Positions 1 to 64,000 of a DNA stretch of 64,000 bases are shown one piece after another. Within the stretch, counting starts at the first letter, position 1. Each line of letters starts with the position of its first letter. Source of the DNA: Linanthus parryae (Eukaryota; Streptophyta; Magnoliopsida; Ericales; Polemoniaceae); assembly GCA_023055425.1 (NCBI GenBank), contig JALGPY010000010.1, forward strand, positions 21,406,363 to 21,470,362. Reading direction: 5' to 3'. The notes beneath the pieces are model-generated. The model was not told the origin of the DNA and did not search any database. It saw only the letters and a program-made list of their open reading frames with translations. The position numbers were made by a program, and so were the translations under genes.

Positions 1-394
1 TTTATGCAGTGTCTGCCATGTGTTGGTGATCACAATGGATCACCAGCACAAATTAATAAATTATATATTTATTGATGCAAACACGGGTGATGACAGAACT
101 AGACCATTAATATCTTGATAAACAAGAAAATGAACGATGAGCAAGGTAGTCGTACTATAAGAAAAAGAGATGATTAATTCGTTGTTCATAAAATTTTAGG
201 ACAAAGATAAATGGGCTAAACCACTTATGAAATGGTCAAAGGACAAAAAAGAGGAAAAAGAATTCGCCACAAACAAGAGACGACAAGCAAAATCGTCGTG
301 TTTCAATATGAAAAGACGACGAGCGATTTATTTCCTTCGCCGAACTAACAACAGACCTTTTGCGACTTCGCAACGACTAAAAATCGTCGCCTTT
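1..394. other. Flanking DNA left of element A, no supported gene
   Basis: No convincing gene is visible. An imperfect 11-bp hairpin lies at 21-31/38-48 (GGTGATC ... GATCACC). From about 280 to 394 the sequence is rich in TCGTCG/CGACGA motifs in both orientations, the kind of subterminal repeat found in CACTA-type elements. A possible reading frame starting at 227 runs into the LTR at 395 and is not believed. The last five bases (390-394, CCTTT) are the target-site duplication of element A. Confidence 0.6.
390..394. repeat. Left target-site duplication of element A
   Basis: CCTTT immediately left of the LTR beginning TGTGCACAAG. The same five bases follow the right LTR at 15322-15326. A 5-bp duplication is normal for Ty3/gypsy integrases. 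Confidence 0.9.
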
Positions 395-1021
395 TGTGCA
401 CAAGAGATTCCGGCGGGGAGACCTCCGTGTACACCGTATGTAGAGGATCAGAGATCGCACAGGAAGAGTTGGGTTGTGTGTAGGGAAAGAGTAAGGCAGT
501 AGTAATGTCTGAGAGAGAGACAGAGGTTTGGCAGAGCTTCCGCGTATGGCTAGTGTGTCCTCCTTTGTATGGAAAGGTTAACGTCCTATATATAGCAAAG
601 AACGTGACCGTTGTAGTGTGGTTAATGCGCCCATTAATGGCGGCTTAATTAGCTTAACCATAACGGCACGTTCGTCCGAGTATATAGGGACCGTTACAGC
701 ACGTTGTGCGCGAATACCGGAACCGTTACGAGGTTGACCGGGTTTGACCGGATTGACCGAGTTTATGGAGCTCGTGCCATAAATCTCTCAAAACAGTTAC
801 TAAAGGTCGCGTGCGAGCTTGACTCGCACGCGACATGGCTTACTCTAGCCTCCAAACCACTAAGTCCCTACAAGTCCCGTGAAGTGGTATGCGAGGGCTC
901 TGTCTCGTAGCCCCCACATTGATCTGCTCGGCTGGTGATCCAGTGTGTGTGGAGCACAATATGGTGTGCTGGATGGTTGCCACGTGGCCAAGATCTGCTA
1001 GCTCAGAAAGCACTATCTACA
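395..1021 (-). repeat. 3' LTR of element A (left copy)
   Basis: 627 bp, starting TGTGCACAAG and ending CTATCTACA on the plus strand, nearly identical to 14697-15321. Because the element is on the minus strand, this copy is the 3' LTR and carries the polyadenylation region of the element RNA. A TATA-like CTATATATAG lies at 586-595. Confidence 0.95.
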
Positions 1022-1033
1022 TTAGCCCCCTTT
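1022..1033 (-). promoter_or_regulatory. Polypurine tract of element A
   Basis: On the minus strand this reads AAAGGGGGCTAA directly against the 3' LTR. A purine run at this place primes plus-strand DNA synthesis in LTR retrotransposons. Its position confirms the minus orientation of the element. Confidence 0.8.
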
Positions 1034-1749
1034 CTGCGCGTGAAGGCTCATAGCTGCCTAGACTTCCATGTGCGGAAACCAACATACGCGTCGCCGCCAC
1101 GCACCAATTCAAATACGGGTAAGTTCAGCCCCCGTGCGTGCCATTATGACCTAAAACCCCTAGAGTCGTGACGTCTGGCCTTTAGGGTTTTAGGCGTGAC
1201 GTCAGCTTGTCCTGTGATTGCGCGATTCGACGGTGACGGTTGCGATTCGACTACTGAAAGGACGCAACCCTTCATTGTTTTTGGATAAATACTCTGCATT
1301 CTCCATTGTTGCAAAGCATCACTTCTTTTATCTTAAAGTGAATGATACCCGGAAGTCTTCGAGAGCAGATTCAGATAATCAATCACCAATTCAGAACTGC
1401 AATTCGTCTTCTTCAACTGTGCGTATCCAAGCAGGCTTCACAGAAACAAGGTTGGCCTTGTTTAATTTCGATTTAAAATACAAGTGTATGCCTTGAACTG
1501 CGTTGAATATGTAAACCCATATAATCTGTTGAAACTTGTGAAGAAGCTTCAAGCTTTGGACCCAATTGCGGCTTAATCCTTCAATAATAAGGATTTTGGA
1601 TAGGGTTTTGAAATCCCTGATAATGCAACCCTCTAATTTCTGAAGTTGATACCAGAAACTGTTCATCTTTCTTTCCATAGATCTTGAATCTCGAAATTCA
1701 AACTGAGTGTGGCATATTTCTCCCCCTTTTTTCTTGCTTTTCCGCAGGA
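1034..1749 (+). promoter_or_regulatory. Presumed promoter and 5' leader of the antisense PMD gene
   Basis: About 700 bases without a convincing protein. A TATA-like GGATAAATAC lies at about 1283. Just before the ATG at 1750 is a pyrimidine-rich stretch ending in CGCAG at 1747, which looks like the 3' splice site of an intron in the 5' leader. Element B has a comparable leader (57189-57846) with GATTATTTAAACCC at about 57515. This is inference from position; no transcript evidence is available here. Confidence 0.35.
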
Positions 1750-3630
1750 ATGGCCAAGACAAAAGGAACCAAATCCACCAAGGAGACGAAGAGATACCTG
1801 ATCTTCCACAAGCTTTGTGGCGAAAAGCCCCCTATCTGGGTGGCAAAGATTTCTATCACGCAAAGGGTTAAGGCGAAGAAATTGCCTGCTTCTGTCCCCA
1901 ATGAGGGTTTGTTAACACTAACTCCCCCAGTTAACTCAGCCTTGCTCGAGTTGATTGGCTCCGAGGACGTGGTTCGATTGGGAATCGAAAATGGGTACTT
2001 CCCCTATGCTGCGATTTCCACCAAAGATTTTGTTCAGAAATTGGACTACATGGACGAGTGGATCGACCATGTGTTGACCGATCACGCTGCGACTCTTAAT
2101 GAGGCCGGCGTATACTTCGCTGTTCGTTCTATGAAGGGTGCTGCCGTGAAGCTGGACCAGTCCATGCTTCTAAACCTTCTTTCCCGCTATTCGCCTGCGA
2201 CTCACACATTCCACTTTGCTGAGTTTGAGGCTGCCCCCACACTCGAGGACGTGCATATGCTGTACGATCTGTCTCCCATGGGTGAAGTGGACCCTTTGAG
2301 TCCTTTAAGGACGGCTGCAGAGATTGCTTTGTACACGCAGATGGAAGAATGCCTTTCAGAGGTGAAGAAGATCTCCACCCGGTGGACTACTACCAAAGCC
2401 CTTCCGAACTGGCAGTTGGTTGATACGTCTGCGAAGAATACCTGGAACAAATGGTTGCAGTACTTCTTTCGTGACTACGCGAACAGCAGTATCACCAAAA
2501 AGCTTCTGAGTGAGGACCCGGAGGCCAAAAATTATGTGGAGGGTAAAGGCTATCACTTGACCCTTTGTGCTTTCCTCTGTGCATGGCTGTCGCGCTACTT
2601 AATCGATGGTCACCCGCATGATGGGGTCTTCTACCACGTTCTGCCGCTTGCTGTGAAGCTCGCCCTTGGCCAGAAAGTCGCACTCGGACCCTTGGTCTTG
2701 GGCACATTGTATTACAGATTGGATCAGTTAGTTGTGGCTATGAAGGAGTCGCGTAGCCGCCTCGACATACTGACTTTTGTCAACATTTCCTTCTTGACGA
2801 TGTGGGTCTTCGAGCGATGGCCATCCTATGCCCCAACTGCTCTTAAGCCCAACAAGTGGTGTCCCCCAGGCGAGACGGATGAGCGTAACAGTGGCAGAGC
2901 TGCGAGGTGGTTCGGAGCGAACAATACCAAGTGCGCCTGGAGCCTGATCTGCGACAAGCGGCAAGAGTTCACTGCCAGGCCCTATGCCACGCGCATTGAG
3001 AACGTGCGATGGTTTCCAAAGCTATATCCTTCTAAGGGTGTTGTCTTTTCAGAAGAGCTCCTCTTCGAAGAGGGATCGAACTTCCACGAGCGCTATCGCG
3101 AGTTCTTTTGCTGGTGTCTGCGAGGTTCCCTTCCTGCTCTCGCAGAGCATATTCGTGAGCTCGCGCCAAGGTATGAGAGGATTACCGTGGATGTTGACCC
3201 CACTCGAGTTTCTCCCCAGTTCGGCTTTGATGCGGTGGCACCATCAATCTGGCCCCAGTCCATTATCAGAGGTTGCTATAAGCGCTTGCTAACAAAGGAG
3301 TGCAAGACAGTCTTCTTGAACAATCTTCCCTTCGAGCAGCCTGCGGGTAACCGCGAGGGCGGTTGTTCCCAAAACTGGCTCGCATACTGGGTTGCCCAGC
3401 AAACGAGGATCGAGACACAGTCGGCCGCACAGCCGAGTAGAGCTCCCTTGATCAAAAGAAACTCTTTTCCGTGTCGCCCCAATTGCAGTCTGAGCGAGTC
3501 TGAGTATGGTTTCTACTCATTGTTGGATCATGAGAACCATTTGTGCCCTGACGTCATTCTGAAGGAAAAGATCGTCGCAGTTAAGAAAGGCGACTCGCAT
3601 GTCATCAGATATAGCGAGACATTTGCTAAG
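1750..3630 (+). CDS. Exon 1 of antisense PMD gene: plant mobile domain
   Basis: 627 codons with no stop, starting MAKTKGTKST and ending with splice donor AAG|GTAAGC at 3631. The frame also opens upstream to an ATG at 1684, but a splice-acceptor-like CGCAG at 1743-1747 favours the start at 1750. Recognisable PMD-type features are the region VVRLGIENGYF, LDYMDEWIDHVL, FHFAEFEAAPTLEDV, YFFRDYAN, LALGQKVALGPLVLGTLYYRLD and MWVFERWPSYAP. Element B gives LTLGQKIALGPLVLGSFYYRLD and MWVFERWPTYAP at 58750-58920, so the domain is conserved between two independent insertions. The catalytic or binding function of PMD is not established. Confidence 0.85.
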
Positions 3631-3708
3631 GTAAGCAACTTTTTCCGCGTGCATTAAGCTTCTTGATTTCCACATGTTGATGCCTTTATTCTATACTGTT
3701 TGCTATAG
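3631..3708 (+). other. Intron 1 of antisense PMD gene
   Basis: Donor GTAAGC at 3631 and acceptor TATAG at 3708. An alternative acceptor GTGCAG at 3720 also keeps the frame. Element B has acceptor AATAG at 59797 before the same conserved RFASGDRS residues, which favours 3708. Confidence 0.7.
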
Positions 3709-4189
3709 TGTCATGTGCAGAGATTCGCATCTGGTGATCGTTCCAAGTCGTTGGTTAACACCATTGTTGCCACCAAAAGGCAAGGACAGTCGTTCCAGCT
3801 AGCATCGAGGATGGACCCCGAGGTCGAAACCAGGATTCGCGCAGTCATGAACGCTTTTGCTGACTCGCTGATAGATAATGCTCCGGCCTTGTCTCCGCCC
3901 AGAGATAATCCATCTCCTCCAGTGACTGCGGCACCGAGAGCGAAGAGACCCCGGCAGAAGGGAATTACAATATCTTCCCCTAGGAGCGCTCCAACTTCTC
4001 CTCCAACAAAGTCCCTTTCTGCCAAGGACAAAGGCAAAGGTCGCATGCCCAGTAGAGCGCGGAAGGAGCTCGCAGTTGAGACCTTCATTCTGTTCAACCA
4101 GGAGGAAGAAGAGGAGAGGCCAGAGCCCAGAGAAGGTGATGAAGAAGAAGAAGAAAGAACAAATGTGATACATGAGGAAGAATCAGGAG
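3709..4189 (+). CDS. Exon 2 of antisense PMD gene: basic/acidic linker
   Basis: Begins CHVQRFASGDRS. Residues RFASGDRS are shared with element B at about 59810-59835. The exon is rich in Ser, Pro, Lys and Arg, then turns strongly acidic (runs of Glu), and contains an RKEL segment. It ends at donor GAG|GTACCT. Low-complexity charged linkers of this kind are typical between folded parts of nuclear proteins; localisation is inference only. Confidence 0.65.
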
Positions 4190-4265
4190 GTACCTCTATC
4201 GCGTTTCCCTTCTCATTATCGTAACTCTTTTGCAATTCTTTCTTAAGCCAATCGTTTCTCCGCAG

Positions 4266-4907
4266 ATGATGATGATGATGATGAGACCATCGGTGGCCTT
4301 TTGGCCAAGAGACAAAAGAGTGATGCCCATTCTGACATTCCAGACGATCCCATAAGCGAGGACGTTTGCGCCGAGTCCCGAAAGACAGTCGCGGAAGCTG
4401 CTGAGAGAAGAAGGCAGCGCGAAGAGGAGGAGCTCGAACGTGTGAGACAGCGGAGCCTCGAAGAGCAACATGTTGACGACTTAGTGCGTCCAGCTGACGA
4501 GGAAGATGTGCTTCCCAAAGAGGTGGCTCCTCAGGCGGAGGAGGAGGATGCGGCTGCTCTGGAGCAAGCCCAAGCAGATTTTGAAGAAATCGCAGGCGGC
4601 GATAAAGGTGAGATCTTCAATCTCGCAGTAACTTATAGAGATGTTGTAGTGGGTGCGTTAAAGCATGGTGTGTCAAAGGCTGACATTCGCCGTTGGCTAG
4701 TAGACAAGTGCGAAGAACCTTCAGGTAATCATTTGATCGATGTGCATAGACCAGACCTTAGCGACTTGAAACAGAATCATGACTGGTTTCTTCGCATCCA
4801 AGGTCATGCTCATTTTAAGGACCTGCTTAATGAGGACACACTAATAGGGCATGGTTCCAAGTCTTTAGTGTATGACGAAGATACTGCAATCCCACCTTCT
4901 CGTGGAG
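4266..4907 (+). CDS. Exons 3-4 of antisense PMD gene
   Basis: Follows acceptor CCGCAG (4265) and opens with a run of Asp codons (GAT repeats at 4267-4284). It then has a coiled-coil-like Arg/Glu-rich stretch and the segment VVVGALKHGVSKADIRRWLVDKC, which matches IVTGALYHGVPICDIRKWIRDQC of element B. A likely 78-bp intron (4725-4802, GTAATC ... CCAAG) sits where element B has a clear intron (60615-60687). Its length is a multiple of three, so the frame stays open with or without splicing. Donor GAG|GTGCTT ends the exon at 4907. Confidence 0.65.
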
Positions 4908-4989
4908 GTGCTTGCTCTTAGCTTTAGCAAAAGATAATAAAATAATGTACAATACGAGTTACCTCATACTATCGCATTTTGCATCGCAG

Positions 4990-5478
4990 GTACTGCTGAA
5001 GAACCTGTGCCGGAGCAAAGAAGTCAACCTTCTGCGTCCTATGTCCCAGTGCCGAGTTCTCATACCGAGAAGCCCGTCGCAGCTACTGAATACGCAGGAG
5101 AGCCTTTTGAGGACATCATCGAACTTTCTGATGATGCCGAAGCTGACGCTGTGCTAATGGAAGAAGATGCCCGTATTGGCGCTGAAGAAGTAAGAACAAG
5201 TACCGTTGACGCGTCCGCATCTGAGAGCGTCCCTCGCTAAGGAACTTCAGCTGTCACTTCGCCTCCGGCGATGACTGAGTCGGCGGCACCTCTTCCTGCG
5301 TGGAGCTTTTGGGGCTCGCAGGTTGGGAATGCAGTCGCAGCTGGTGCGGCTTATATTCTTCCTCCTAACTATGAGGGGTTAGAGCTCGCAGCTGACAGGA
5401 GAGCTATGGAGCGAGGGCAGTCTTCGACCACTCCAGCAATGCGCATCCCTTCTCTTCGTGAGATTCTTGAAGGAACTG
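4990..5478 (+). CDS. Exon 5 of antisense PMD gene, with stop
   Basis: Starts after acceptor ATCGCAG at 4989 and ends at donor GAACTG|GTAAGT. Element B has the same GAACTG|GTAAGG donor at 61431. The encoded stretch is acidic, then includes PLPAWSFWGSQVG and PSLREILEGTG. One in-frame TAA lies at 5238-5240. The frame resumes at once, so this looks like a recent nonsense change rather than an exon boundary. Confidence 0.65.
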
Positions 5479-5559
5479 GTAAGTAGAGACTTGCTGTTGG
5501 CATCTCGCGTTATTCATTTGCGAGTTTGATAACATAACTTAGCTTTGACATTGCTTTAG

Positions 5560-6035
5560 ATTTGAAGCAAACTTATGTGGATTGGCTAATTCGGATGCGC
5601 CTCACCTACCCCCGATCATTTGCGAGATCTCTGGAGATAGGGCCCTTTGACAGGAGGCTGTTTCTTAACGAAGCCATTTGGATTTTGGAGCAGCTGTCTG
5701 CGGCCACGCCTGTGACCATTTCTGTCCAGAGTGCTGAATTGCTTTTTGGCATGTGCCAAAATCTCATGGCCAAAGTTCAAGGCAAGCTGGGTTTCAATTT
5801 TCTTATGAAAAGAGTTACCTTGATTCGCGCGGCCACAACTTTGAAACTCGGCCACCAAAATCTCGCAGCTGAGAAGTAGAAGGTGGAGCAGCAAAAGAAA
5901 AAGGTTGACGAAGCTCTGAAGCTCTATCACCAGATGAATGCCAGGTGCGAGCAATTGAAGCAAGAAGTGGAGCAGGTAGAGAAGCTGAGCCATCAGTTCG
6001 CGCCCCATGACTCCTTGATCAAGAATTTGCTTTGA
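5560..6035 (+). CDS. Exon 6 of antisense PMD gene: helical region and coiled coil, with stop
   Basis: Starts after acceptor TGCTTTAG at 5559. It encodes a helical segment (DWLIRMRLTYPRSFARSLEI..., LGFNFLMKRVTLIRAA), and after an in-frame TAG (5877-5879) a Lys/Glu/Gln-rich coiled coil that ends in HDSLIKNLL before TGA at 6033. Element B has the equivalent exon at 61488-61988 and ends with GDSLLKDSFED. The matching ends support 6035 as the original stop. Confidence 0.65.
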
Positions 6036-6446
6036 ATTTTTTCTTTTGAAGAGTAGCAAGGAAATAGCTGGAACATTAGTGTAATGCGGAAACATTAATG
6101 TAATGTTGCTAGGGTTTCTCCCCCCTTTTTTTTTAACAAAAGAATGGACGTGCCCGTTTTGCCCTTTCCGGGATTTGATGGAATATCTCTGTGCATATCC
6201 CATTATGACATCAGCAATTGATTATCTGCTTGATTTTCGCGCTAATTTCTCGGAAGATAAGCACGCTTTCCTTGGGAAGTCCATCCGAATCATGACTATC
6301 CGTCATTAATTAGGATACGCCACTGAATCGTCGTAGCCTTTAGTAGGGTAATTGATCGTTACCGCTTTTCAAGGCGTAAGAGATTGACCTTACCCTCTTT
6401 TCGAATTCTGCTGACTCATCTTAGCAACTGAAGAGTCTCCACAAGG
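6036..6446. other. Spacer between antisense genes
   Basis: AT-rich spacer with no believable protein. A T-run at 6125-6134 lies about 90 bases after the stop of the antisense gene, so the 3' end of its transcript probably falls here. No clear polyadenylation signal was picked out. Confidence 0.5.
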
Positions 6447-6458
6447 TCTATATAAACC
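6447..6458 (+). promoter_or_regulatory. TATA box of a second antisense unit
   Basis: TCTATATAAACC on the plus strand, inside a block conserved with element B (62700-62760). Both copies share GCTGACTCA, a gap, AAGAGTCTCC, then TATATAAA and a pyrimidine-rich stretch including TTGCCATTT / CTGCCATTT. Conservation of a TATA box with its flanks suggests a second plus-strand promoter inside the retrotransposon. Confidence 0.6.
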
Positions 6459-6479
6459 CTGTCTTTGCCATTTGAGTTC

Positions 6480-7096
6480 TTTATCCCAAAAATGTGCTCT
6501 GCCGTGAGTCCTTACGACTGCTGGCTTTAACGCTTGTTTTTTGTTGATTCATGGCAACTCCAAGTTGTGAATCCTGAGTTTGCGCTTTGTGCTATAGAAA
6601 TAGTTTCCAAGATCCGCTTTATGAGGCTTATTGCTCTTTATAACCATCATAAAGAAGATGGAGATGATATATCATGTGTGTTCGAAGAATTTTCTTCGTG
6701 TATTATGTGTGCAGGTCATGTTTCCGGCCGCCTCCCGGTGAGGTGCAGCGCCGTAGTGACCGTGCTACCGATTCGTAATGAACGGCGGAATTCTCCTCCA
6801 GCATCCCTGGAGGAGGATCTTACTGCCTCCATGTTCGTGAGCTCAGGGTGGCGAACCGTTGCGTTCATCCCCGTCTACAAGGAGCCCTTGCCCTTTGGAG
6901 CTTCTGCTTGCCTGTTGAACGCCGGAACCGGTGGTTCCTCAAGCACATCTCATGGGATGTTGATCTGACAAGGGCCTTGTCAAATACTGGGATCTTGAAC
7001 GTATGGCTTCATGTGGCTCTTTGGAGCAGGTCCCTACTCGCAATAGATGTTCGGCCGCAGATCTACGTATCGCATAGCCGGTGTTATGACCGTTGA
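6480..7096 (+). pseudogene. Second antisense transcription unit of element A, decayed
   Basis: Downstream of the TATA box the sequence matches element B through GTGCTATAGAAA. There B has an ATG (62916) but A has ATAG, so the start codon is lost here. A weak open frame of 144 codons covers 6534-6968. A splice-acceptor-like TGTGCAG lies at about 6710-6716, followed by a GC-richer segment (6720-7100) unlike the surrounding AT-rich DNA. I do not recognise any protein domain. It may be a non-coding or short-peptide transcript. Confidence 0.4.
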
Positions 7097-7189
7097 GTTC
7101 ATCCTTTCTCAATTAGGATTCCCTCGGTGTGTCACTGCTGGCTTGTCAGTTACTTTTCGAATGCATTGTAAGCCATGTTGGCTGCGTAG

Positions 7190-7481
7190 TTAGATTTGAG
7201 CTTTTTCGCTTGTAAGCTGCTATCTAGACATATAAATTGTAAGTCTTTTTGACTCATAATGATAAATGGCTTTTGTATCATCTGCTGTCTTGTTACAACA
7301 AAATACAGTTTCGCATGCGTATCGGCCTATTTCGCCTTGTGTAATGCTATATACATGCTTCGCATTTGCTATCTGCCTCATCAGTTCGCAGATATTTTAT
7401 TAGATCGTTCGAGATCGTGTTTTCGCAGCTGTGCCATCTTGGCAAATGGGCTTATGATTTGCTTTCAGATTCAAATGTAAG
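7190..7481. other. Degenerate repeat-like spacer
   Basis: Contains scattered single copies of the CTATCT...AGATAG-like core (for example GCTATCTAGACATATAAA at 7219), older and more diverged than the array that follows. No gene. Confidence 0.5.
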
Positions 7482-8094
7482 TGCTATCATATCAGATAGA
7501 CCTTTGTAGATCACTTGAGATCATTTCGTATGATGTTGCTATCACAATAGACAGGCTTAAGGACGATTGTTAGATCGCATTCGTATATCGCTGTTATCAC
7601 AGCAGATAGGCTTGAAAGATTGTTTCAAGATCATGTTCGCATATGCTGCTATCGTGGCAGATAGGCTTTAGAAGATCAATTAAGATCATTTTGCATAGGC
7701 TGCTATCATGACATATAGGCTTAGAGGATCAATTAGGATCGCATCTGCATAGGCTGCTATCGTGACAGATAGGCTTAGAGGATCAATTAAGATCTCATTT
7801 GCATAGGCTGCTATCGTGACAGATAGGCTTAGAAGATCAATTAAGATCGCATTTGCATAGGCTGCTATCGTCAGAGATAGGCTTAGATGATCGATTAAGA
7901 TCGCATTTGCATAGACTGCTATCGTAACAGATAGGCTTAGGTGATCGATTAAGATCGCATTTGCATAGGCTGCTATCGTAACAGATAGGCTTAGATGATC
8001 GATTAATATCGCATTTGCATAGGCTGCTATCGTAACAGATAGGCTTAGATGATCGATTAAGATCGCATTTGCATAGATTGTCATTGTGGCGGAT
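7482..8094. repeat. 54-bp tandem repeat array of element A
   Basis: About twelve units. The central ones are spaced exactly 54 bp (7702, 7756, 7810, about 7863, 7917, 7971, 8025, 8079). The unit has a dyad core GCTATCGT-RAC-AGATAGGC followed by GATCRATTAAGATCGCATTTGCATAG. Outer units are more diverged. Because 54 is a multiple of three, a long minus-strand frame appears through the array; I treat it as an artefact. Element B has similar CTATC...GATAGGCTT units at 62250-62450 and 63440-64000. Confidence 0.85.
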
Positions 8095-8304
8095 AGCCCT
8101 TTGTTAGCAGTAATAACAAACTAAATAAAGCAACGTTAACAGCTGGAAATATGAAGTTCCCATTTTGGAGAACCCTTTTATTATAATGCTCTCATGTGGG
8201 AGAGATAAGATTACAATTTTCTCATATGGGAGAAGAGATTGTGTAAATCATAGCCATACAAGACATGAAGCAACGTTATAATAAAACACATGAAATGAGA
8301 GAAG
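8095..8304. other. Spacer after pol of element A
   Basis: Short AT-rich spacer between the end of pol (8305) and the tandem array. Nothing coding was recognised. Confidence 0.5.
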
Positions 8305-11300
8305 TCAAGGATAGTACTTCTTAATCCAGCGCATGTTGACTGAACTCGGGGTTGAGGTTGTTTCGTGCAACCTTCGTATGCTGCAGTAGCCACTGTCAAA
8401 GACTTCTGTGACTTCGAAGGGTCCTTCCCAATTGGCTGCAAACTTTGGGTGAGCTGCTTCTCGCATGCAGTGGTCAGACGCACGCAGGACCAAATCTCCA
8501 ACTGCGAAATCTCTTCGCTGGACTGACATGTTGTAAGCACGAGCGATCCTTTCTTGATACCGCTTGTTGGTCCTTTTAGCTTGTTCTCGCTTTTACTCCA
8601 GCAAGACTAAGTCATGATCACGTTGATTTTCGTAGAGTGCGTGGAAGGCCAATCTTGCCGAATTGACTCTCACCTCAGCAGGTACCACGGCCTCGGCCCC
8701 ATAGCATAGTAGGAACGGTGAGGCCCCCGTGGGTGTCCTTCGAGAAGTTCGGTAGGCCCACAGAGCTATACTTAGAGAATCAGCCCACTTCTTGTGGTCA
8801 TCTGCGACCATCTTGCTCAAAATCCTCAACAGCGTTTTGTTGGTCGCCTCGGCTTGCCCGTTCCCCTTCGGGTAGTAAGGGGTGGAACATATTTGCCTGA
8901 TGTTGTACTCTGCTAATTTTGCAGCAACCTGGCGATTAACAAAAGGAGTACCATTATCTGAAAGAATGGTTTTTGGAATTCCGAACCTGCATATGATGTT
9001 TTCTTGGATGAAGTTGACCACAGCTAGCGCATTTGCCGTCTTCAGTGGTATTGCCTCCACCCATTTGGTAAATAGCTCGGTTGCGGTGAGAATAAAATGA
9101 TTCCCGTGCGAAGTTGGTTAAATGGGACCAATGAAGTCCAGCGCCCATGTGTGAAATGGCCATGGCGTTCCCAATGCATGTAGATCCACCGCGGGAGCGT
9201 GCACTAGGTTTCCTTTAAATTGACACTCCTGGCAGCGTCGTACTTTGGTGCGGCAATCAGCCTCCATCGTAGGCCAGAAATATCCGATTGAGAGGAGCTG
9301 CCTGCATAATTTCACACCTCCTTGGTGTTCCACCTGATGAGAAAGGTCCATGACTTCTTGTGCTTCGCTGCCGTCTAGACATCGCAGAAAGTTGCCTTCG
9401 TGACCTCTTCGCCAAAGCAGGTTTTCTTGTACTATGTATCGAGATGCTTTCCTCTTCAATTTCTCAGCTTCCTTTCTCGATTCGAGTAAGGTGCCCTTAG
9501 TGAGAAAGTCAAAGAGTGGCTTCCTCCAATCCGTGTTATCATCGGTTAGGGCGATGAGTAGAGAATCTTTAATCAGTGCGCAACTCTCGCACTTCCCTTG
9601 TATCAGGGCAGCAGCTGTTGACATATCCGGCCAATGAATGCCATATCTCTGAGCCTTTCAGTAGATTGACACCTCGCTTTCTCCGCAAGCATGCTGGTGA
9701 ATCTTCTATAACAACAGCTGTCCCTCTTGCTCGGAGACGCATCGCATGAGTATTCCGCCAGGACCCTTGTAGTAAAGGGTGTTGTCATGTATGCAATACC
9801 CTTTTGTGAGTGCCCAGCTTTCACTCCTTGTGCCTTCTGTAATAGCTTGCAAAATTGTTTTCCTCCAATCTGTATCATCCATGCGTTCATCGTCGCACGC
9901 GTCTTCTGCCAACGCCGACGATGTCCGCACTTCGATGGAGATCCTTGCGGGACATTTTTCTGTACTAACCTTGGATCCCAAGGTGGCCAAAGCATCTGCA
10001 TGTCTGTTGTCCGCTCGGGGCTTGTGCTCGTACCTCACATCGCAGAATTGCTGCACTAGCTTTTGTACCAGAGTGCGATAGGACAGAAGGTTGATCTCCT
10101 TCAAACCGTACTCGCCCGATGCTTGCTTGACGATCAACTTGGAGTCTCCCATGACCGTCAAATTGCTTACTTCCAAAGCCTTCGCTGCACGCAGCCCCGC
10201 TATGAGGGCTTCATATTCTGCCTCGTTGTTGGTGACTGCGAAGTCAAGCTTTGCGGACATCTGTATGACCTCCCCATCTGGCTTGGTCAAGACTATCCCA
10301 ATGCCTCCGCATTTCCTTGTTGACGACCCGTCGAAATGGAGTGTCCAATAGGGTACATCGATCGCATAGATCTCAGGTCCCTCGAGTTCTTCTTCAATCA
10401 CGGGCTCATGACTGTTGTCGGGGAATTGTGCTAGCAAATCCGCTACCGCCTGCGACTTGATCGCTCGCGGTCTCGCGCATGTGATATCGTATTGAGAAAT
10501 GGTCATGTACCATTTCGCCAACCTTCCTCCAGGAGCAGTGTGAGTTAACAGATATCGTATGGGGTCACTTTTCGTAACCACCACCACTTTGTGCGACGCA
10601 AAGTAGTGTTTCAATTTCCCTATTATAAAGAACAAAGCAAGGCAGTGACGCTCGATGTCTGTGTACCTTGATTCTGCGGGCTGCAAAATGCGAGAGATGT
10701 AGTAGATGGGCCTCTCCTGACCCTCGTACTCATGAGCCAGAAGTGCTCCTATGGATTTCCTGGTTGACGTCAGATACAGTAAAAGCGGTGATCCCAGCTG
10801 AGGTGCAATCATTATTTTTGAAGATGTCAGTAGTTCTTTCAGCTTCCCGAACGCAGCTTCGTGCTCTGGGGTCCAGTTGTATGCAGCATCTTTCTTGAGA
10901 AGATTACTGAAGCAGAAAGTAATCTCGGCAATTGCAGGGATGAACCTTCGCAGATATGATAGCTTTCCCAAAAATGTCTTCAAGGCACTTTGGTTATGGG
11001 GCGGCGTCATGCTAGTGATGGCTGACACTTTCGCAGGGTCGGGCTCGATTCCTTGGCGATGGACCACGCATCCCAAGAACTTCCCTGATGTTACCCCGAA
11101 CGCGCATTTCATAGGGTTCATTTTCAGCTAGAAGCGTCTGCATCTGTTGAACACTTTCCGCAAATCTGCTAAGTGATCTGCTTCCTGCCTGGATTTGACT
11201 AAAAGGTCGTCAACATAAAATTCCACTTCCTTGTGCATCATGTCGTGGAACAGAGCCATCATGGCCCGCTGGTAGGTTGCACCCGCGTTTTTGAGACCGA

Positions 11301-12069
11301 ATGGCATCACTGTGTAGTTGAACACTCCCACCGGGGTGATGAATGCAGTTTTCCGCGCGTCTTCAGGGTCCATCTTGATCTGGTTGTACCCGCTGAAGCC
11401 GTCCATGAAGCTGAACATGCGATGGCCCGCTGTTGAATCGATAAGCAAATCGATGTTGGGGAGTGGAAAATCGTCCTTGGGGCTGAAGCGATTGAGATCT
11501 CGAAAGTCCACGCAGATGCGAAGCTGTCCGTTCTTCTTCTCTACTGGCACGATGTTGGCCAGCCATGTTGGATGGTGATTCGGCTCTATGAACTTGGCAT
11601 CCAGGAGTTTGACAATCTCCTGTTTGATCTTCACATTAAGCTCCGGTCTGAAGCTTCTTGTGCTTTGCTTTATTGGTTTAGAACCCGGGATGATGTCTAA
11701 ACGATGCATAGTGATGCTTGTATCCAGACCTGGCATCTCATCATACTCCCATGCGAACACGTCCTTGTATTCAGTTGGGAGCTGTAGCAGTCCTTGCTCT
11801 TCCTCGCTTGTGAGGTCCGCACTTAGAAAGACTGGCCTCTTCTTTTCCTCGTTCGGGCTGAGGAACACTTCCTTTAGCTCTTGCTTCTGTGGTCTGGGTC
11901 TGTCTTCCATGCATTCAGGTGCTTCTTTGAGCTTCTCATCTGGAGTGCCCTGTATTGGCCTTTCCGTGAGCGCGATCTGCTCGATTTTGATCGATTTGCC
12001 CAGGGATATCCCCATGCCCGTGTGAGGACATCCCCGCATACCTTCATATGCGATAGCACTTCTTCCCAT
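8305..12069 (-). pseudogene. pol: pol of element A: RT, two RNase H, integrase; five stops
   Basis: One reading frame from 12069 down to the stop at 8305-8307 with five in-frame stops (11128-11130, 9706-9708, 9658-9660, 9118-9120, 8593-8595) and no frameshift. It overlaps the end of gag-protease by 26 bases in another frame, so a frameshift or internal start would be needed. Order: RT with VDFRDLN and the catalytic YVDD (about 11207-11221); a first RNase H (about 10800-10530); a second, archaeal-type RNase H with HFDGSS (about 10340), NNEAEYEAL and MGDSKL, ending ADALA; integrase zinc finger with HQVEH and CQEC; integrase core with DFIGP, SDNG and NGQAEA as the D, D and E positions; and a C-terminal FAVGDLVLR module. 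The dual RNase H assigns it to the Tat lineage. It copies element RNA and inserts the DNA. Confidence 0.9.
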
Positions 12070-14680
12070 TGGCGTAGAAGCTCTCTATCTCCTTGCCTTC
12101 AGGGTCACGCTTTGCAATTCTCTTGAGAGTGTACACGTTCTTTCGATAGTATGCGATTCGCGGCGCCTCTTCGCGTGTAGGCGGCTTCTCTTTGGCGTCT
12201 TCCCTTGTCACCATTACTCCCGCAGGTGACTGGTCCTTGATGTCCTCCCATAGAGGTAAAGGAGTAGGGTTGAATGGTCCCGGTGTTTGCTCGTCCGCCA
12301 TCTCGGTGAACCACACTGCCTCGCTAAGATGTGCTTCATCCAAGTTGAATGGATTCGTTGAAGCTGGTATCTCGACTACTCTGTCGTTCCAGATAGCTTT
12401 CATGACTTGGTGAGCTGTTGAAGGAACTGCGTCGAAGCGGTGAATCCAGGCTCGACCTATGATCATGTGGTATGTAGTGTTCGCATCTATGACATAGAAC
12501 TTTGCTGAGCACTTGATTTTGCCAATTTGAACGCCCAGGCGAATCCATCCGATCGTCATTCTAGAGTCGCTTCCAAATCCCATCAATGGAGATGGACGCC
12601 TGACTATCTTGTGCTCGGGAATCCCTGCTAGCTTCAGTGTGTGGAGCGAAACGACATTGACCGCTGCTCCTCCATCGACGAATGCTCGTTTAAACTCGAC
12701 GCCATTGATGATGGCCATCACGTACAGAGGCCTCTGGTGGCTCGCATCTGTCTTCTTGTCGCTGGCAGAAAAGGTCATAATCTTTTCTGTAGAGCGAGAC
12801 GCCCTGATGACTTTCCCGTTGGAAACTACAAGATCCTCCTCGTAGTCTTCCGCTATCCTCAAGATTGCTTTCGTCATATCTGTCCGGCACTTCTCAGAGA
12901 AGTTCATTTCGTCGAAGAATCTGCTAAAGCCGTGCGACCCCTTCATCTGATCGGCACGTTCATCTTCTGTGTCCATGCTGTAGTCCTCGTCATCATGGAC
13001 TTCGGCAATGATGGGCAGACCATCCTCTGCGACTTCTTCCAAGTCCACAATCGAGATCATGGCGACCTCTTTGCCTTTTGGGTCTCGCTCCGCATGGGCA
13101 GGAAGTGGGTTGTTGCGCACATCCTTCCTGTGGTCACTGACGATCAGCTCGCCATTCTTCATCTTCTGGTCGAATGTAAATCTGAGCTTCTTACATTCCG
13201 CTGTGGGGTGCATGACCTTGCCGTGGTACTCGCACCACTTGGGGTCCCTCACCATCTCCTTGGAGGGTATCTTCTCGAGCGGCGGTAGGACACCGTCCTT
13301 GCGCCACTGCCTGCAGAGGTCGCTTGCCTCCTCCACCGAGCATGGCAGAGGTGGTACGTCGAAGTTCACAACTTTCGCTTGCTTCTGGGGTGAAACTGTA
13401 TTGACCTCAGCTTCACGTCCCCTTTTGTAACTGAATCTCCCGATCTTATAGGTGGTGCCGCTCGAAGATCGCTCCGGAGCGTTCTTCTTTTTCTGCCTCT
13501 CGACTATAGGCTCGATGTTCTTCGTGCATTCAATTAGCTTTGAAAACGTAGGTGTTTGAAAATTGATGAGCATACCTTTGTATTCGTCTCGCATGCACTG
13601 CAGGCATATCTCTACGAGTCGGCTTTCGAGCATTGGATCTTTGCACTCCAAGGACTTCGCCCTGAATTTCTTGATGAAAGTGATCCCGTCCTCCTCGCGC
13701 TTCTGATACATCCGCGAGAGATGGATCATCGTCACCTTTTCTTCCATCTGAAAGAACTTGGTGTAGAACTTCTGGACCATGTCGTCCCAAGTCTTCACAG
13801 ATCCGGCTTCCAATGTTCGGTACCACTTGTACGCTACGTTCCCCAAAGATTTTGAGAACTCTCGCATCAGCAGTTTGGGATCAGCTCTGTATGGCCCCAT
13901 GACATCGATGAAACGCATGACGTGCTCATGAGCGTTCCCGTTGACATCCTCGAACTTGTCCCATTTAGGAGCCTTATACCCCACTGGGTTAGGCATGAGA
14001 TATATCTCCCGCGGGATGGGTGGATCGTTGTCTAGCTTCGGGATGATGGTATCCGCGAATGATTGGTGAGCCAGAATAGTGTCCATGCGCTTCTGCAGAG
14101 ACGTCATGCATTCTGGAATGCTTCCCTCAGTAGCAGAAGGAGGGGTTGCTGCAGGCGGAGGTGACACATATGCCGTCGGAGGATTGGGAGCATATTGGCT
14201 GCTTGCGTTGCCCCAGATCGCCGTTGACGGAGGCAAGGGATACTGCGACGCCGAATTACGTATCAAAGTCGGAGGCTGAGGAGTATGAGCAGTGAGAGGC
14301 AACATCTGAGCTGTTGACCCCTGAATTGAAGGGAGCTGCGTAGTCGCCGGTGGAGTCTGCAGATTAGGGTTGGGAGGTGTGGTGGACACTCCCAATCCTG
14401 GAGCGGTAGGGCCTCCTCCTCCTTGAGAGACGGCGGTGGTCGTTGAAGGATTTGGCGCAAGGGTGCCCAGAACGGCCAAGATCCGTTCTAGCTGCGCAGA
14501 CTGGGCTTTGAGAGCTTTTGCCTGGCCTTGGACGGTGGCGTCCAAGGATTCTAGCGTCGGTGCCTCGCTGGGGGTCGTAGGAGTACGGCGGGTTTCCTCC
14601 CCTGAGGCAGCTTCGGTGGAAGGCGATCTATTGCTAACATCATCCTCCTGAGACATGGTTGCTTTTGTTGGTAAGTTCAC
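12044..14680 (-). CDS. gag: Gag-protease polyprotein of element A
   Basis: This is an intact 878-residue ORF starting 17 bases inside the right LTR/PBS. Residues 1-80 are polar with a short helix. Residues 80-200 are Pro/Thr/Gln-rich. About 225-400 is the retrotransposon gag domain (PKWDKFEDVNGNAHEHV, LGNVAYKWYRTL, ITFIKKFRAKSLECKDP). About 481-500 is a CxxH...H...C motif (CEYHGKVMHPTAEC), a zinc-finger-like element common in this lineage. About 655-790 is an aspartic protease whose active site reads VDGGAAVN rather than DTG/DSG; D-G-G variants occur in plant Tat elements. Gag packages the RNA and the protease cuts the polyprotein. With no stop in 878 codons, this is the best preserved gene of the element. 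Confidence 0.92.
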   Translation of the reverse strand: MNLPTKATMSQEDDVSNRSPSTEAASGEETRRTPTTPSEAPTLESLDATVQGQAKALKAQSAQLERILAVLGTLAPNPSTTTAVSQGGGGPTAPGLGVSTTPPNPNLQTPPATTQLPSIQGSTAQMLPLTAHTPQPPTLIRNSASQYPLPPSTAIWGNASSQYAPNPPTAYVSPPPAATPPSATEGSIPECMTSLQKRMDTILAHQSFADTIIPKLDNDPPIPREIYLMPNPVGYKAPKWDKFEDVNGNAHEHVMRFIDVMGPYRADPKLLMREFSKSLGNVAYKWYRTLEAGSVKTWDDMVQKFYTKFFQMEEKVTMIHLSRMYQKREEDGITFIKKFRAKSLECKDPMLESRLVEICLQCMRDEYKGMLINFQTPTFSKLIECTKNIEPIVERQKKKNAPERSSSGTTYKIGRFSYKRGREAEVNTVSPQKQAKVVNFDVPPLPCSVEEASDLCRQWRKDGVLPPLEKIPSKEMVRDPKWCEYHGKVMHPTAECKKLRFTFDQKMKNGELIVSDHRKDVRNNPLPAHAERDPKGKEVAMISIVDLEEVAEDGLPIIAEVHDDEDYSMDTEDERADQMKGSHGFSRFFDEMNFSEKCRTDMTKAILRIAEDYEEDLVVSNGKVIRASRSTEKIMTFSASDKKTDASHQRPLYVMAIINGVEFKRAFVDGGAAVNVVSLHTLKLAGIPEHKIVRRPSPLMGFGSDSRMTIGWIRLGVQIGKIKCSAKFYVIDANTTYHMIIGRAWIHRFDAVPSTAHQVMKAIWNDRVVEIPASTNPFNLDEAHLSEAVWFTEMADEQTPGPFNPTPLPLWEDIKDQSPAGVMVTREDAKEKPPTREEAPRIAYYRKNVYTLKRIAKRDPEGKEIESFYANGKKCYRI

Positions 14681-14693
14681 GTCGGGTTCACCA
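14675..14693 (-). promoter_or_regulatory. Primer binding site of element A
   Basis: On the minus strand TGGTGAACCCGACGTGAAC begins three bases inside the 5' LTR. It starts with TGG, complementary to the CCA end of a tRNA, as expected for a minus-strand primer site. I could not assign the tRNA from memory. It is not the initiator-Met site used by the copia elements in this window. Confidence 0.75.
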
Positions 14694-14696
14694 AAA

Positions 14697-15321
14697 TGTG
14701 CACAAGAGATTCCGGCGGGGAGACCTCCGTGTACACCGTATGTAGAGGATCAGAGATCGCACAGGAAGAGTTGGGTTGTGTGTAGGGAGAGACTAAGGCA
14801 GTAGTAATGTCTGAGAGAGACAGAGGTTTGGCAGAGCTTCCGCGTATGGCTAGTGTGTCCTCCTTTGTATGGAAAGGTTAACGTCCTATATATAGCAGAG
14901 AACGTGACCGTTGTAGTGTGGTTAATGCGCCCATTAATGGCGGCTTAATTATCTTAACCATAACGGCACGTTCGTCCGAGTATATAGGGACCGTTACAGC
15001 ACGTTGTGCGCGAATACCGGAACCGTTACGAGGTTGACCGGGTTTGACCGGATTGACCGGGTTTATGGAGATCGTGCCATAAATCTCTCAAAACAGTTAC
15101 TAAAGGTCGCGTGCGAGCTTGACTCGCACGCGACAGGGCTTACTCTAGCCTCCAAACCACTAAGTCCCTACAAGTCCCGTGCAGTGGTATGCGAGGGCTC
15201 TGTCTCGCAGCCCCCACATGGATCAGCTCGGCTGGTGATCCAGTGTGTGTGGAGCACAATATGGTGTGCTGGATGGTTGCCACGTGGCCAAGATCTGCTA
15301 GCTCAGAAAGCACTATCTACA
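14697..15321 (-). repeat. 5' LTR of element A (right copy)
   Basis: 625 bp, TG...CA, nearly identical to 395-1021. In the minus orientation this copy is the 5' LTR and promoter. Hand comparison with the other LTR finds about 11 substitutions and a 2-bp GA indel (near 520 versus 14820). Confidence 0.95.
14886..14895 (-). promoter_or_regulatory. TATA box of the element A LTR promoter
   Basis: CTATATATAG inside the 5' LTR, palindromic around its centre, at the same place as 586-595 in the other LTR. It is the most likely TATA box for the minus-strand gag-pol RNA. Confidence 0.55.
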
Positions 15322-15326
15322 CCTTT
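15322..15326. repeat. Right target-site duplication of element A
   Basis: CCTTT directly after the LTR end CTATCTACA, identical to 390-394. Confidence 0.9.
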
Positions 15327-15394
15327 TCATTCTAACAACGAGTTTCCTATTCTAATGAATAGTTCTGCGTCGTAACAAACCATTTTTCTAGTAG

Positions 15395-16213
15395 CTTACC
15401 CAAAGAAATTCACTCCTCGTAGCTTATTCCACCTCCCCCATCCCCTCCACTACATACGGACATAATGACACAAAGATAAGAGGGGATTTGAGAGAGGGGG
15501 TGAGGAAGAGAAGTTGACGGTGAGAGACAAGACCGCCAGAGCCACAAAAAACTGGCCAGTCTCTGAAGAGGAAGAGACTACGAAGAGGATTTTTGGCTTT
15601 GATTTGCGACGCTCCAACAGCAGATTCTTTAGATCTGCGGCAACAGCAACAAAACCGTTAATCTTCGACTCCGTTGTTCCAGCGGCGGCAATGTTTCTTT
15701 CTCTCTTCTCCTTCTCTTTTTAATTCTGATACTTTTCTTCTATATGGTTAACAACTTCTTCTTATTCTTATTCTTCTTCTTCTCTAATGTTCGATCTGTC
15801 AGATCGTACGCCAGTTTTAGGGTTCGACAAAGTGGCAGTGGCGAGGTGGAATAGAAAGGGACAAAGGAGAAAGGATGAAGAAGGACGAAGATGGATGATG
15901 AAGGATCTGTAATTATTTTTCTGTTCTTCTGTTCTTCATCCTTATCTATTATTTCTTTCAGATCTCATATTTTTGGATATGTATTATGTTTGATGGTGTT
16001 GGAGTTGGTGGTGATGGTTTTGATGGTTGTGGTGTCTGTAATGAGAGAGAAGGAAGGAGAGAGATTCTATAATTAGTTGATATAGCACGCGTTAAATCAT
16101 GAAAGGAACATGTTTATTAAAATGTGTACGAATTTTCTCTCAGCTGTTCCTAAAGAAAAAGATGATCGGAGTAATAAAGAAAAAGAGAGACATGGGAAAA
16201 ATATGTTTTACCT
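15395..16213. other. Low-copy flank with short open frames, no supported gene
   Basis: GC-richer than its surroundings between about 15480 and 15900. A plus-strand frame of 69 codons (15514-15723) and one of 61 codons (15891-16076) are open. The GAAG-rich and CTT-rich stretches look like the 5' leader of a plant gene or a decayed exon. No domain is recognisable. Confidence 0.45.
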
Positions 16214-16567
16214 GAGCATCTCCAATAGTTGTACTTACAAGTTATTAATAATTTAATGAAAATCATATTTATTTATTTTACTTATACATAATTTTTAATG
16301 TATACTCCAACAGTGTTATGTAAAAGTTAGTTAAGTTATAATTCTTGTAGATGAAAAGTACTTAAAAAATATAAGCAATAAAAGAAGAAGAGAGATAGAC
16401 ACGTAAAATTTAGCTATCTATTTTCCGACTCTTTAAATATAATGAGCAGGAAAACTATCCGCTAAAATAATGAACATGATAAAGAACCTAGTGAACACAA
16501 AAAAATATCATTTTAATTATATTCTAAACATAACCACTATTTAAATTACCACCTATTGGAGATTACC
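16214..16567. mobile_element. MITE-like element with short inverted ends
   Basis: Starts GAGCATCTCCAATAG and ends with CTATTGGAGATTACC, an inverted repeat of about 12 bases around CTCCAATAG. The interior is AT-rich without coding capacity. Such CATCTCCAA/TTGGAGATG termini are common in small plant DNA-transposon derivatives. No target duplication was identified, so family and exact ends are uncertain. Confidence 0.45.
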
Positions 16568-17141
16568 TAAATCACCAATTCTTATCCTCATATCAGGTTA
16601 AATCTTCCACCTCTCACTCGTTGCTCGTTGTTATCATTAAATTTTCACCTTCACCAAATCAAGGCGCTTTCTCTCTGTCTCTTCATTCTTCCAACTATAA
16701 CTAGGCTTGATCGAATTTACCGCATACACCTCAACACACGCGTGTGCAATAGCAATCTGATATGGTTGAGAGCGTGTATGGGTCAGGGGTAACCGAAATA
16801 TATAAATTTTGTGTTTTATTGTAACACATGTTTTTCCGTGATCTAATTTGTTTTCCCCTATAGAACGTGAGATGAGGCTCATGGTCGTGGGTTTGTGCGT
16901 CCAACAGGTTGTTCACGATCTTCTACTACAAGGCAATAAATCTCACACGTTAGGTTTGTCTTAAGCAGTTCGATTAGTCTCTGTAACAATCTAGTGGAAT
17001 CTTCTTTGTTCTCTTCCAGCATATCTCAAAATTTTGTGGCTCGGGCTTGACAATGCCGGTTTTAGCCTTCCGGTTCCGGGCTATTTGTGATATTCTTTTC
17101 TTCTTCCTGGAAACATTTTTGGGTTGGTTTTTTTTTATACT

Positions 17142-17353
17142 CTACGCCAAGAGAAAGTATTTATTGGGGCTAGCCCCACCACTGTGACATGCATGTGTGG
17201 TGGGGCGCGCCACTCAACTTTTGACATATATGCATTATTCAGATAGATGTCACCACATTTTGCATATATTTATCAGAAACTGAATGGCGTGCCCCACCAC
17301 GCAGGCACGCCACAGTTGTGGGCTAGCCCAAATAAATACTTTCTCCTAGGCCA
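17142..17353. mobile_element. 195-bp MITE with about 60-bp terminal inverted repeats
   Basis: The element is 17151-17345. Its two ends are inverted copies over about 60 bases, beginning GAGAAAGTATTTATT and containing GGGCTAGCCC near each end and GTGGTGGGGC inside. Flanking 8-bp sequences (CTACGCCA 17142-17149; CTAGGCCA 17346-17353) match at 7 of 8 positions and look like a target-site duplication. Long inverted repeats with an 8-9 bp duplication fit a hAT- or Mutator-derived MITE. It has no coding capacity. A transcript through it would fold into a long hairpin. Confidence 0.8.
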
Positions 17354-17954
17354 GGGGCAGGTAAGAAAGGTTCTAGTTTCGGTGGGCGGAATTTGAGGAA
17401 CATCTGAGGGTGAACTTTTTATGATAATGATGATTGATGTGCACGATTGAGGATGATTTCAATGTGTTGTGAAGACGAAGATGAAAATCAAGAGTGTTTG
17501 AGTATAGAAATTGACATTGTTGAGAAAGGGCTTCGCTTCTAGTTAAACCATACAAATCGTAAATTTGACCGCACTCTCCCAATTAAGATGATTCGATACG
17601 ACTCCACAAGTATTTTTGGTCGGAGTATGCTGTTAAAAGTTCTAGAACGAAATCAGTACGCAGTGTTTAAGTTTCAGTTTGAGTGTTTTGTTAAGGACGG
17701 ATAAAATAAAGTGATATGTAATTAACATATTTTAGGATGAAACAACAACAAGTTACCAGGGTTTGTTCTCTAACATATCTTTTATACTGGGTTAATTTGA
17801 TATTTTCTCAATACCCAATTTATCCACCTCTTTTCTTATCTTTGCTCAAGGCAAAATGTAACAAGTGGGATAAGGAAATGTAATTTATAATTGTTTCTTG
17901 AACATCATCCAAACACTAGATAAGGATCATGAGGTATAAAAAGTCATCCCTATC
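17354..17954. other. Intergenic, nothing recognised
   Basis: AT-rich DNA. A minus-strand frame of 69 codons (17373-17582) is open but has no recognisable similarity. Confidence 0.5.
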
Positions 17955-18961
17955 TAGGGGTGCACAGACAACCGCTTGACTCATCCAATCTGGCTCATCA
18001 AACCTAATCCAATCCCATTTTACTGGTTTGAAATTATTTGGGTTGAATGCATATTTTATTATAGCCCAAAGTGTATTTTAGTTTCGGTTGTGGATTAAAT
18101 TATAAAATTCAAAAACTAACCCAATCAAACCTAAAATAGGTAGTGTGTAATAAATTAATAATGTCTATAAAATTTATATCATATCAATTAAATAATTTAT
18201 TAGTTGTACAGGTCAAAGACCATTCCCTTCATCTTCTATCAATGAAACACCATATCCTTCATAAGGGAAGATATATTTCTAATTTTTCCACCATCTTTTT
18301 TCATTTCCCATTTCTAATTTTGGCTTCGTTGTACATAATGGATTAGTCATCAGCAAATTATGCGATGTATTCTGTTTGAACAAACTATTGATTAAAAAAT
18401 TCAAGTTTTTTCTTTTTGCATTCTAAGTGTTTATATTCCAAATAATATTTTCTATTTTGCACCCTGTTGTTGCTTTGTAAACCAATATTTAGGTGATGTG
18501 TAACTAACTATAATATTTTGTTAAGAATAAAGGCAGACTGGCTAGCCCACCCAAAACGAACAAATCAAGATTGTTTGTTTCGGCTGATTTGTCAAGTAGC
18601 GGATTGGTTTTGCCTTGCATTTATCTAACTCAGTGATTATCGTATTGGGTACTTTTTCCCCTACTAAACAACCCAAACCTAAACATGTACACTCCAATCA
18701 TCCCTCCACTTTATCCCTTACCCGAATGAGGAGCAGGGGGTATGAAATTTTTACTGAGTTGACTATACCTTTAATTTGATGTGTTATTTCATGTTAAATT
18801 TGTATTTTAAATTTTTTTAACTAAATTTCCTATAAAAAATATTATCATCCGGTTCGAAGCGGTTTGAACTAAGATCAAACCATTTTATGCGCAAACCTAA
18901 CGGAGACAAACCATTTGTAGACAGTTCGATTTAGTGTTTTCTTCATGATTGCAAATCCCTG
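17955..18961. mobile_element. Possible hAT-like non-autonomous remnant
   Basis: Begins TAGGGGTGCACA and ends GCAAATCCCTG, which on the minus strand starts CAGGGATTTGC. These are reminiscent of hAT terminal repeats. The interior holds many GGTTCGAA/GGTTTGAA-type motifs, such as CGGTTCGAAGCGGTTTG at about 18850, as in known plant non-autonomous hAT elements. End similarity is weak and no 8-bp duplication was established. Confidence 0.3.
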
Positions 18962-19752
18962 ATTTTGTTTGGAGTTTTGGTCGAAACAGGAACAAACTGT
19001 TTACCACCATTATCATAAGATTTTGTGAGAAAAAAACCCTATTAGTTGTAATAGTATGCAACAAAAATATGCCTCCAAGATTGTTACACTAAACTCACGT
19101 GGCATACGCGCATAGTTTAACGTCATAATATTAAGGGTTCAGATTGTGGCTCCTTCTCGCCTCCTTCGATGTAAACTGTATGATGATAATTTTGAATTGA
19201 TTCAGAAGAAAAAGATACTAATCAATAAGTCTTTTCATATAGTCGCACATGGGTTGCTTCGATCATTAGGGTTCATACACCAGCCTCCTGCTCGTCTCCT
19301 TAGATATCGAAAATTTATATGTTGAACACCTAAATAGGAGAATTAGAACTAAAATATAATGTTGATGGGATAACCTGTTTATGCTAGAAACAAATTTCCA
19401 CATGGCTGCAGAATACAACATTCAATCCCATTCGGATGAGATTGAAATTGTTTCTCTAATGTTTTTGATCATATAATAATTTAGTGAACAAGCCTAACTG
19501 GTTTACTCAACTCGCAAACTGGCCTATACAACAAGAAAGAATATGACAAAGTTCGACAAGAAGACAGGATGAAATACATGAGGAAACTCAAGAATGCCAT
19601 AGTGAATCAGAAATTTCATAACACCCTTCAAAACCAGAAGGCAAATAATTTTCAAGTTCATATTGCAACAGAGCAAAGGTATCTCTAGTTTATCTTCATA
19701 CATACGCTGTAGACTATAACTTACTAATAAAAAGTCCAAAAGTATACCATAA
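18962..19752. other. Intergenic region downstream of the NAC gene
   Basis: Includes the presumed 3' untranslated region of the NAC gene (up to a few hundred bases left of 19753). Nothing else was recognised. Confidence 0.5.
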
Positions 19753-20619
19753 TCATATAGGGTTTCTATCACAGTAAGTGTACTCAGAGTAAGGATCATA
19801 CGAGGCGGCAACGTCATGCATATATTCTTCTCTGTTAGTATATGTGTTCTGGCTCCAACACGCATTTTGTTGAAGATCTTGGTCATAAACTGCATAAGAA
19901 CTGCTACAACCAGCACCTTCATGAATAATGTATTGTACAGGCCCCATCCCCTGGTAAGAGGCTAATGGTATGGTAGAGGCCGGCAGTGTTGAACAAGAAT
20001 CATCTGGTGTCTGAGGACACAAGGTCTGGAGGTCCGCGGTTTCAGTTTCTTGCTTTACTTGGTCTGGAGCTCTCTTCTTCCCAAGTCTATCAGACACGTG
20101 CTTGGTGGATTTTGTATCATCTCTTTTGATTTTGCACAAGACGATATCGCTACTTCCACTAATCCCGGTAAGGCTGAACTCCTCCATGTACCAGCACCCT
20201 CTTACACTCCTGCAATCGAAGGACTCATCGTTAACTTCAAACAAAAAGTTCTTCTTCACACCAATAAGACTGTTGTTGTCGTCAAAGATGCTCTGCGCCT
20301 TGGCCTCGCCATGCCAAGTCCCCACGCCCGCCCTCCTTGAAACCCTCGTCTCGCCCGCTTTCTTTAGCGTGGTGAACACATAAAGAGTGCTGTACGTCTT
20401 GTGTTTCATTGTCTTGTCAACCCACGTAGACTTTGTGTGGACTTGCCACGGGTCTTGGCTTGTGAAGTTCAACCAGGGTGATGTTGCATAGGGATTGCGA
20501 TTTATGAAGATACCATCACACGGTAGGGGTCGTTTCAACGCTTGGTTGAGAAGAAAGTTATTGACCAACTCATCGTCGGTTGGCAAGAAGTGGAGGCCGG
20601 GGATGTTTCTCACGGCCAT
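19753..20619 (-). CDS. NAC-domain transcription factor, divergent and intronless
   Basis: A 288-residue protein in a single exon. The NAC DNA-binding domain spans about residues 6-165: PGLHFLPTDDELV (subdomain A; the usual form is PGFRFHPTDEELV), DPWQVH, LYVFTTLK in place of the usual WYFFT, GTWHGEAKAQ, LIGVKKNFLFEV, WYMEEFSL (143-150) and VLCKI (160-164). The C-terminal half (residues 166-288) is Ser/Thr/Tyr/Gln-rich, as in NAC activation regions, with no membrane segment. NAC proteins bind DNA as dimers in the nucleus and regulate development or stress responses. Canonical NAC genes usually have two introns in the domain; this gene has none, and its domain is divergent at several consensus positions. 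It could be a lineage-specific expressed member or a retrocopy. No stop or frameshift was seen. Confidence 0.88.
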   Translation of the reverse strand: MAVRNIPGLHFLPTDDELVNNFLLNQALKRPLPCDGIFINRNPYATSPWLNFTSQDPWQVHTKSTWVDKTMKHKTYSTLYVFTTLKKAGETRVSRRAGVGTWHGEAKAQSIFDDNNSLIGVKKNFLFEVNDESFDCRSVRGCWYMEEFSLTGISGSSDIVLCKIKRDDTKSTKHVSDRLGKKRAPDQVKQETETADLQTLCPQTPDDSCSTLPASTIPLASYQGMGPVQYIIHEGAGCSSSYAVYDQDLQQNACWSQNTYTNREEYMHDVAASYDPYSEYTYCDRNPI

Positions 20620-20708
20620 GGGTGATCAATCTCAGAATAGAAAACTTTGTAATGGGAAAGGTTTTAGTTCTTTATGCGCTACGAGATCAAATAGTGAGTT
20701 ACACTGGG

Positions 20709-20717
20709 TTTTTATAG
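20709..20717 (-). promoter_or_regulatory. TATA box of the NAC gene
   Basis: On the minus strand CTATAAAAA lies about 90 bases upstream of the ATG, giving an expected transcription start near 20680 and a leader of about 60 bases. Confidence 0.65.
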
Positions 20718-20729
20718 ACATGGACTACT

Positions 20730-22454
20730 AATAATCCTAACCGTTGGAGGTTAGGAAATTAATCAGAGATCCTTTTGGTTTCAGATGGATAAGAAGTAGG
20801 GTTCCAGTAATTACTAGTTTAGCCACTAATATTGTAGTTCTCCACGTGCACTATTTACAAACTTGTGACGGGCCAGTGTTATTCTAGATGACAGTGGCAC
20901 GAGTGTGGTAAAAAGTAACCGCCATCATAAAAACATGTAGAAAGACCCGGAGGCGGTTTGCGTCATTTAACCCTACCTTTTCGTATTATCATTTCACTGA
21001 AAAGGAGTCCAATGATTATTTCTCTTTAGGACAACTAAACTTCATAAACAACATTTGATTTTCTCCACAAAAAAAAAAAAAAAAAATGAAATGGGTCTAG
21101 TTTTACAGAGATGGGTCTAGTTTTCGACATCTCAATATGTATTTATAACTGTTATATACCTTTTTTCTATCTCAATATACAATAAATTTTGTGCAGGGTT
21201 ATTTTATACACACCCTATTTTTAGTGACACGAAATTTACTAAGTAGAGTATAAAAATTACAATTTAACACTAGACATTCTTTGGATTTGCACTCTTTTCT
21301 TCATGCTTTGTCTTTTTTTTTTTTTTATTATTTTTTTGGGTAATTTAAAGGAATACCAACTTATATGCCATACATTTTCATATGAAGTATGCGTATTTTG
21401 GTGCATAATTCTGAGTAATTCCTTTGAAAGTATGCTACCAACATCATAACACGAAGCTCAAGTTGTAAGTGTGCATAAAGTTTACTTCGTGGGCTTGAAC
21501 TTTTAAGGTTCAGATTATATATCTGTATTTGTCTAATTCGATGAAGAAAAATTATATGAAATTTTTGATTTGATCGAAAAAAATAAAGACCTACCACCAC
21601 ACAGTAGCATATGCAATCGCCCATGCATGGGTTGCTTCTGACATAGAGTGTGAACGAGAAAATTTTCATTTAAGCAAAATTAGGTACAATAAATCTTATT
21701 TGTAGGTTGTGCAATAATTAAAAACAACGACCTAGCTAGCTCATAAACTTGTACACGACAATGAAGTGACCAATATAATTTATCTATCCTATGCTTAATT
21801 GTTGATTGCATACCGCTTGATAAAATTGGAAGCGGAAGCGAATAGTTGTGTATTCAACATGTGTAAAGCGATGTACAAAGGATCCTATTTATATAAACTA
21901 TACAATGAATAATATGTATGCTTAAGCAATGTGGGACATATATCATAACACTGCTAACATGTCATAATGGGCTGAATGCAAACCTTCCTTCCCCCTTTTC
22001 TCTCTTCAGAAATTAACTTATGGCAACCCACATTTGTAACTTCGCTAACTTATAGAAACCGAGAAAAAGTTTATGTTAGTCCCGTTAAGATTAGTTCAGA
22101 AGTATGTCTGACCTTTTAAGGACGAAATAATCACCTTCATGTTAATAAGAAAATTGTGACTATGACCCCATCTCAACCATTGCTACGTACCATCGCTACT
22201 ACTAAAAGCCATATCCGCTACAACTAGCACCAATCACCACTGCAACTCCGTCCAGTCGCATATTCCGACCACCATGAAACCAGAACAACACCATAAATGT
22301 TTCCTAAAAACTTCAAGAAACACATAAATAACCACAAATTCAAGTCAAAGTCGACCAATTTACTTCGCTGCCACCACAATTAGAACCAAAACATCGGCCC
22401 CAAACGCAATCACCAATTCACCTCACTGGATTTTTTCCTTTCTTCACGTTCTTT
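20730..22454. other. Intergenic region upstream of the NAC gene
   Basis: AT-rich. It contains an A18 run at 21069-21086 followed by a short direct duplication of GATGGGTCTAGTTTT, and a T-rich stretch at 21311-21337. A frame of 102 codons on the minus strand (21361-21669) has no recognisable similarity. A TATTTATATAAACTA motif at about 21887 could be a TATA box of an unrecognised transcript or old LTR. Confidence 0.45.
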
Positions 22455-22789
22455 TGTTGAGAAGTCTCACCAAAAAAATAAATAAGATGATGATATATTT
22501 CAGCTCATATTCATTATATTAGGCCTCTAAATCAAGCTTAAGCTTTCTTTTCTTTCCTTGTTCAGCCGACGTTATAAGGGCCTTGTTTTTAACCCTATTT
22601 CGGGTGTAACCCTAGGAAAGCTTCCATTCGTTGGATTAGCCGTACATGCGACCGTTGATGTGCTCACTATTTATTCTCTCTTCGTCTCTATCTGGAACGA
22701 TGGTGCACATAATACAATTTATCTTCGTTTTTCTCTTTCATCTTCGTTTTTCTATGCACTTCTTCTCAAGAAATCTAAGTATTCTTTCA
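22455..22789 (+). repeat. Copia LTR (element G), 5' copy
   Basis: 335 bp from TGTTGAGAAGTC to TTCTTTCA, directly followed by an initiator-tRNA-Met primer site. TG...CA ends and the PBS identify it as the 5' LTR of a Ty1/copia element. The rest of the element is missing after about 22920. Confidence 0.7.
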
Positions 22790-22801
22790 TGGTATCAGAG
22801 C
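22790..22801 (+). promoter_or_regulatory. Primer binding site of copia element G
   Basis: TGGTATCAGAGC, complementary to the 3' end of initiator tRNA-Met, the usual primer of plant copia elements. It abuts the LTR. Confidence 0.85.
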
Positions 22802-22805
22802 ATTG

Positions 22806-22920
22806 ATGGCTCTTACCACCACAACCACGGCTTCACCTTTGTTATATATGCTTTCTAATATAGACAACCTCTTACTTTGTAAATTAGATGTCTCAAATTT
22901 TGTGCTCTGGAAGCATCCTA
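22806..22920 (+). pseudogene. gag: Truncated gag of copia element G
   Basis: Starts MALTTTTTASPLL and reaches SNFVLWK, the typical start of a copia gag (a Thr-rich N-terminus, then a Trp-containing motif). The sequence changes character at about 22920, where element H begins. The junction is approximate. Confidence 0.6.
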
Positions 22921-23472
22921 GCCATCAGTGTCCCTTGCATCTCTAGGACAGCTGGTAGCCAGTGAGTTTCATCCAAACCATCTTGTGATGGGGTCCATAG
23001 AGGCTCAATTAAGGGCTCAATGTCATGTGAAAACGGCTCCTACTGTGGCTCTGGTGTATCCAAGGACATCCGCGTGATGCGCGCTTGGATCTCCCCCATA
23101 ATACTATGCAATTCTGCCATGCTCGCTGATGAGTCCTGTTGGTGGTGTTGAAGCTGTGATGGATCGAATATGCATGCGTCTTCATACTTATGATCCTTCT
23201 TGCATTTGTAGAACCAAATCATTGAGCATGTGTCATCATTGTGCCAAACTCTGCATTTAGCACAGTAGTAGGGGTAATCAAAGGTCCCCACATAATCCTC
23301 GTCGCTCCACATGCTCATTACATCTCTTGCTTCCTGCGTTCTTGTGAAAACAAACTCACAAGATACCGTGAAGCATAGAGATAGAAACAAAATAAAACAA
23401 AAATAAAAGTAATCTAAACTAACTCCTAAATAAGTAATCTACTGTTGTCCCTCGGAAACGGCGCCAAAAACA
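22921..23472 (-). mobile_element. Element H: internal fragment, minus strand
   Basis: Remnant of an LTR element whose 5' LTR begins at 23473. The minus strand reads LTR end, TGTTTT, then PBS TGGCGCCGTTTCCGAGG. A minus-strand frame at 23040-23390 encodes 116 residues with a Cys/His-rich stretch (YCAKCRVWHNDDTC ... CKKDHKYEDAC), and after a TAG the same frame stays open for about 50 more codons. I do not recognise a standard gag. Elements with a tRNA-Asp-like PBS but without pol include large non-autonomous (LARD-type) families. The left end is lost at the junction with element G. Confidence 0.55.
23450..23466 (-). promoter_or_regulatory. Primer binding site of element H
   Basis: On the minus strand TGGCGCCGTTTCCGAGG, six bases from the LTR end. 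TGGCGCC-type sites are used by Ty3/gypsy and LARD elements and resemble the tRNA-Asp complement. Confidence 0.7.
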
Positions 23473-24503
23473 TGACACGCTTTCTTACGTGTTACCGCAA
23501 GTGCACGGTTCAAGTAATATAGGGTAATATTTCAAGCACAGAGATTATTCAATTGGATATTAGATTACAGTACGGTACAAGGAAGAAAAAATTGTGATTT
23601 AAGCATTTGTCACCCTCAAACAGGTGACTGAAATCGAATAAACAACTAAACTAATATTTTTGGAGTTTTAATTAACTAAACAAATATGGAGAAACTAGCC
23701 AATCTCTAAATCACCTAGGGCTGTAGACGATTTCCGGATTAGCTACGTAACACGGTAATCCTATTCTAGTTAAGTCGGGTAATGGTACTGACAATCTCCT
23801 ATCGGTCTCATGTCGTTCTACGTCACGGTTTACTTGGTGTTCTGTCGGTCCACCGACATCTACCGATCCGTTCTAGTAGGCTAACGACAGTGCATGGAAT
23901 TATGTCCTCTCAGACCACCACCTCACGAACACCTCAATATCTCCTACCGAATCTACCCACTGAGGCCAATCCTACACACTTCTCTTCTCAGTCTGAGTGA
24001 TGAAGGATTGTTGTTCATATCTCATCACAACTAGGTCTAAGTCGCGCTCACGCACTCGCTAGCTAATTAACAAGTCTGGTTAATTACTCCATTCTTGCTA
24101 AGGCATTTAGCTTAGCATATGAACAATAACTAGAACAAAGACTAACATTAAGCAAGATTACAATCTAGGAAGAACACATAATTCCGTTAAATATCAATTC
24201 CAATCTTAGTTGTGCCAATAGACTACACTCATTAACAAGTTCATGAAATTAAACTTCATCCAATAGATCAAAATCCAAAAGCATGAGACTGGTCTAAAAT
24301 CCAGAAAACATTGTCTCCATAAACCCTAGGATCTCTAGAGAATCCTAGCAAAATGTCTAACTACTACTTGAAATCATAGCAACAAAACAAAGTTTCTCCA
24401 TAGAAGTGATTAGAAGGGGGAAGAAGAGATCAAACGTTTAATCGAAGCTTCATCGTCGTCCCCTTTGTCCTCCTCCTTTTCCTCCGTATGCGTGACTGGT
24501 GTA
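23473..24503 (-). repeat. 5' LTR of element H, first part
   Basis: Starts TGACACGC on the plus strand, next to the PBS. It contains ACCGCAAGTGCACGG, a motif I associate with LTR ends of plant gypsy/LARD elements. It is interrupted at 24503 by element E1 and resumes at 44319. The last five bases (24499-24503, GTGTA) are the target duplication of E1. Confidence 0.65.
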
Positions 24504-25799
24504 TGTAAGTTCACAGGTTTCATAGGCTTGAAATAGCATCAAGGCCTTGAAACAGTTCTCAAAGCCTTGAATCACAAGTTTCACAGGCTTGAGCTATTTC
24601 AAGGCCTTGAAACAGCATTCAAACCCTTGAAACTGTCTGGCCTATATGCATATTCTAAGGGGGAGCTCTTCTGAGTTCTTCTGATCTTATTCTAACTCCC
24701 TCACCCCTATATTTGATCTGTTATCACTTTATGATTAAAAACAAAAGCTTTTGATTCACAAAACCTCATTTTTTAACCTGTTTGACTTAGTTTTGCAGGG
24801 AAGTTTTATTTCCTAGTTTGCAGGATTGGTTTCCTAACCTGGCTTTTGCAGGAAAGGAAACATTGAGAGAATGTGATTTTCTGATCAATCAGACACTCTT
24901 GACAGCTTCTCAATTTGTTTAAAGACAAGATCGGAGCAATATCTTTGAATATTATGATCAACTATCCGTTGGAGAAGCCTGTTAAAAGAGTCAAAGTTGT
25001 TTCCTACAAAACATGAAGTTTGTTGCTGAAAATCAGGGAAGATTTGCGGAGTATCTGAGCTGTATAAATAGAGCTCATTTTGAAGAAACAAGAACTACAC
25101 TCAATGGGCAAAAGGAGAGACACATTTCAAGATTGACATGCATCAAAGAAGCATATCATTCTCACGATCCAACTCACAGAATATGACTGCATTATTCACT
25201 GTAGTTTTTACACTTCCAGTGTTCCTTTGACTTGTACTCAATTTGTTTATCTTTCTCATACTACTTATAGCTCTTATTCTCTAGGATTGTTCAAAGAGAA
25301 CAATAGGGAATTATTAGTTAATAAGTTAGCTAGATTAGGAACTAGATAGGTTAGAGAGAACCACAAGCTGTAAAAGAGTAAGTCGTATCTCTGTTCTTGA
25401 AATCTAGGGCTTAGCTTTTGATTAATAAGAATTGTGTTGAAAATCCTGCAGGGAGGAGACCCCTGAGGTAGAGATGTAGGTCCAAGTGGACTGAACTCTG
25501 TAACTCATGTGTCTCTTTCATATATAATTTCATTCTCATACTTGTTTTATACAGCATTCAAACTAGTTAGTTTTCAAGGGTTTGAAACTATTTTCAAGGC
25601 CTTGAAAAATAATTTCCTGTTTTCACTTAAACTGTACTTCTCTTCAAAGGCTTGAAACTGTATTCAAGGCCTTGAAATTCATTATTCTTCACAGAAAACT
25701 CTTATCTTTGCAAGTTTTACAAAAAGTTAGCATACCTATTCAGCCCCCCCCCCTTCTAGATTATCTATACTGCACTTCTACCTCCTTAATCCCCTTTCA
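24504..25799 (+). repeat. 5' LTR of E1
   Basis: 1296 bp from TGTAAGTTCACAGG to CCCCTTTCA. It is packed with CAAGGCCTTGA-type palindromes near both ends (24540, 24597-24612, 25591-25608, about 25660) and a TATA-like GTATAAATAGAGC at about 25062. A run of Cs at about 25743-25753 precedes the 3' end, as in the other copies. Confidence 0.88.
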
Positions 25800-25800
25800 A

Positions 25801-25813
25801 TTGGTATCAGAGC
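25801..25813 (+). promoter_or_regulatory. Primer binding site of E1
   Basis: TTGGTATCAGAGC, complementary to initiator tRNA-Met, one base from the LTR end. Confidence 0.9.
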
Positions 25814-25843
25814 TTGTATCACTGATTTAACCATTTGCTGACC

Positions 25844-27286
25844 ATGAGTACTGCAGGTGATGGTGGTTTCTCATAGGGAAGAGCTGCTAACAACCTCCTC
25901 TATTTTGTGGAGATAATTTTGCTGACTGGAAAGCCTTGATGAAAATGCTCATCATTGACCAAGACATAGAGCTATGGACCATTATTCAGAATGGACCTCA
26001 CACTTTCTACACAGAGAAAGATGGGATTAAAACTCCCAAATCTGAAGACTCACATTCTTCATCTTAATTAGAACAATTCTCTAAGAATTTCAAAGCTATT
26101 AACATCTTGTATTGTGCTTTCAGTACAGATGAATTCAACAGGATTTCAGGCTGTAAGAATGCCAAGGAGATCAGGGATGAGCTTGTGGTGACATTTGAAG
26201 GAACCAGTCAAGTCAAGCAAACAAAGATCAACATCTATCTTAGGCAATATGAGCTATTCCAAATGAATGAAGATGAGTCAATCAGAGATATATTCAAGGG
26301 GTTCAAAGACATTGTCAATAACCTTGATTAACTGGGAAAGTATATTTCCAATGAAGAAAATGTGAGGAAAATTCTGAGAAGTATACCAAAGGAAAAATGG
26401 GAACCAAAGACTACAGCTATTGAGGAAGCTTAAGATCTCTCATCACGCCATCTTGATGACCTATAAGGGAAGCTTCTGATACATGAAATATCCATTAATG
26501 AAGCTGATGGAGAGCTACCAGAAAGTGTCAAGGACTTCGCACTCAAGGCCAAAGAGAATGAGAAAGTCCAAAGCCTTGAAACTGAATATAATGATAAAGA
26601 TCCATTTTCTTTGATTTCCAAATTCTTGACCAAAATCCTCAAGATGAAGAAAAACTTTGTAAACAAAGACTTCAAAAGAGAAAGACGCAGATCATCCAGT
26701 AGCAAGGACTACAAAGGTAAGTCTTCTTCACAGAATAATAAATCAAAATTCATGAATTGCTTTGAGGGTGGTGATGCAGGACACTTGATTAGAGACTGTC
26801 CGTACAAGAAAATCAAGAACTTCCAGAAGAAAGATCATGACAGAAGAAAGAAAGCTATGATAGCTTCATGGAGTGATACAGATACCTCGAATGACTTTGA
26901 ATCTGAAGAAGAACATGCCAATCTATGATTCATGGCCAAGCATGATGAAAGTTCTGAAAAGAACATTGAGGTAATGGTAAACTGTTTGATTTCAAAACCA
27001 AAATAAGCCCTCCTAGGTTATCTTAGAACAATGCTTTTAAATGAAGAGGACTATCCGAAAGAGATTAGAGTTTTGAATGAAAAACTTCATGAGCAAGCAA
27101 AATAGAATTTATATCTTGTTTGTCTGAATCAGAATCTTGAAACCTCTCAGAAGAAAGCTGACAGTGATTTCAAGGCCTTGAAAACCAGTTTCAAAGCCTT
27201 GAAAACACAAGTCAATGAAGTAGTCACTGAGAACTCTCTACTGAGTGATAGCCTTGTTAATATGAGACATCAAGTTGATGAATTAG
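25844..27286 (+). pseudogene. gag: gag of E1, first part
   Basis: Starts MSTAGDGGFS, as in E2 and E4, followed at once by a stop and frameshifts. Recognisable pieces are the UBN2-like region at 26107-26331 (TDEFNRISGCKNAKEI ... IYLRQYELFQMN) and a region at 26611-26928 with a zinc knuckle whose second Cys is changed to Gly (CFEGGDAGHLIRDC). Interrupted by E2 after ATTAG at 27282-27286; gag resumes at 37395. Confidence 0.8.
27282..27286. repeat. Left target duplication of E2
   Basis: ATTAG, repeated at 37390-37394. Uninterrupted E2 gag shows the same coding context (GATGAATTAGATAAAC at 30077), which proves the insertion point. Confidence 0.95.
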
Positions 27287-28590
27287 TGTAGGGTAACAGG
27301 TTTCATGGACTTGAATTACTTAGGAATTTCAAGGCCTTGAACAAGTTTTCAAAGCCTTGAATTAGGTTTCACAGGCTTGAAATAGCAGAGAGCTATTTCA
27401 AGGCCTTGAACCAGGAATCAAAGCCTTGAACTGTCTGACCTTCCTATATGTTCTGAGGGGGAGTTTTTCTAAACTCTTTTTGATTTAATACCATCCCTCT
27501 CACCCCTGTAATTAATGTGTTTTTATTTGATAATTAAATACAAAATGTTTTTATATATCTTACATGTTTTAGTCTATTGTTTTGACTCAGTTTTATAAGG
27601 AAATTTTACTTCCAATATTTGCAGGATTTGTTTTCTTATCTGACTTTAGCAGGAAGGAAACTACTTAGTGAAGAGTATCCTGTGATCAATCAGATGTTCT
27701 TAACAGTTTCTCAATTTGTTTAAAGACAAGGTCACAGCAAAATCTCTTAATATTGTGATCAACTATCCGTTGGAGAAGGCTGTTGAAGATAGTCAAAGCT
27801 CTTGCCTAAAATACAGGAAGTTGTTGCTGAAAATCTGGGAAGATTTGTAGAGTTTCAAATTGTATAAATAGAGCCCAATTTGAAGCATCAAGATACAAAA
27901 CTGAACGGGCTAAAAGAGAGACACAATTATGGATTGACAAGCATCAAAGAAGTTCATCACTCTCACAATCCAACAAACTGAAGTTCACTGCTTTCTTCAC
28001 TGCAGTTTTCTACTCTAGTGTTCTTCTGTATTGTACTTCATTGGTAGATCATTTCTGTAATACTTCTATATATCATTCTCAAGGATTGTTCAAAGTGAAC
28101 AATAGAGAATTCTTAGTTAATCAGTTAGCTATAGCAGGTACTAGATAGGTTAGGGAGAACCACAACTGTAATAGATTAAGGCAATTCTCTGTGATAGAGA
28201 TCTAGGGCTTAGCTTTTGATTAATAAGAATTGAGTTGATAATCCTGCAAGGAGAAGATCACTAAGGTAGAGACGTAGGTACAAGTGGACTGAACTCTATA
28301 AATCCTTTGTCTCTTGCATTTACAGTTCATTCACATTCATAGTTTTTTACATCACTTAAACTTGTTTGATTTTCAAGGGTTTGAAACTATTTTCAAGGCC
28401 TTGACTTGTTTGTTTTATTGCAAACTGTATTTCATTCCAAAGCTTGAATTTGTGTTCAAGGCCTTGAACTCCTTTGCACTAAAACTAAAACGATTTTCCT
28501 CCTCTAGTTTTGCAAAAAGTTGGCATACTCTATTCACCCCCCCCTTCTAGAGTATACGTGCTGCATATTTGTCTGCATACTCCGCTTTCA
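27287..28590 (+). repeat. 5' LTR of E2
   Basis: 1304 bp, TGTAGGGTAACAGG to GCTTTCA. Contains CAAGGCCTTGA-type palindromes (about 27330, 27400, 28393, 28457) and a TATA-like TGTATAAATAGAGC at about 27860. Confidence 0.9.
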
Positions 28591-28591
28591 A

Positions 28592-28604
28592 TTCGTATCC
28601 GAGC
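28592..28604 (+). promoter_or_regulatory. Mutated primer binding site of E2
   Basis: TTCGTATCCGAGC, two changes from TTGGTATCAGAGC of E1. The second G of the essential TGG is now C, so priming is probably impaired in this copy. Confidence 0.8.
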
Positions 28605-28640
28605 TTGTATCACTGTATAAGATTTAACCATCTGGTGATC

Positions 28641-30500
28641 ATGAGTACTGCAGGTGATGGTGGTTTCTCACAGGGAAGAGCTTCCAACAGACCTCCTCTA
28701 TTTTGTGGAGACATTTTTGCTCACTGGAAAGCCCTGATGAAGATGTTCGTCATTGATCAGGACATATATTTTTGGACCATTATTCAGAATGGACCTCACA
28801 CTTTCTTTACATAGAAAGATGGGATCAAAACTCCCAAATCTGAAGACTCACTCTCCTCCTCTAAGTTAGAACAATATTTTAAGAATTACAAAGCTATTAA
28901 CATCTTGTAGTGTGCTTTGAATACAGATGAATTCAACAGGATTTCAGGCTGCAAGACTGCCAAAGAAATCTGGTACAAGCTTGTGGTGACATTTGAAGAA
29001 ACTAGTCATGTCAAGCAAACCAAGATCAACATCTATCTCCGGCAATATGAGTTCTTCAAGATGAATGCAGATCAGTCAACCAGAGGGATGTTCAAGAGGT
29101 TCACAGACATTCTCAACAACCTTGATTCTCTGGGAAAATTATTTCCAATGAAGAAAATGTGAGGAAGATACTGAGAAGTCTTCCAAAGGCCAAAATGGAA
29201 CCACAGACAACAGCCATTGAAGAAGCTCAAGATCTCTCATCACTACAACTTGATGACCTACAAGGGTAGCTCATGACACATGAAATATCCATGTTTGAAC
29301 CTGATGGAGAGCTACCTGAAGGTGTCAAAAACTTAGCACTCAAGGCCAAAGAGAATGAGAAAATTCAAAGCCTTAAAACAGAAGATGATGATGATGAAGA
29401 TCCCTTTGCATTGATCTCCAAACCTTGACCATAATTCTCAAGATGAAGAAAAAATTTGGAAATAAAGACTTCAACAGAGCAAGAAACAGACCATCCAGTA
29501 GCAAGGACTATAAAGGTAAGTCATCTTCACAAAATAAATCCAAATTCATGAACTGCTTTGAGTGTGGTGATGCAGGACATTTGATAAGAGACTGTCCACA
29601 GAAGAAAAGCAAGAACTTCCAAAAGATATACTATGACAAGAGAAAGAAAGCCATGATAGCTTCATGGAGTGATTCAGATATCTCAAGTGAATCTTAATCT
29701 GAAGAAGAACATGCCAACCTATGCTTCATGGCCAAGCATGATGAACGTTCTGAGAAGAACATTGAAGTAATGGTAAACTGTCTGATTTCAAAACCAAAAG
29801 ATGCTCTTTCAGATTATCTGAGAACAATGCTTTTAAATGAAGAAGATTATCTGAAAGAGATCAGACTTTTGAAAGAAAAATTTCATGAGCAAGCAAAAGA
29901 GAATTTACAACTTGTTTGTCTAAATCAGAATCTTGAAATATCTCAAAAGAAAATTGACAGTAATTTCAAGGCCTTGAAAACCAGTTTCAAAGCCTTGAAA
30001 ACACAAGTCAAGGAAGAAGTCACTGAGAACTCTTTGATGAGAAACAGCCTTGTTAATCTGAAACATCAGGTTGATGAATTAGATAAACAAAATGCTACTC
30101 TTGCTGAGAAACTTCAAGAATCAGAATTAGTCAAATTCAACCTTGTAGGCTCATAACATAAGTTCAACTTGATTCTTGGAGGAAGTTCAAATTCTGTTCA
30201 TAAAACTGGTATTGAATACAATCTAAATTTTTCCAAAAAACAACAATACCAGATTTGTGAAAGTTGGAAGAAAAACTTCTCCTAAGTGTCATTTTTGCAA
30301 AAAGATTGGTCATATGAAGATGAATTGTCCTTTTAGAAGAAGAGACCCTCACATAATGAGGAACACATTTCCATTTCAATTAAAGGACAAGTCAAACAGA
30401 TTTTGGTTTCTAAAGGGGTAAGACCACCTAACATGGTGAATCCTGAGTATGAGTCGGAATTCAGCACTTGGTCTAATAGTTGGGTAAGGCAGTGATTGGT
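28641..30500 (+). pseudogene. gag: gag of E2
   Basis: Starts MSTAGDGGFSQGRASNRPP (28641). Stops at 28812-28814 and about 28908, plus later frameshifts. The UBN2-like region is at 28917-29162. A zinc knuckle CFECGDAGHLIRDC lies at about 29560 and a second, CHFCKKIGHMKMNC, at about 30291; both have the full CX2CX4HX4C pattern. Between them is a coiled-coil-like region containing FKALKTSFKALKT, encoded by the CAAGGCCTTGAAA palindrome repeats. Gag packages the element RNA. Confidence 0.85.
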
Positions 30501-33500
30501 GTTTGCAGGTTGTCACGAACATCAAAGAACAGAAGTGGTTTATGGACAGTGGTTGCTCAAGACACATAAGTGGAAAGAGATCTCTATTCTGATAATTGAA
30601 AGAGCAATCTGAAGGATCAATTACTCTAGGTGACAAAGGAAATTGCAACATTCTTGGTATTGATAAAGTTGGTACAGATTCTGAAAATTCTATTTATGAT
30701 GTATATCTAGTTTATGGTTTGAAATTTAACTTTCTTAGTGTATCTCAGCTTTGTGATAATGGTAATAAGGTTATCTTCGATAAAGATAAGTGTGTGGTGC
30801 AGAATGAGAAATCAGGAAATTGCATTCTCACAGCCTCTAGATCAAACAATGTTTATACTTTCAGACTAACAAAGTTGCAGGTAAAAGCTTAAAGTGCCTC
30901 AAGGCCTTAGAAGAAGATTCAAGGGTTTGGCACAGAAAGCTTGGTCACATAAGCTTGCATACCTTGAACAAATTGATCTCCAAGGACCTGGTAAGAGGAT
31001 GACCATCTATCAAGTTCAAAGAAAATGATGTATGCAAAGCTTGTGGTCAGGGTAAGCAGACCAGAAGCTCATTCAAACCAAAGAAATTTGTAAGTACCTC
31101 TAGACCCATTGAACTACTTCACATGGATTTGTGTGGTCCTATGAGGACACCAACTCCAATACGTAAAAGGTATATGCTAGTCATTGTAGATGATTATTAT
31201 AGATATACTTGGGTTATGTATCTGAAAGAAAAATCTGAATCCCTCTTTGAATTTTCAAAGCTTTACAGAGAACTTCAAAACTTGAAAAACCTACCCATAG
31301 GTTCAATAAAAAGTGATCATGGTATAGAATTTGATCAATTAGAGTTTGACTTGTTCTGTGCTAAGCATGGTATCTCTCACAATTTCTCTGCTCCTAGAAC
31401 TCCTCAACAAAATGGAGTTGTTGAAAGAAAGAACAGGACTGTTGAAGACATGTCAAGGACAATGCCTCCAGAAAATAAGCTGCCAAAACATTATTGGGAA
31501 GAAGTTGTGAATGCAGCAAATTATATTCGGAACAGGTGCTTGATCAGGCCTATCTTGAAGAAAACCCCCTATGAAATCTTCAAAGGGAGAAAGCCAAACA
31601 TCTCATACTTCAGATCCTTTGGCTGCACATGCTATCTCCACAACAATGGTAAGGACAACTTGGGTAAGTTTGATGCAAGAAGCAATGAAGGTATATTTCT
31701 TGGTTACTCTCTTACTAGCAAATCTTATAGAGTTTATAATAAAAGAACCAAGCACGTGGAAGAAAGTATTCATGTTATTTTTTTATGAAAGCTATGATGG
31801 TTCTTTGAGTGAAAGTTTTGCAGACCTGAATCTGAACAAGCTTGAATCAGAAGAAGAAGTTGAGAACTATCTTGGGTTCCAGAAAGGTTCAGAAAGATAC
31901 AGAAGCCATTTTCAAGACCTTGAAAATAGGTCTCAAGGCATTAAAAATAGAGATCAAAGACTTGGCAAAGATGATCAGAAAGAGATGAATGATCAGGCCA
32001 CTACTTCAAGAACAGGAAAGAATTGTGGAGAACCTAAATCATGGTCTCCAAGAAAGAGATTCAAATATATTTCATCTCATCCAGCTGACAATATCATCTC
32101 TGACCCAACCACTGGTACACAAACAAGGTCACTATTGAAGATTCTTTGTGCTTTCAATGCCTTCATTTTTCTTGTAGAACCCAAAACTGTGAAGGAAGCT
32201 TTACAAGAAGCAGACTGGATTATAGAAATGCAAAGTGAACTCAATGAATTTGAAAGAAAAAAGGTATGGAACCTAGTTCCTCCACCTACAAATAAGTCTG
32301 TCATTGGTACCAGATGGGTTTTCAGAAACAAATTGCATGAAATTGGCAAGGTGATCAGAAACAAAGCAAGGTTAGTTGATCAAGGTTACAATCAAGAAAA
32401 AGGTATTAATTATGAGGAAACTTTTTCTCCAGTTGCTAGGTTAGAAGCAATTAGAATTCTTCTTGCATTTGCATCTTTCAAAAACATGAAACTATTTCAA
32501 ACGGATGTGAAATGTGCATTTCTGAATGGATACTTTCAAGAAGAAGTATATGTTGCACAAACTCCTGGTTTTGAAAGTGATAAGTTTCCAGATCATGTAA
32601 ATAAACTTGAAAAATCCCTTTATGGTTTGAAACAAGCTCCAAGGGCTTGGTATGAAAGATTGTCAAAGTTTCATCTTGAAAATAATTTCAAAAGAGGATT
32701 GATAGACATGACCCTTTTCATAAAGACTCGTGGGTAAAATTTACTTGTTGTTCAAATTTATGTTAATGATATCCTATTTGGAGCTACTAATGATCTTCTA
32801 TGTAAAGAATTCTTAAGTCTTATGAGCAGAGAATTCGGAATGAGCATGATGGGAGAGTTGAACTTCTTCCTTGGACTTCAAATACATCAATTGAAGAAGG
32901 GCATCTTTCTGCATCAAAGCAAGTATACTTGGGACTTTCTCAACAAGTACAACATGTCTCAATCCAAAGAGATCAAGACTCCAATGAGTTCTACACTATC
33001 TTTAGATAAGGATAAAATTGGTAAGAGTGTCAATGTGAAAGAGGATAGAGGTATGATTGGATCATTACTATACCTTGCTGCTAGTAGGCTAGATATCATG
33101 TTGAGTATATGTATGTGTGCAAGATTTCAAGCTGATCCAAAAGAATCACACTTAACTGCTTTGAAGAGAATTTTCAGATATCTCAATGAAACCAAAGACT
33201 TAGGGATTTGGTATCCAAGACATTCTATCTTCTCTTTGCATGGTTTTTAAGATGCTGATTTTGCAGGTTACAAAGTTTATAGAAAATTACTTCAGGAACT
33301 GGCTCATTTATTGGATCATCTCTCATCAGTTGGCACTCCAAGAAACAAAACTCAGTTGCTCTATCAACAGCTGAAGCTGAATATATATCTTCTGGAGCAT
33401 GTTTCAACAGTTGAAGGATCTTGGATTTTATTTCAAAAGTATTCCCATCAAATGTGGCAACACTAGTGCAATATCTATCACAAAGAATCCATTACAATAT

Positions 33501-33689
33501 TCAAGAACCAAGCATATTGATGTTAGACATCATTTCATCAGAGATCATGCTGAGAAATGTGATATTGTTCTTGAATTTGTTTCTACTAACCTGCAACTTG
33601 CAGATATCCTCACTAAACCATTACCAGATGAAAGATTCTCTACTCTAAGATTGGAATTAGGCATGCTAAATAAGGATGCATTGAATTAG
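30500..33689 (+). pseudogene. pol: pol of E2: protease, integrase, RT, RNase H
   Basis: Copia order. The protease shows FMDSGCSRHISG (about 30540, DSG active site). The GAG-pre-integrase/zinc region shows VWHRKLGHISLHTLNKL and CKACGQGKQ. The integrase core shows HMDLCGP, SDHG and PQQNGVVERKN as D, D and E positions (31123-31788). RT starts ...TRWVFRNKL (32077-32737) with DVKCAFLNG and SLYGLKQAPRAWYE. The active site reads YVND instead of YVDD at about 32760, and a TAG lies just before. RNase H ends with TKHIDVRHHFIRDH and LADILTKPLPDERF (33399-33689). Frames change at about 31760-31790, 32737 and 33247. Confidence 0.88.
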
Positions 33690-34116
33690 GGGGAGCATCA
33701 GGTAAGGAAGGTAAGTTATTATATGTTTCAAATGCTATTCAAAGCTTTGGTTTTATGTGTTTCAGCTTAACAACATTTCAAGACCTTGAAACTATTTTCA
33801 AAGCCTTGAAAATAAGTCTGCTAATTGCTTAGTAAATAAGTTTTGGATCATTCAGTATTGGGTGCTATCTTTGTAGATATTTCCTTGATATTGCCCCTAC
33901 CTTTTTCAAAATTGATTTTCAGCCAAATATAGTATTAAATTATTTATTTCCAACGGCTTCAAAGATTTGAATCCGTTTTGATCATTACAGATCTTTTAAG
34001 ATCAGAAAAAATGTTGAAGTTTCCTTTTCAAACACAAACTCTCTGAGTATTTATCTTCTTCTCCTCTCCTTCACTCCGTATCAATCCACCTCTCTCTATT
34101 CTTCTACCAAATCCTA

Positions 34117-35810
34117 ATGAGCACTAGTAGAGCCTCCGACAGAATCAAGATGGCCGGAGGTTCAAAATAGAGCACAGATAAGAAGATAAAGGCAGCAGTC
34201 GATGAAGTTTAAGAGATTAGTGGAGACTCTAGCTCTGGATCTCCTAGTGCAGAGGAAGATGCAGAACTTCCTCAACCCAAAATCAAAGTCAAGAAGGATG
34301 CAACTCAAGAAGAAGAAGAAGAAAGAGAACGATGCCGCAGAAAAGCAACCTGAAACAGAGATCCCTAGCCCCAGGAAGTTGAAGAAAAAGAAGAAGGCAA
34401 CTCAAGCTGAGAAAGGGAAAGAAAAAGTAATAGAGGAACAGCCAGAAGACAATGTGGATATAGCATTGTAGATCTACTTAAAGAATACCGCACCTGATGA
34501 ATCTTGGTTCATCTCATGTACTTCAAAAGGCCGGTGGTTAGATGGCTTTGCTTCTAGGCCTATTGCTTTATGTAGCCTGGTCAACATACATGTGTTAACT
34601 GGAATAAATCTCAATTGCATTACCATACTGAATAAAAGTTCTTTGTGGTTCATGATAAATCCTCCTGAGCTAGCATACCCTAGGCTTACCAGACTGTTTT
34701 ATCTGAACATAAAGCAACTTAAGAATTCCCCACACAATCATTCTGATTTCTCAACTGGTCTAGGATGTCCCAAGAGGTATGACACACAGAATCATCCACC
34801 TAAGAATGAAGCCTTGAAGTTAGCCATACAGGAATTCTTTCTACCAAATGTCCCTGCATCATCCAAACAATTAACACACTCTGTGTTAACTGTTGAAGCT
34901 AAAGTGTTATTCACTATATTGATGAGATGCATCTTTCCAAGGGAACATTCAAAAGAGTTAATCACTGAGAGAATAATCTATATTATGTATCTGGTTATGT
35001 GTGGCTATGATATTGATCTGCAGAAGAATTTAATGGAGAATATGTTGTTCAGCCAAACAGATCAGAGAAAGCATCCTTTTGCCTTATGAAAATATGCTAA
35101 CTCTGTTCTTTCAACACCTTGAAATTCCTACCGCTGGTGAGGAGTCTATCAATTATGGAATTGGTGTGCTGAATGAGAAAACCTTTGAGAAGATTGGAGA
35201 GGTTAAGACCAAATAAAATATTTGGAAGTTGTATTCTGATTTGACAGAAGAAGATCTCAAAGCAAAGAAGTTTGTCAAGCCCAAAACCTTGACTCCTACT
35301 TCAAGCCAGACCTCTCAATTTCCTGACTTTTCGTACATCCTTCAGAGACTTGATGGTCTAGAGATGGATAACAGTGAGATCAAAGAGAATCAGCATGGGT
35401 TTGAGACTGATCTCTCACAGGTCAATTACATGGTGGAAGCCATCTTTAGAAGCATGACTATGTTTGATGTTTCTGATGATGAAGAAGGTACAAAGAAAGG
35501 TGGTTCTGACAAGAATTTGCCAAGTGAACATTCCAACTAGGAAGAGGCTGGTCCAGTCAAAGATAAGGGAAAGCAAGTGGTAGAACAAGTTGCTCATGAA
35601 GGAGATGAAGTAAACAGTCCTGAATCTGATGATCTGCTGATTACATTGAAGAAAAAAAAGAAATCTCCAAAGGCTGCTACAAAGGACAATACTGAAGAAG
35701 TGACTGCTGCTGGTGAGAATGAAGAAGAACAAGAAGAACAGGATAAGACTAATGATGACAGTGAGGAAGAAGAGGGAGATCAGGATGGAGATGAAGACCT
35801 AACCCCTTAA
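34117..35810 (+). pseudogene. Extra ORF after pol of E2 (env position)
   Basis: Starts MSTSRASDRIKMAGGSK with early stops. It has a Lys/Glu-rich N-terminal third, then a folded-looking region (LAYPRLTRLFYLNIKQL, LTVEAKVLFTILMRCIFPREHSKELITERIIYIMYLVMCGYDID), then a coiled-coil-like and very acidic tail ending DGDEDLTP. The position between RNase H and the 3' LTR is that of the env-like ORF of SIRE elements. I see no signal peptide or convincing transmembrane segment, so an envelope role is not supported by what is visible. E1 and E4 carry relatives. Confidence 0.7.
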
Positions 35811-36121
35811 TCCTGCCTACTCTTTCTTCCCCATTCTTTCTTTTTAAGCTTTTAAGTTTTATTTTTAAAAACTTTCAGACACTGATCATATTCTCATTAT
35901 TTTTGATGAAAGTCAAAAAGGGGGAGAAAAATCTTAGGTTGTTTTGATTTTGTTTACTGTTTAGATGACCTATCTTTTGGTCAGCAGGATTTTATGCTAC
36001 TTGCAGTTTTTGTTAATAAGTTAGATCTTTTGAAATTACTGTGTTATTATGTGATTTGTGTACTAAAAAGTATTTTTTTGCAGATACTTAGAATCAAAAT
36101 AGCTGAGGTTTTGTCTAAAAT
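35811..36121. other. E2 spacer between the extra ORF and PPT
   Basis: Contains GTCAAAAAGGGGGAGAAA at about 35910, a PPT-like purine run shared with E1 (42970) and possibly an internal second polypurine tract. No gene. Confidence 0.5.
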
Positions 36122-36133
36122 CAAAGGGGAGAT
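36122..36133 (+). promoter_or_regulatory. Polypurine tract of E2
   Basis: CAAAGGGGAGAT directly before the 3' LTR (TGTAAGGTAACATG). Confidence 0.8.
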
Positions 36134-37389
36134 TGTAAGGTAACATGTTTCATGGACTTGAAATAATGACTTGAACAAGTTTTCACAGGCTTTAAATTTC
36201 AAGGCCTTAAACCAGGATTCAAAGCCTTGAAACTGTCTGACCTGCATATATGTTCCGAGGGGCAGTTTTTCTAAACCCTTTTTGATTTAATACCATCCCT
36301 CTCATCCCTGTACTTAACGTGTTTTTATTTTATGATGAAAGACAAAATGTTTTTACATACATGTTTTAATCCATTGTTTTGACTCAGTTTTACAGCAAAA
36401 TTTTACTTTTTGTATTTGCAGGATTTGTTTCGTTATCTGACTTTTGCAGGAAGGAAACTACTTAGTGAAGAGGATCATGTGATCAATCAGATCTTCTTAA
36501 CCGCTTCTCAATTTTTTTAAAGAAAAGATCACATCAAATCTCTGAATATTGTGATCAACTATCTGTTGGAGAAGGCTGTTGAAGAGAGTCAAAGATGTTG
36601 CCTAAAATACAGGAAGTTGCTGAAAATTTGAGAAGATTTGCAAAGTTTCAAACTGTATCAATAGAGCCAAATTTGAAGCAGCAAGATACAACACTCAACG
36701 GGCAAAAAGAAAGACACAATTCTGGATAGACAAGCATCAAAGAAGGTCATCACTCTCATAATCCAACACACAGAGGTTCACTGCATTCTTCACTGCAGTT
36801 TTCTACTCTAGTGTTCTTCTGTATTGTATTTCATTGGTAGATCATTTCTGTAATACTTCTATACATCATTATCAAAGATTGTTAAAAGTGAACAACAGGA
36901 ATTCTTAGTTAATCAGTTAGCTAGAGCAGATATAGGTTAGGGAGAACCACAAGCTGTAACAGAGTAAGGCAATTCTCTGTGCTTGAGATCTAGGGCTTAG
37001 CTTTTGATTAATAAGAATTGAGTTGAAAATGCTGCAGGGAGAAGATCCCTGATGTATAGACGTAGGTCCAAGTGGACTGAACTCAATAAATCTTTTGTCT
37101 CTTGCATTTACAGTTCATTCACATTCATAGTTTTTGCAGCACTTAAACTTGTCTATTTTTCAAGGGTTTGAAACTCTTTTCAAGGCCATGAAAAAGACTT
37201 GTATGTTTTATTGCAAGTTGTATTTCATTCCAAAGGCTTGAATTTATGTTCAAGGCCTTGAACTCCTTTGCACTACAACTATAACTCTTTTCCCCCTCTC
37301 GTTTTGCAAAAAGTTGGCAAACTCTATTCAACCCCCCCACCCCTTCTAGAGTATTTGTGCCGCATATTCATCTGCATACTCCCCTTTCA
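36134..37389 (+). repeat. 3' LTR of E2
   Basis: 1256 bp, TGTAAGGTAACATG to CCCCTTTCA, followed by target duplication ATTAG. Shorter and diverged from the 5' LTR, so E2 is older than element A. Confidence 0.9.
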
Positions 37390-37394
37390 ATTAG

Positions 37395-37797
37395 ATAAAC
37401 AAAATACTGCTCTTACTGAGAAACTTCAAGAATCTGAATTAATCAAATTCAAGCTTGCAGGCTCTGAACACAAGTTGAACTTGATTCTTGGAGGAAGTTC
37501 AAAGTCTGTTCACAAAACTGGTATTAGATACAATCAAAGTTTTCCAAGAAAGAACGATACCATATTTTTGAAAGCTGGAAACAAAACATCTCATAAGTGT
37601 CATTTTTGCAATAAAATTGGTCATGTCAAGAAGACTTGTCCTTTCAGAAGAAGAGACCCTCACATAATGAGGAAAAAATTACCATTTCAACTCAAAGGAA
37701 AAGTCAGACAGATTTGGGTTCCTAAAGGGGTCAGACCACCTAACATGGTTGATCCTGAAATGATTCCAAATTACACACTTGGTCTAACAGGTGGGTA
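37395..37797 (+). pseudogene. gag: gag of E1, C-terminal part
   Basis: Continues the gag frame broken at 27286 (DKQNTALTEKLQESEL), with a complete zinc knuckle CHFCNKIGHVKKTC at about 37600, a basic segment and a stop at 37796-37798. Confidence 0.8.
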
Positions 37798-37799
37798 AG

Positions 37800-40342
37800 G
37801 TAGTGATTGGTGTTTGCAGGTTGTCACCAATGTCAAAGAACAGAAATGGTTTATGGACAGTGGTTGCTCAAGACATATGAGTGGAAACAGATCTCTGTTC
37901 TCAGAACTGAAAGAGGAATCAGAAGGTTCAATTACACTTGGTGACAAAGGAAAATGCAACATTCATGGTATTTGTAAAGTTGGTACAGATTCTGAAAATT
38001 CAATTTCTAATGTATATCTAGTTGATGACTTGAAATTTAAGTGTCTTAGTGTATCTCAGCTTAGTGATAATGGTAATAAGGTTATCTTTGATAAAGTGAA
38101 GTGTATGGTGCAAAATAAGAAATCAAGCAATTGCATTCTCAAAGCCTCTAGATCAAACAATGTTTATACTTTTCAGAGTAACGATGTTGCAGGTGAAAAC
38201 TTGAAGTGCCTCAAGGCCTTGAAAGAGGATTCGAATCTTTGGCACAGAAATCTTGGTCACATTAGCTTGCATACCTTGAACAAGTTGATCTCCAAAGATC
38301 TAGTAAGAGAATTACCATCTATGAAGCTCAAAGATGATGAATTATGCAAAGTTTGTGCTCACGGTAAGCAAACCAAAAGCTCATTCAAGCCAAAGAAGTT
38401 TGTAAGTACTACTGTACCTACTGAATTACTTCACATGGATCTTCGTGGTCCTATGAGAACACCAACTCCATGTAAGAGGTATATGCTAGTTATTGTAGAT
38501 GACTATTCTAGATTTACCTGGGTTATGTTTCTGAAATAAAAATCTGAAGCCCTCTCTGAATTTTCAAAGCTTTGCATATAAATTCAAACCTTGAAAAACC
38601 TACCTATTGCTTCAATCAGAAGTGATCATGGTAGAGAATTTGATCAATTAGAATTTTATTTGTTTTGTGTTAAGCATGGTATCTCTCATAATTTCTCTGC
38701 TCCTAGAACTCCTCAACAAAATGGAGTTGTTGAAAGAAAGAACGGGACTCTTGAAGATTTGTCAAGAACAATGCTTTGAGAAAACAAGCTCCCAAAACAC
38801 TATTGGGCAGAAGCTGTGAATACAGCAAACTATATTATTGAACAGGTGCTTGATCAGACCTATCCTCAAGAAGACCCCCTATGAAATATTCAATGGCAGA
38901 AAGGCAAACATTTCATACTTCAAGCCCTTTGGATGCACATTCTTTGTCCACAACAATGGAAAGGACAACTTGGGTAAGTTTGATGCAAGAAGTGATGAAG
39001 GTATCTTTCTTGGTTACTCTCTGAATAGCAAATCTTATAGAGTTTATAATAAAAGAACCAGGCTGTTTCAAGAAATTATTCATGTTATTTTTTATGAAAG
39101 ATATGATGGTTCTTTGAGTGAAAGTTTTGCAGACTTGAATCTGAACAAGCATGAATCAGAAGAAGAAGCTGAAAACTCACTTGGTTTTAAGAAAGGTTCA
39201 GAAGGAAACAAAAGCCATTTTCAAGACCTTGAAAATAGGTCTCAAGGCCTTGAATATAGAGATCAAAGCCTTGACATGGATAAACAGAAATAAGTTAGTG
39301 ATCAGGCTACTACTTCAAGACCAGTAAAGCAATATGGAGAACCTTAACCCTGGTCTCCAAGAAAGAGATTCGGATATCTTTCTTCTCGTCTGCTGACAAC
39401 ATCATCTCTAATCCAACCACTGGTACAAAAACAAGATCGCAGTTGAAGAATCTTTGTGCATTTAATTCTTTTATTTCTCTTGTAGAACCCAAAACTTTGA
39501 AGGAAGAATTACAAGAAGAAAACTGGATTATAGCTATGCATAGTGAACTCAATGAGTTTGAATGAAATAAGGTGTGGAACCTAGTTCCCCCACTAACAAA
39601 CCAGTCTGTCATTGGTACCCGATGGGTGTTACGAAACAAACTGGATGGAAATGGCAAAGTGATCAGAAACAAAGCAAGGTTAGTTGCTCAAGGTTACAAC
39701 CAAGAAGAAGGTATTGATTATGAGGTAACTTTTGCTCCCGTTGCCCATCTTATGGGCAGGGAATTTGAAATGAGCATGATGGGAGAGTTGAACTTCTTCC
39801 TTGGACTTCAAATAAACTAGTTGAAGAAGGGCATCTTTCTACATCAAAGCAAGTACACTAGGGACTTGTTAAACAAGTAGAGCATGTCTCAATCCAAATA
39901 AATCAAGACCCCTATGAGTTATACATTGTCCTTAGATAAGGATGAATCTGATAAGAGTGTCAATTTGAAGGAGTATTGAGGCATGATTGGATCATTGCTA
40001 TACCTTTCTTCTAGTAGACTAGATATCATGTTAAGTGTATGTATGTGTGCAAGATTTCAAGCTGATCCAAAGGAATCACACTGAAATTCTGTGAAAAGAA
40101 TCTTCAGATATCTCAATGGTACCAAACATATTACAAAGAATCCATTTCAGCATTCTAGAACCAAACATATTGATGTCAGACACCATTTCATCAAAGATCA
40201 TGCTGAGAAAGGTGATACCGTTCTTGAATTTGTTTCTACTAACATGCAACTTGCAGATATCTTCAATAAACCATTGCCATATGAAAGATTTTCATCTATA
40301 AGGCTGGAATTAGGCATGCTAAATAAAGATGCATTGGTTTAG
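37800..40342 (+). pseudogene. pol: pol of E1 with deletions in RT and RNase H
   Basis: Protease WFMDSGCSRHMSG (about 37850), GAG-pre-integrase LWHRNLGHISLHTLNKL, integrase to 38539 and 38591-38779 (SDHGREFDQLEF, PQQNGVVERKN) with stops, and RT N-terminus 39572-39750. Compared with E2, about 390 bp are missing at about 39752, removing the RT core including the YVDD box. About 290 bp are missing at about 40126, removing the front of RNase H. The RNase H end (TKHIDVRHHFIKDH) remains. Catalysis is impossible. Confidence 0.85.
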
Positions 40343-40799
40343 GAGGAGCATCAGGTAAGGAAGGTAAGTTATTATGTGTTTTAAAGGTTTGAACTGATTT
40401 TCAAAGCCTTTAAAATATTTTCAAACCTTTGATTTTATTTTTTTTAGTATAGCATCGTTTCAAGACCTGAAATTATTTTCAAAGCCTTGAAAATAATTTT
40501 GATAAGTGGTTTGTGAATAATTCTTGGATCATTCAGTATTGGGTGCTATCTTTGTAGATATTTGGTCAATATTTCCTCTATCTTTTTTCAAAATCTTTTT
40601 TTCGGCAAAGTATAGTATTAAAATATTTGTTTCCAACGGCTTCAATGATTTAAATATTCTCTGATCATTACAAATATTTTGAGATCAGATAGATATTGGA
40701 GTTTCCTTTTTAAACTCAAACTCTTTCAATAATTATCTTCTTCTCTTCTCCTTTTCTCCGTATCATTCCTGACTCTCTCTATTCTTCTCCCAAACCCTA

Positions 40800-42544
40800 A
40801 TGAGCAGTAGAAGAGACTCTAACAGAATCAAGATGGTCGGTGGTTCAAAGCCTAGTACGGAGAAGAAGAGAAAGATAGCTGAGGATGAAGTTCAAACAAT
40901 CAGTGGGGATTCAAGTTCTAGAACTCCCAGTGCAGAGGCAGCTACAGAACTTCCTCCACCAAAGAAGAAAGCTAAGAAGGTGGTGACACCATCTTTGGAC
41001 AAGAAGAAGAAGAAATAGAAAGAGAAAAATACTTCAGAAAATAAACCAGAAACACATATCTCAAGTCCCAAGGAGCTGAAGAAAAAGAAGAAGGACTCTC
41101 AAGCTGAGAAGGGAAAAGAAAAGGTGACAGTGGAAGAACCAGAAGACAATGTGGAAAGAGCCTTGAAAATCTACTCAAAGAACTCTGCTCCTGATGAAAC
41201 TTGGTTCATCACAAACACTTCCAAAGGTCAGTGATCGGATGGTTTTGCCTCTAGGCCTATTAATTTCTGTAGCTTGGTCAGTCTTCCTATGTTGCTTGAA
41301 TGAATCTGAATTGCATTATAATGTTAAAGAAAAGCTCTATTTAGTTCATGTTAAACCCTCCTGAGCTAGCCTATCCAAGACTTACCATAATTCTTCTATC
41401 TCAACATGAAGCAACTTAAGAACTCTCCACACTTAGTAGTCAAGACTAGATTTGCTGGTGTTAATATGGAGCTAGATCATGCTGAGTTTGCATATAATCT
41501 AGGCTGTCCTAAGAGGTATGACACAAAGAACCATCCTCCCAAAAGGGAAGTTTTGAAGTTGGCCAAAGAATAATTCTTTCTACCCAACATCCCTACCTCA
41601 TCCAAACAGGTAACACACTCTGTGTTAAATGTTGAAGCCAAAGTTTTATTCACTATCTTGATGAGATGTATCTTTCCAAGGGAACATTCCAAGGAGTTGA
41701 TCACTGAAAGGGTGCTATACATAATGTATCTTATTATGCATGGGTATGACTTTGACCTTCAAAATCTTGTAATGGAACACATGTTGTTTAGCCAAACTGA
41801 TCAGAGAAAGCATCATTACCTTATGAAAATTTGCTCACACTTATCTTCCAACACTTGAGATTACAACTGGTGGTGAGGAGACTACTGGATTTGGTTTGCT
41901 TAATGAGAAAGCATTGGAGAAGATTGGAGTGGTGAAGACAAAAGCAAAAATTTGGAAGCTGTATTCAGAACTGACAGAATAATAATTGGGTGCAAAGAAG
42001 TTTCTTAAGCCCTATACCTTGACCCCTACTTCAAGCCATACCTCACAGCCTCCAGATTTGTATTCAATTGTTCAGAGACATGATGGTTTACAGATGGACA
42101 CTGGTGAAATCAAAGAGAATCAGCATGGGTTTGAGACTCATCTCAGACAGGTGAAATAAATGGTGGAGACTATCTTCATAAGCATGACTGTGTTTGATGT
42201 TCCAGAGGATGTCTTCCAACCTGGAGAAGGTCTCAAGAAGGATGGTTCTGACAAGAACTTGCCCGGTGAACACTCAAACCAGGAAGAGGTTGCTCAAGAC
42301 AAGGACAAAGGAAAGCAGATGTTAGATGAGCAAGTTGCTCAAGAGGGAGAAGAAGTAGACAGTCTTGATTCAGATATATTGCTGATAAACATGAAGAAGA
42401 GAAGAAGAAGAAGAAGAAGAAGAAGAAGAAGAAGAAGAAGAAGAAGAAGAAGAAGAAGAAGGAGAAGAAGAAGGAGGAGAAGAAGAAGAAGCAGAAGAAG
42501 AAGGAGGAGAAGAAGAAGGAGGAGGAGGAGAAGGAGAAGAAGGA

Positions 42545-42576
<32 letters not shown>

Positions 42577-42583
42577 AGAGGAA

Positions 42584-42618
<35 letters not shown>

Positions 42619-42640
42619 AGAAGATGAAGAAGAAGAAGAA

Positions 42641-42671
<31 letters not shown>

Positions 42672-42872
42672 AAGAAGAAGAAGAAGAAGAAGAAGAAGAA
42701 GAAGAAGAAGAAGAAGAAGAAATCTCTAAAGCCAATCATTCCAGAAATTGAAGATCAGGCTGAAGAAGAGACTGCTGGTGTGAATGAAGAGGCTGCAGAA
42801 TAACAGTCTAATGATGAAGACAGTGAGGAAGAAGAAGGAGATCAGGATGGACATGAAGACCCAACCCCATAA
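40800..42872 (+). pseudogene. Extra ORF after pol of E1, expanded GAA tract
   Basis: Starts MSSRRDSNRIKMVGGSKPS. Related to the E2 ORF (TVEAKVLFTILMRCIFPREHSKEL; here LNVEAKVLFTILMRCIFPREHSKEL) and ends with an acidic tail. Frameshifts and stops are present. The Lys-rich segment, which is only a short run in E2, is expanded into a long purine triplet tract at 42391-42720. Confidence 0.7.
42391..42720 (+). repeat. (GAA)n/(AGG) purine microsatellite, about 330 bp
   Basis: Almost pure AGA/AAG triplets with interspersed AGG, all purines on the plus strand. It lies in the Lys-rich part of the extra ORF. E2 at the same place (about 35645) has only a short A/AAG run. Confidence 0.92.
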
Positions 42873-43189
42873 CCTCTTGACTATTCTTTCATGCCCACTC
42901 TCTTCTTCAAACTTTTTTCAAATTTTTCCAAAGACTCTGATCCAACATTTTCTCATTCTTTTTGATGAAAGTCAAAAAGGGGGAGAAATATTAGGTTGTT
43001 TTTATGTTTTCGTGACCTGTCTTTTGGTCAATAGGAATTATCATAAACTTATTTGTTTTCTGCTTAAGTTTGTTATTGAATTAGTTGGATCTTTTTGGAA
43101 CCTATGTGTTATTACTATTTGTGTTGTGTGCTAATCAGTATTTTTTGCAGAAACTAAGGCTCAAACAGATTGAGGTTTTGTCTTTCATC

Positions 43190-43200
43190 AAGGGGGAGAT
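43190..43200 (+). promoter_or_regulatory. Polypurine tract of E1
   Basis: AAGGGGGAGAT directly before the 3' LTR. Confidence 0.85.
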
Positions 43201-44313
43201 TGTAAGTTCACAGGTTTCACAGGCTAGCTATTTTAAGGCCTTGAATCAATTTTCAAAGCCTTGAATCACAGGTTTCACAGGCTTCAGCTATTTCAAGTCC
43301 TTGAAACAGCATTCAAACACTTGAAACTTTCTGACATGTATGCATATTCTAAGGGGGAGCTCTTCTGAGTTCTTCTGATCTTATTCTAACTCCCTCACCC
43401 CTATATTTGATCTATTATCACCTGATGATAAAAAACAAAAGCTTTGATTCTCATAGACCTCATTTTCTTAACCTGTTTGACTTAGTTTTGCAGGGAAATT
43501 TTATTTCCTAGTTTGGAGGATTGGTTTCCTAACCTGGGTTTTGCAGGAAAGGAAACATTGAGAGAATGTGATTATGTGATCAATAAGACATTCTTGACAG
43601 CTTCTCAATTTTTTTAAAGACAAGATCAGAACAATAACTCTGAAGATTATGATCAACTATCCCTTGGAGAAGGCTGTTAAAAGAGTAAAAAATGTTTCCT
43701 ACAAAACAGGAAGGTTGTTGCTGAAAATCAGGGAAGATTTGCAGAGTATCTGAGCTGTATAAATGGAGCTCATTTTGAAGAAACAAGAACAACACTGACG
43801 GGCAAAAAGAGAGACACGTTTCAGGATTGACAATCATCAAAGAAGCACATCATTCTGCCAATCCAACTCACAGAAAATCACTGCATTCTTTACTACAGTG
43901 TTTACACTTCCAGTGTTCTTTTGACTTGTACTGAATTTGTATATCTTTCTCATACTACTTATATCTCTCATTCTCAAGGATTTTTCAAAGAGAACAATAG
44001 GGAATTCTTAGTTAATCAGTTAGCTAGAGCATGTACTAGATAGGTTAGTGAGAACCACAAGCTGTAACAGAGTAAGGCATATCTCTTTGCTTGAGATATA
44101 GGGCTTAGCATTTGATTAATAAGAATTGTGTTGAAAATCGTGCAGGGAGGAGATCCATGAGGTAGATACGTAGGTCCAAGTGGACTGAGCTCTATAAATC
44201 CTGTGTCTCTTGCATATATCATTTCATTCATACTTGTTTTATACAGCATTCAAACTAGTCAGTTTTCAAGGGTTTGAAACTCTTTTCAAGGCCTTGAAAA
44301 GGACTTGTCTTCA
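43201..44313 (+). repeat. 3' LTR of E1, internally deleted
   Basis: Starts TGTAAGTTCACAGG. At about 44309, within the region after the last long palindrome, about 180 bp present in the 5' LTR are missing. Only the terminal TTCA remains, followed by target duplication GTGTA (44314-44318). The deletion is therefore internal to the LTR and the insertion boundary is intact. Confidence 0.82.
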
Positions 44314-44318
44314 GTGTA

Positions 44319-44849
44319 GAATGATTGTTTTCAGCCTCCTAGGTCGTCCTTACGTCAAATCTCGTCATAAGACTTCAAAAATTACGTTTTTACCCCAAAA
44401 ATCGGACTTGAGTGTCAGGCATTTCGGCGTCCATTTCGGCCCGAAATGCTGATGCTGCTGAATTTGTTCTGTGACTTCTCCAAGCCATAACTTCTTCGTC
44501 CAATCCCTGATTAAGCTCTGTGACCTTTCGTTGGAAAGCTATTTGAGTGTACTTTCATATGACACCGGTCTCACTCCCAAATTAATTGTAGAACTCCAGA
44601 TATGATCAATTTAGTGCACATTGGTCATCCTAGCTCTTCCAACTTTGCTTCTCTTCATTCCACTTGTGCTTCTGTTGTTTCTGAAGTTCGTTACATGCCT
44701 CCTATCAACGGATTAGCATCCGTTCCTGCCAAGATAACATGAACAAACATACCAAGCGATTATATTTGACAAATAACATCTAAATATGCATAGAAACGCC
44801 CCGACTAACAATAAAGCGCATATGAAACATCAAGTGATAAAACGCAACA
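44319..44849 (-). repeat. 5' LTR of element H, second part
   Basis: Continues the H LTR broken by E1 and ends ...AAAACGCAACA, which gives a TG start in the minus orientation. The region includes CCATAACTTCTTCGTCCAATCC and a TCATATGACACCGG stretch, as in LTRs of plant gypsy/LARD elements. Total LTR length would be about 1.56 kb. Confidence 0.55.
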
Positions 44850-46313
44850 TATTCTCAATAATTAAGCTCAAATCTCTTATGATAATGTGGAAAATGATGG
44901 TAATATATAGCTCCTAAAAGGAACTATCAGCATCCGAGGAGGAACATCAGAAAATTTGATGTAACTTTCCTGATGCTTTGCCCCATGAGCTCTGAGCTTC
45001 AGAAGCAACATGAGATCATGTAGGCGTATGATATGATCATACATTTGAGACAGGTCTTCAAAGAGCAAGCAAGGCATGAGCGGTATGATGTATCTAAGGC
45101 ACTTTTCAAGTGTAGTCTGCCAGAGCGAAACCCATTGGGACCTCATGTACTCTGTATGTTGGGGTACCTTGAGAATCTCACAAGGTTGGGGTTTCCATTA
45201 AGAAAAGAGTTGGCTACTAATCTTCATGAATTACAACATGAATGAGATCAACAAGACTCTTTAAGACTTTCTCAATATGTTGAGGATTGCTGAACAGAAT
45301 ATTAATAAAGGTAAAGGCAAGGCCATGTTGATGGTAAATAAGAGGAAAGGAAAATAGGTTGCGAAGAACCATAAAGAGAAGAAAAAGGTAGTCGATTAGC
45401 CCAAGGAATTTTCCTTGACGCCTGCTGGTAAAGATTCTAAGGGCTCATGTCGCTATTGTAGTCAGATTGGGCACTCGAAGAGGAAATGCCCAAAGTATCT
45501 GGAAGACAAGAAGCTTGGAATAGTGATTCCAGCACCACTAGGTATTTTTATTATAAATTTAAATGTGTCTATCTCTTCATCTTGGGTATTGAATATTGGA
45601 AGTGGATCTCACATTTTTCGAAAGGTGCAGGATCTAAAGAGAATAAGACGACTAGCTAAAGGGGAGATTGTCTTGCGCATTGGGAATGGAGCAAGAGTTG
45701 TTGCATTAGCCGTAGGCGTTTATGACTTATATTTACCTTCTAGACTTATTTAAGAATTATACAATTGTTTTTATGTACCTGCTATGATTAGGAAGATTAT
45801 TTATATTTCTTGGTTGTACAAGAAAGGTTTTTATGTCACTATAAAGGACAAGTGTTGCTCTGTTTATTTTGATAGTCTGCATTATTGTAATGCACTTTTG
45901 TCAAATGGCTTGTATATCCTTGATCTAGATAATTCCGTCTATAACATAAATACTAAGAGGATTAAATCTAATTATTTAAATCCCCCATACCTATGGCACA
46001 GTCGTTTAGGCCATATAAACGAGAGAGGCATTTCGAGGCTCCATAAGGATGGATTTCGAAACTCATTTGATTATGAATCATATGAGACATGTGAAGCTTG
46101 TTCATTGGGAAAAAAGACTAAGTCCCCTTTCACGGAGAAAGGCGAGAGGACTAGTGAGCTATTGGCACTCATACGTACTGATTTATGTGGACCATTCGCT
46201 ACACCCACCAAAGGAGGTTATCCTTAATTCATTACATTTACTGATGACTACAGTAGATATGGGGTTTTGTATCTTATGAAGAACAAATCAAAATCCTTTG
46301 AAAAGTTCAAAGA
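44850..46313 (+). pseudogene. Copia element K, left part: gag, protease, integrase start
   Basis: Decayed copia, a different lineage from E1. The gag UBN2 segment (FKEQARHERYDVSKALFKC ... GFPLRKELATNL) lies at 45033-45244. A zinc knuckle CRYCSQIGHSKRKC is at about 45445. The protease region WVLNIGSGSHIF has Asn and Ile where DTG is expected. GAG-pre-integrase LWHSRLGHINERGISRL and CEACSLGKKTKSPF are at 45990-46130. Integrase starts RTDLCGPFATPT, then FTDDYSRYG. It is broken within the integrase (EKFK/E) by element E4 and resumes at 54851. The 5' LTR and PBS are not visible. Confidence 0.8.
46309..46313. repeat. Left target duplication of E4
   Basis: AAAGA before the LTR. On the right AAGAA follows the LTR at 54846, or AAAGA if the last LTR base is shared (54845-54849). 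Joining the flanks restores the copia integrase reading KFKEFKN. Confidence 0.7.
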
Positions 46314-47728
46314 TGAAAGGGGAGTATGCAGGTAGAAATGCAATATAGATACTCTAGAAGGGGGGTTGAACAGAGTAAACCACCTTTATCGAAACTTGTA
46401 GAAAAGAAGAGTTTCAATGAAGTTCAGGGCCTTGAAAACAGTTTCAAGCCTTTGTAATGAAATACGGTTTGAGATAAAACAGACAAGTCTTTTTGAAGGC
46501 CTTGAAAAGAGTTTCAAACCCTTGAAAACAGACTAGTTTGAATGTTGCAAAAACTGAGTATGCAAATGAAACTGTAAATGTAAGAGACACGGTATTTATA
46601 GAGTTCGGTCCACTTGGACCTACCTCTCTACCCCAGGGATCTTCTCCCTGTAGTACTTTCAACTCAATTCTTATTAATCAAAAGCTAAGCCCTAGATCTG
46701 AAGAACAAAGATTTGCCTTACTCTGTTATATCTTGTGGTTCTCTCTGACCTATCTAGTACCTGCTCTAGCTAACTGATTAACTAAGAATTATATATTTTT
46801 CACCTTGAAAAATCCTTGAGAATGAAAGATTAGAAGTAGTATAATAATGATCTACAAATAAAGCAAGTCAGAAGAACACTAAAAGTATGAAACTGCAGTG
46901 AAGAATGCAGTGATCTTTTGTAAGATGGATTGTGAGAATGTTGTGCTTCTTTGATGCTTGTAAATCCTGAAATGTGTCTGTCTGTTTTGCCCATTGAGTG
47001 TTCTCTATTTTGTTGCTTCAAAACGAGCTCTATTTATATATCTCAAGGCTCTGCAAATCTTCCCTGATTTTCAGCAACAACCTTCCTGTATTGTAGGAAA
47101 CAGATTTGAATCTTTTAAAAGCCTTCTCCAACGGATTGTTGATCATGATCTTCTGAGATATTGATCTAATCTTGTCTTTAATGAATTTGAGAAGCTGTCA
47201 AGAGTGTCTGATTGATCACAGAATCACATTCTCACCAAGTTTCCTATCCTGCAATATCTAGATTAGGAAACCAATCATGTAAACTAGGAAATAATATTTC
47301 CCTGCAAAACTGAGTCAAACAGGTGGATTAAACGATGTTCAATATATCAAAACATTTTGTATTTCATCATCAAATAATAGCATATCAAGCATAAGGGTGA
47401 GAGAGATAGAATCAGATCAGAATAGTTAAGAAAAACTCCCCCTAAGTGTATGCATAGAGGTCAGACAATTTCAAGGCTTTGAATCCAGTTTCAAGGCCTT
47501 GTGAGACCTGATTCAAGTATTTGAAACTGGTTCAAGGCCTTAGAATAAGATCAGAAGAACTCAGAAGAGCTCCCCCTTAGAATATGCATACATGTCAGAA
47601 AGTTTCAAGTGTTTGAATGCTGTTTCAAGGACTTGAAATAGCTGAAGCCTGTGAAACCTGTGATTCAAGGCTTTGAAAATTGATTCAAGGCCTTAAAATA
47701 GCTAGCCTATGCAACCTGTGAACTTACA
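46314..47728 (-). repeat. 3' LTR of E4, mosaic
   Basis: 1415 bp, longer than its partner. The first 190 bases on the minus strand (about 47541-47728) nearly match the start of the E1 3' LTR at 43201, while the rest matches the E4 5' LTR. The two start modules are partly duplicated, so both CCCCCTTAGAATATGC and CCCCTAAGTGTATGC versions are present. Confidence 0.88.
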
Positions 47729-47739
47729 ATCTCCCCCTT
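47729..47739 (-). promoter_or_regulatory. Polypurine tract of E4
   Basis: On the minus strand AAGGGGGAGAT against the 3' LTR start TGTAAGTTCACAGG, identical to E1. Confidence 0.85.
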
Positions 47740-48029
47740 GATGAACAACAAAACCTCAATCTGTTTAAATCTTTGTTTCTGCCAAAAAAAACACTGATTA
47801 GCTCACAGTTAAAATAACACATTGGTTCCAAAAAGATCCAACTTATTCAATAGCATACTTAACCAGAAAAACACAGAAGTTCCTACTGAACAAAAACGAA
47901 ACAACCTAAAGATTTCTCCCCCTTTTAGAATTTCATAAAAAAGAATGACAAAATAATGGATCAAAGTCTTTGGAAAATTTAGAATAAACTGAAAAAGAGG
48001 GGTGGGAAAGAAAGAATAGGCAGGAGTTA
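47740..48029. other. E4 spacer between PPT and the extra ORF
   Basis: Non-coding. Contains the internal purine run AAAAGGGGGAGAAAT (minus strand, about 47930), equivalent to 35910 and 42970. Confidence 0.5.
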
Positions 48030-48696
48030 ATGGGGTAGGTTCTTCTTCTCCATCATGATCTCCTTCTTCTTCCTCACTGTCTCCATCATTTTCCTGGACT
48101 TGTGCAGTTACCACATCAATTTATTCAATAAAGGAACTAATCTTCTCTATAACACTGTTGAATAAGAAGTTGAGTCCTTCTAAAGCTTTTCTTCCATGCT
48201 TTAGTTTCTTCTTCACATCCACCCTTTTATGTTGTGGAGAGAAGATTTTGTGATGATCTTTCTTTCCCGTTTTTGAAGCAGTCCCTGTTTCAGGAAGATC
48301 CTTCTCAATTTTTCTTCTTTTGGAAACAGAATACACTCCATAGGTACATGAAGTAGTATCTGAATCTGAGCCTGGAATGAGGATTTCCTTTCCTTTTCCC
48401 TTGATCCCTCTGTCTGCCTTTTTCTTGTCCCTCTTAGGACTTCCAATATGGATTCCCTTCTGCTTCTTTTGTGCAGTCCCCGTGGTCTTTTTCTTCTTGC
48501 TTGTTACTAGAAATTGGTTTTTCTTTACCATCTTTTGGGGAGGTAAAGACTCTAGTTCTTCATCAGTATACCCTTTTGGTTTTGAGTCTTCACTGTTATC
48601 TTGAACATTATCCTCTGCTGTCTTTATCTTCTTCTCTGTACTAGGCTTAGAACCGCAAGCCATCTTGATTATCTCATAGGATCTTCTAGTGCTCAT
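48030..48696 (-). pseudogene. Shortened extra ORF after pol of E4
   Basis: Starts MSTRRSYEIIKMACGSKPS, a Lys-rich N-terminus, then jumps to the acidic tail (DGDSEEEEGDHDGEEEPTP). One in-frame stop at 48121-48123. The central folded region found in E1 and E2 is missing, so about 1 kb was lost. Confidence 0.7.
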
Positions 48697-49150
48697 TAGG
48701 GTTTGGGAGAAGAATAGAGAGAGTCTGGAATGATATGGAGTGAAGGTGAAGAGAAGAAGACAAATACTGAAAGAGTTTGAGTTGAGAAAGGAAATTGCAA
48801 TCTCTATGATCTCAAAAGATTTGTAATGATCATAGAGGATTCAAATATTTTTGGCCGTTGGAAATAAAATAATTTAGTACTATACTTGGCCAACAACAAT
48901 TTTGAAAATGGTAGGGGCAATATTGAGCAAATATCTACAAAGATAGCACTCGATACTGTATGATCCAAAAGTTATTGACTAACCAGTTATCAGGCTTATT
49001 TTCAAGGCTTTGAAAATAATTTCAAGGTCTTGAAACGCTTCTAAACTGAAGCACATAAAATCAAAGCTTTGAAATTATTTTCATGGTTTTGAAAATCAGT
49101 TCAAGTCTTTGAAACACATAATAGCTTACCTTCCTCACCTGATGCTCCCC

Positions 49151-52100
49151 CTAAACCAATGCATCTTTATTTAGCATGAATAATTCCAGTCTTAGAGCTG
49201 AAAATCTTTCATCTGGCAATGGTTTAGTGAAGATATATGAAAGTTTCATGTTAGTAGAAACAAATTCAGAAACAATATCACCTTTCTCAGCATGATCTCT
49301 GATGAAATGGTGTCTGATATCAACGTTCTTGGTTCTTGAATGTTGAACTGGGTTCTTTGTAATTGATATTGCACTTGTGTTGTCACATTTGATGGGTATA
49401 CTTGTGAAATCAAATCGAATATCTCTCAACTGTTGAGAAATCCATAAAAATTGTGAACAACATGCTCCAGCAGATATATTCATCTTCAACTGTTGATAAA
49501 GCAACTGATTTTTTTTCTTGGAGTGCCAACTGATTAGAGAATCCAATGAATTTGCAAGTTCCTGAAGTGTTTTTTCTATCAACTTTGTAACCTGCAAAGT
49601 CAGCATCTGAGAATCCATGCAAAGAAAAGTTAGAATGTCTTGGATACCAAAGCCCTAAGTCTTTGGTACCATTGAGATATCTGAATATTCTTTTCACAAT
49701 AGTCAAATGTGACTCCTTTGGATTATCTTTAAATCTTGCACACATACAAACACTGAACATGGTATCTTGTCTACTAGCAGTAAGGTATAGCAATGGTCCA
49801 ATCATACCTCTATACTCTTTCACATTGACACTGTTACCAGATTCATCTTTATCTAAAGACACTGTAGAACTCATGGGAGTCTTGATTTCTTTTGATTGAG
49901 ACATGTTGTACTTGTTCAACAAGTCCCTAGTGTACTTGAATTGATGTAGAAAGATGCCCTTCTTCAGATGATGTATTGGAAGTCCAAGGAAGAAGTTCAA
50001 CTCTCCTATCATGCTCATTTCAAATTCCGTGCTCACAGGACTTGAGAATTCTTTGCATAATAGATTATTAATATGTCCAAATAAGATATCATCAACATAA
50101 ATCTGAACTACAAGTAAATCTTTCTCATTAGTCTTTATGAAAAGGGTCTTTTCTACCAATCCTCTTTTGAAATTATTTTCAAGCAAAAACTTTTACAATC
50201 TTTCATACCAAGCTCTTGGAGCTTGTTTCAAACCATAAAGAGCTTTGTCAAGTTTTTAAAAATGATCTGGAAACTAATCACTTTCAAAACCAGGAGGTTG
50301 CGCAACATAAACTTCCTCTTGCAAGTAACATTCAAAAATGCGCATTTCACATCCATTTGGAAAAGTTTCATGTTTTTGTAAGATGCAAAAGAAAGTAAAA
50401 TTATAATTTCTTCTAACCTGGAAACTGGAGCAAAAGTTTCCTCAAAATCAATACCTTCTTCTTGGTTGTAACCTTGACAAACTAACCTTGCTTTGTTTCT
50501 GATCACATTGCCATTCTCATCTAGTTTGTTTCTGAACACCCATCTGGTACCAATGAAAGACTGGTTTGTTGGTGGAGGAACTAAGTTCCACACCTTGTTT
50601 CTTTCAAATTCATTTATTTCACTTTGCATAGCTATAATCCAGTCTGCTTCTTGTAATGCTTCCTTCACAGTTTTGGGTTCTACAAGAGAAATAAAAGCAT
50701 TAAAAGCACAAAGATTCTTCAAGATCTTGTTTGTGTACCAGTGGTTGGATCATAGATGATGTTGTCAGCTAGATGAGATGAAAGATATTTCAATCTCTTT
50801 CTTGGAGACCAGGGTTCAGGCTCTCCATATTGCTTCTCTTGTCTTGAAGTAGTAGCCTGATCATTCATATCTTTCTGATCATCTTTTCAAGGCTTTGATC
50901 TTTGTTTTTCCAAGGCATTGGATCTTGTTTTCAAGGTCTTGAAATTGGCTTATGTTTCCTTATGAGCCTTTCTTGAAACCAAGTGAGTTCTCAGATTCAT
51001 CTTCTGATTCATGCTTGTTAAGATTCAAGTCTGCAAAACTTTCACTTAAAGAACCATCATGGCTTTCATCAAAGATAACATGAATACTTTATTCAACAAG
51101 TCTGGTTATTTTATTATAAACTCTGTAAGCTTTGCTAGTAAGAGAGTAACCAAGAAACATACCTTCATCACTTCTTGCATCAAACTTACCCAAGTTGTCC
51201 TTACCATTGTTGTGGACAAAACAAGTGCAACCAAAGGGTTTGAAGTATGAAATGTTTGGTTTTCTCCCTTCGAAAAGTTCATAGGGGGTCTTCTTCAAGA
51301 TAGGTCCGATCAAGCACATGTTCAAAATGTAATTTGCTGTATTCATAGCTTCTGCCCAATTGTGTTTTGGCAGCTTGTTCTCTAGAAGAATTGTTCTTGA
51401 CATATCTTTAAGAGTCATGTTCTTTCTTTCAACAACTCAATTCTGTTGAGGAGTTCTAGGAGCAGAGAAATTGTGAGAGATACCATTCTTAACACAGAAT
51501 AAATCAAATTCTAATTTTTCAAACTCTCTACCATTATCACTTCTCATTGAAGAAATAGGTAGGTTTTTCATGGTTTGAAGTTCTCTGCAAAGCTTTGAAA
51601 ATTAAAAGAGGGCTTCAGATTTTTCTTTGAGAAAAATAACCCAAGTATATCTAGAGTAATCATTTACAATAACTAGCATATACCTCTTACCTTTTGGAGC
51701 TGGTGTCCTCATAGGACCACAGAGATCCATTTGAAGCAATTCAATAGTTCTAGTAGTACTTACGAATTTCTTTCGCTTGAATGAGCTTCTGGTATGCTTA
51801 CCCTGAGCACTAGCTTTGAATACATCATCATCAGATGGTAATATTCTTACCAGATCTTTGCAGATCAACTTGTTCAAGGTAAGCAAGCTAATGTGACCAA
51901 GCTTTTTGTGCGAGAGCTTTGAATCCTCTTTCAAGTCCTTGAGACGATTCAAGCTTTCACCTGCAACTTTGTTAGTCTGAAAAGTATAAACATTGTTTGA
52001 TCAAGAGGATATGAGAATGCAATTGCCTGATTTCTCATTATGCACCACACACTTCTCTTTATCAAAGTTAACCTTATTGTCATTGTCACAAATCTGAGAT

Positions 52101-52400
52101 ACACTAATCAAGTTAAATTTCAAGCCATCAACTAGATATACATCAGAAATTGAATTTTCAGAATTTGTACCAACTTTACCAATACCAAGAATGTTGCATT
52201 TGCCTTTGTCACCAAGTGTAATTGAACCATCATATTGCTCTTTCAATTCAGAGAATAGGGATCTCTTTCCACTCATGTGTCTTGAGCAACCACTGTCCAT
52301 AAACCACTTATGTTCTTTGACATTGGTGACAACCTCAGTGTTCTTTTCAGAACTATCATCATGCCTGGCCATGAAGCATAGGTTGGCATGTTCTTCTTGA
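49151..52400 (-). pseudogene. pol: pol of E4: protease, integrase, RT, RNase H
   Basis: From right to left on the minus strand: protease FMDSGCSRHMSGKRS (about 52290), GAG-pre-integrase with changes (LSHKKLGHIS, the CxxC replaced in KASAQG), integrase 51952-51602 and 51418-51089, RT 50722-50228 (TRWVFRNKLDENG) and 50186-49410 with an intact YVDD (about 50095), and RNase H ending SRTKNVDIRHHFIRDH and FTKPLPDERFSALRL (49618-49151). Stops and frameshifts separate these pieces. Confidence 0.85.
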
Positions 52401-53456
52401 GATTCATAATCACTTGAGCTATATGAGTCACTCCATGAAGATATCATAGCTTTCTTTCTCTTGTCATGGTATTTCTTCTGAATGTTATTGCTTTTATTGT
52501 GTGGACAATCTCTTATCAAGTGACCTGCATCACCACACTCAAAGCAGTTAATGAGTTTTGATTTGTTTTGTGAATAAGACTTAACTTTGTAGTCCTTGCT
52601 ACTGGATGATCTATGCCTTTCTCTGTTGAAGTCTTTGTTTCCAAAGTTTTTTTTCATCATAAGGATCTTAGTCAAGGCTTTGGAAATCAAAGCAAATGGA
52701 TCTTCATCATCATCTTGCGTTTCAAGGCTTTGAATTTTCTCATTCTCTTTTCCTTCAGTGCTAAGTTCTGGACACTTTATGGTAGCTCTCCATCATCCTC
52801 ATTCATGGATATCTCATGTGTCAGGAGCTTCCCTTGTAGGTCATCAAGTTGTAGTGATGAGAGATCTTGAGCTTCTCCAATAGTTGTAGTATTTGGTTTC
52901 CATTTAGCCTTTGGAAGACTTCTCAGTGTCTTCCTTACCTTTTCTTCATTGGAAATATGCTTTCCCAGTGAATCAAGGTTGTTGAAAATGTCTGTGAACC
53001 TCTTGATCATGTCTCTGATTGACTGATCTGCATTCATCATGAATAGCTCATATTGCCTGAGATAGATGTTGATCTTGGTTTGCTTGACTTGACTGGTTCC
53101 TTCTAATGTCAGAACAAGCTTATCGCAGATCTCATTGGCAGTCTTAGAGCCTGAGATCCTGTTGAATTCATCTGTACTCAAAGCACATACAAGATGTTAA
53201 TAGATTTTAAATTCTTATAGAATTGCCCTAATTCAGAAGAGGAGAGTGAGTCTTCAGATTTGGGGGTTTTAATCCCATCTTTTTCTGAGTAGAAAGTGTG
53301 ACGTCCATTCTGAGTAATGGTCCAAATCTCTATGTCTTGATCAAAGATGAAAATTTTCATCAGGGCTTTCTAGTGAGAAAAGTTGTCCCAACAAAATAGA
53401 GGAGGTCTGTTAGCTGCTCTTCCCGGTGAGAAACCACCATCACCTGCAGTACTCAT
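52401..53456 (-). pseudogene. gag: gag of E4
   Basis: Starts at 53456 with MSTAGDGGFS and has an early stop. UBN2-like segment at 52777-53181 (TDEFNRISGSKTANEICDKL, IYLRQYELFMMNADQS). Zinc knuckle CFECGDAGHLIRDC at about 52540. After this knuckle it runs directly into the protease region, so the coiled-coil region and second zinc knuckle seen in E1/E2 are missing here. Confidence 0.82.
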
Positions 53457-53489
53457 GATCACCAGATGGTTTCATATACAGTGAAACAA

Positions 53490-53502
53490 GCTTTGATACC
53501 AA
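53490..53502 (-). promoter_or_regulatory. Primer binding site of E4
   Basis: On the minus strand TTGGTATCAAAGC, one change from the initiator-tRNA-Met complement in E1. Confidence 0.85.
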
Positions 53503-53503
53503 T

Positions 53504-54845
53504 TTAAAGGGGATTATGCAGGTAGAAATGCAATACAGATACTCTAGAAGGGGGGGTTGAATAAAGTATGCCAACTTTTTCAAAACTTGTAGAAAAGAAG
53601 AGTTTCAATGAAGTTCAAGGCCTTGAAAACTGTTTCAAGCCTTTGGAATGAAAAACAGTTTGAGATAAAAACATACAAGTCTTTTTCAAGGCCTTGAAAA
53701 GAGTTTCAAACACTTGAAAACATACTAGTTTGAATGCTGAAAAAACTAAGTATGCAAATGAAACTAAAACTGTCAGAGACACAGGATTTATAGAGATAAA
53801 TCCACTTGGACCTACGTCTCTACCCCACGGATCTTCTCCTTGTAGGATTTTCAACTCAATTCTTATTAATCAAAACTAAGCCCTAAATATCAAGCACAGA
53901 GATTTGCCTTAATCTCTTATCGCTTGTGGTTTTCTCTAACCTATCTTGTACCTGCTCTAGCTAACTCATTAACTAAGAATTCTCTATTTTTCACCTTGAA
54001 CAATCCTTGAGAATGAAAGATTAGAATTTTTTTTTTTTTTTTTTTTTTTTGAGAAGCAAATGAAAGATTAGATTTAGTACAAGAATGATCTACAAATAAA
54101 GCACAAGTCAAAAGAACACTGAAAGTATGAAACTGCGCTGAAGAATGCAGTGATCTTCTGTAAGATGATTGTGAGAATGATGTGCTTCTTTGATGCTTGT
54201 CATTCCTGAAATGTGTCTCTCTATTTTTCCCGTTGAGTGTTCTCTATTTTGTTGCTTCAAAATGAGCTCTATTTATATAGCTCAAGGCTCTGCAAATCTT
54301 CCCTGATTATCAGCAACAACCTTCCTGTATTGTAGGAAACAGCTTTGACTCTTTTAACAGCCTTCTCCAACGGATAGTTGATCGTGATATTCTGAGATAT
54401 TGATCTGATCTTGTCTTTAAACAATTTGAGAAGCTGTCAAGAGATTGATCACAGAATCACATTCTCTCCAAGTTTCCTATCCTGCAAAATCCAGATTTGG
54501 AAACAAATCCTGTAAACTAGGAAATAATATTTCCCTGCAAAACTGAGTCAAACAGGTTGATTAAACGATGTTCAATATATCAAAACATTTTGTCTTTCAT
54601 CATCAAATAATAGCAGATCAAGCATAGGGGTTAGAGAGATAGAATCATATCAGAAGAGTTAAGATAAACTCCCCCTAAGTGTGTGCATACAGGTCAGACA
54701 GTTTCAAGGCTTTGAATCCAGTTTCAAGGCCTTGAAATAGCTCTGCTATTTCAAACCTGTGAAACCTGATTCAAGGCATTGAAAACTGGTTCAAGGCCTT
54801 GAAATAGTTTTACTATTTCAAGCCTATGCAACCTGTGAACTTACA
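53504..54845 (-). repeat. 5' LTR of E4
   Basis: 1342 bp. Starts TGTAAGTTCACAGG on the minus strand; its other end is ...CCCCTTTAA instead of CA. An 18-bp AAGGCCTT-centred palindrome lies at 53683-53700, with others at about 53620, 54730 and 54800. Contains a small poly-A retroposition at 54026-54058. Confidence 0.88.
54012..54072 (-). mobile_element. Tiny poly-A retroposed insertion with 14-bp duplication
   Basis: Inside the E4 5' LTR, 33 extra bases (54026-54058: one A, T24, GAGAAGCA) are flanked by identical 14-bp copies of AATGAAAGATTAGA (54012-54025 and 54059-54072). The other E4 LTR has a single copy and no insert (about 46821). A poly-A tail with a 14-bp target duplication is the signature of LINE-driven retroposition; the body is reduced to about 8 bases. 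Confidence 0.8.
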
Positions 54846-54850
54846 AAGAA

Positions 54851-56569
54851 TTCAAGAATGAGGTGGAGAACCAGCTTGGCAAGAGTATTAAGGCTCTGCA
54901 ATCGGATTATGGAGGAGAATACTTAAGCTAAGAGTTTGACGACTTTATTAGAGAGTGTGGGATCGTATCCCAACTCACTCCACCTGGAACACCACAGTAT
55001 AATTGTGTGTCTGAGAGGAGGAATTCTGCCCTATTGGACATGTTTCGATCTATGATGAGTCAAACAGATCTTCTAAATTCATTTTTGGTCCATGCTCTAT
55101 TAACAGCTACACTTACCCTTAACCATGTTCCATCCAAATCCGTTATGAAGAAGCCATATGAGATATGGACTGGGCGGCGTCCCAGTGCGTCGTTCATGAA
55201 GATTTGGGGTCGCGAAGTTTATGTAAGGCTTTTGAAGTCTGATAAACTCATACCCAAGTCGGACAAGTGTAAGTTTGTGGGATATCCTAAGGAAACGAAA
55301 GGACATTATTTATAATGTCCAACTGAGAACAAAGTGTTTGTTACTTATACCAGTGTGTTTCTATAAAGAGATTTTGTAAAGAAGCGAGTGGGAGGATTTT
55401 ATAACTTGAAGAGGTTCAAGAACCACAAAGAACTGATCCTACAATTGAACATGAGAAGGAACCACAAGGTGTTGTAGAGCAACCTGCACAAGTAACACAA
55501 GAGCTTTGTTGGTTTTGTAGGATACATCAAGGGACAGAGAGGTACCTACGTCTAGTGATTGAGCCTATTGACGTAATGCTCATGGATGATGATGAGCCTA
55601 CAGCCTTTGAAGAGGTTGTAAAGGGGCTGGACTCTCAGAAGTGGCTTGAATACATGACATATTAAATGGATTCCTTGTGTACCAATAAAGTGTGGACTTA
55701 AGTGGAACCTCCCGAACGGGCTCGGTTGATACAGTGCAAGTGGGTTTTCAAGAAGAAAACCAACATTGATGGCAATGTGACTGCCTATAAGGGGCGATCG
55801 GTGGAAAAAGTATTTAGACAGATTCATGGTATTGACTATGATAAAACCTTTTACCCAATTGCGATACTTAAATCCATTCGCATCTTGCTACCTATTGCAG
55901 TTTATCACGATTAGATGGATGTCAAAACAGTGTTTCTGTATGGAAACCTCCTTGAGGATGTGTACATGACACATTCAGAGGGTTTTGAGGATCCAGAGCA
56001 TGCCAACAAGGTGTGTAAGTTGTAGCCGTCCATTTATGGGTTAAATCAAGCTTCTAGGAGTTGGAATCTTCGATTTGATGATGCAGACAAAGAGTTTGTC
56101 TTCATCAAGAACGGAGATGAACCTTGTGTCTACAAGAAGTTTAGTGGGAGCTCTGTTGTATTTCTGGTCTTGCATGTAGATGACATACTACTCATTGAAA
56201 GCGATGTCCCTACCTTGCAATCTATTAAAGATTGGATAGGGATTCCTTCTCAATGAAAGACTTAGGAGATGCAACTTATATACTCGTTATAAAGATCTAT
56301 AGAGATAAATCGAAGATGTTGCTCGTTCTAAGTCAAAGAACATATTGCCAAGGTGTTGAAGCGGTTCAACATGCATAAATCAAAGAAAGGATTATTGAAC
56401 ATGTTACATGGAGTAACCCTTACGAAGGCTAACTGCCCTTCCAAACAGATTAAGAAGGACCGAATGAGTAAGATCCCATACGCGTAAGCTATTGGATCAA
56501 TCATGTATTCCATCTTATGTACTAGACCATATGTGTCATACGATTTGAGTGTGAAAAGCAAATACCAGA
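54851..56569 (+). pseudogene. Copia element K, right part: integrase and RT
   Basis: Continues the integrase after E4 (FKNEVENQLGKSIKALQSDYGGEY), then TPPGTPQYN and the remainder to GHYL (55007-55315), where the conserved Glu region reads VSERRN. The RT part shows QCKWVFKKKTNIDGN and YDKTFYPIA (55702-55914), DVKTVFLYGNLLEDVYM, and the active site HVDDILL at about 56175. The conserved end MSKIPYA, GSIMYSILCTRPYVSYDL is at about 56465-56550. Many stops. Interrupted at 56570 by element B and not seen again. Confidence 0.8.
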
Positions 56570-57188
56570 TGTGCACAAGGAAATCCTTCAGATAGATACA
56601 AGTGTGCACCTCAAGTAGAGAATAGGAACACAGAGAGATGTAGGGTGTGAGTAGGGTGAGGGTAACCAATGGTAACTGTGAGAGAGAGAGAGACAGCTTA
56701 ATAGCAAAGCCTTCGGTAAGTCAAGAAGAACTAGTTTGTCGCAACGGATGGCTAATGATCCTCTATATAGAGGGGAAGTGACCGTTGAGGGGGGGGGGGG
56801 GGGGTTAATGCACCATAAATGGCGGCTTAATGTTAGCCCCCGTAACGGCACGTTCGACCGTGTATAGAGGAACCGTTAGGCACCTGACCATACATACCGG
56901 AGACGGTTATGAGCTCAATCCGGGTTTATAGGGCACGGCCATTAAGTATCTCAAAGTAGTTAAAAAGGGTCGCGTGCGAGCTTTGTTAGTGCACGCGCAC
57001 GACGGGCCTTACCCTAGCCTCTAAACCACTAAGTCCCTACAAGTCCCGTGTTGGTACCCGAGAGCCCTGTCTTGCAGCCCCCAAGTGGATAAGCATAGGT
57101 AGTTATCCGGTGTATATGGAGCACCGAAGGGTGTGCAGGATGGTCGCCACGTGGCTGTGATATGTCTGTCTGGAAAGAACTATCTACA
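56570..57188 (-). repeat. 3' LTR of element B
   Basis: 619 bp, clearly homologous to the LTR of A but diverged throughout, so A and B are distinct members. Contains TATA-like CTCTATATAGAG (56761-56772) and a run of about 17 G at about 56788-56804 that A lacks. Confidence 0.88.
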
Positions 57189-57201
57189 TTAGCCTCCTTT
57201 T
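57189..57201 (-). promoter_or_regulatory. Polypurine tract of element B
   Basis: On the minus strand AAAAGGAGGCTAA against the LTR, equivalent to 1022-1033 in A. Confidence 0.75.
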
Positions 57202-57846
57202 GCGCGAATGTCACGCGTCCGTTTTGCAGTCGCGCAAAATCAGTCGTGCGTGGACCCCATGAAAATCCTCGTATTCACAATAAGATTCAAATCCCTAGCC
57301 CCCGGTCATAGCCATGATTACCTAGGAATTTATAAGCATCGTTTGGTTTCTGACGAAGTGTGGCCACTGTGAAGTTAATCAGACGCCACCCACAGATTTT
57401 GCCTATTTTCGAGGCAAGAATAACTCTGAAAGATTTGATGGGTCGCCAATCTCGACGGATACAGAAGCTTTGCTGACTCAGCGAGCGTCAGCAGTCGCGA
57501 CTCTTCGCTCTGAAGATTATTTAAACCCTTGGTTTTCTTCAATTAAAACTTTTCCCATTGCCATTATTTCTGAGCTCGTATGCATCAGAGAGAGAATCCC
57601 AGCAAGAAGCACAAACCTTCGACCAGGTTCTTGATCAGATTATCAAAAAATTCTCCCAATCAGTTCAGACACTCAATCGTCAACAAAGTGAGTGAGTGGT
57701 TGCTTGTAAATTTGAAAATTTTGAAATTTGTGGTCGAATTTTGCAGATAATTGGTCGAATTTCGCAGATAATACTCTTCTCCCCCTTTTTTTTCTTTCCT
57801 CTTTCATGTAACCGAATTGTAATCTATTGTTCTTGTGTTCACAAAA
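57202..57846 (+). promoter_or_regulatory. Presumed promoter and leader of the antisense gene of element B
   Basis: Non-coding. GATTATTTAAACCC at about 57515 could act as a TATA box. A pyrimidine-rich stretch (TCTCCCCCTTTTTTTTC at about 57778) resembles the one before the start in A (1724-1747). Confidence 0.35.
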
Positions 57847-60800
57847 ATGGATCCCAAGAATTCAAAAAAGGAAGTTTTCGAAGCACCGGAACTTCCCAGG
57901 AACCTTTGGTACAAGGCCCTATATCTGGGTGGTGACGACTTTTACTTGTCGACAATCCGGGGACACGTTCCCCATGCGTCTCCCCGAGGTGGTGCTCTTC
58001 AATTGAAGCCCGAACCAAACAGAGAAGATTGGGATTTAGCAGACGCCCATGATGTATAGAGGCTTGGTATTGAAGCTGGCTTGTTCCCATTCAATGATGT
58101 CTTTTTTTTCAGGCCTTTCTGGAAAAGCTCGATTGGATGGATGAATGGAATGCGTTCATCCTTAACAATCATGAGGAGGTGCTAATGCAAGCTGGCATCT
58201 ATGATGCCATCCATGCGACCAAGGGTTTCAACCTCAGGGCCGACCAGGATATGCTAAGGGTCCTATTTTTGCAGGACTCAAGAAAAACCCTTTCGTTCCA
58301 TTTTTCTTTCTTCGAGGCCGCACCTACTCTTGAAGATGTGTAGAATGTGTTAATGCTTTCGAGCATGGAAGCCTTAGACCCCTTGGACGAATTAAAGTTT
58401 GATGAGCAGATTACCCTCTTCGCGCATATGCAAGAGTTTATTGTGGCTCTGAGGAAAGTTGCCACGAGGTGGGCACCTAACGCAACTGAACCTTGCGTGA
58501 CCTTCATGTCTGTTTCCTCCAGCACGAAGAAAATATGGTCCAAATGGATCATGTTATTCTTCAAATACTACGCCAAACCTGCCATTATCCAGAAGTTTCT
58601 CAAGGATAGCACCAACGCATTTATTTATATCAATGGAGAAGGGCTCCCATGGTCGTTGTGCGGCTTTCTGTGCGTTTGATTGTAACGTTATCTCTAGACG
58701 GGAGTCCGCGTGATGGATTCTTTATCCACGTGCTTCCACTTGAAGTAAAGCTCACTCTTGGTCAGAAGATCGCCCTAGGACCCCTTGTATTGGGTTCTTT
58801 CTACTATCGTCTTGATTTAGCCGCGACACACGTTGAGCAGTCGCAGGGAAGGGTCGATGTCATTTCCTTTGTTAATGTTGGATTCTTAACCATGTGGGTT
58901 TTCGAACGATGGCCCACATATGCTCCAATTCCTTCTGCTGTCGAACTGTGGAACGTACCAAACTCCGCAGACGTACACAAGTGTCCCCGCTCGTGGCGTT
59001 GGTTTAGCACCAAGGGTACTCGTCGTAACTTTTCCTTGATATGCGACGATGCCAGCCTCTTTGTGGCCCGACCATATGTAGTGGAATTGGATAATATTAT
59101 GTTTCTTGAAGACATGTACCCTGAGTTTGATACCCCCTTCCAGGTGAAGAACATTACCGAAGGGTTGCGGCACTATGGGAGGTACGTGTACTGGTGCAGA
59201 AGAGGTTATCTGCCCGCTTTGGTTGAACACGCACCTGGGGCTAAATCTTGCAACTATGAACGCATGGTGGTTCACTTTGATCCTCTTCGTATGGTCTTTC
59301 AACTGGGTTATGATGCTATCGCGCCCCCCATGTGGTCCAAATCCATTACCAAAGGTTGTTAAAATGGGGTGCTTTATGGGAAAACCAACAAACTACTCAT
59401 TGCAGATCTCCCCCTCATTCAGCCCTCTAGAGGAAGACAAGGAAGGATTACACCAGGTTGGGTGTCTTTCTGGAATACACAGGATCGCCGTTTTACAAAT
59501 CCCCAGACTCAGCTCCAATTCAGCAAGGCACTCGCGCCTTCGTCGAAAGATTATCCCTTTAAGTCAACTCTTACCCGAAGCGCGGCCTAATATGGTTATT
59601 ATTCGCTGCTAGATGCGGATCACCATCTATGTCCGCAATTAATTCTGGATGAGAAAACTGCCATCGTCGAGCAGATCTCTCTAAATGCAAGAACTCAGTA
59701 CGTGAGGGACTTCCAACTGGTATTATCTGAACTTCCACATCCCCCTTTTCTTTTTTTCGCCTGAAAGTTGAAAATATTTTTCTCTGTTTCATAATAGTTC
59801 TGCTTGAGACGCTTCGCCTCGGGGGATCGCAGCGGGGGTCTTATTGATCTTTGTCGCTCAAAGAAAAGCAAATCCAACGACTTCATTCTTCCATAGATGC
59901 ATATGGATGAAGGGATCCAGAAAGAGATTTCGGATGAGCTCGAAGCTTTCCTTGCACCAGATGTCAAAGGAACGAAGAAGAGGAGTGCGGGTCCCCCTTT
60001 TACTGATGATCTGGTGACGCAGCAATTGAAGCGTTTGCGAAGTGAGCCAGCGGCGAAGAAAACTTCCTCTGCAAAGAGGACTGCTCCATCAAAGAAGAGG
60101 ACAGTCCCAGAGACCAGGAGGAGGAAGAAGGTGGGATAGAGTGGTTCATTTTTTTAGTAGGATAATTAAATGTGTCAATGGTCATTATTTGTTCCTCTGC
60201 AACAGATAGTGATAGTCCCCTCAAAGGGCAGAAATCATGACCGAGGAAGAGGCCATCGAAGAATCAAGACATATTGCCGAGGAAACATCCTTGCAAGATA
60301 ATTTGTCATAGGAGGAGCGGATTGAGATGGCTAAAAATAAAAGCCTCGAGGAAATGGCTGAGTAGAGTTCTGAAGAACGAAGGCCACGCGTGCGATCAAC
60401 ACACTCGCGGCCACCTCGTCCAACTTCGAAAACTGCGAATGAGCTGCATCGAGCACAATTAGCCTTCCACGAACTTGTCAACGATGAAAATGAAGAAGGT
60501 ACAATTTTTAAGTTTACTTTATCAAACCATGAAATTGTGACTGGCGCACTGTACCATGGTGTGCCCATATGTGATATTCGTAAATGGATAAGGGATCAGT
60601 GTGGGAATCTTCAGGTAACTCCTTCAGCAATGTGATGTCCCCTTTCACTTTTCATGAGCAAGGCTTTAATGTCTTGATCATAAGCAGGTCATGCTAGGAT
60701 AAGAGGTGTTGATGATAATCAGCAACATGCATATCGCGTGGACGCCCCATATAAGTGGGGAGATGTCGCTTCAAATACCGGTAGAGGCTTCATTTTTATT

Positions 60801-61988
60801 CTTTTTATCTCAAGAGTAACACACTTGTTTTTGCAGAGCCTGATCCTTGCCCCTTGAGACCTCGTCTCTCCCGCAGTGCCATAGTGGTTCCTGAGCGTGA
60901 AGTTTCTATTGCAGGAGATTCAAAGCAAAGTCCGGTGGAAGAGGCTCCAACAGTTTCAGGTGATGCTGAGCGGGCCCCGAAAGTCGTGGGCTCTGAACAT
61001 GATGCCTCCCTTAGGGGACATGCAGGAGAAGTTGAGCGTGATGCTCAGTTGGGTGAGCATGTCGCTCTTGTTATGGAAAATGCCACGGAGGTTGCTTCGG
61101 CCGAGCGCGACATTCCTGATAAAAATGCTAAAGGGACTGTGTCATCTGAGCACGATGCTTCTTTCGCGCCCAGTGCTCCGGGAAGTACTACCGCCACAGA
61201 GGGCTTCAATTTCGATTTGGATTCCCTTTTCTCTGAGAATCCATGGGAGGTATGGGGTTCATAAGTTGCAGATCCTGTCGTGGCTGAGAGGAACTTTGTA
61301 ATCCCAGAGGCATACTTTGCGCGGGAAGCTCAGGCAGATCAAAGGTTGGCCAAGGAAGCGGGTTCTAGCTCGCAAGCAGTAGTGCCCATTGCCCCTTGTC
61401 GGCAGATTGTTGAAGGAACTGGTAAGGCGATTCCCCTTTTGTTCATGATGCTTGGTCACTGAACTCATGTTCTTGCTGAGTTTTCAGCTTTAGCTTTCAC
61501 GCGTGGAGGTATCGACCAAGCTTGCCTCGAGTGCCTAATGAAAGTGCGCGTGTCCTTTCCAACTGCATTGCTAGAGTGCTGGAACTAGCCCCAAAAGACA
61601 GAGGGGAACTCTTCAGAACGATGGTCGCTCTTTTGGAGAGAGTTCATGCGACTACCCCCGCGAGCACCATGGTTGACAGTGCTCAGGACCTCCTTGCTAG
61701 AGCGAAAGGGATTCAGCAGATCGCGACAGGGCAATTGGATTTCGACTTCCTCGTGCAGAGGTTGACTAAATCAGTAATTATGCGCAACTCATATCCGAGT
61801 ATGCTGCCTATGGGGAGGAGAAATGTGCTCTTCACGCGCGCAGGGCATAGTTGGAGCAAATGGCCAAGGAACTTAAGGCAGCCACCAAACGACATGCGGA
61901 CAACAATGCTCTCTTGGAGAAGCTAACTGCTAATAGCATCAGGTTATCAGCGGGAGATTCCCTCTTGAAGGATTCCTTTGAGGATTGA
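57847..61988 (+). pseudogene. Antisense plant-mobile-domain gene of element B
   Basis: Homologue of 1750-6035. Exons by comparison with A and by splice signals: 57847 to about 59718, 59798-60130, 60206-60614, 60688-60780, 60837-61431 and 61488-61988. Shared PMD segments are LDWMDEWNAFIL, FHFSFFEAAPTLEDV, LTLGQKIALGPLVLGSFYY, MWVFERWPTYAP and LGYDAIAPPMW. Shared downstream segments are RFASGDRS, VTGALYHGVPICDIRKW and the GAACTG|GT donor. Several stops and frameshifts occur (for example TAG at 58057, TAG at about 58341, TGA at 58677, TAA at 59360), so it is more decayed than the copy in A. Intron number and positions agree with A, which supports both gene models. Confidence 0.75.
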
Positions 61989-62249
61989 AACTTTTAGCAT
62001 TGCAAGAATCGCTCTTTCGGACTCTTTTTAATGTAACTTTGTGTGCCCTCTGTGGCCGCGATCCTTTGATCGTTTAAACATCTTTAACTTTCTGCTTTTG
62101 CGCACGCTGGTCCCGCGCATATTGAAATATCTTTTTTCACGCTTTTGATTGGCTCATGTTTTTGCTTACATGAATGCGAGGCTTTATGTGATTGCTCCTT
62201 GTAGGTAAGTAGAGTTTTTTACCATTAGGCTTAGGTTTTGAAGTTTGTG
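61989..62249. other. Spacer after the antisense gene of element B
   Basis: AT-rich. Includes the likely 3' end of the antisense transcript. No gene. Confidence 0.5.
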
Positions 62250-62450
62250 AGCTATGGCTATCTAGACAGATAGGCTCGTGCATCGCTGCGTATGGTTTCT
62301 ATCTAAACAGATAGGCTTACACGAGCATCACGTCGCTACCTAGACAGGTAGGCTTACACTTAATGATTTTTTCCGCTATCGCAGACAGATAGGCTTATGC
62401 TTTTAGTAATGATTTCGCTGCTATCGAAGACAGATAGGCTTATGCGCATA
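62250..62450. repeat. Dyad repeats of element B, block 1
   Basis: Five copies of a core CTATCTAGACAGATAGGCTT or close variants (CTACCTAGACAGGTAGG keeps the pairing with two matched changes). Spacing is irregular, 40-60 bp. Each core is an inverted repeat, CTATCT...AGATAG. Confidence 0.8.
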
Positions 62451-62735
62451 TGTCATGTATTGCTGAAGTTTTAGAACCGACTAACTCAAGATTCTTGGTG
62501 AGTCCTGAATATTTTAATTCTTTAAAGGCTCAAGTCCCCATAAGCCGCCATCATTATCTGATCGCTTGTACTGTCGTGGAGTTTAGATAAGGTGAGCCCG
62601 TCACACAGTAAGCCAAACCCTCATCATTGACTAGGGCTACTGTATCGTTGTAGGCTTTTGATAGGGTCATTGATTCTTGTCCGTTTCCGAGGAGTTGCTG
62701 ACTCAACCGGGAACTTAAGAGTCTCCCTTGAGTCC

Positions 62736-62744
62736 TATATAAAA
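62736..62744 (+). promoter_or_regulatory. TATA box of the second antisense unit, element B
   Basis: TATATAAAA in a block conserved with 6410-6480 of A (GCTGACTCA, AAGAGTCTCC, CTGCCATTT). Confidence 0.6.
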
Positions 62745-62915
62745 CCCCTTCTCTGCCATTTTGTTTTTCCATCGTTGCTACCCTTCTGGGTTCTTGTAAT
62801 TGACAAAATGCCACTTCTCCTGAGTCGTTTCCATTATTTTCATTGCTTTTTACCCATTTTCATTCAGTATCAGCTCTGGATCTCCAAGCTTGCACTTGTG
62901 CGTTGTGCTATAGAA

Positions 62916-63260
62916 ATGGCTCCCAAGGAACTTACAAAAGAAGCTTCTGATTCGCCTGGGATTTTCGAAGACCGGTGTTGTAAGCTCTTCCTTTTGAATG
63001 AAGACATCTTTTTCCCAGTCATGTTTGCGGGGATTATCTTCGGTGGACCTCCGGCGGAGAATAATCTGCCACCAATTCTTAAACTAGCAAGTAATGAGTG
63101 GATTGCATCTCTGTTGGAACTCCGGCGGAGAACTATATGCCACTGGTTCTTAAGCCAGGGAGTAATGATTGGGGGTTCTTCCTACTCATGCACAATCAGC
63201 TTCCTATCCCATGAGCTATTCTCCCGCTTGTTCTTCGCATCAGTAGCCTCCATGGCTTGA
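62916..63260 (+). CDS. Small ORF of the second antisense unit, element B
   Basis: 114 codons starting MAPKELTKEASDSPG, about 170 bases after the conserved TATA box. The ATG follows GTGCTATAGAA, identical to A, where the start codon is mutated. No domain is recognised. Within it a stretch of about 60 bp is duplicated with a 71-bp period (from 63046 and 63117), which puts the second copy in another frame. Whether a protein is made is uncertain. Confidence 0.4.
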   Translation: MAPKELTKEASDSPGIFEDRCCKLFLLNEDIFFPVMFAGIIFGGPPAENNLPPILKLASNEWIASLLELRRRTICHWFLSQGVMIGGSSYSCTISFLSHELFSRLFFASVASMA

Positions 63261-63439
63261 AGTTCATCTGGCACCTTGCCATGCCAGGGGTATCAACAAG
63301 GACTCTGTTCTAGTCGAGGATGTCGACGTCAGTGTCGAGTTGATCGTAGTTAGTTTTGTAGCTTTAGAGTCCCATGTAGGAAACTCTTTGAACGTTCTTT
63401 GAGAACACTTAGCTTTTGATTGAAAGCATTTTTCATTGT

Positions 63440-64000
63440 AAGCTTTGCTTTTAGCTGCTATCTAAACAGAGAAGTTGTAAACCGCATTTGGTTTCTATGA
63501 AAATATGCTTTGCATTTGCTGTTTCGTCTAATAGGATAGCCTTGCTTTTGACTGCTATGTAATCAGATAGGCGTGCATCTTGGCTGTTGTGCAAGCGTGC
63601 TTTGATTTGAACTTGATGTTATCTAATAAGATAGACGTTAACTCGCATATTGGCTATTATTCGGTTGAATAAGCTTTTGTACTTTGCTTCCATTAGACGG
63701 ATGGGCTTAGTCGCGTTTGGCTGCTATCTGAACAAATAGGCTTTTATTTTTGGATGGTTGCTATCTAAACAGATAGGCTTTTAGTTTTCTTTTGGATGCT
63801 ATCTAGACACATAGGCTTTGAATTTGCAGTTAGCTTCTATCTAGACATATAGGCTTTTGTATTTGCTGCTATCTAGACACATAGGCTTTAGTCGCGTTTG
63901 GCAGCTATCTAGACAGATAGGCTTTGAATTTGCATTACTGATATCGTATGAGATAGGCTTACGTTCGCGTATTGCTGCTATCTGAACAGATAGGCTCTTC
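63440..64000. repeat. Dyad repeats of element B, block 2
   Basis: About ten copies of GCTATCT-(4-5)-AGATAGGCTTT-like units, with variants such as CTAGACACATAGG, at irregular spacing up to the window end. Related in core sequence to the 54-bp array of element A (7482-8094), which also ends AGATAGGCTT. Confidence 0.8.

Follow-up and report, generated by a model that had tools for sequence, protein, structure and literature searches.

Organization of the locus

The window, by which we mean the whole 64,000-nucleotide stretch of Linanthus parryae DNA analysed here, contains a plant mobile domain (PMD) gene within a Ty3/gypsy LTR retrotransposon of the Tat type. The retrotransposon (element A, 395-15321) has its gag-pol genes on the minus strand and was delimited by an LTR pair, a target duplication, a polypurine tract, a PBS-like site and protein domains. 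The target-site duplication CCTTT is found at 390-394 and again at 15322-15326. In element orientation, the 3' LTR (395-1021, minus strand, TG...CA) and the 5' LTR (14697-15321, minus strand) agree in 614 of 627 alignment columns, an identity of 97.9%. A polypurine tract (1022-1035, minus strand) adjoins the 3' LTR, and a putative PBS, TGGTGAACCCGACGTGAAC (14675-14693, minus strand), recognized from sequence only, lies 3 nt inward of the 5' LTR.

The minus strand encodes, in order, a gag-protease frame running from stop to stop (12044-14749; Retrotrans_gag, E = 6.1e-7), a reverse transcriptase frame from the ORF list (11128-12084; RVT_1, E = 1e-22), an RNase H and, after it, a second one of archaeal type (9706-11127; RT_RNaseH and then RVT_3 at residues 265-382 in the profile search), an integrase zinc-binding region (9118-9657; Integrase_H2C2, E = 9.2e-11) and an integrase core (8593-9117; rve, E = 3.7e-13). 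The domain order is thus RT, RH, aRH, H2C2, rve. Aspartyl protease matches in the gag-protease frame were below the cut-off in the profile search, and a haloarchaeal RNase HI model matched residues 262-380 with an E-value of 2.8e-22 that was nevertheless under the model's own cut-off. It should be noted that the first residues of the gag-protease frame fall within the LTR and the primer site. The polyprotein of element A is broken by stops in the window copy. Tandem repeats of 54 bp (7582-8150) lie between the integrase and the antisense genes. The PMD gene occupies the interval from pol to the 3' LTR and runs antisense to gag-pol, and its original placement as an antisense gene inside a Tat-type element is borne out by the gag, RT, two RNase H and integrase domains on the minus strand.

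The extra archaeal-type RNase H beside the normal one, a Tat trait, is present in element A, and its position between RNase H and integrase is the one that characterizes the Ogre and Retand subclades (PMC6317226). Element A also has the PMD extra ORF, an Ogre trait carried by 57% of Ogre elements (Neumann et al. 2019, PMC6317226). However, another Ogre trait, an intron-like gap between the gag-pro and RT-INT frames (mean about 274 bp), is absent in element A, where the corresponding frames, taken from stop to stop in a single damaged copy, have about 40 nt in common, and we therefore did not file the element as Ogre. As in about half of Retand elements, tandem repeats (the 54-bp repeats at 7582-8150) are present between pol and the 3' LTR. 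An antisense Transposase_28 (PF04195) protein occurs in 97% of Retand clusters (PMC11963269); no PF04195 match was found in the antisense pieces scanned from the window copy (exon 1, exon 2, 4268-4921, the ORF at 6531-6968 and four exon 5-6 pieces).

The PMD gene and its diverged relatives

The PMD gene consists of six plus-strand exons. Exon 1 (1750-3630) contains the plant mobile domain, exon 2 (3709-4189) a charged linker, exon 3 (4266-4724) a charged stretch and the LKHGVSKADIRRW segment, exon 4 (4803-4907) 34 complete codons, exon 5 (4990-5478) a premature stop in the window copy, and exon 6 (5560-6035) a conserved C-terminal region and a helical tail. As originally predicted, all five introns have GT/AG ends, the phases are compatible, and the exons sum to 3891 nt, or 1297 codons. 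The assignment of exon 1 to the PMD was confirmed by the PF10536 profile, which matched residues 131-500 with an E-value of 1.9e-27 and 96.8 bits, against a curated cut-off of 34.9. However, the frame is not open throughout and the gene is not intact in the window copy, contrary to the original prediction, as in-frame stops at 5238 (exon 5) and 5877 (exon 6) break it. Both stops are rare in the sample, because glutamine stands at these positions in 36/37 and 34/37 other copies, respectively; the stop at 5238 is common to one other copy of the 37. The normal stop is at 6033-6035, and this terminal TGA is kept in 33/37 copies. The PMD gene is real, and its window copy is damaged.

The coiled coil claimed for the tail fared less well. 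The tail, situated past the second premature stop, shows a weak heptad pattern, equalled in score by 44 of 1000 shuffles, and several Pfam models of the coiled-coil kind match it, all under their cut-offs, which at most weakly suggests a coiled coil. For exon 1, structure prediction that included two partial relatives reached a mean pLDDT of 29.9, a PDB sequence search returned no match at E 0.001, and no match was found in the viral contigs searched.

Upstream of the gene, a TATA-like box (1285-1291, plus strand) is, by its motif, a candidate for the gene's own promoter. The motif also matches upstream of the PMD gene in element B (see below) and in two further relatives, L057 and L058, and copies vary in the 26-bp block surrounding the box (9.4% divergence). 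An acceptor-like CAG (1745-1747, plus strand), with a pyrimidine run ahead of it, directly precedes the start codon. This CAG is kept in 36/36 copies examined and the ATG in 34/36, which suggests a 5'-UTR intron before the start codon, with a donor that is not fixed.

A diverged relative, element B (56570-64000, minus strand), is cut by the window end, and its LTR (56570-57188) is 69.2% identical to that of element A. The PMD gene of element B (57847-61988, plus strand) is placed and oriented with respect to the LTR as in element A, has corresponding introns, is decayed with several stops, and encodes a protein about 41% identical to that of element A. Introns 1, 3, 4 and 5 recur in element B and L057, intron 4 being called by reading the sequences of these two, and introns 1 and 3 also recur in L058; intron 2 is missing in L057. 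Intron 3 of the window copy is 78 nt without a stop and could be read through, a reading disfavoured by the recurrence of its sites in element B, L057 and L058. The conserved LKHGVSKADIRRW segment of the original prediction is present, and its counterpart recurs in diverged copies. The PF10536 score was 77.9 bits for exon 1 of L057 and 30.1 for a 222-residue fragment of element B, the latter under the cut-off of 34.9. Dozens of PMD matches occur in clusters in the same genome. In pairwise comparison, the element A protein is 41% identical to L057, 26% to a clustered PMD gene (L060) and 23% to another PMD gene (L061). One non-autonomous derivative (L059) is without gag, RT and RNase H and retains the PMD gene.

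Inheritance of introns and selection on the protein

Out of 20520 first-look candidates, 70 copies were scored, the window included. The 69 others have 91-94% identity to the window's exon 1, and exon 1 is without a stop in 45/70. We fetched 40 of the 69, namely the best after the window by exon-1 protein score, and 37 of these align across all six exons and five introns (5/37 with large indels). Intron 1 is kept in 40/40 fetched copies, and part of one intron is deleted in 2/37 fully aligned copies. GT donors are kept in 181/183 ungapped cells (of 185) and AG acceptors in 147/150 ungapped cells (of 185); intron 2, whose acceptor falls in a short repeat, accounts for 34 of the 35 gaps at acceptors. 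For GT and AG elsewhere in noncoding stretches, retention is 84% and 85%, and the splice-site retention in the copies is more than chance.

Probes for spliced junctions 1 and 5 matched 0 places each in the host genome, although 37/37 and 36/37 copies, respectively, would have matched them had they been spliced, and the unspliced junction 1 probe matched 322 places. The idea that the introns ride through copying therefore stands. Among the 32 RT-probe places, 13 are 7.6-8.0 kb from a PMD gene among those listed, all 13 on the opposite strand. The excess of PMD over RT probe places (322 vs 32) was rejected as proof of many non-autonomous copies, because the window RT probe has two mismatches with most RT places found.

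Variants common to at least three copies gave synonymous:nonsynonymous:stop counts of 117:23:0 in exon 1 and 114:68:0 in exons 2-6. Private variants are less constrained, with stops among them, and their ratios (0.39 and 0.53) are still below neutral; the two classes differ in N:S (Fisher p = 9.6e-15 and 8.2e-9). For transversions alone, the ratios in the shared class were 0.24 and 0.26. Over 666 pairs of 37 copies, dN/dS was 0.127 in exon 1 and 0.274 in exons 2-6 (0.258, 0.211, 0.502, 0.398 and 0.178 in exons 2 to 6, respectively, with exons 4 and 5 weakly constrained), and pseudo-frames upstream in the same copies, at 0.58-0.99, showed no such selection signal. No exon contains a substitution stop in 15/37 copies, frameshifts not being counted. 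As shared variants are mostly silent and never stops while private ones are looser, the lineage appears to have been selected to encode the spliced protein, and selection appears to have preserved it along six exons across many copies. This selection along the six exons goes beyond what the original prediction could show.

Each of the five other reading frames has shared stops. A minus-strand ORF (3711-4616) is a chance ORF; a coding reading of it was ruled out, since minus-strand frames gain shared stops. Reverse frame 2 looks low in N:S because wobble positions coincide, yet carries 8 and 9 shared stops.

Interpretation and comparison with known systems

The reading we favour, and consider rather likely, takes in the observed anatomy, the inheritance with introns, the selection on the protein and the counterpart gene in a diverged element: an accessory PMD gene of a Tat-type lineage, antisense to gag-pol, spliced from its own transcript. 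Its own promoter and its splicing in vivo are what we infer. A plus-strand transcript, probably starting from the gene's own promoter within 1022-1750, would be spliced five or six times and, where the copy is undamaged, yield a PMD protein of some 1300 residues. The element itself is copied via minus-strand RNA, where the PMD introns are not introns, and for this reason the gene is inherited with them. The lineage would need the PMD protein, as changes that spread are mostly silent and never stops in the sample.

Judging only by the relatedness of its PMD to MAIN/MAIL1, the most likely role of the protein, which we propose tentatively, would be to act in the nucleus and in trans against host silencing. 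Since MAIN/MAIL1 themselves support silencing, the element PMD would have to act differently. All genomic evidence here fits equally well a replication accessory factor, involved for example in nuclear import of the integration complex, integration-site choice or control of its own sense transcription; functions of this kind have been suggested in a review for antisense extra ORFs, which in some cases encode nuclear proteins (PMC7264820). However, PMD relatives of known phenotype act in silencing and gene expression (PMC5418596), and we regard a replication role as somewhat unlikely.

It is improbable that the antisense RNA matters instead of the protein, as a dsRNA or small-RNA source damping the element. 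Tea has 175 PHAS loci at PMD genes (PMC10673657) and PMC7264820 discusses antisense RNA roles, but selection here tracks amino acids in one frame, over six exons and with zero shared stops, while the five other frames have them, and such frame-specific selection argues strongly against antisense RNA as the sole function. Equally improbable is a selection signal produced by choosing copies on protein similarity together with methylation-driven transitions. The copies were indeed the 40 that ranked next to the window among 70 scored from 20520 candidates; picking by exon-1 protein score lowers dN in exon 1, with exons 2-6 unscored but linked, and may explain part of the constraint on private variants, which are also below the neutral ratio. 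In addition, NG86 dS in exon 1 (0.14) is higher than the divergence of the introns (0.073), pointing to a transition effect. However, exons 2-6 played no part in choosing copies, transversions alone gave 0.24-0.26 for shared variants, and the upstream pseudo-frame lacks the signal in the same copies. A recently captured host PMD gene riding as a passenger would account for the host-like exon-intron architecture, and LTR elements are known to capture host genes (PMC7264820). This is the least probable reading, as elements A and B have corresponding introns yet proteins that are only about 41% identical, the value for one PMD gene from a large cluster of this genome is 26%, and dN/dS of 0.13-0.27 is not expected of a passenger.

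More speculatively, and with rather low confidence, antisense placement may let an RNA-copied element own a multi-intron gene that serves as a shield, selected per copy and kept by non-autonomous derivatives such as L059, with host and element PMD in one arms race. If this is true, each copy would defend itself against MAIN/MAIL-type silencing even with enzymes supplied from elsewhere. The evidence for a spliced gene kept by selection makes the element-borne PMD a protein worth testing. Our study also provides an exact gene model for transcript searches, which single-ORF annotation would miss, and suggests a simple rule, namely that introns can survive many copying rounds in a gene that is antisense to the genomic RNA of an LTR element.

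PMD proteins from Ty3/gypsy elements are widespread in angiosperms, and the PMD-A1 and PMD-A2 clades are exclusively Gypsy (Ikeda et al. 2017, PMC5418596); genic PMD may have arisen from elements or the reverse (PMC5418596). MAIN/MAIL1, genic PMD-C proteins and partners of PP7L in Arabidopsis (PMC5418596, PMC7156037), have the domain family in common with the element PMD. However, they are host genes that support silencing, and the element PMD is only distantly similar (26%) to L060, the one clustered gene of this genome with which it was compared. A counter-silencing role for element-made PMD proteins has already been proposed (PMC8616336), and VANC21 of VANDAL21 is a precedent for an element-coded anti-silencing protein (PMC8616336), although it is another protein from another element class (DNA transposon), and anti-silencing was reported there and is only inferred here.

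PMD in Gypsy elements and antisense ORFs had both been published before. With the position and orientation seen in element A, downstream of pol and ahead of the 3' LTR, antisense extra ORFs are described for maize Grande gene23, rice RIRE2 and Silene Retand (PMC7264820, PMC11963269), and a promoter of its own is reported for gene23 (PMC7264820). Retand antisense ORFs are mostly Transposase_28 and were found as plain ORFs, and other antisense extra ORFs are without clear relatives, whereas that of element A is a multi-exon PMD gene. The extra ORFs of PMC6317226 are single ORFs called with getorf, and the words 'intron' and 'antisense' are absent from PMC5418596 though a gene finder was used. 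In contrast, element A carries a six-exon antisense gene with conserved introns and with evidence that selection acts along its exons, a combination that is apparently new.

Structure of the element and of its antisense gene

The plant mobile domain (PMD) gene lies on the plus strand within element A, an LTR retrotransposon at 395-15321 with gag-pol on the minus strand, recognised by its LTR pair, flanking CCTTT and protein domains. The LTRs (395-1021 and 14697-15321, minus strand) match at 614 of 627 alignment columns, and CCTTT occurs at both ends of the element. Next to the 3' LTR is a polypurine tract, and next to the 5' LTR is a primer-site-like sequence starting with TGG. Domain matches on the minus strand comprise gag, reverse transcriptase (RT), RNase H, a second archaeal-type RNase H and integrase, with a protease match below the model's cut-off. 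PMC6317226 describes this order, RT-RH-aRH-INT, for two subclades of Tat, Ogre and Retand. Since some marks of both subclades were present and one of each was lacking, we filed element A as Tat type only.

The originally predicted six exons with GT/AG ends and compatible phases (1750..3630, 3709..4189, 4266..4724, 4803..4907, 4990..5478 and 5560..6035; summed length 3891 nt) were borne out, and exon 1 matched the PF10536 profile (E 1.9e-27). The claim that they form one open frame of 1297 codons was wrong for the window copy, which is interrupted by in-frame stops at 5238 and 5877. Near its N-terminus (1750-1870), two compensating one-base differences from most other fetched copies shift the reading frame of its first few dozen residues. 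Together with the interrupted pol frames, these lesions mark the window copy as a damaged member.

Noncoding sequence from the LTR to a TATA-like box (1022-1281) varied little among copies (1-4% divergence per 26-bp block), with higher values at 1282-1671 (3-12%) and low values again at 1672-1749 (2-3%). A second block resembling a plus-strand promoter was recognised by motif downstream of the PMD gene, at 6404-6456 in A, at 62691-62745 in its diverged relative element B, and at ~6383 and 6607-6650 in two further PMD-bearing sequences (L057 and L058). Its parts are TGACTCA, present in A, B and L058, a GAAGAGTCTCC-like sequence and TATATAA, in that order; behind it come a conserved GTGCTATAG stretch and what may be a short reading frame. 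Another antisense transcription unit, or what is left of one, may lie here. Elsewhere in the window, a piece of a NAC transcription-factor gene (19753-20625, minus strand; NAM PF02365, E 4e-18) is likely a host gene between elements. Nested, partly inverted elements occupy 24500-54850, with many segments 75-90% identical and frames that look copia-like by eye, and a long purine-rich simple repeat at 42200-42800 gives spurious arginine/lysine frames.

Family copies and the inheritance of introns

The 1.51-Gb genome (121 contigs) was searched with the exon 1 protein, giving 20520 first-look candidates, 70 of which were scored, window copy included. Residues 1-626 of 626 were covered by 67 of these and nearly so by the remaining three. 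The 69 other copies were 91-94% identical to the window exon 1, and by our count exon 1 was free of stops in 45 of the 70, window included. Forty of the 69 were fetched in order of best score, and 37 aligned along the whole gene, six exons and five introns. Large gaps or insertions occur in five of these 37, located in exon 2 (L012, L027), in intron 2 and exon 3 (L034), in intron 4 and exon 5 (L022), or, in L020, as an insertion pushing most of exon 6 beyond the fetched stretch. The other three (L029, L032, L040) retain exon 1 with intron 1, do not align downstream and were left out of later counts. A strict motif placed the LTR end and polypurine tract as expected in 33 of the 40 copies; among the seven failures, judged by eye, five start inside the boundary owing to the fetch cut, L014 carries a single-base difference and L035 has LTR-like sequence there.

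The evidence for splicing is indirect. Across the 37 copies, splice sites were retained in 181/183 (GT) and 147/150 (AG) ungapped cells; the corresponding figures for other GT and AG dinucleotides in noncoding sequence are 84% and 85%. The intron 2 acceptor sits in a short repeat where 34/37 cells are gapped; its CAG-ATGATG junction is recognisable in 32/37 copies. Although the exon 1 frame runs into a stop within intron 1, constraint continues through exons 2-6 in the frame that corresponds to it. Directly upstream of the start codon, a conserved acceptor-like CAG (36/36 copies) suggests an additional intron in the 5' UTR.

Introns on the strand opposite to gag-pol were predicted to ride through copying, and the junction counts agree. 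Intron-free probes covered junctions 1 (up to 3 mismatches) and 5 and matched 0 places genome-wide at each, whereas the unspliced control, junction 1 with its intron, matched 322. Had the intron been absent, the probes would match 37/37 (junction 1) and 36/37 (junction 5) fetched copies. Judged by these junctions, the copies spread via minus-strand RNA, not spliced plus-strand RNA.

The gene structure extends to diverged relatives. The LTR of element B (56570-57188) is 69% identical to that of A, and its PMD gene has the same place and orientation, with a protein ~41% identical. Motif and alignment match introns 1, 3 and 5 to those of A; introns 2 and 4 are recognisable from reading the sequence. 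The junction-1 motif was present in 9 of 11 scanned sequences, A and B included and L053 and L058 being the same copy, and was not found in L051 and L056. L057 has introns 1, 3, 4 and 5 and lacks intron 2, introns 1 and 3 were seen in L058, and L052 has the intron 3 donor with no clear acceptor.

Selection on the encoded protein

Nei-Gojobori dN/dS over 666 pairs among the 37 copies, taking exon 1 from 1873 on, was 0.127 for exon 1 and 0.106 for the PMD core. Exons 2, 3, 4, 5 and 6 gave 0.258, 0.211, 0.502, 0.398 and 0.178; constraint on exons 4 and 5 is weak. Control values were 0.58 to 0.99 for upstream noncoding pseudo-frames and 1.5 to 1.7 for shifted exon 1 frames. NG86 dS is inflated by transitions (0.087 at four-fold sites, 0.078 in introns).

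Single-base codon variants, window included, were also sorted by spread, omitting those in exactly two sequences. Variants in at least three sequences numbered 117 silent, 23 replacement and 0 stop for exon 1; the counts for exons 2-6 were 114, 68 and 0. Private, single-copy variants numbered 183, 232 and 11 in exon 1, and 204, 339 and 17 in exons 2-6. The upstream pseudo-frame had 11/34/5 shared and 39/144/9 private. Without the window copy, the shared-private contrast gave Fisher p values of 9.6e-15 (exon 1) and 8.2e-9 (exons 2-6); with transversions alone, the shared-class ratios were 0.24 and 0.26 (p = 0.036 and 0.012 against private). Private variants were below neutral too (ratios 0.39 for exon 1 and 0.53 for exons 2-6), an effect that our choice of copies by protein score would produce. 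The pattern is that of a gene selected during replication of the lineage and then more or less free to decay in each insertion.

Linkage with pol, host genes and published elements

An RT probe from the window matched 32 places. With pairs picked by eye and then measured against 100 of the 322 junction places plus the 70 scored loci, 13 of the 32 lay 7.6-8.0 kb from a PMD gene among the matches listed, all 13 on the opposite strand. One further copy is reduced. In L015 (continued in L059, G000:C2:32501746-32505746), the match to window 7189-9187 is joined directly to 14675-15324, that is, integrase core to primer site and 5' LTR, and PMD exon 1 remains open despite the loss of gag, protease, RT and RNase H. 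In L058, gag-protease and the PMD gene lie on different strands, with no match to RT or integrase between the two (5452-8644); L058 is possibly another non-autonomous type.

The PF10536 search of the genome gave 127 matches, some of them fragments, from 117 scored of 11793 candidates. By our count, 46 of the 127 cluster at C57:126.3-127.7 Mb, 12 at C46:155.0-155.9 Mb and 10 at C2:29.2-29.9 Mb, and many clustered matches are open and full length. The PMD of A is 26% identical to one clustered gene (L060), 23% to another full-length PMD gene (L061) and 41% to that of L057. To judge from these identities, the PMD of the element seems to form an old branch of its own and not to stem from recent capture of these genes.

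Taken together, the PMD gene is a genuine intron-bearing accessory gene of the retrotransposon lineage, and the evidence that selection has acted on it is good; its function is inferred. Within the accessible literature, which did not extend to Steinbauerova et al. 2011, neither a multi-intron antisense PMD gene nor selection on one was found reported, so an earlier report may exist. PMD is the most frequent extra domain of plant Gypsy elements (PMC9289625), and two PMD clades occur exclusively in Gypsy elements, the direction of descent being left open (PMC5418596). MAIN, MAIL1 and PP7L are treated in PMC7156037, phased small RNAs from PMD loci are described in tea (PMC10673657), and counter-silencing has been proposed for element PMD proteins (PMC8616336). 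PMD is carried by 57% of Ogre elements in a study that took single ORFs of 250 or more codons as extra ORFs (PMC6317226), and Retand has antisense ORFs with Transposase_28 and tandem repeats (PMC11963269). Antisense extra ORFs, including Grande gene23 with its own promoter, are described in PMC7264820, which urges a search for antisense and spliced transcripts.
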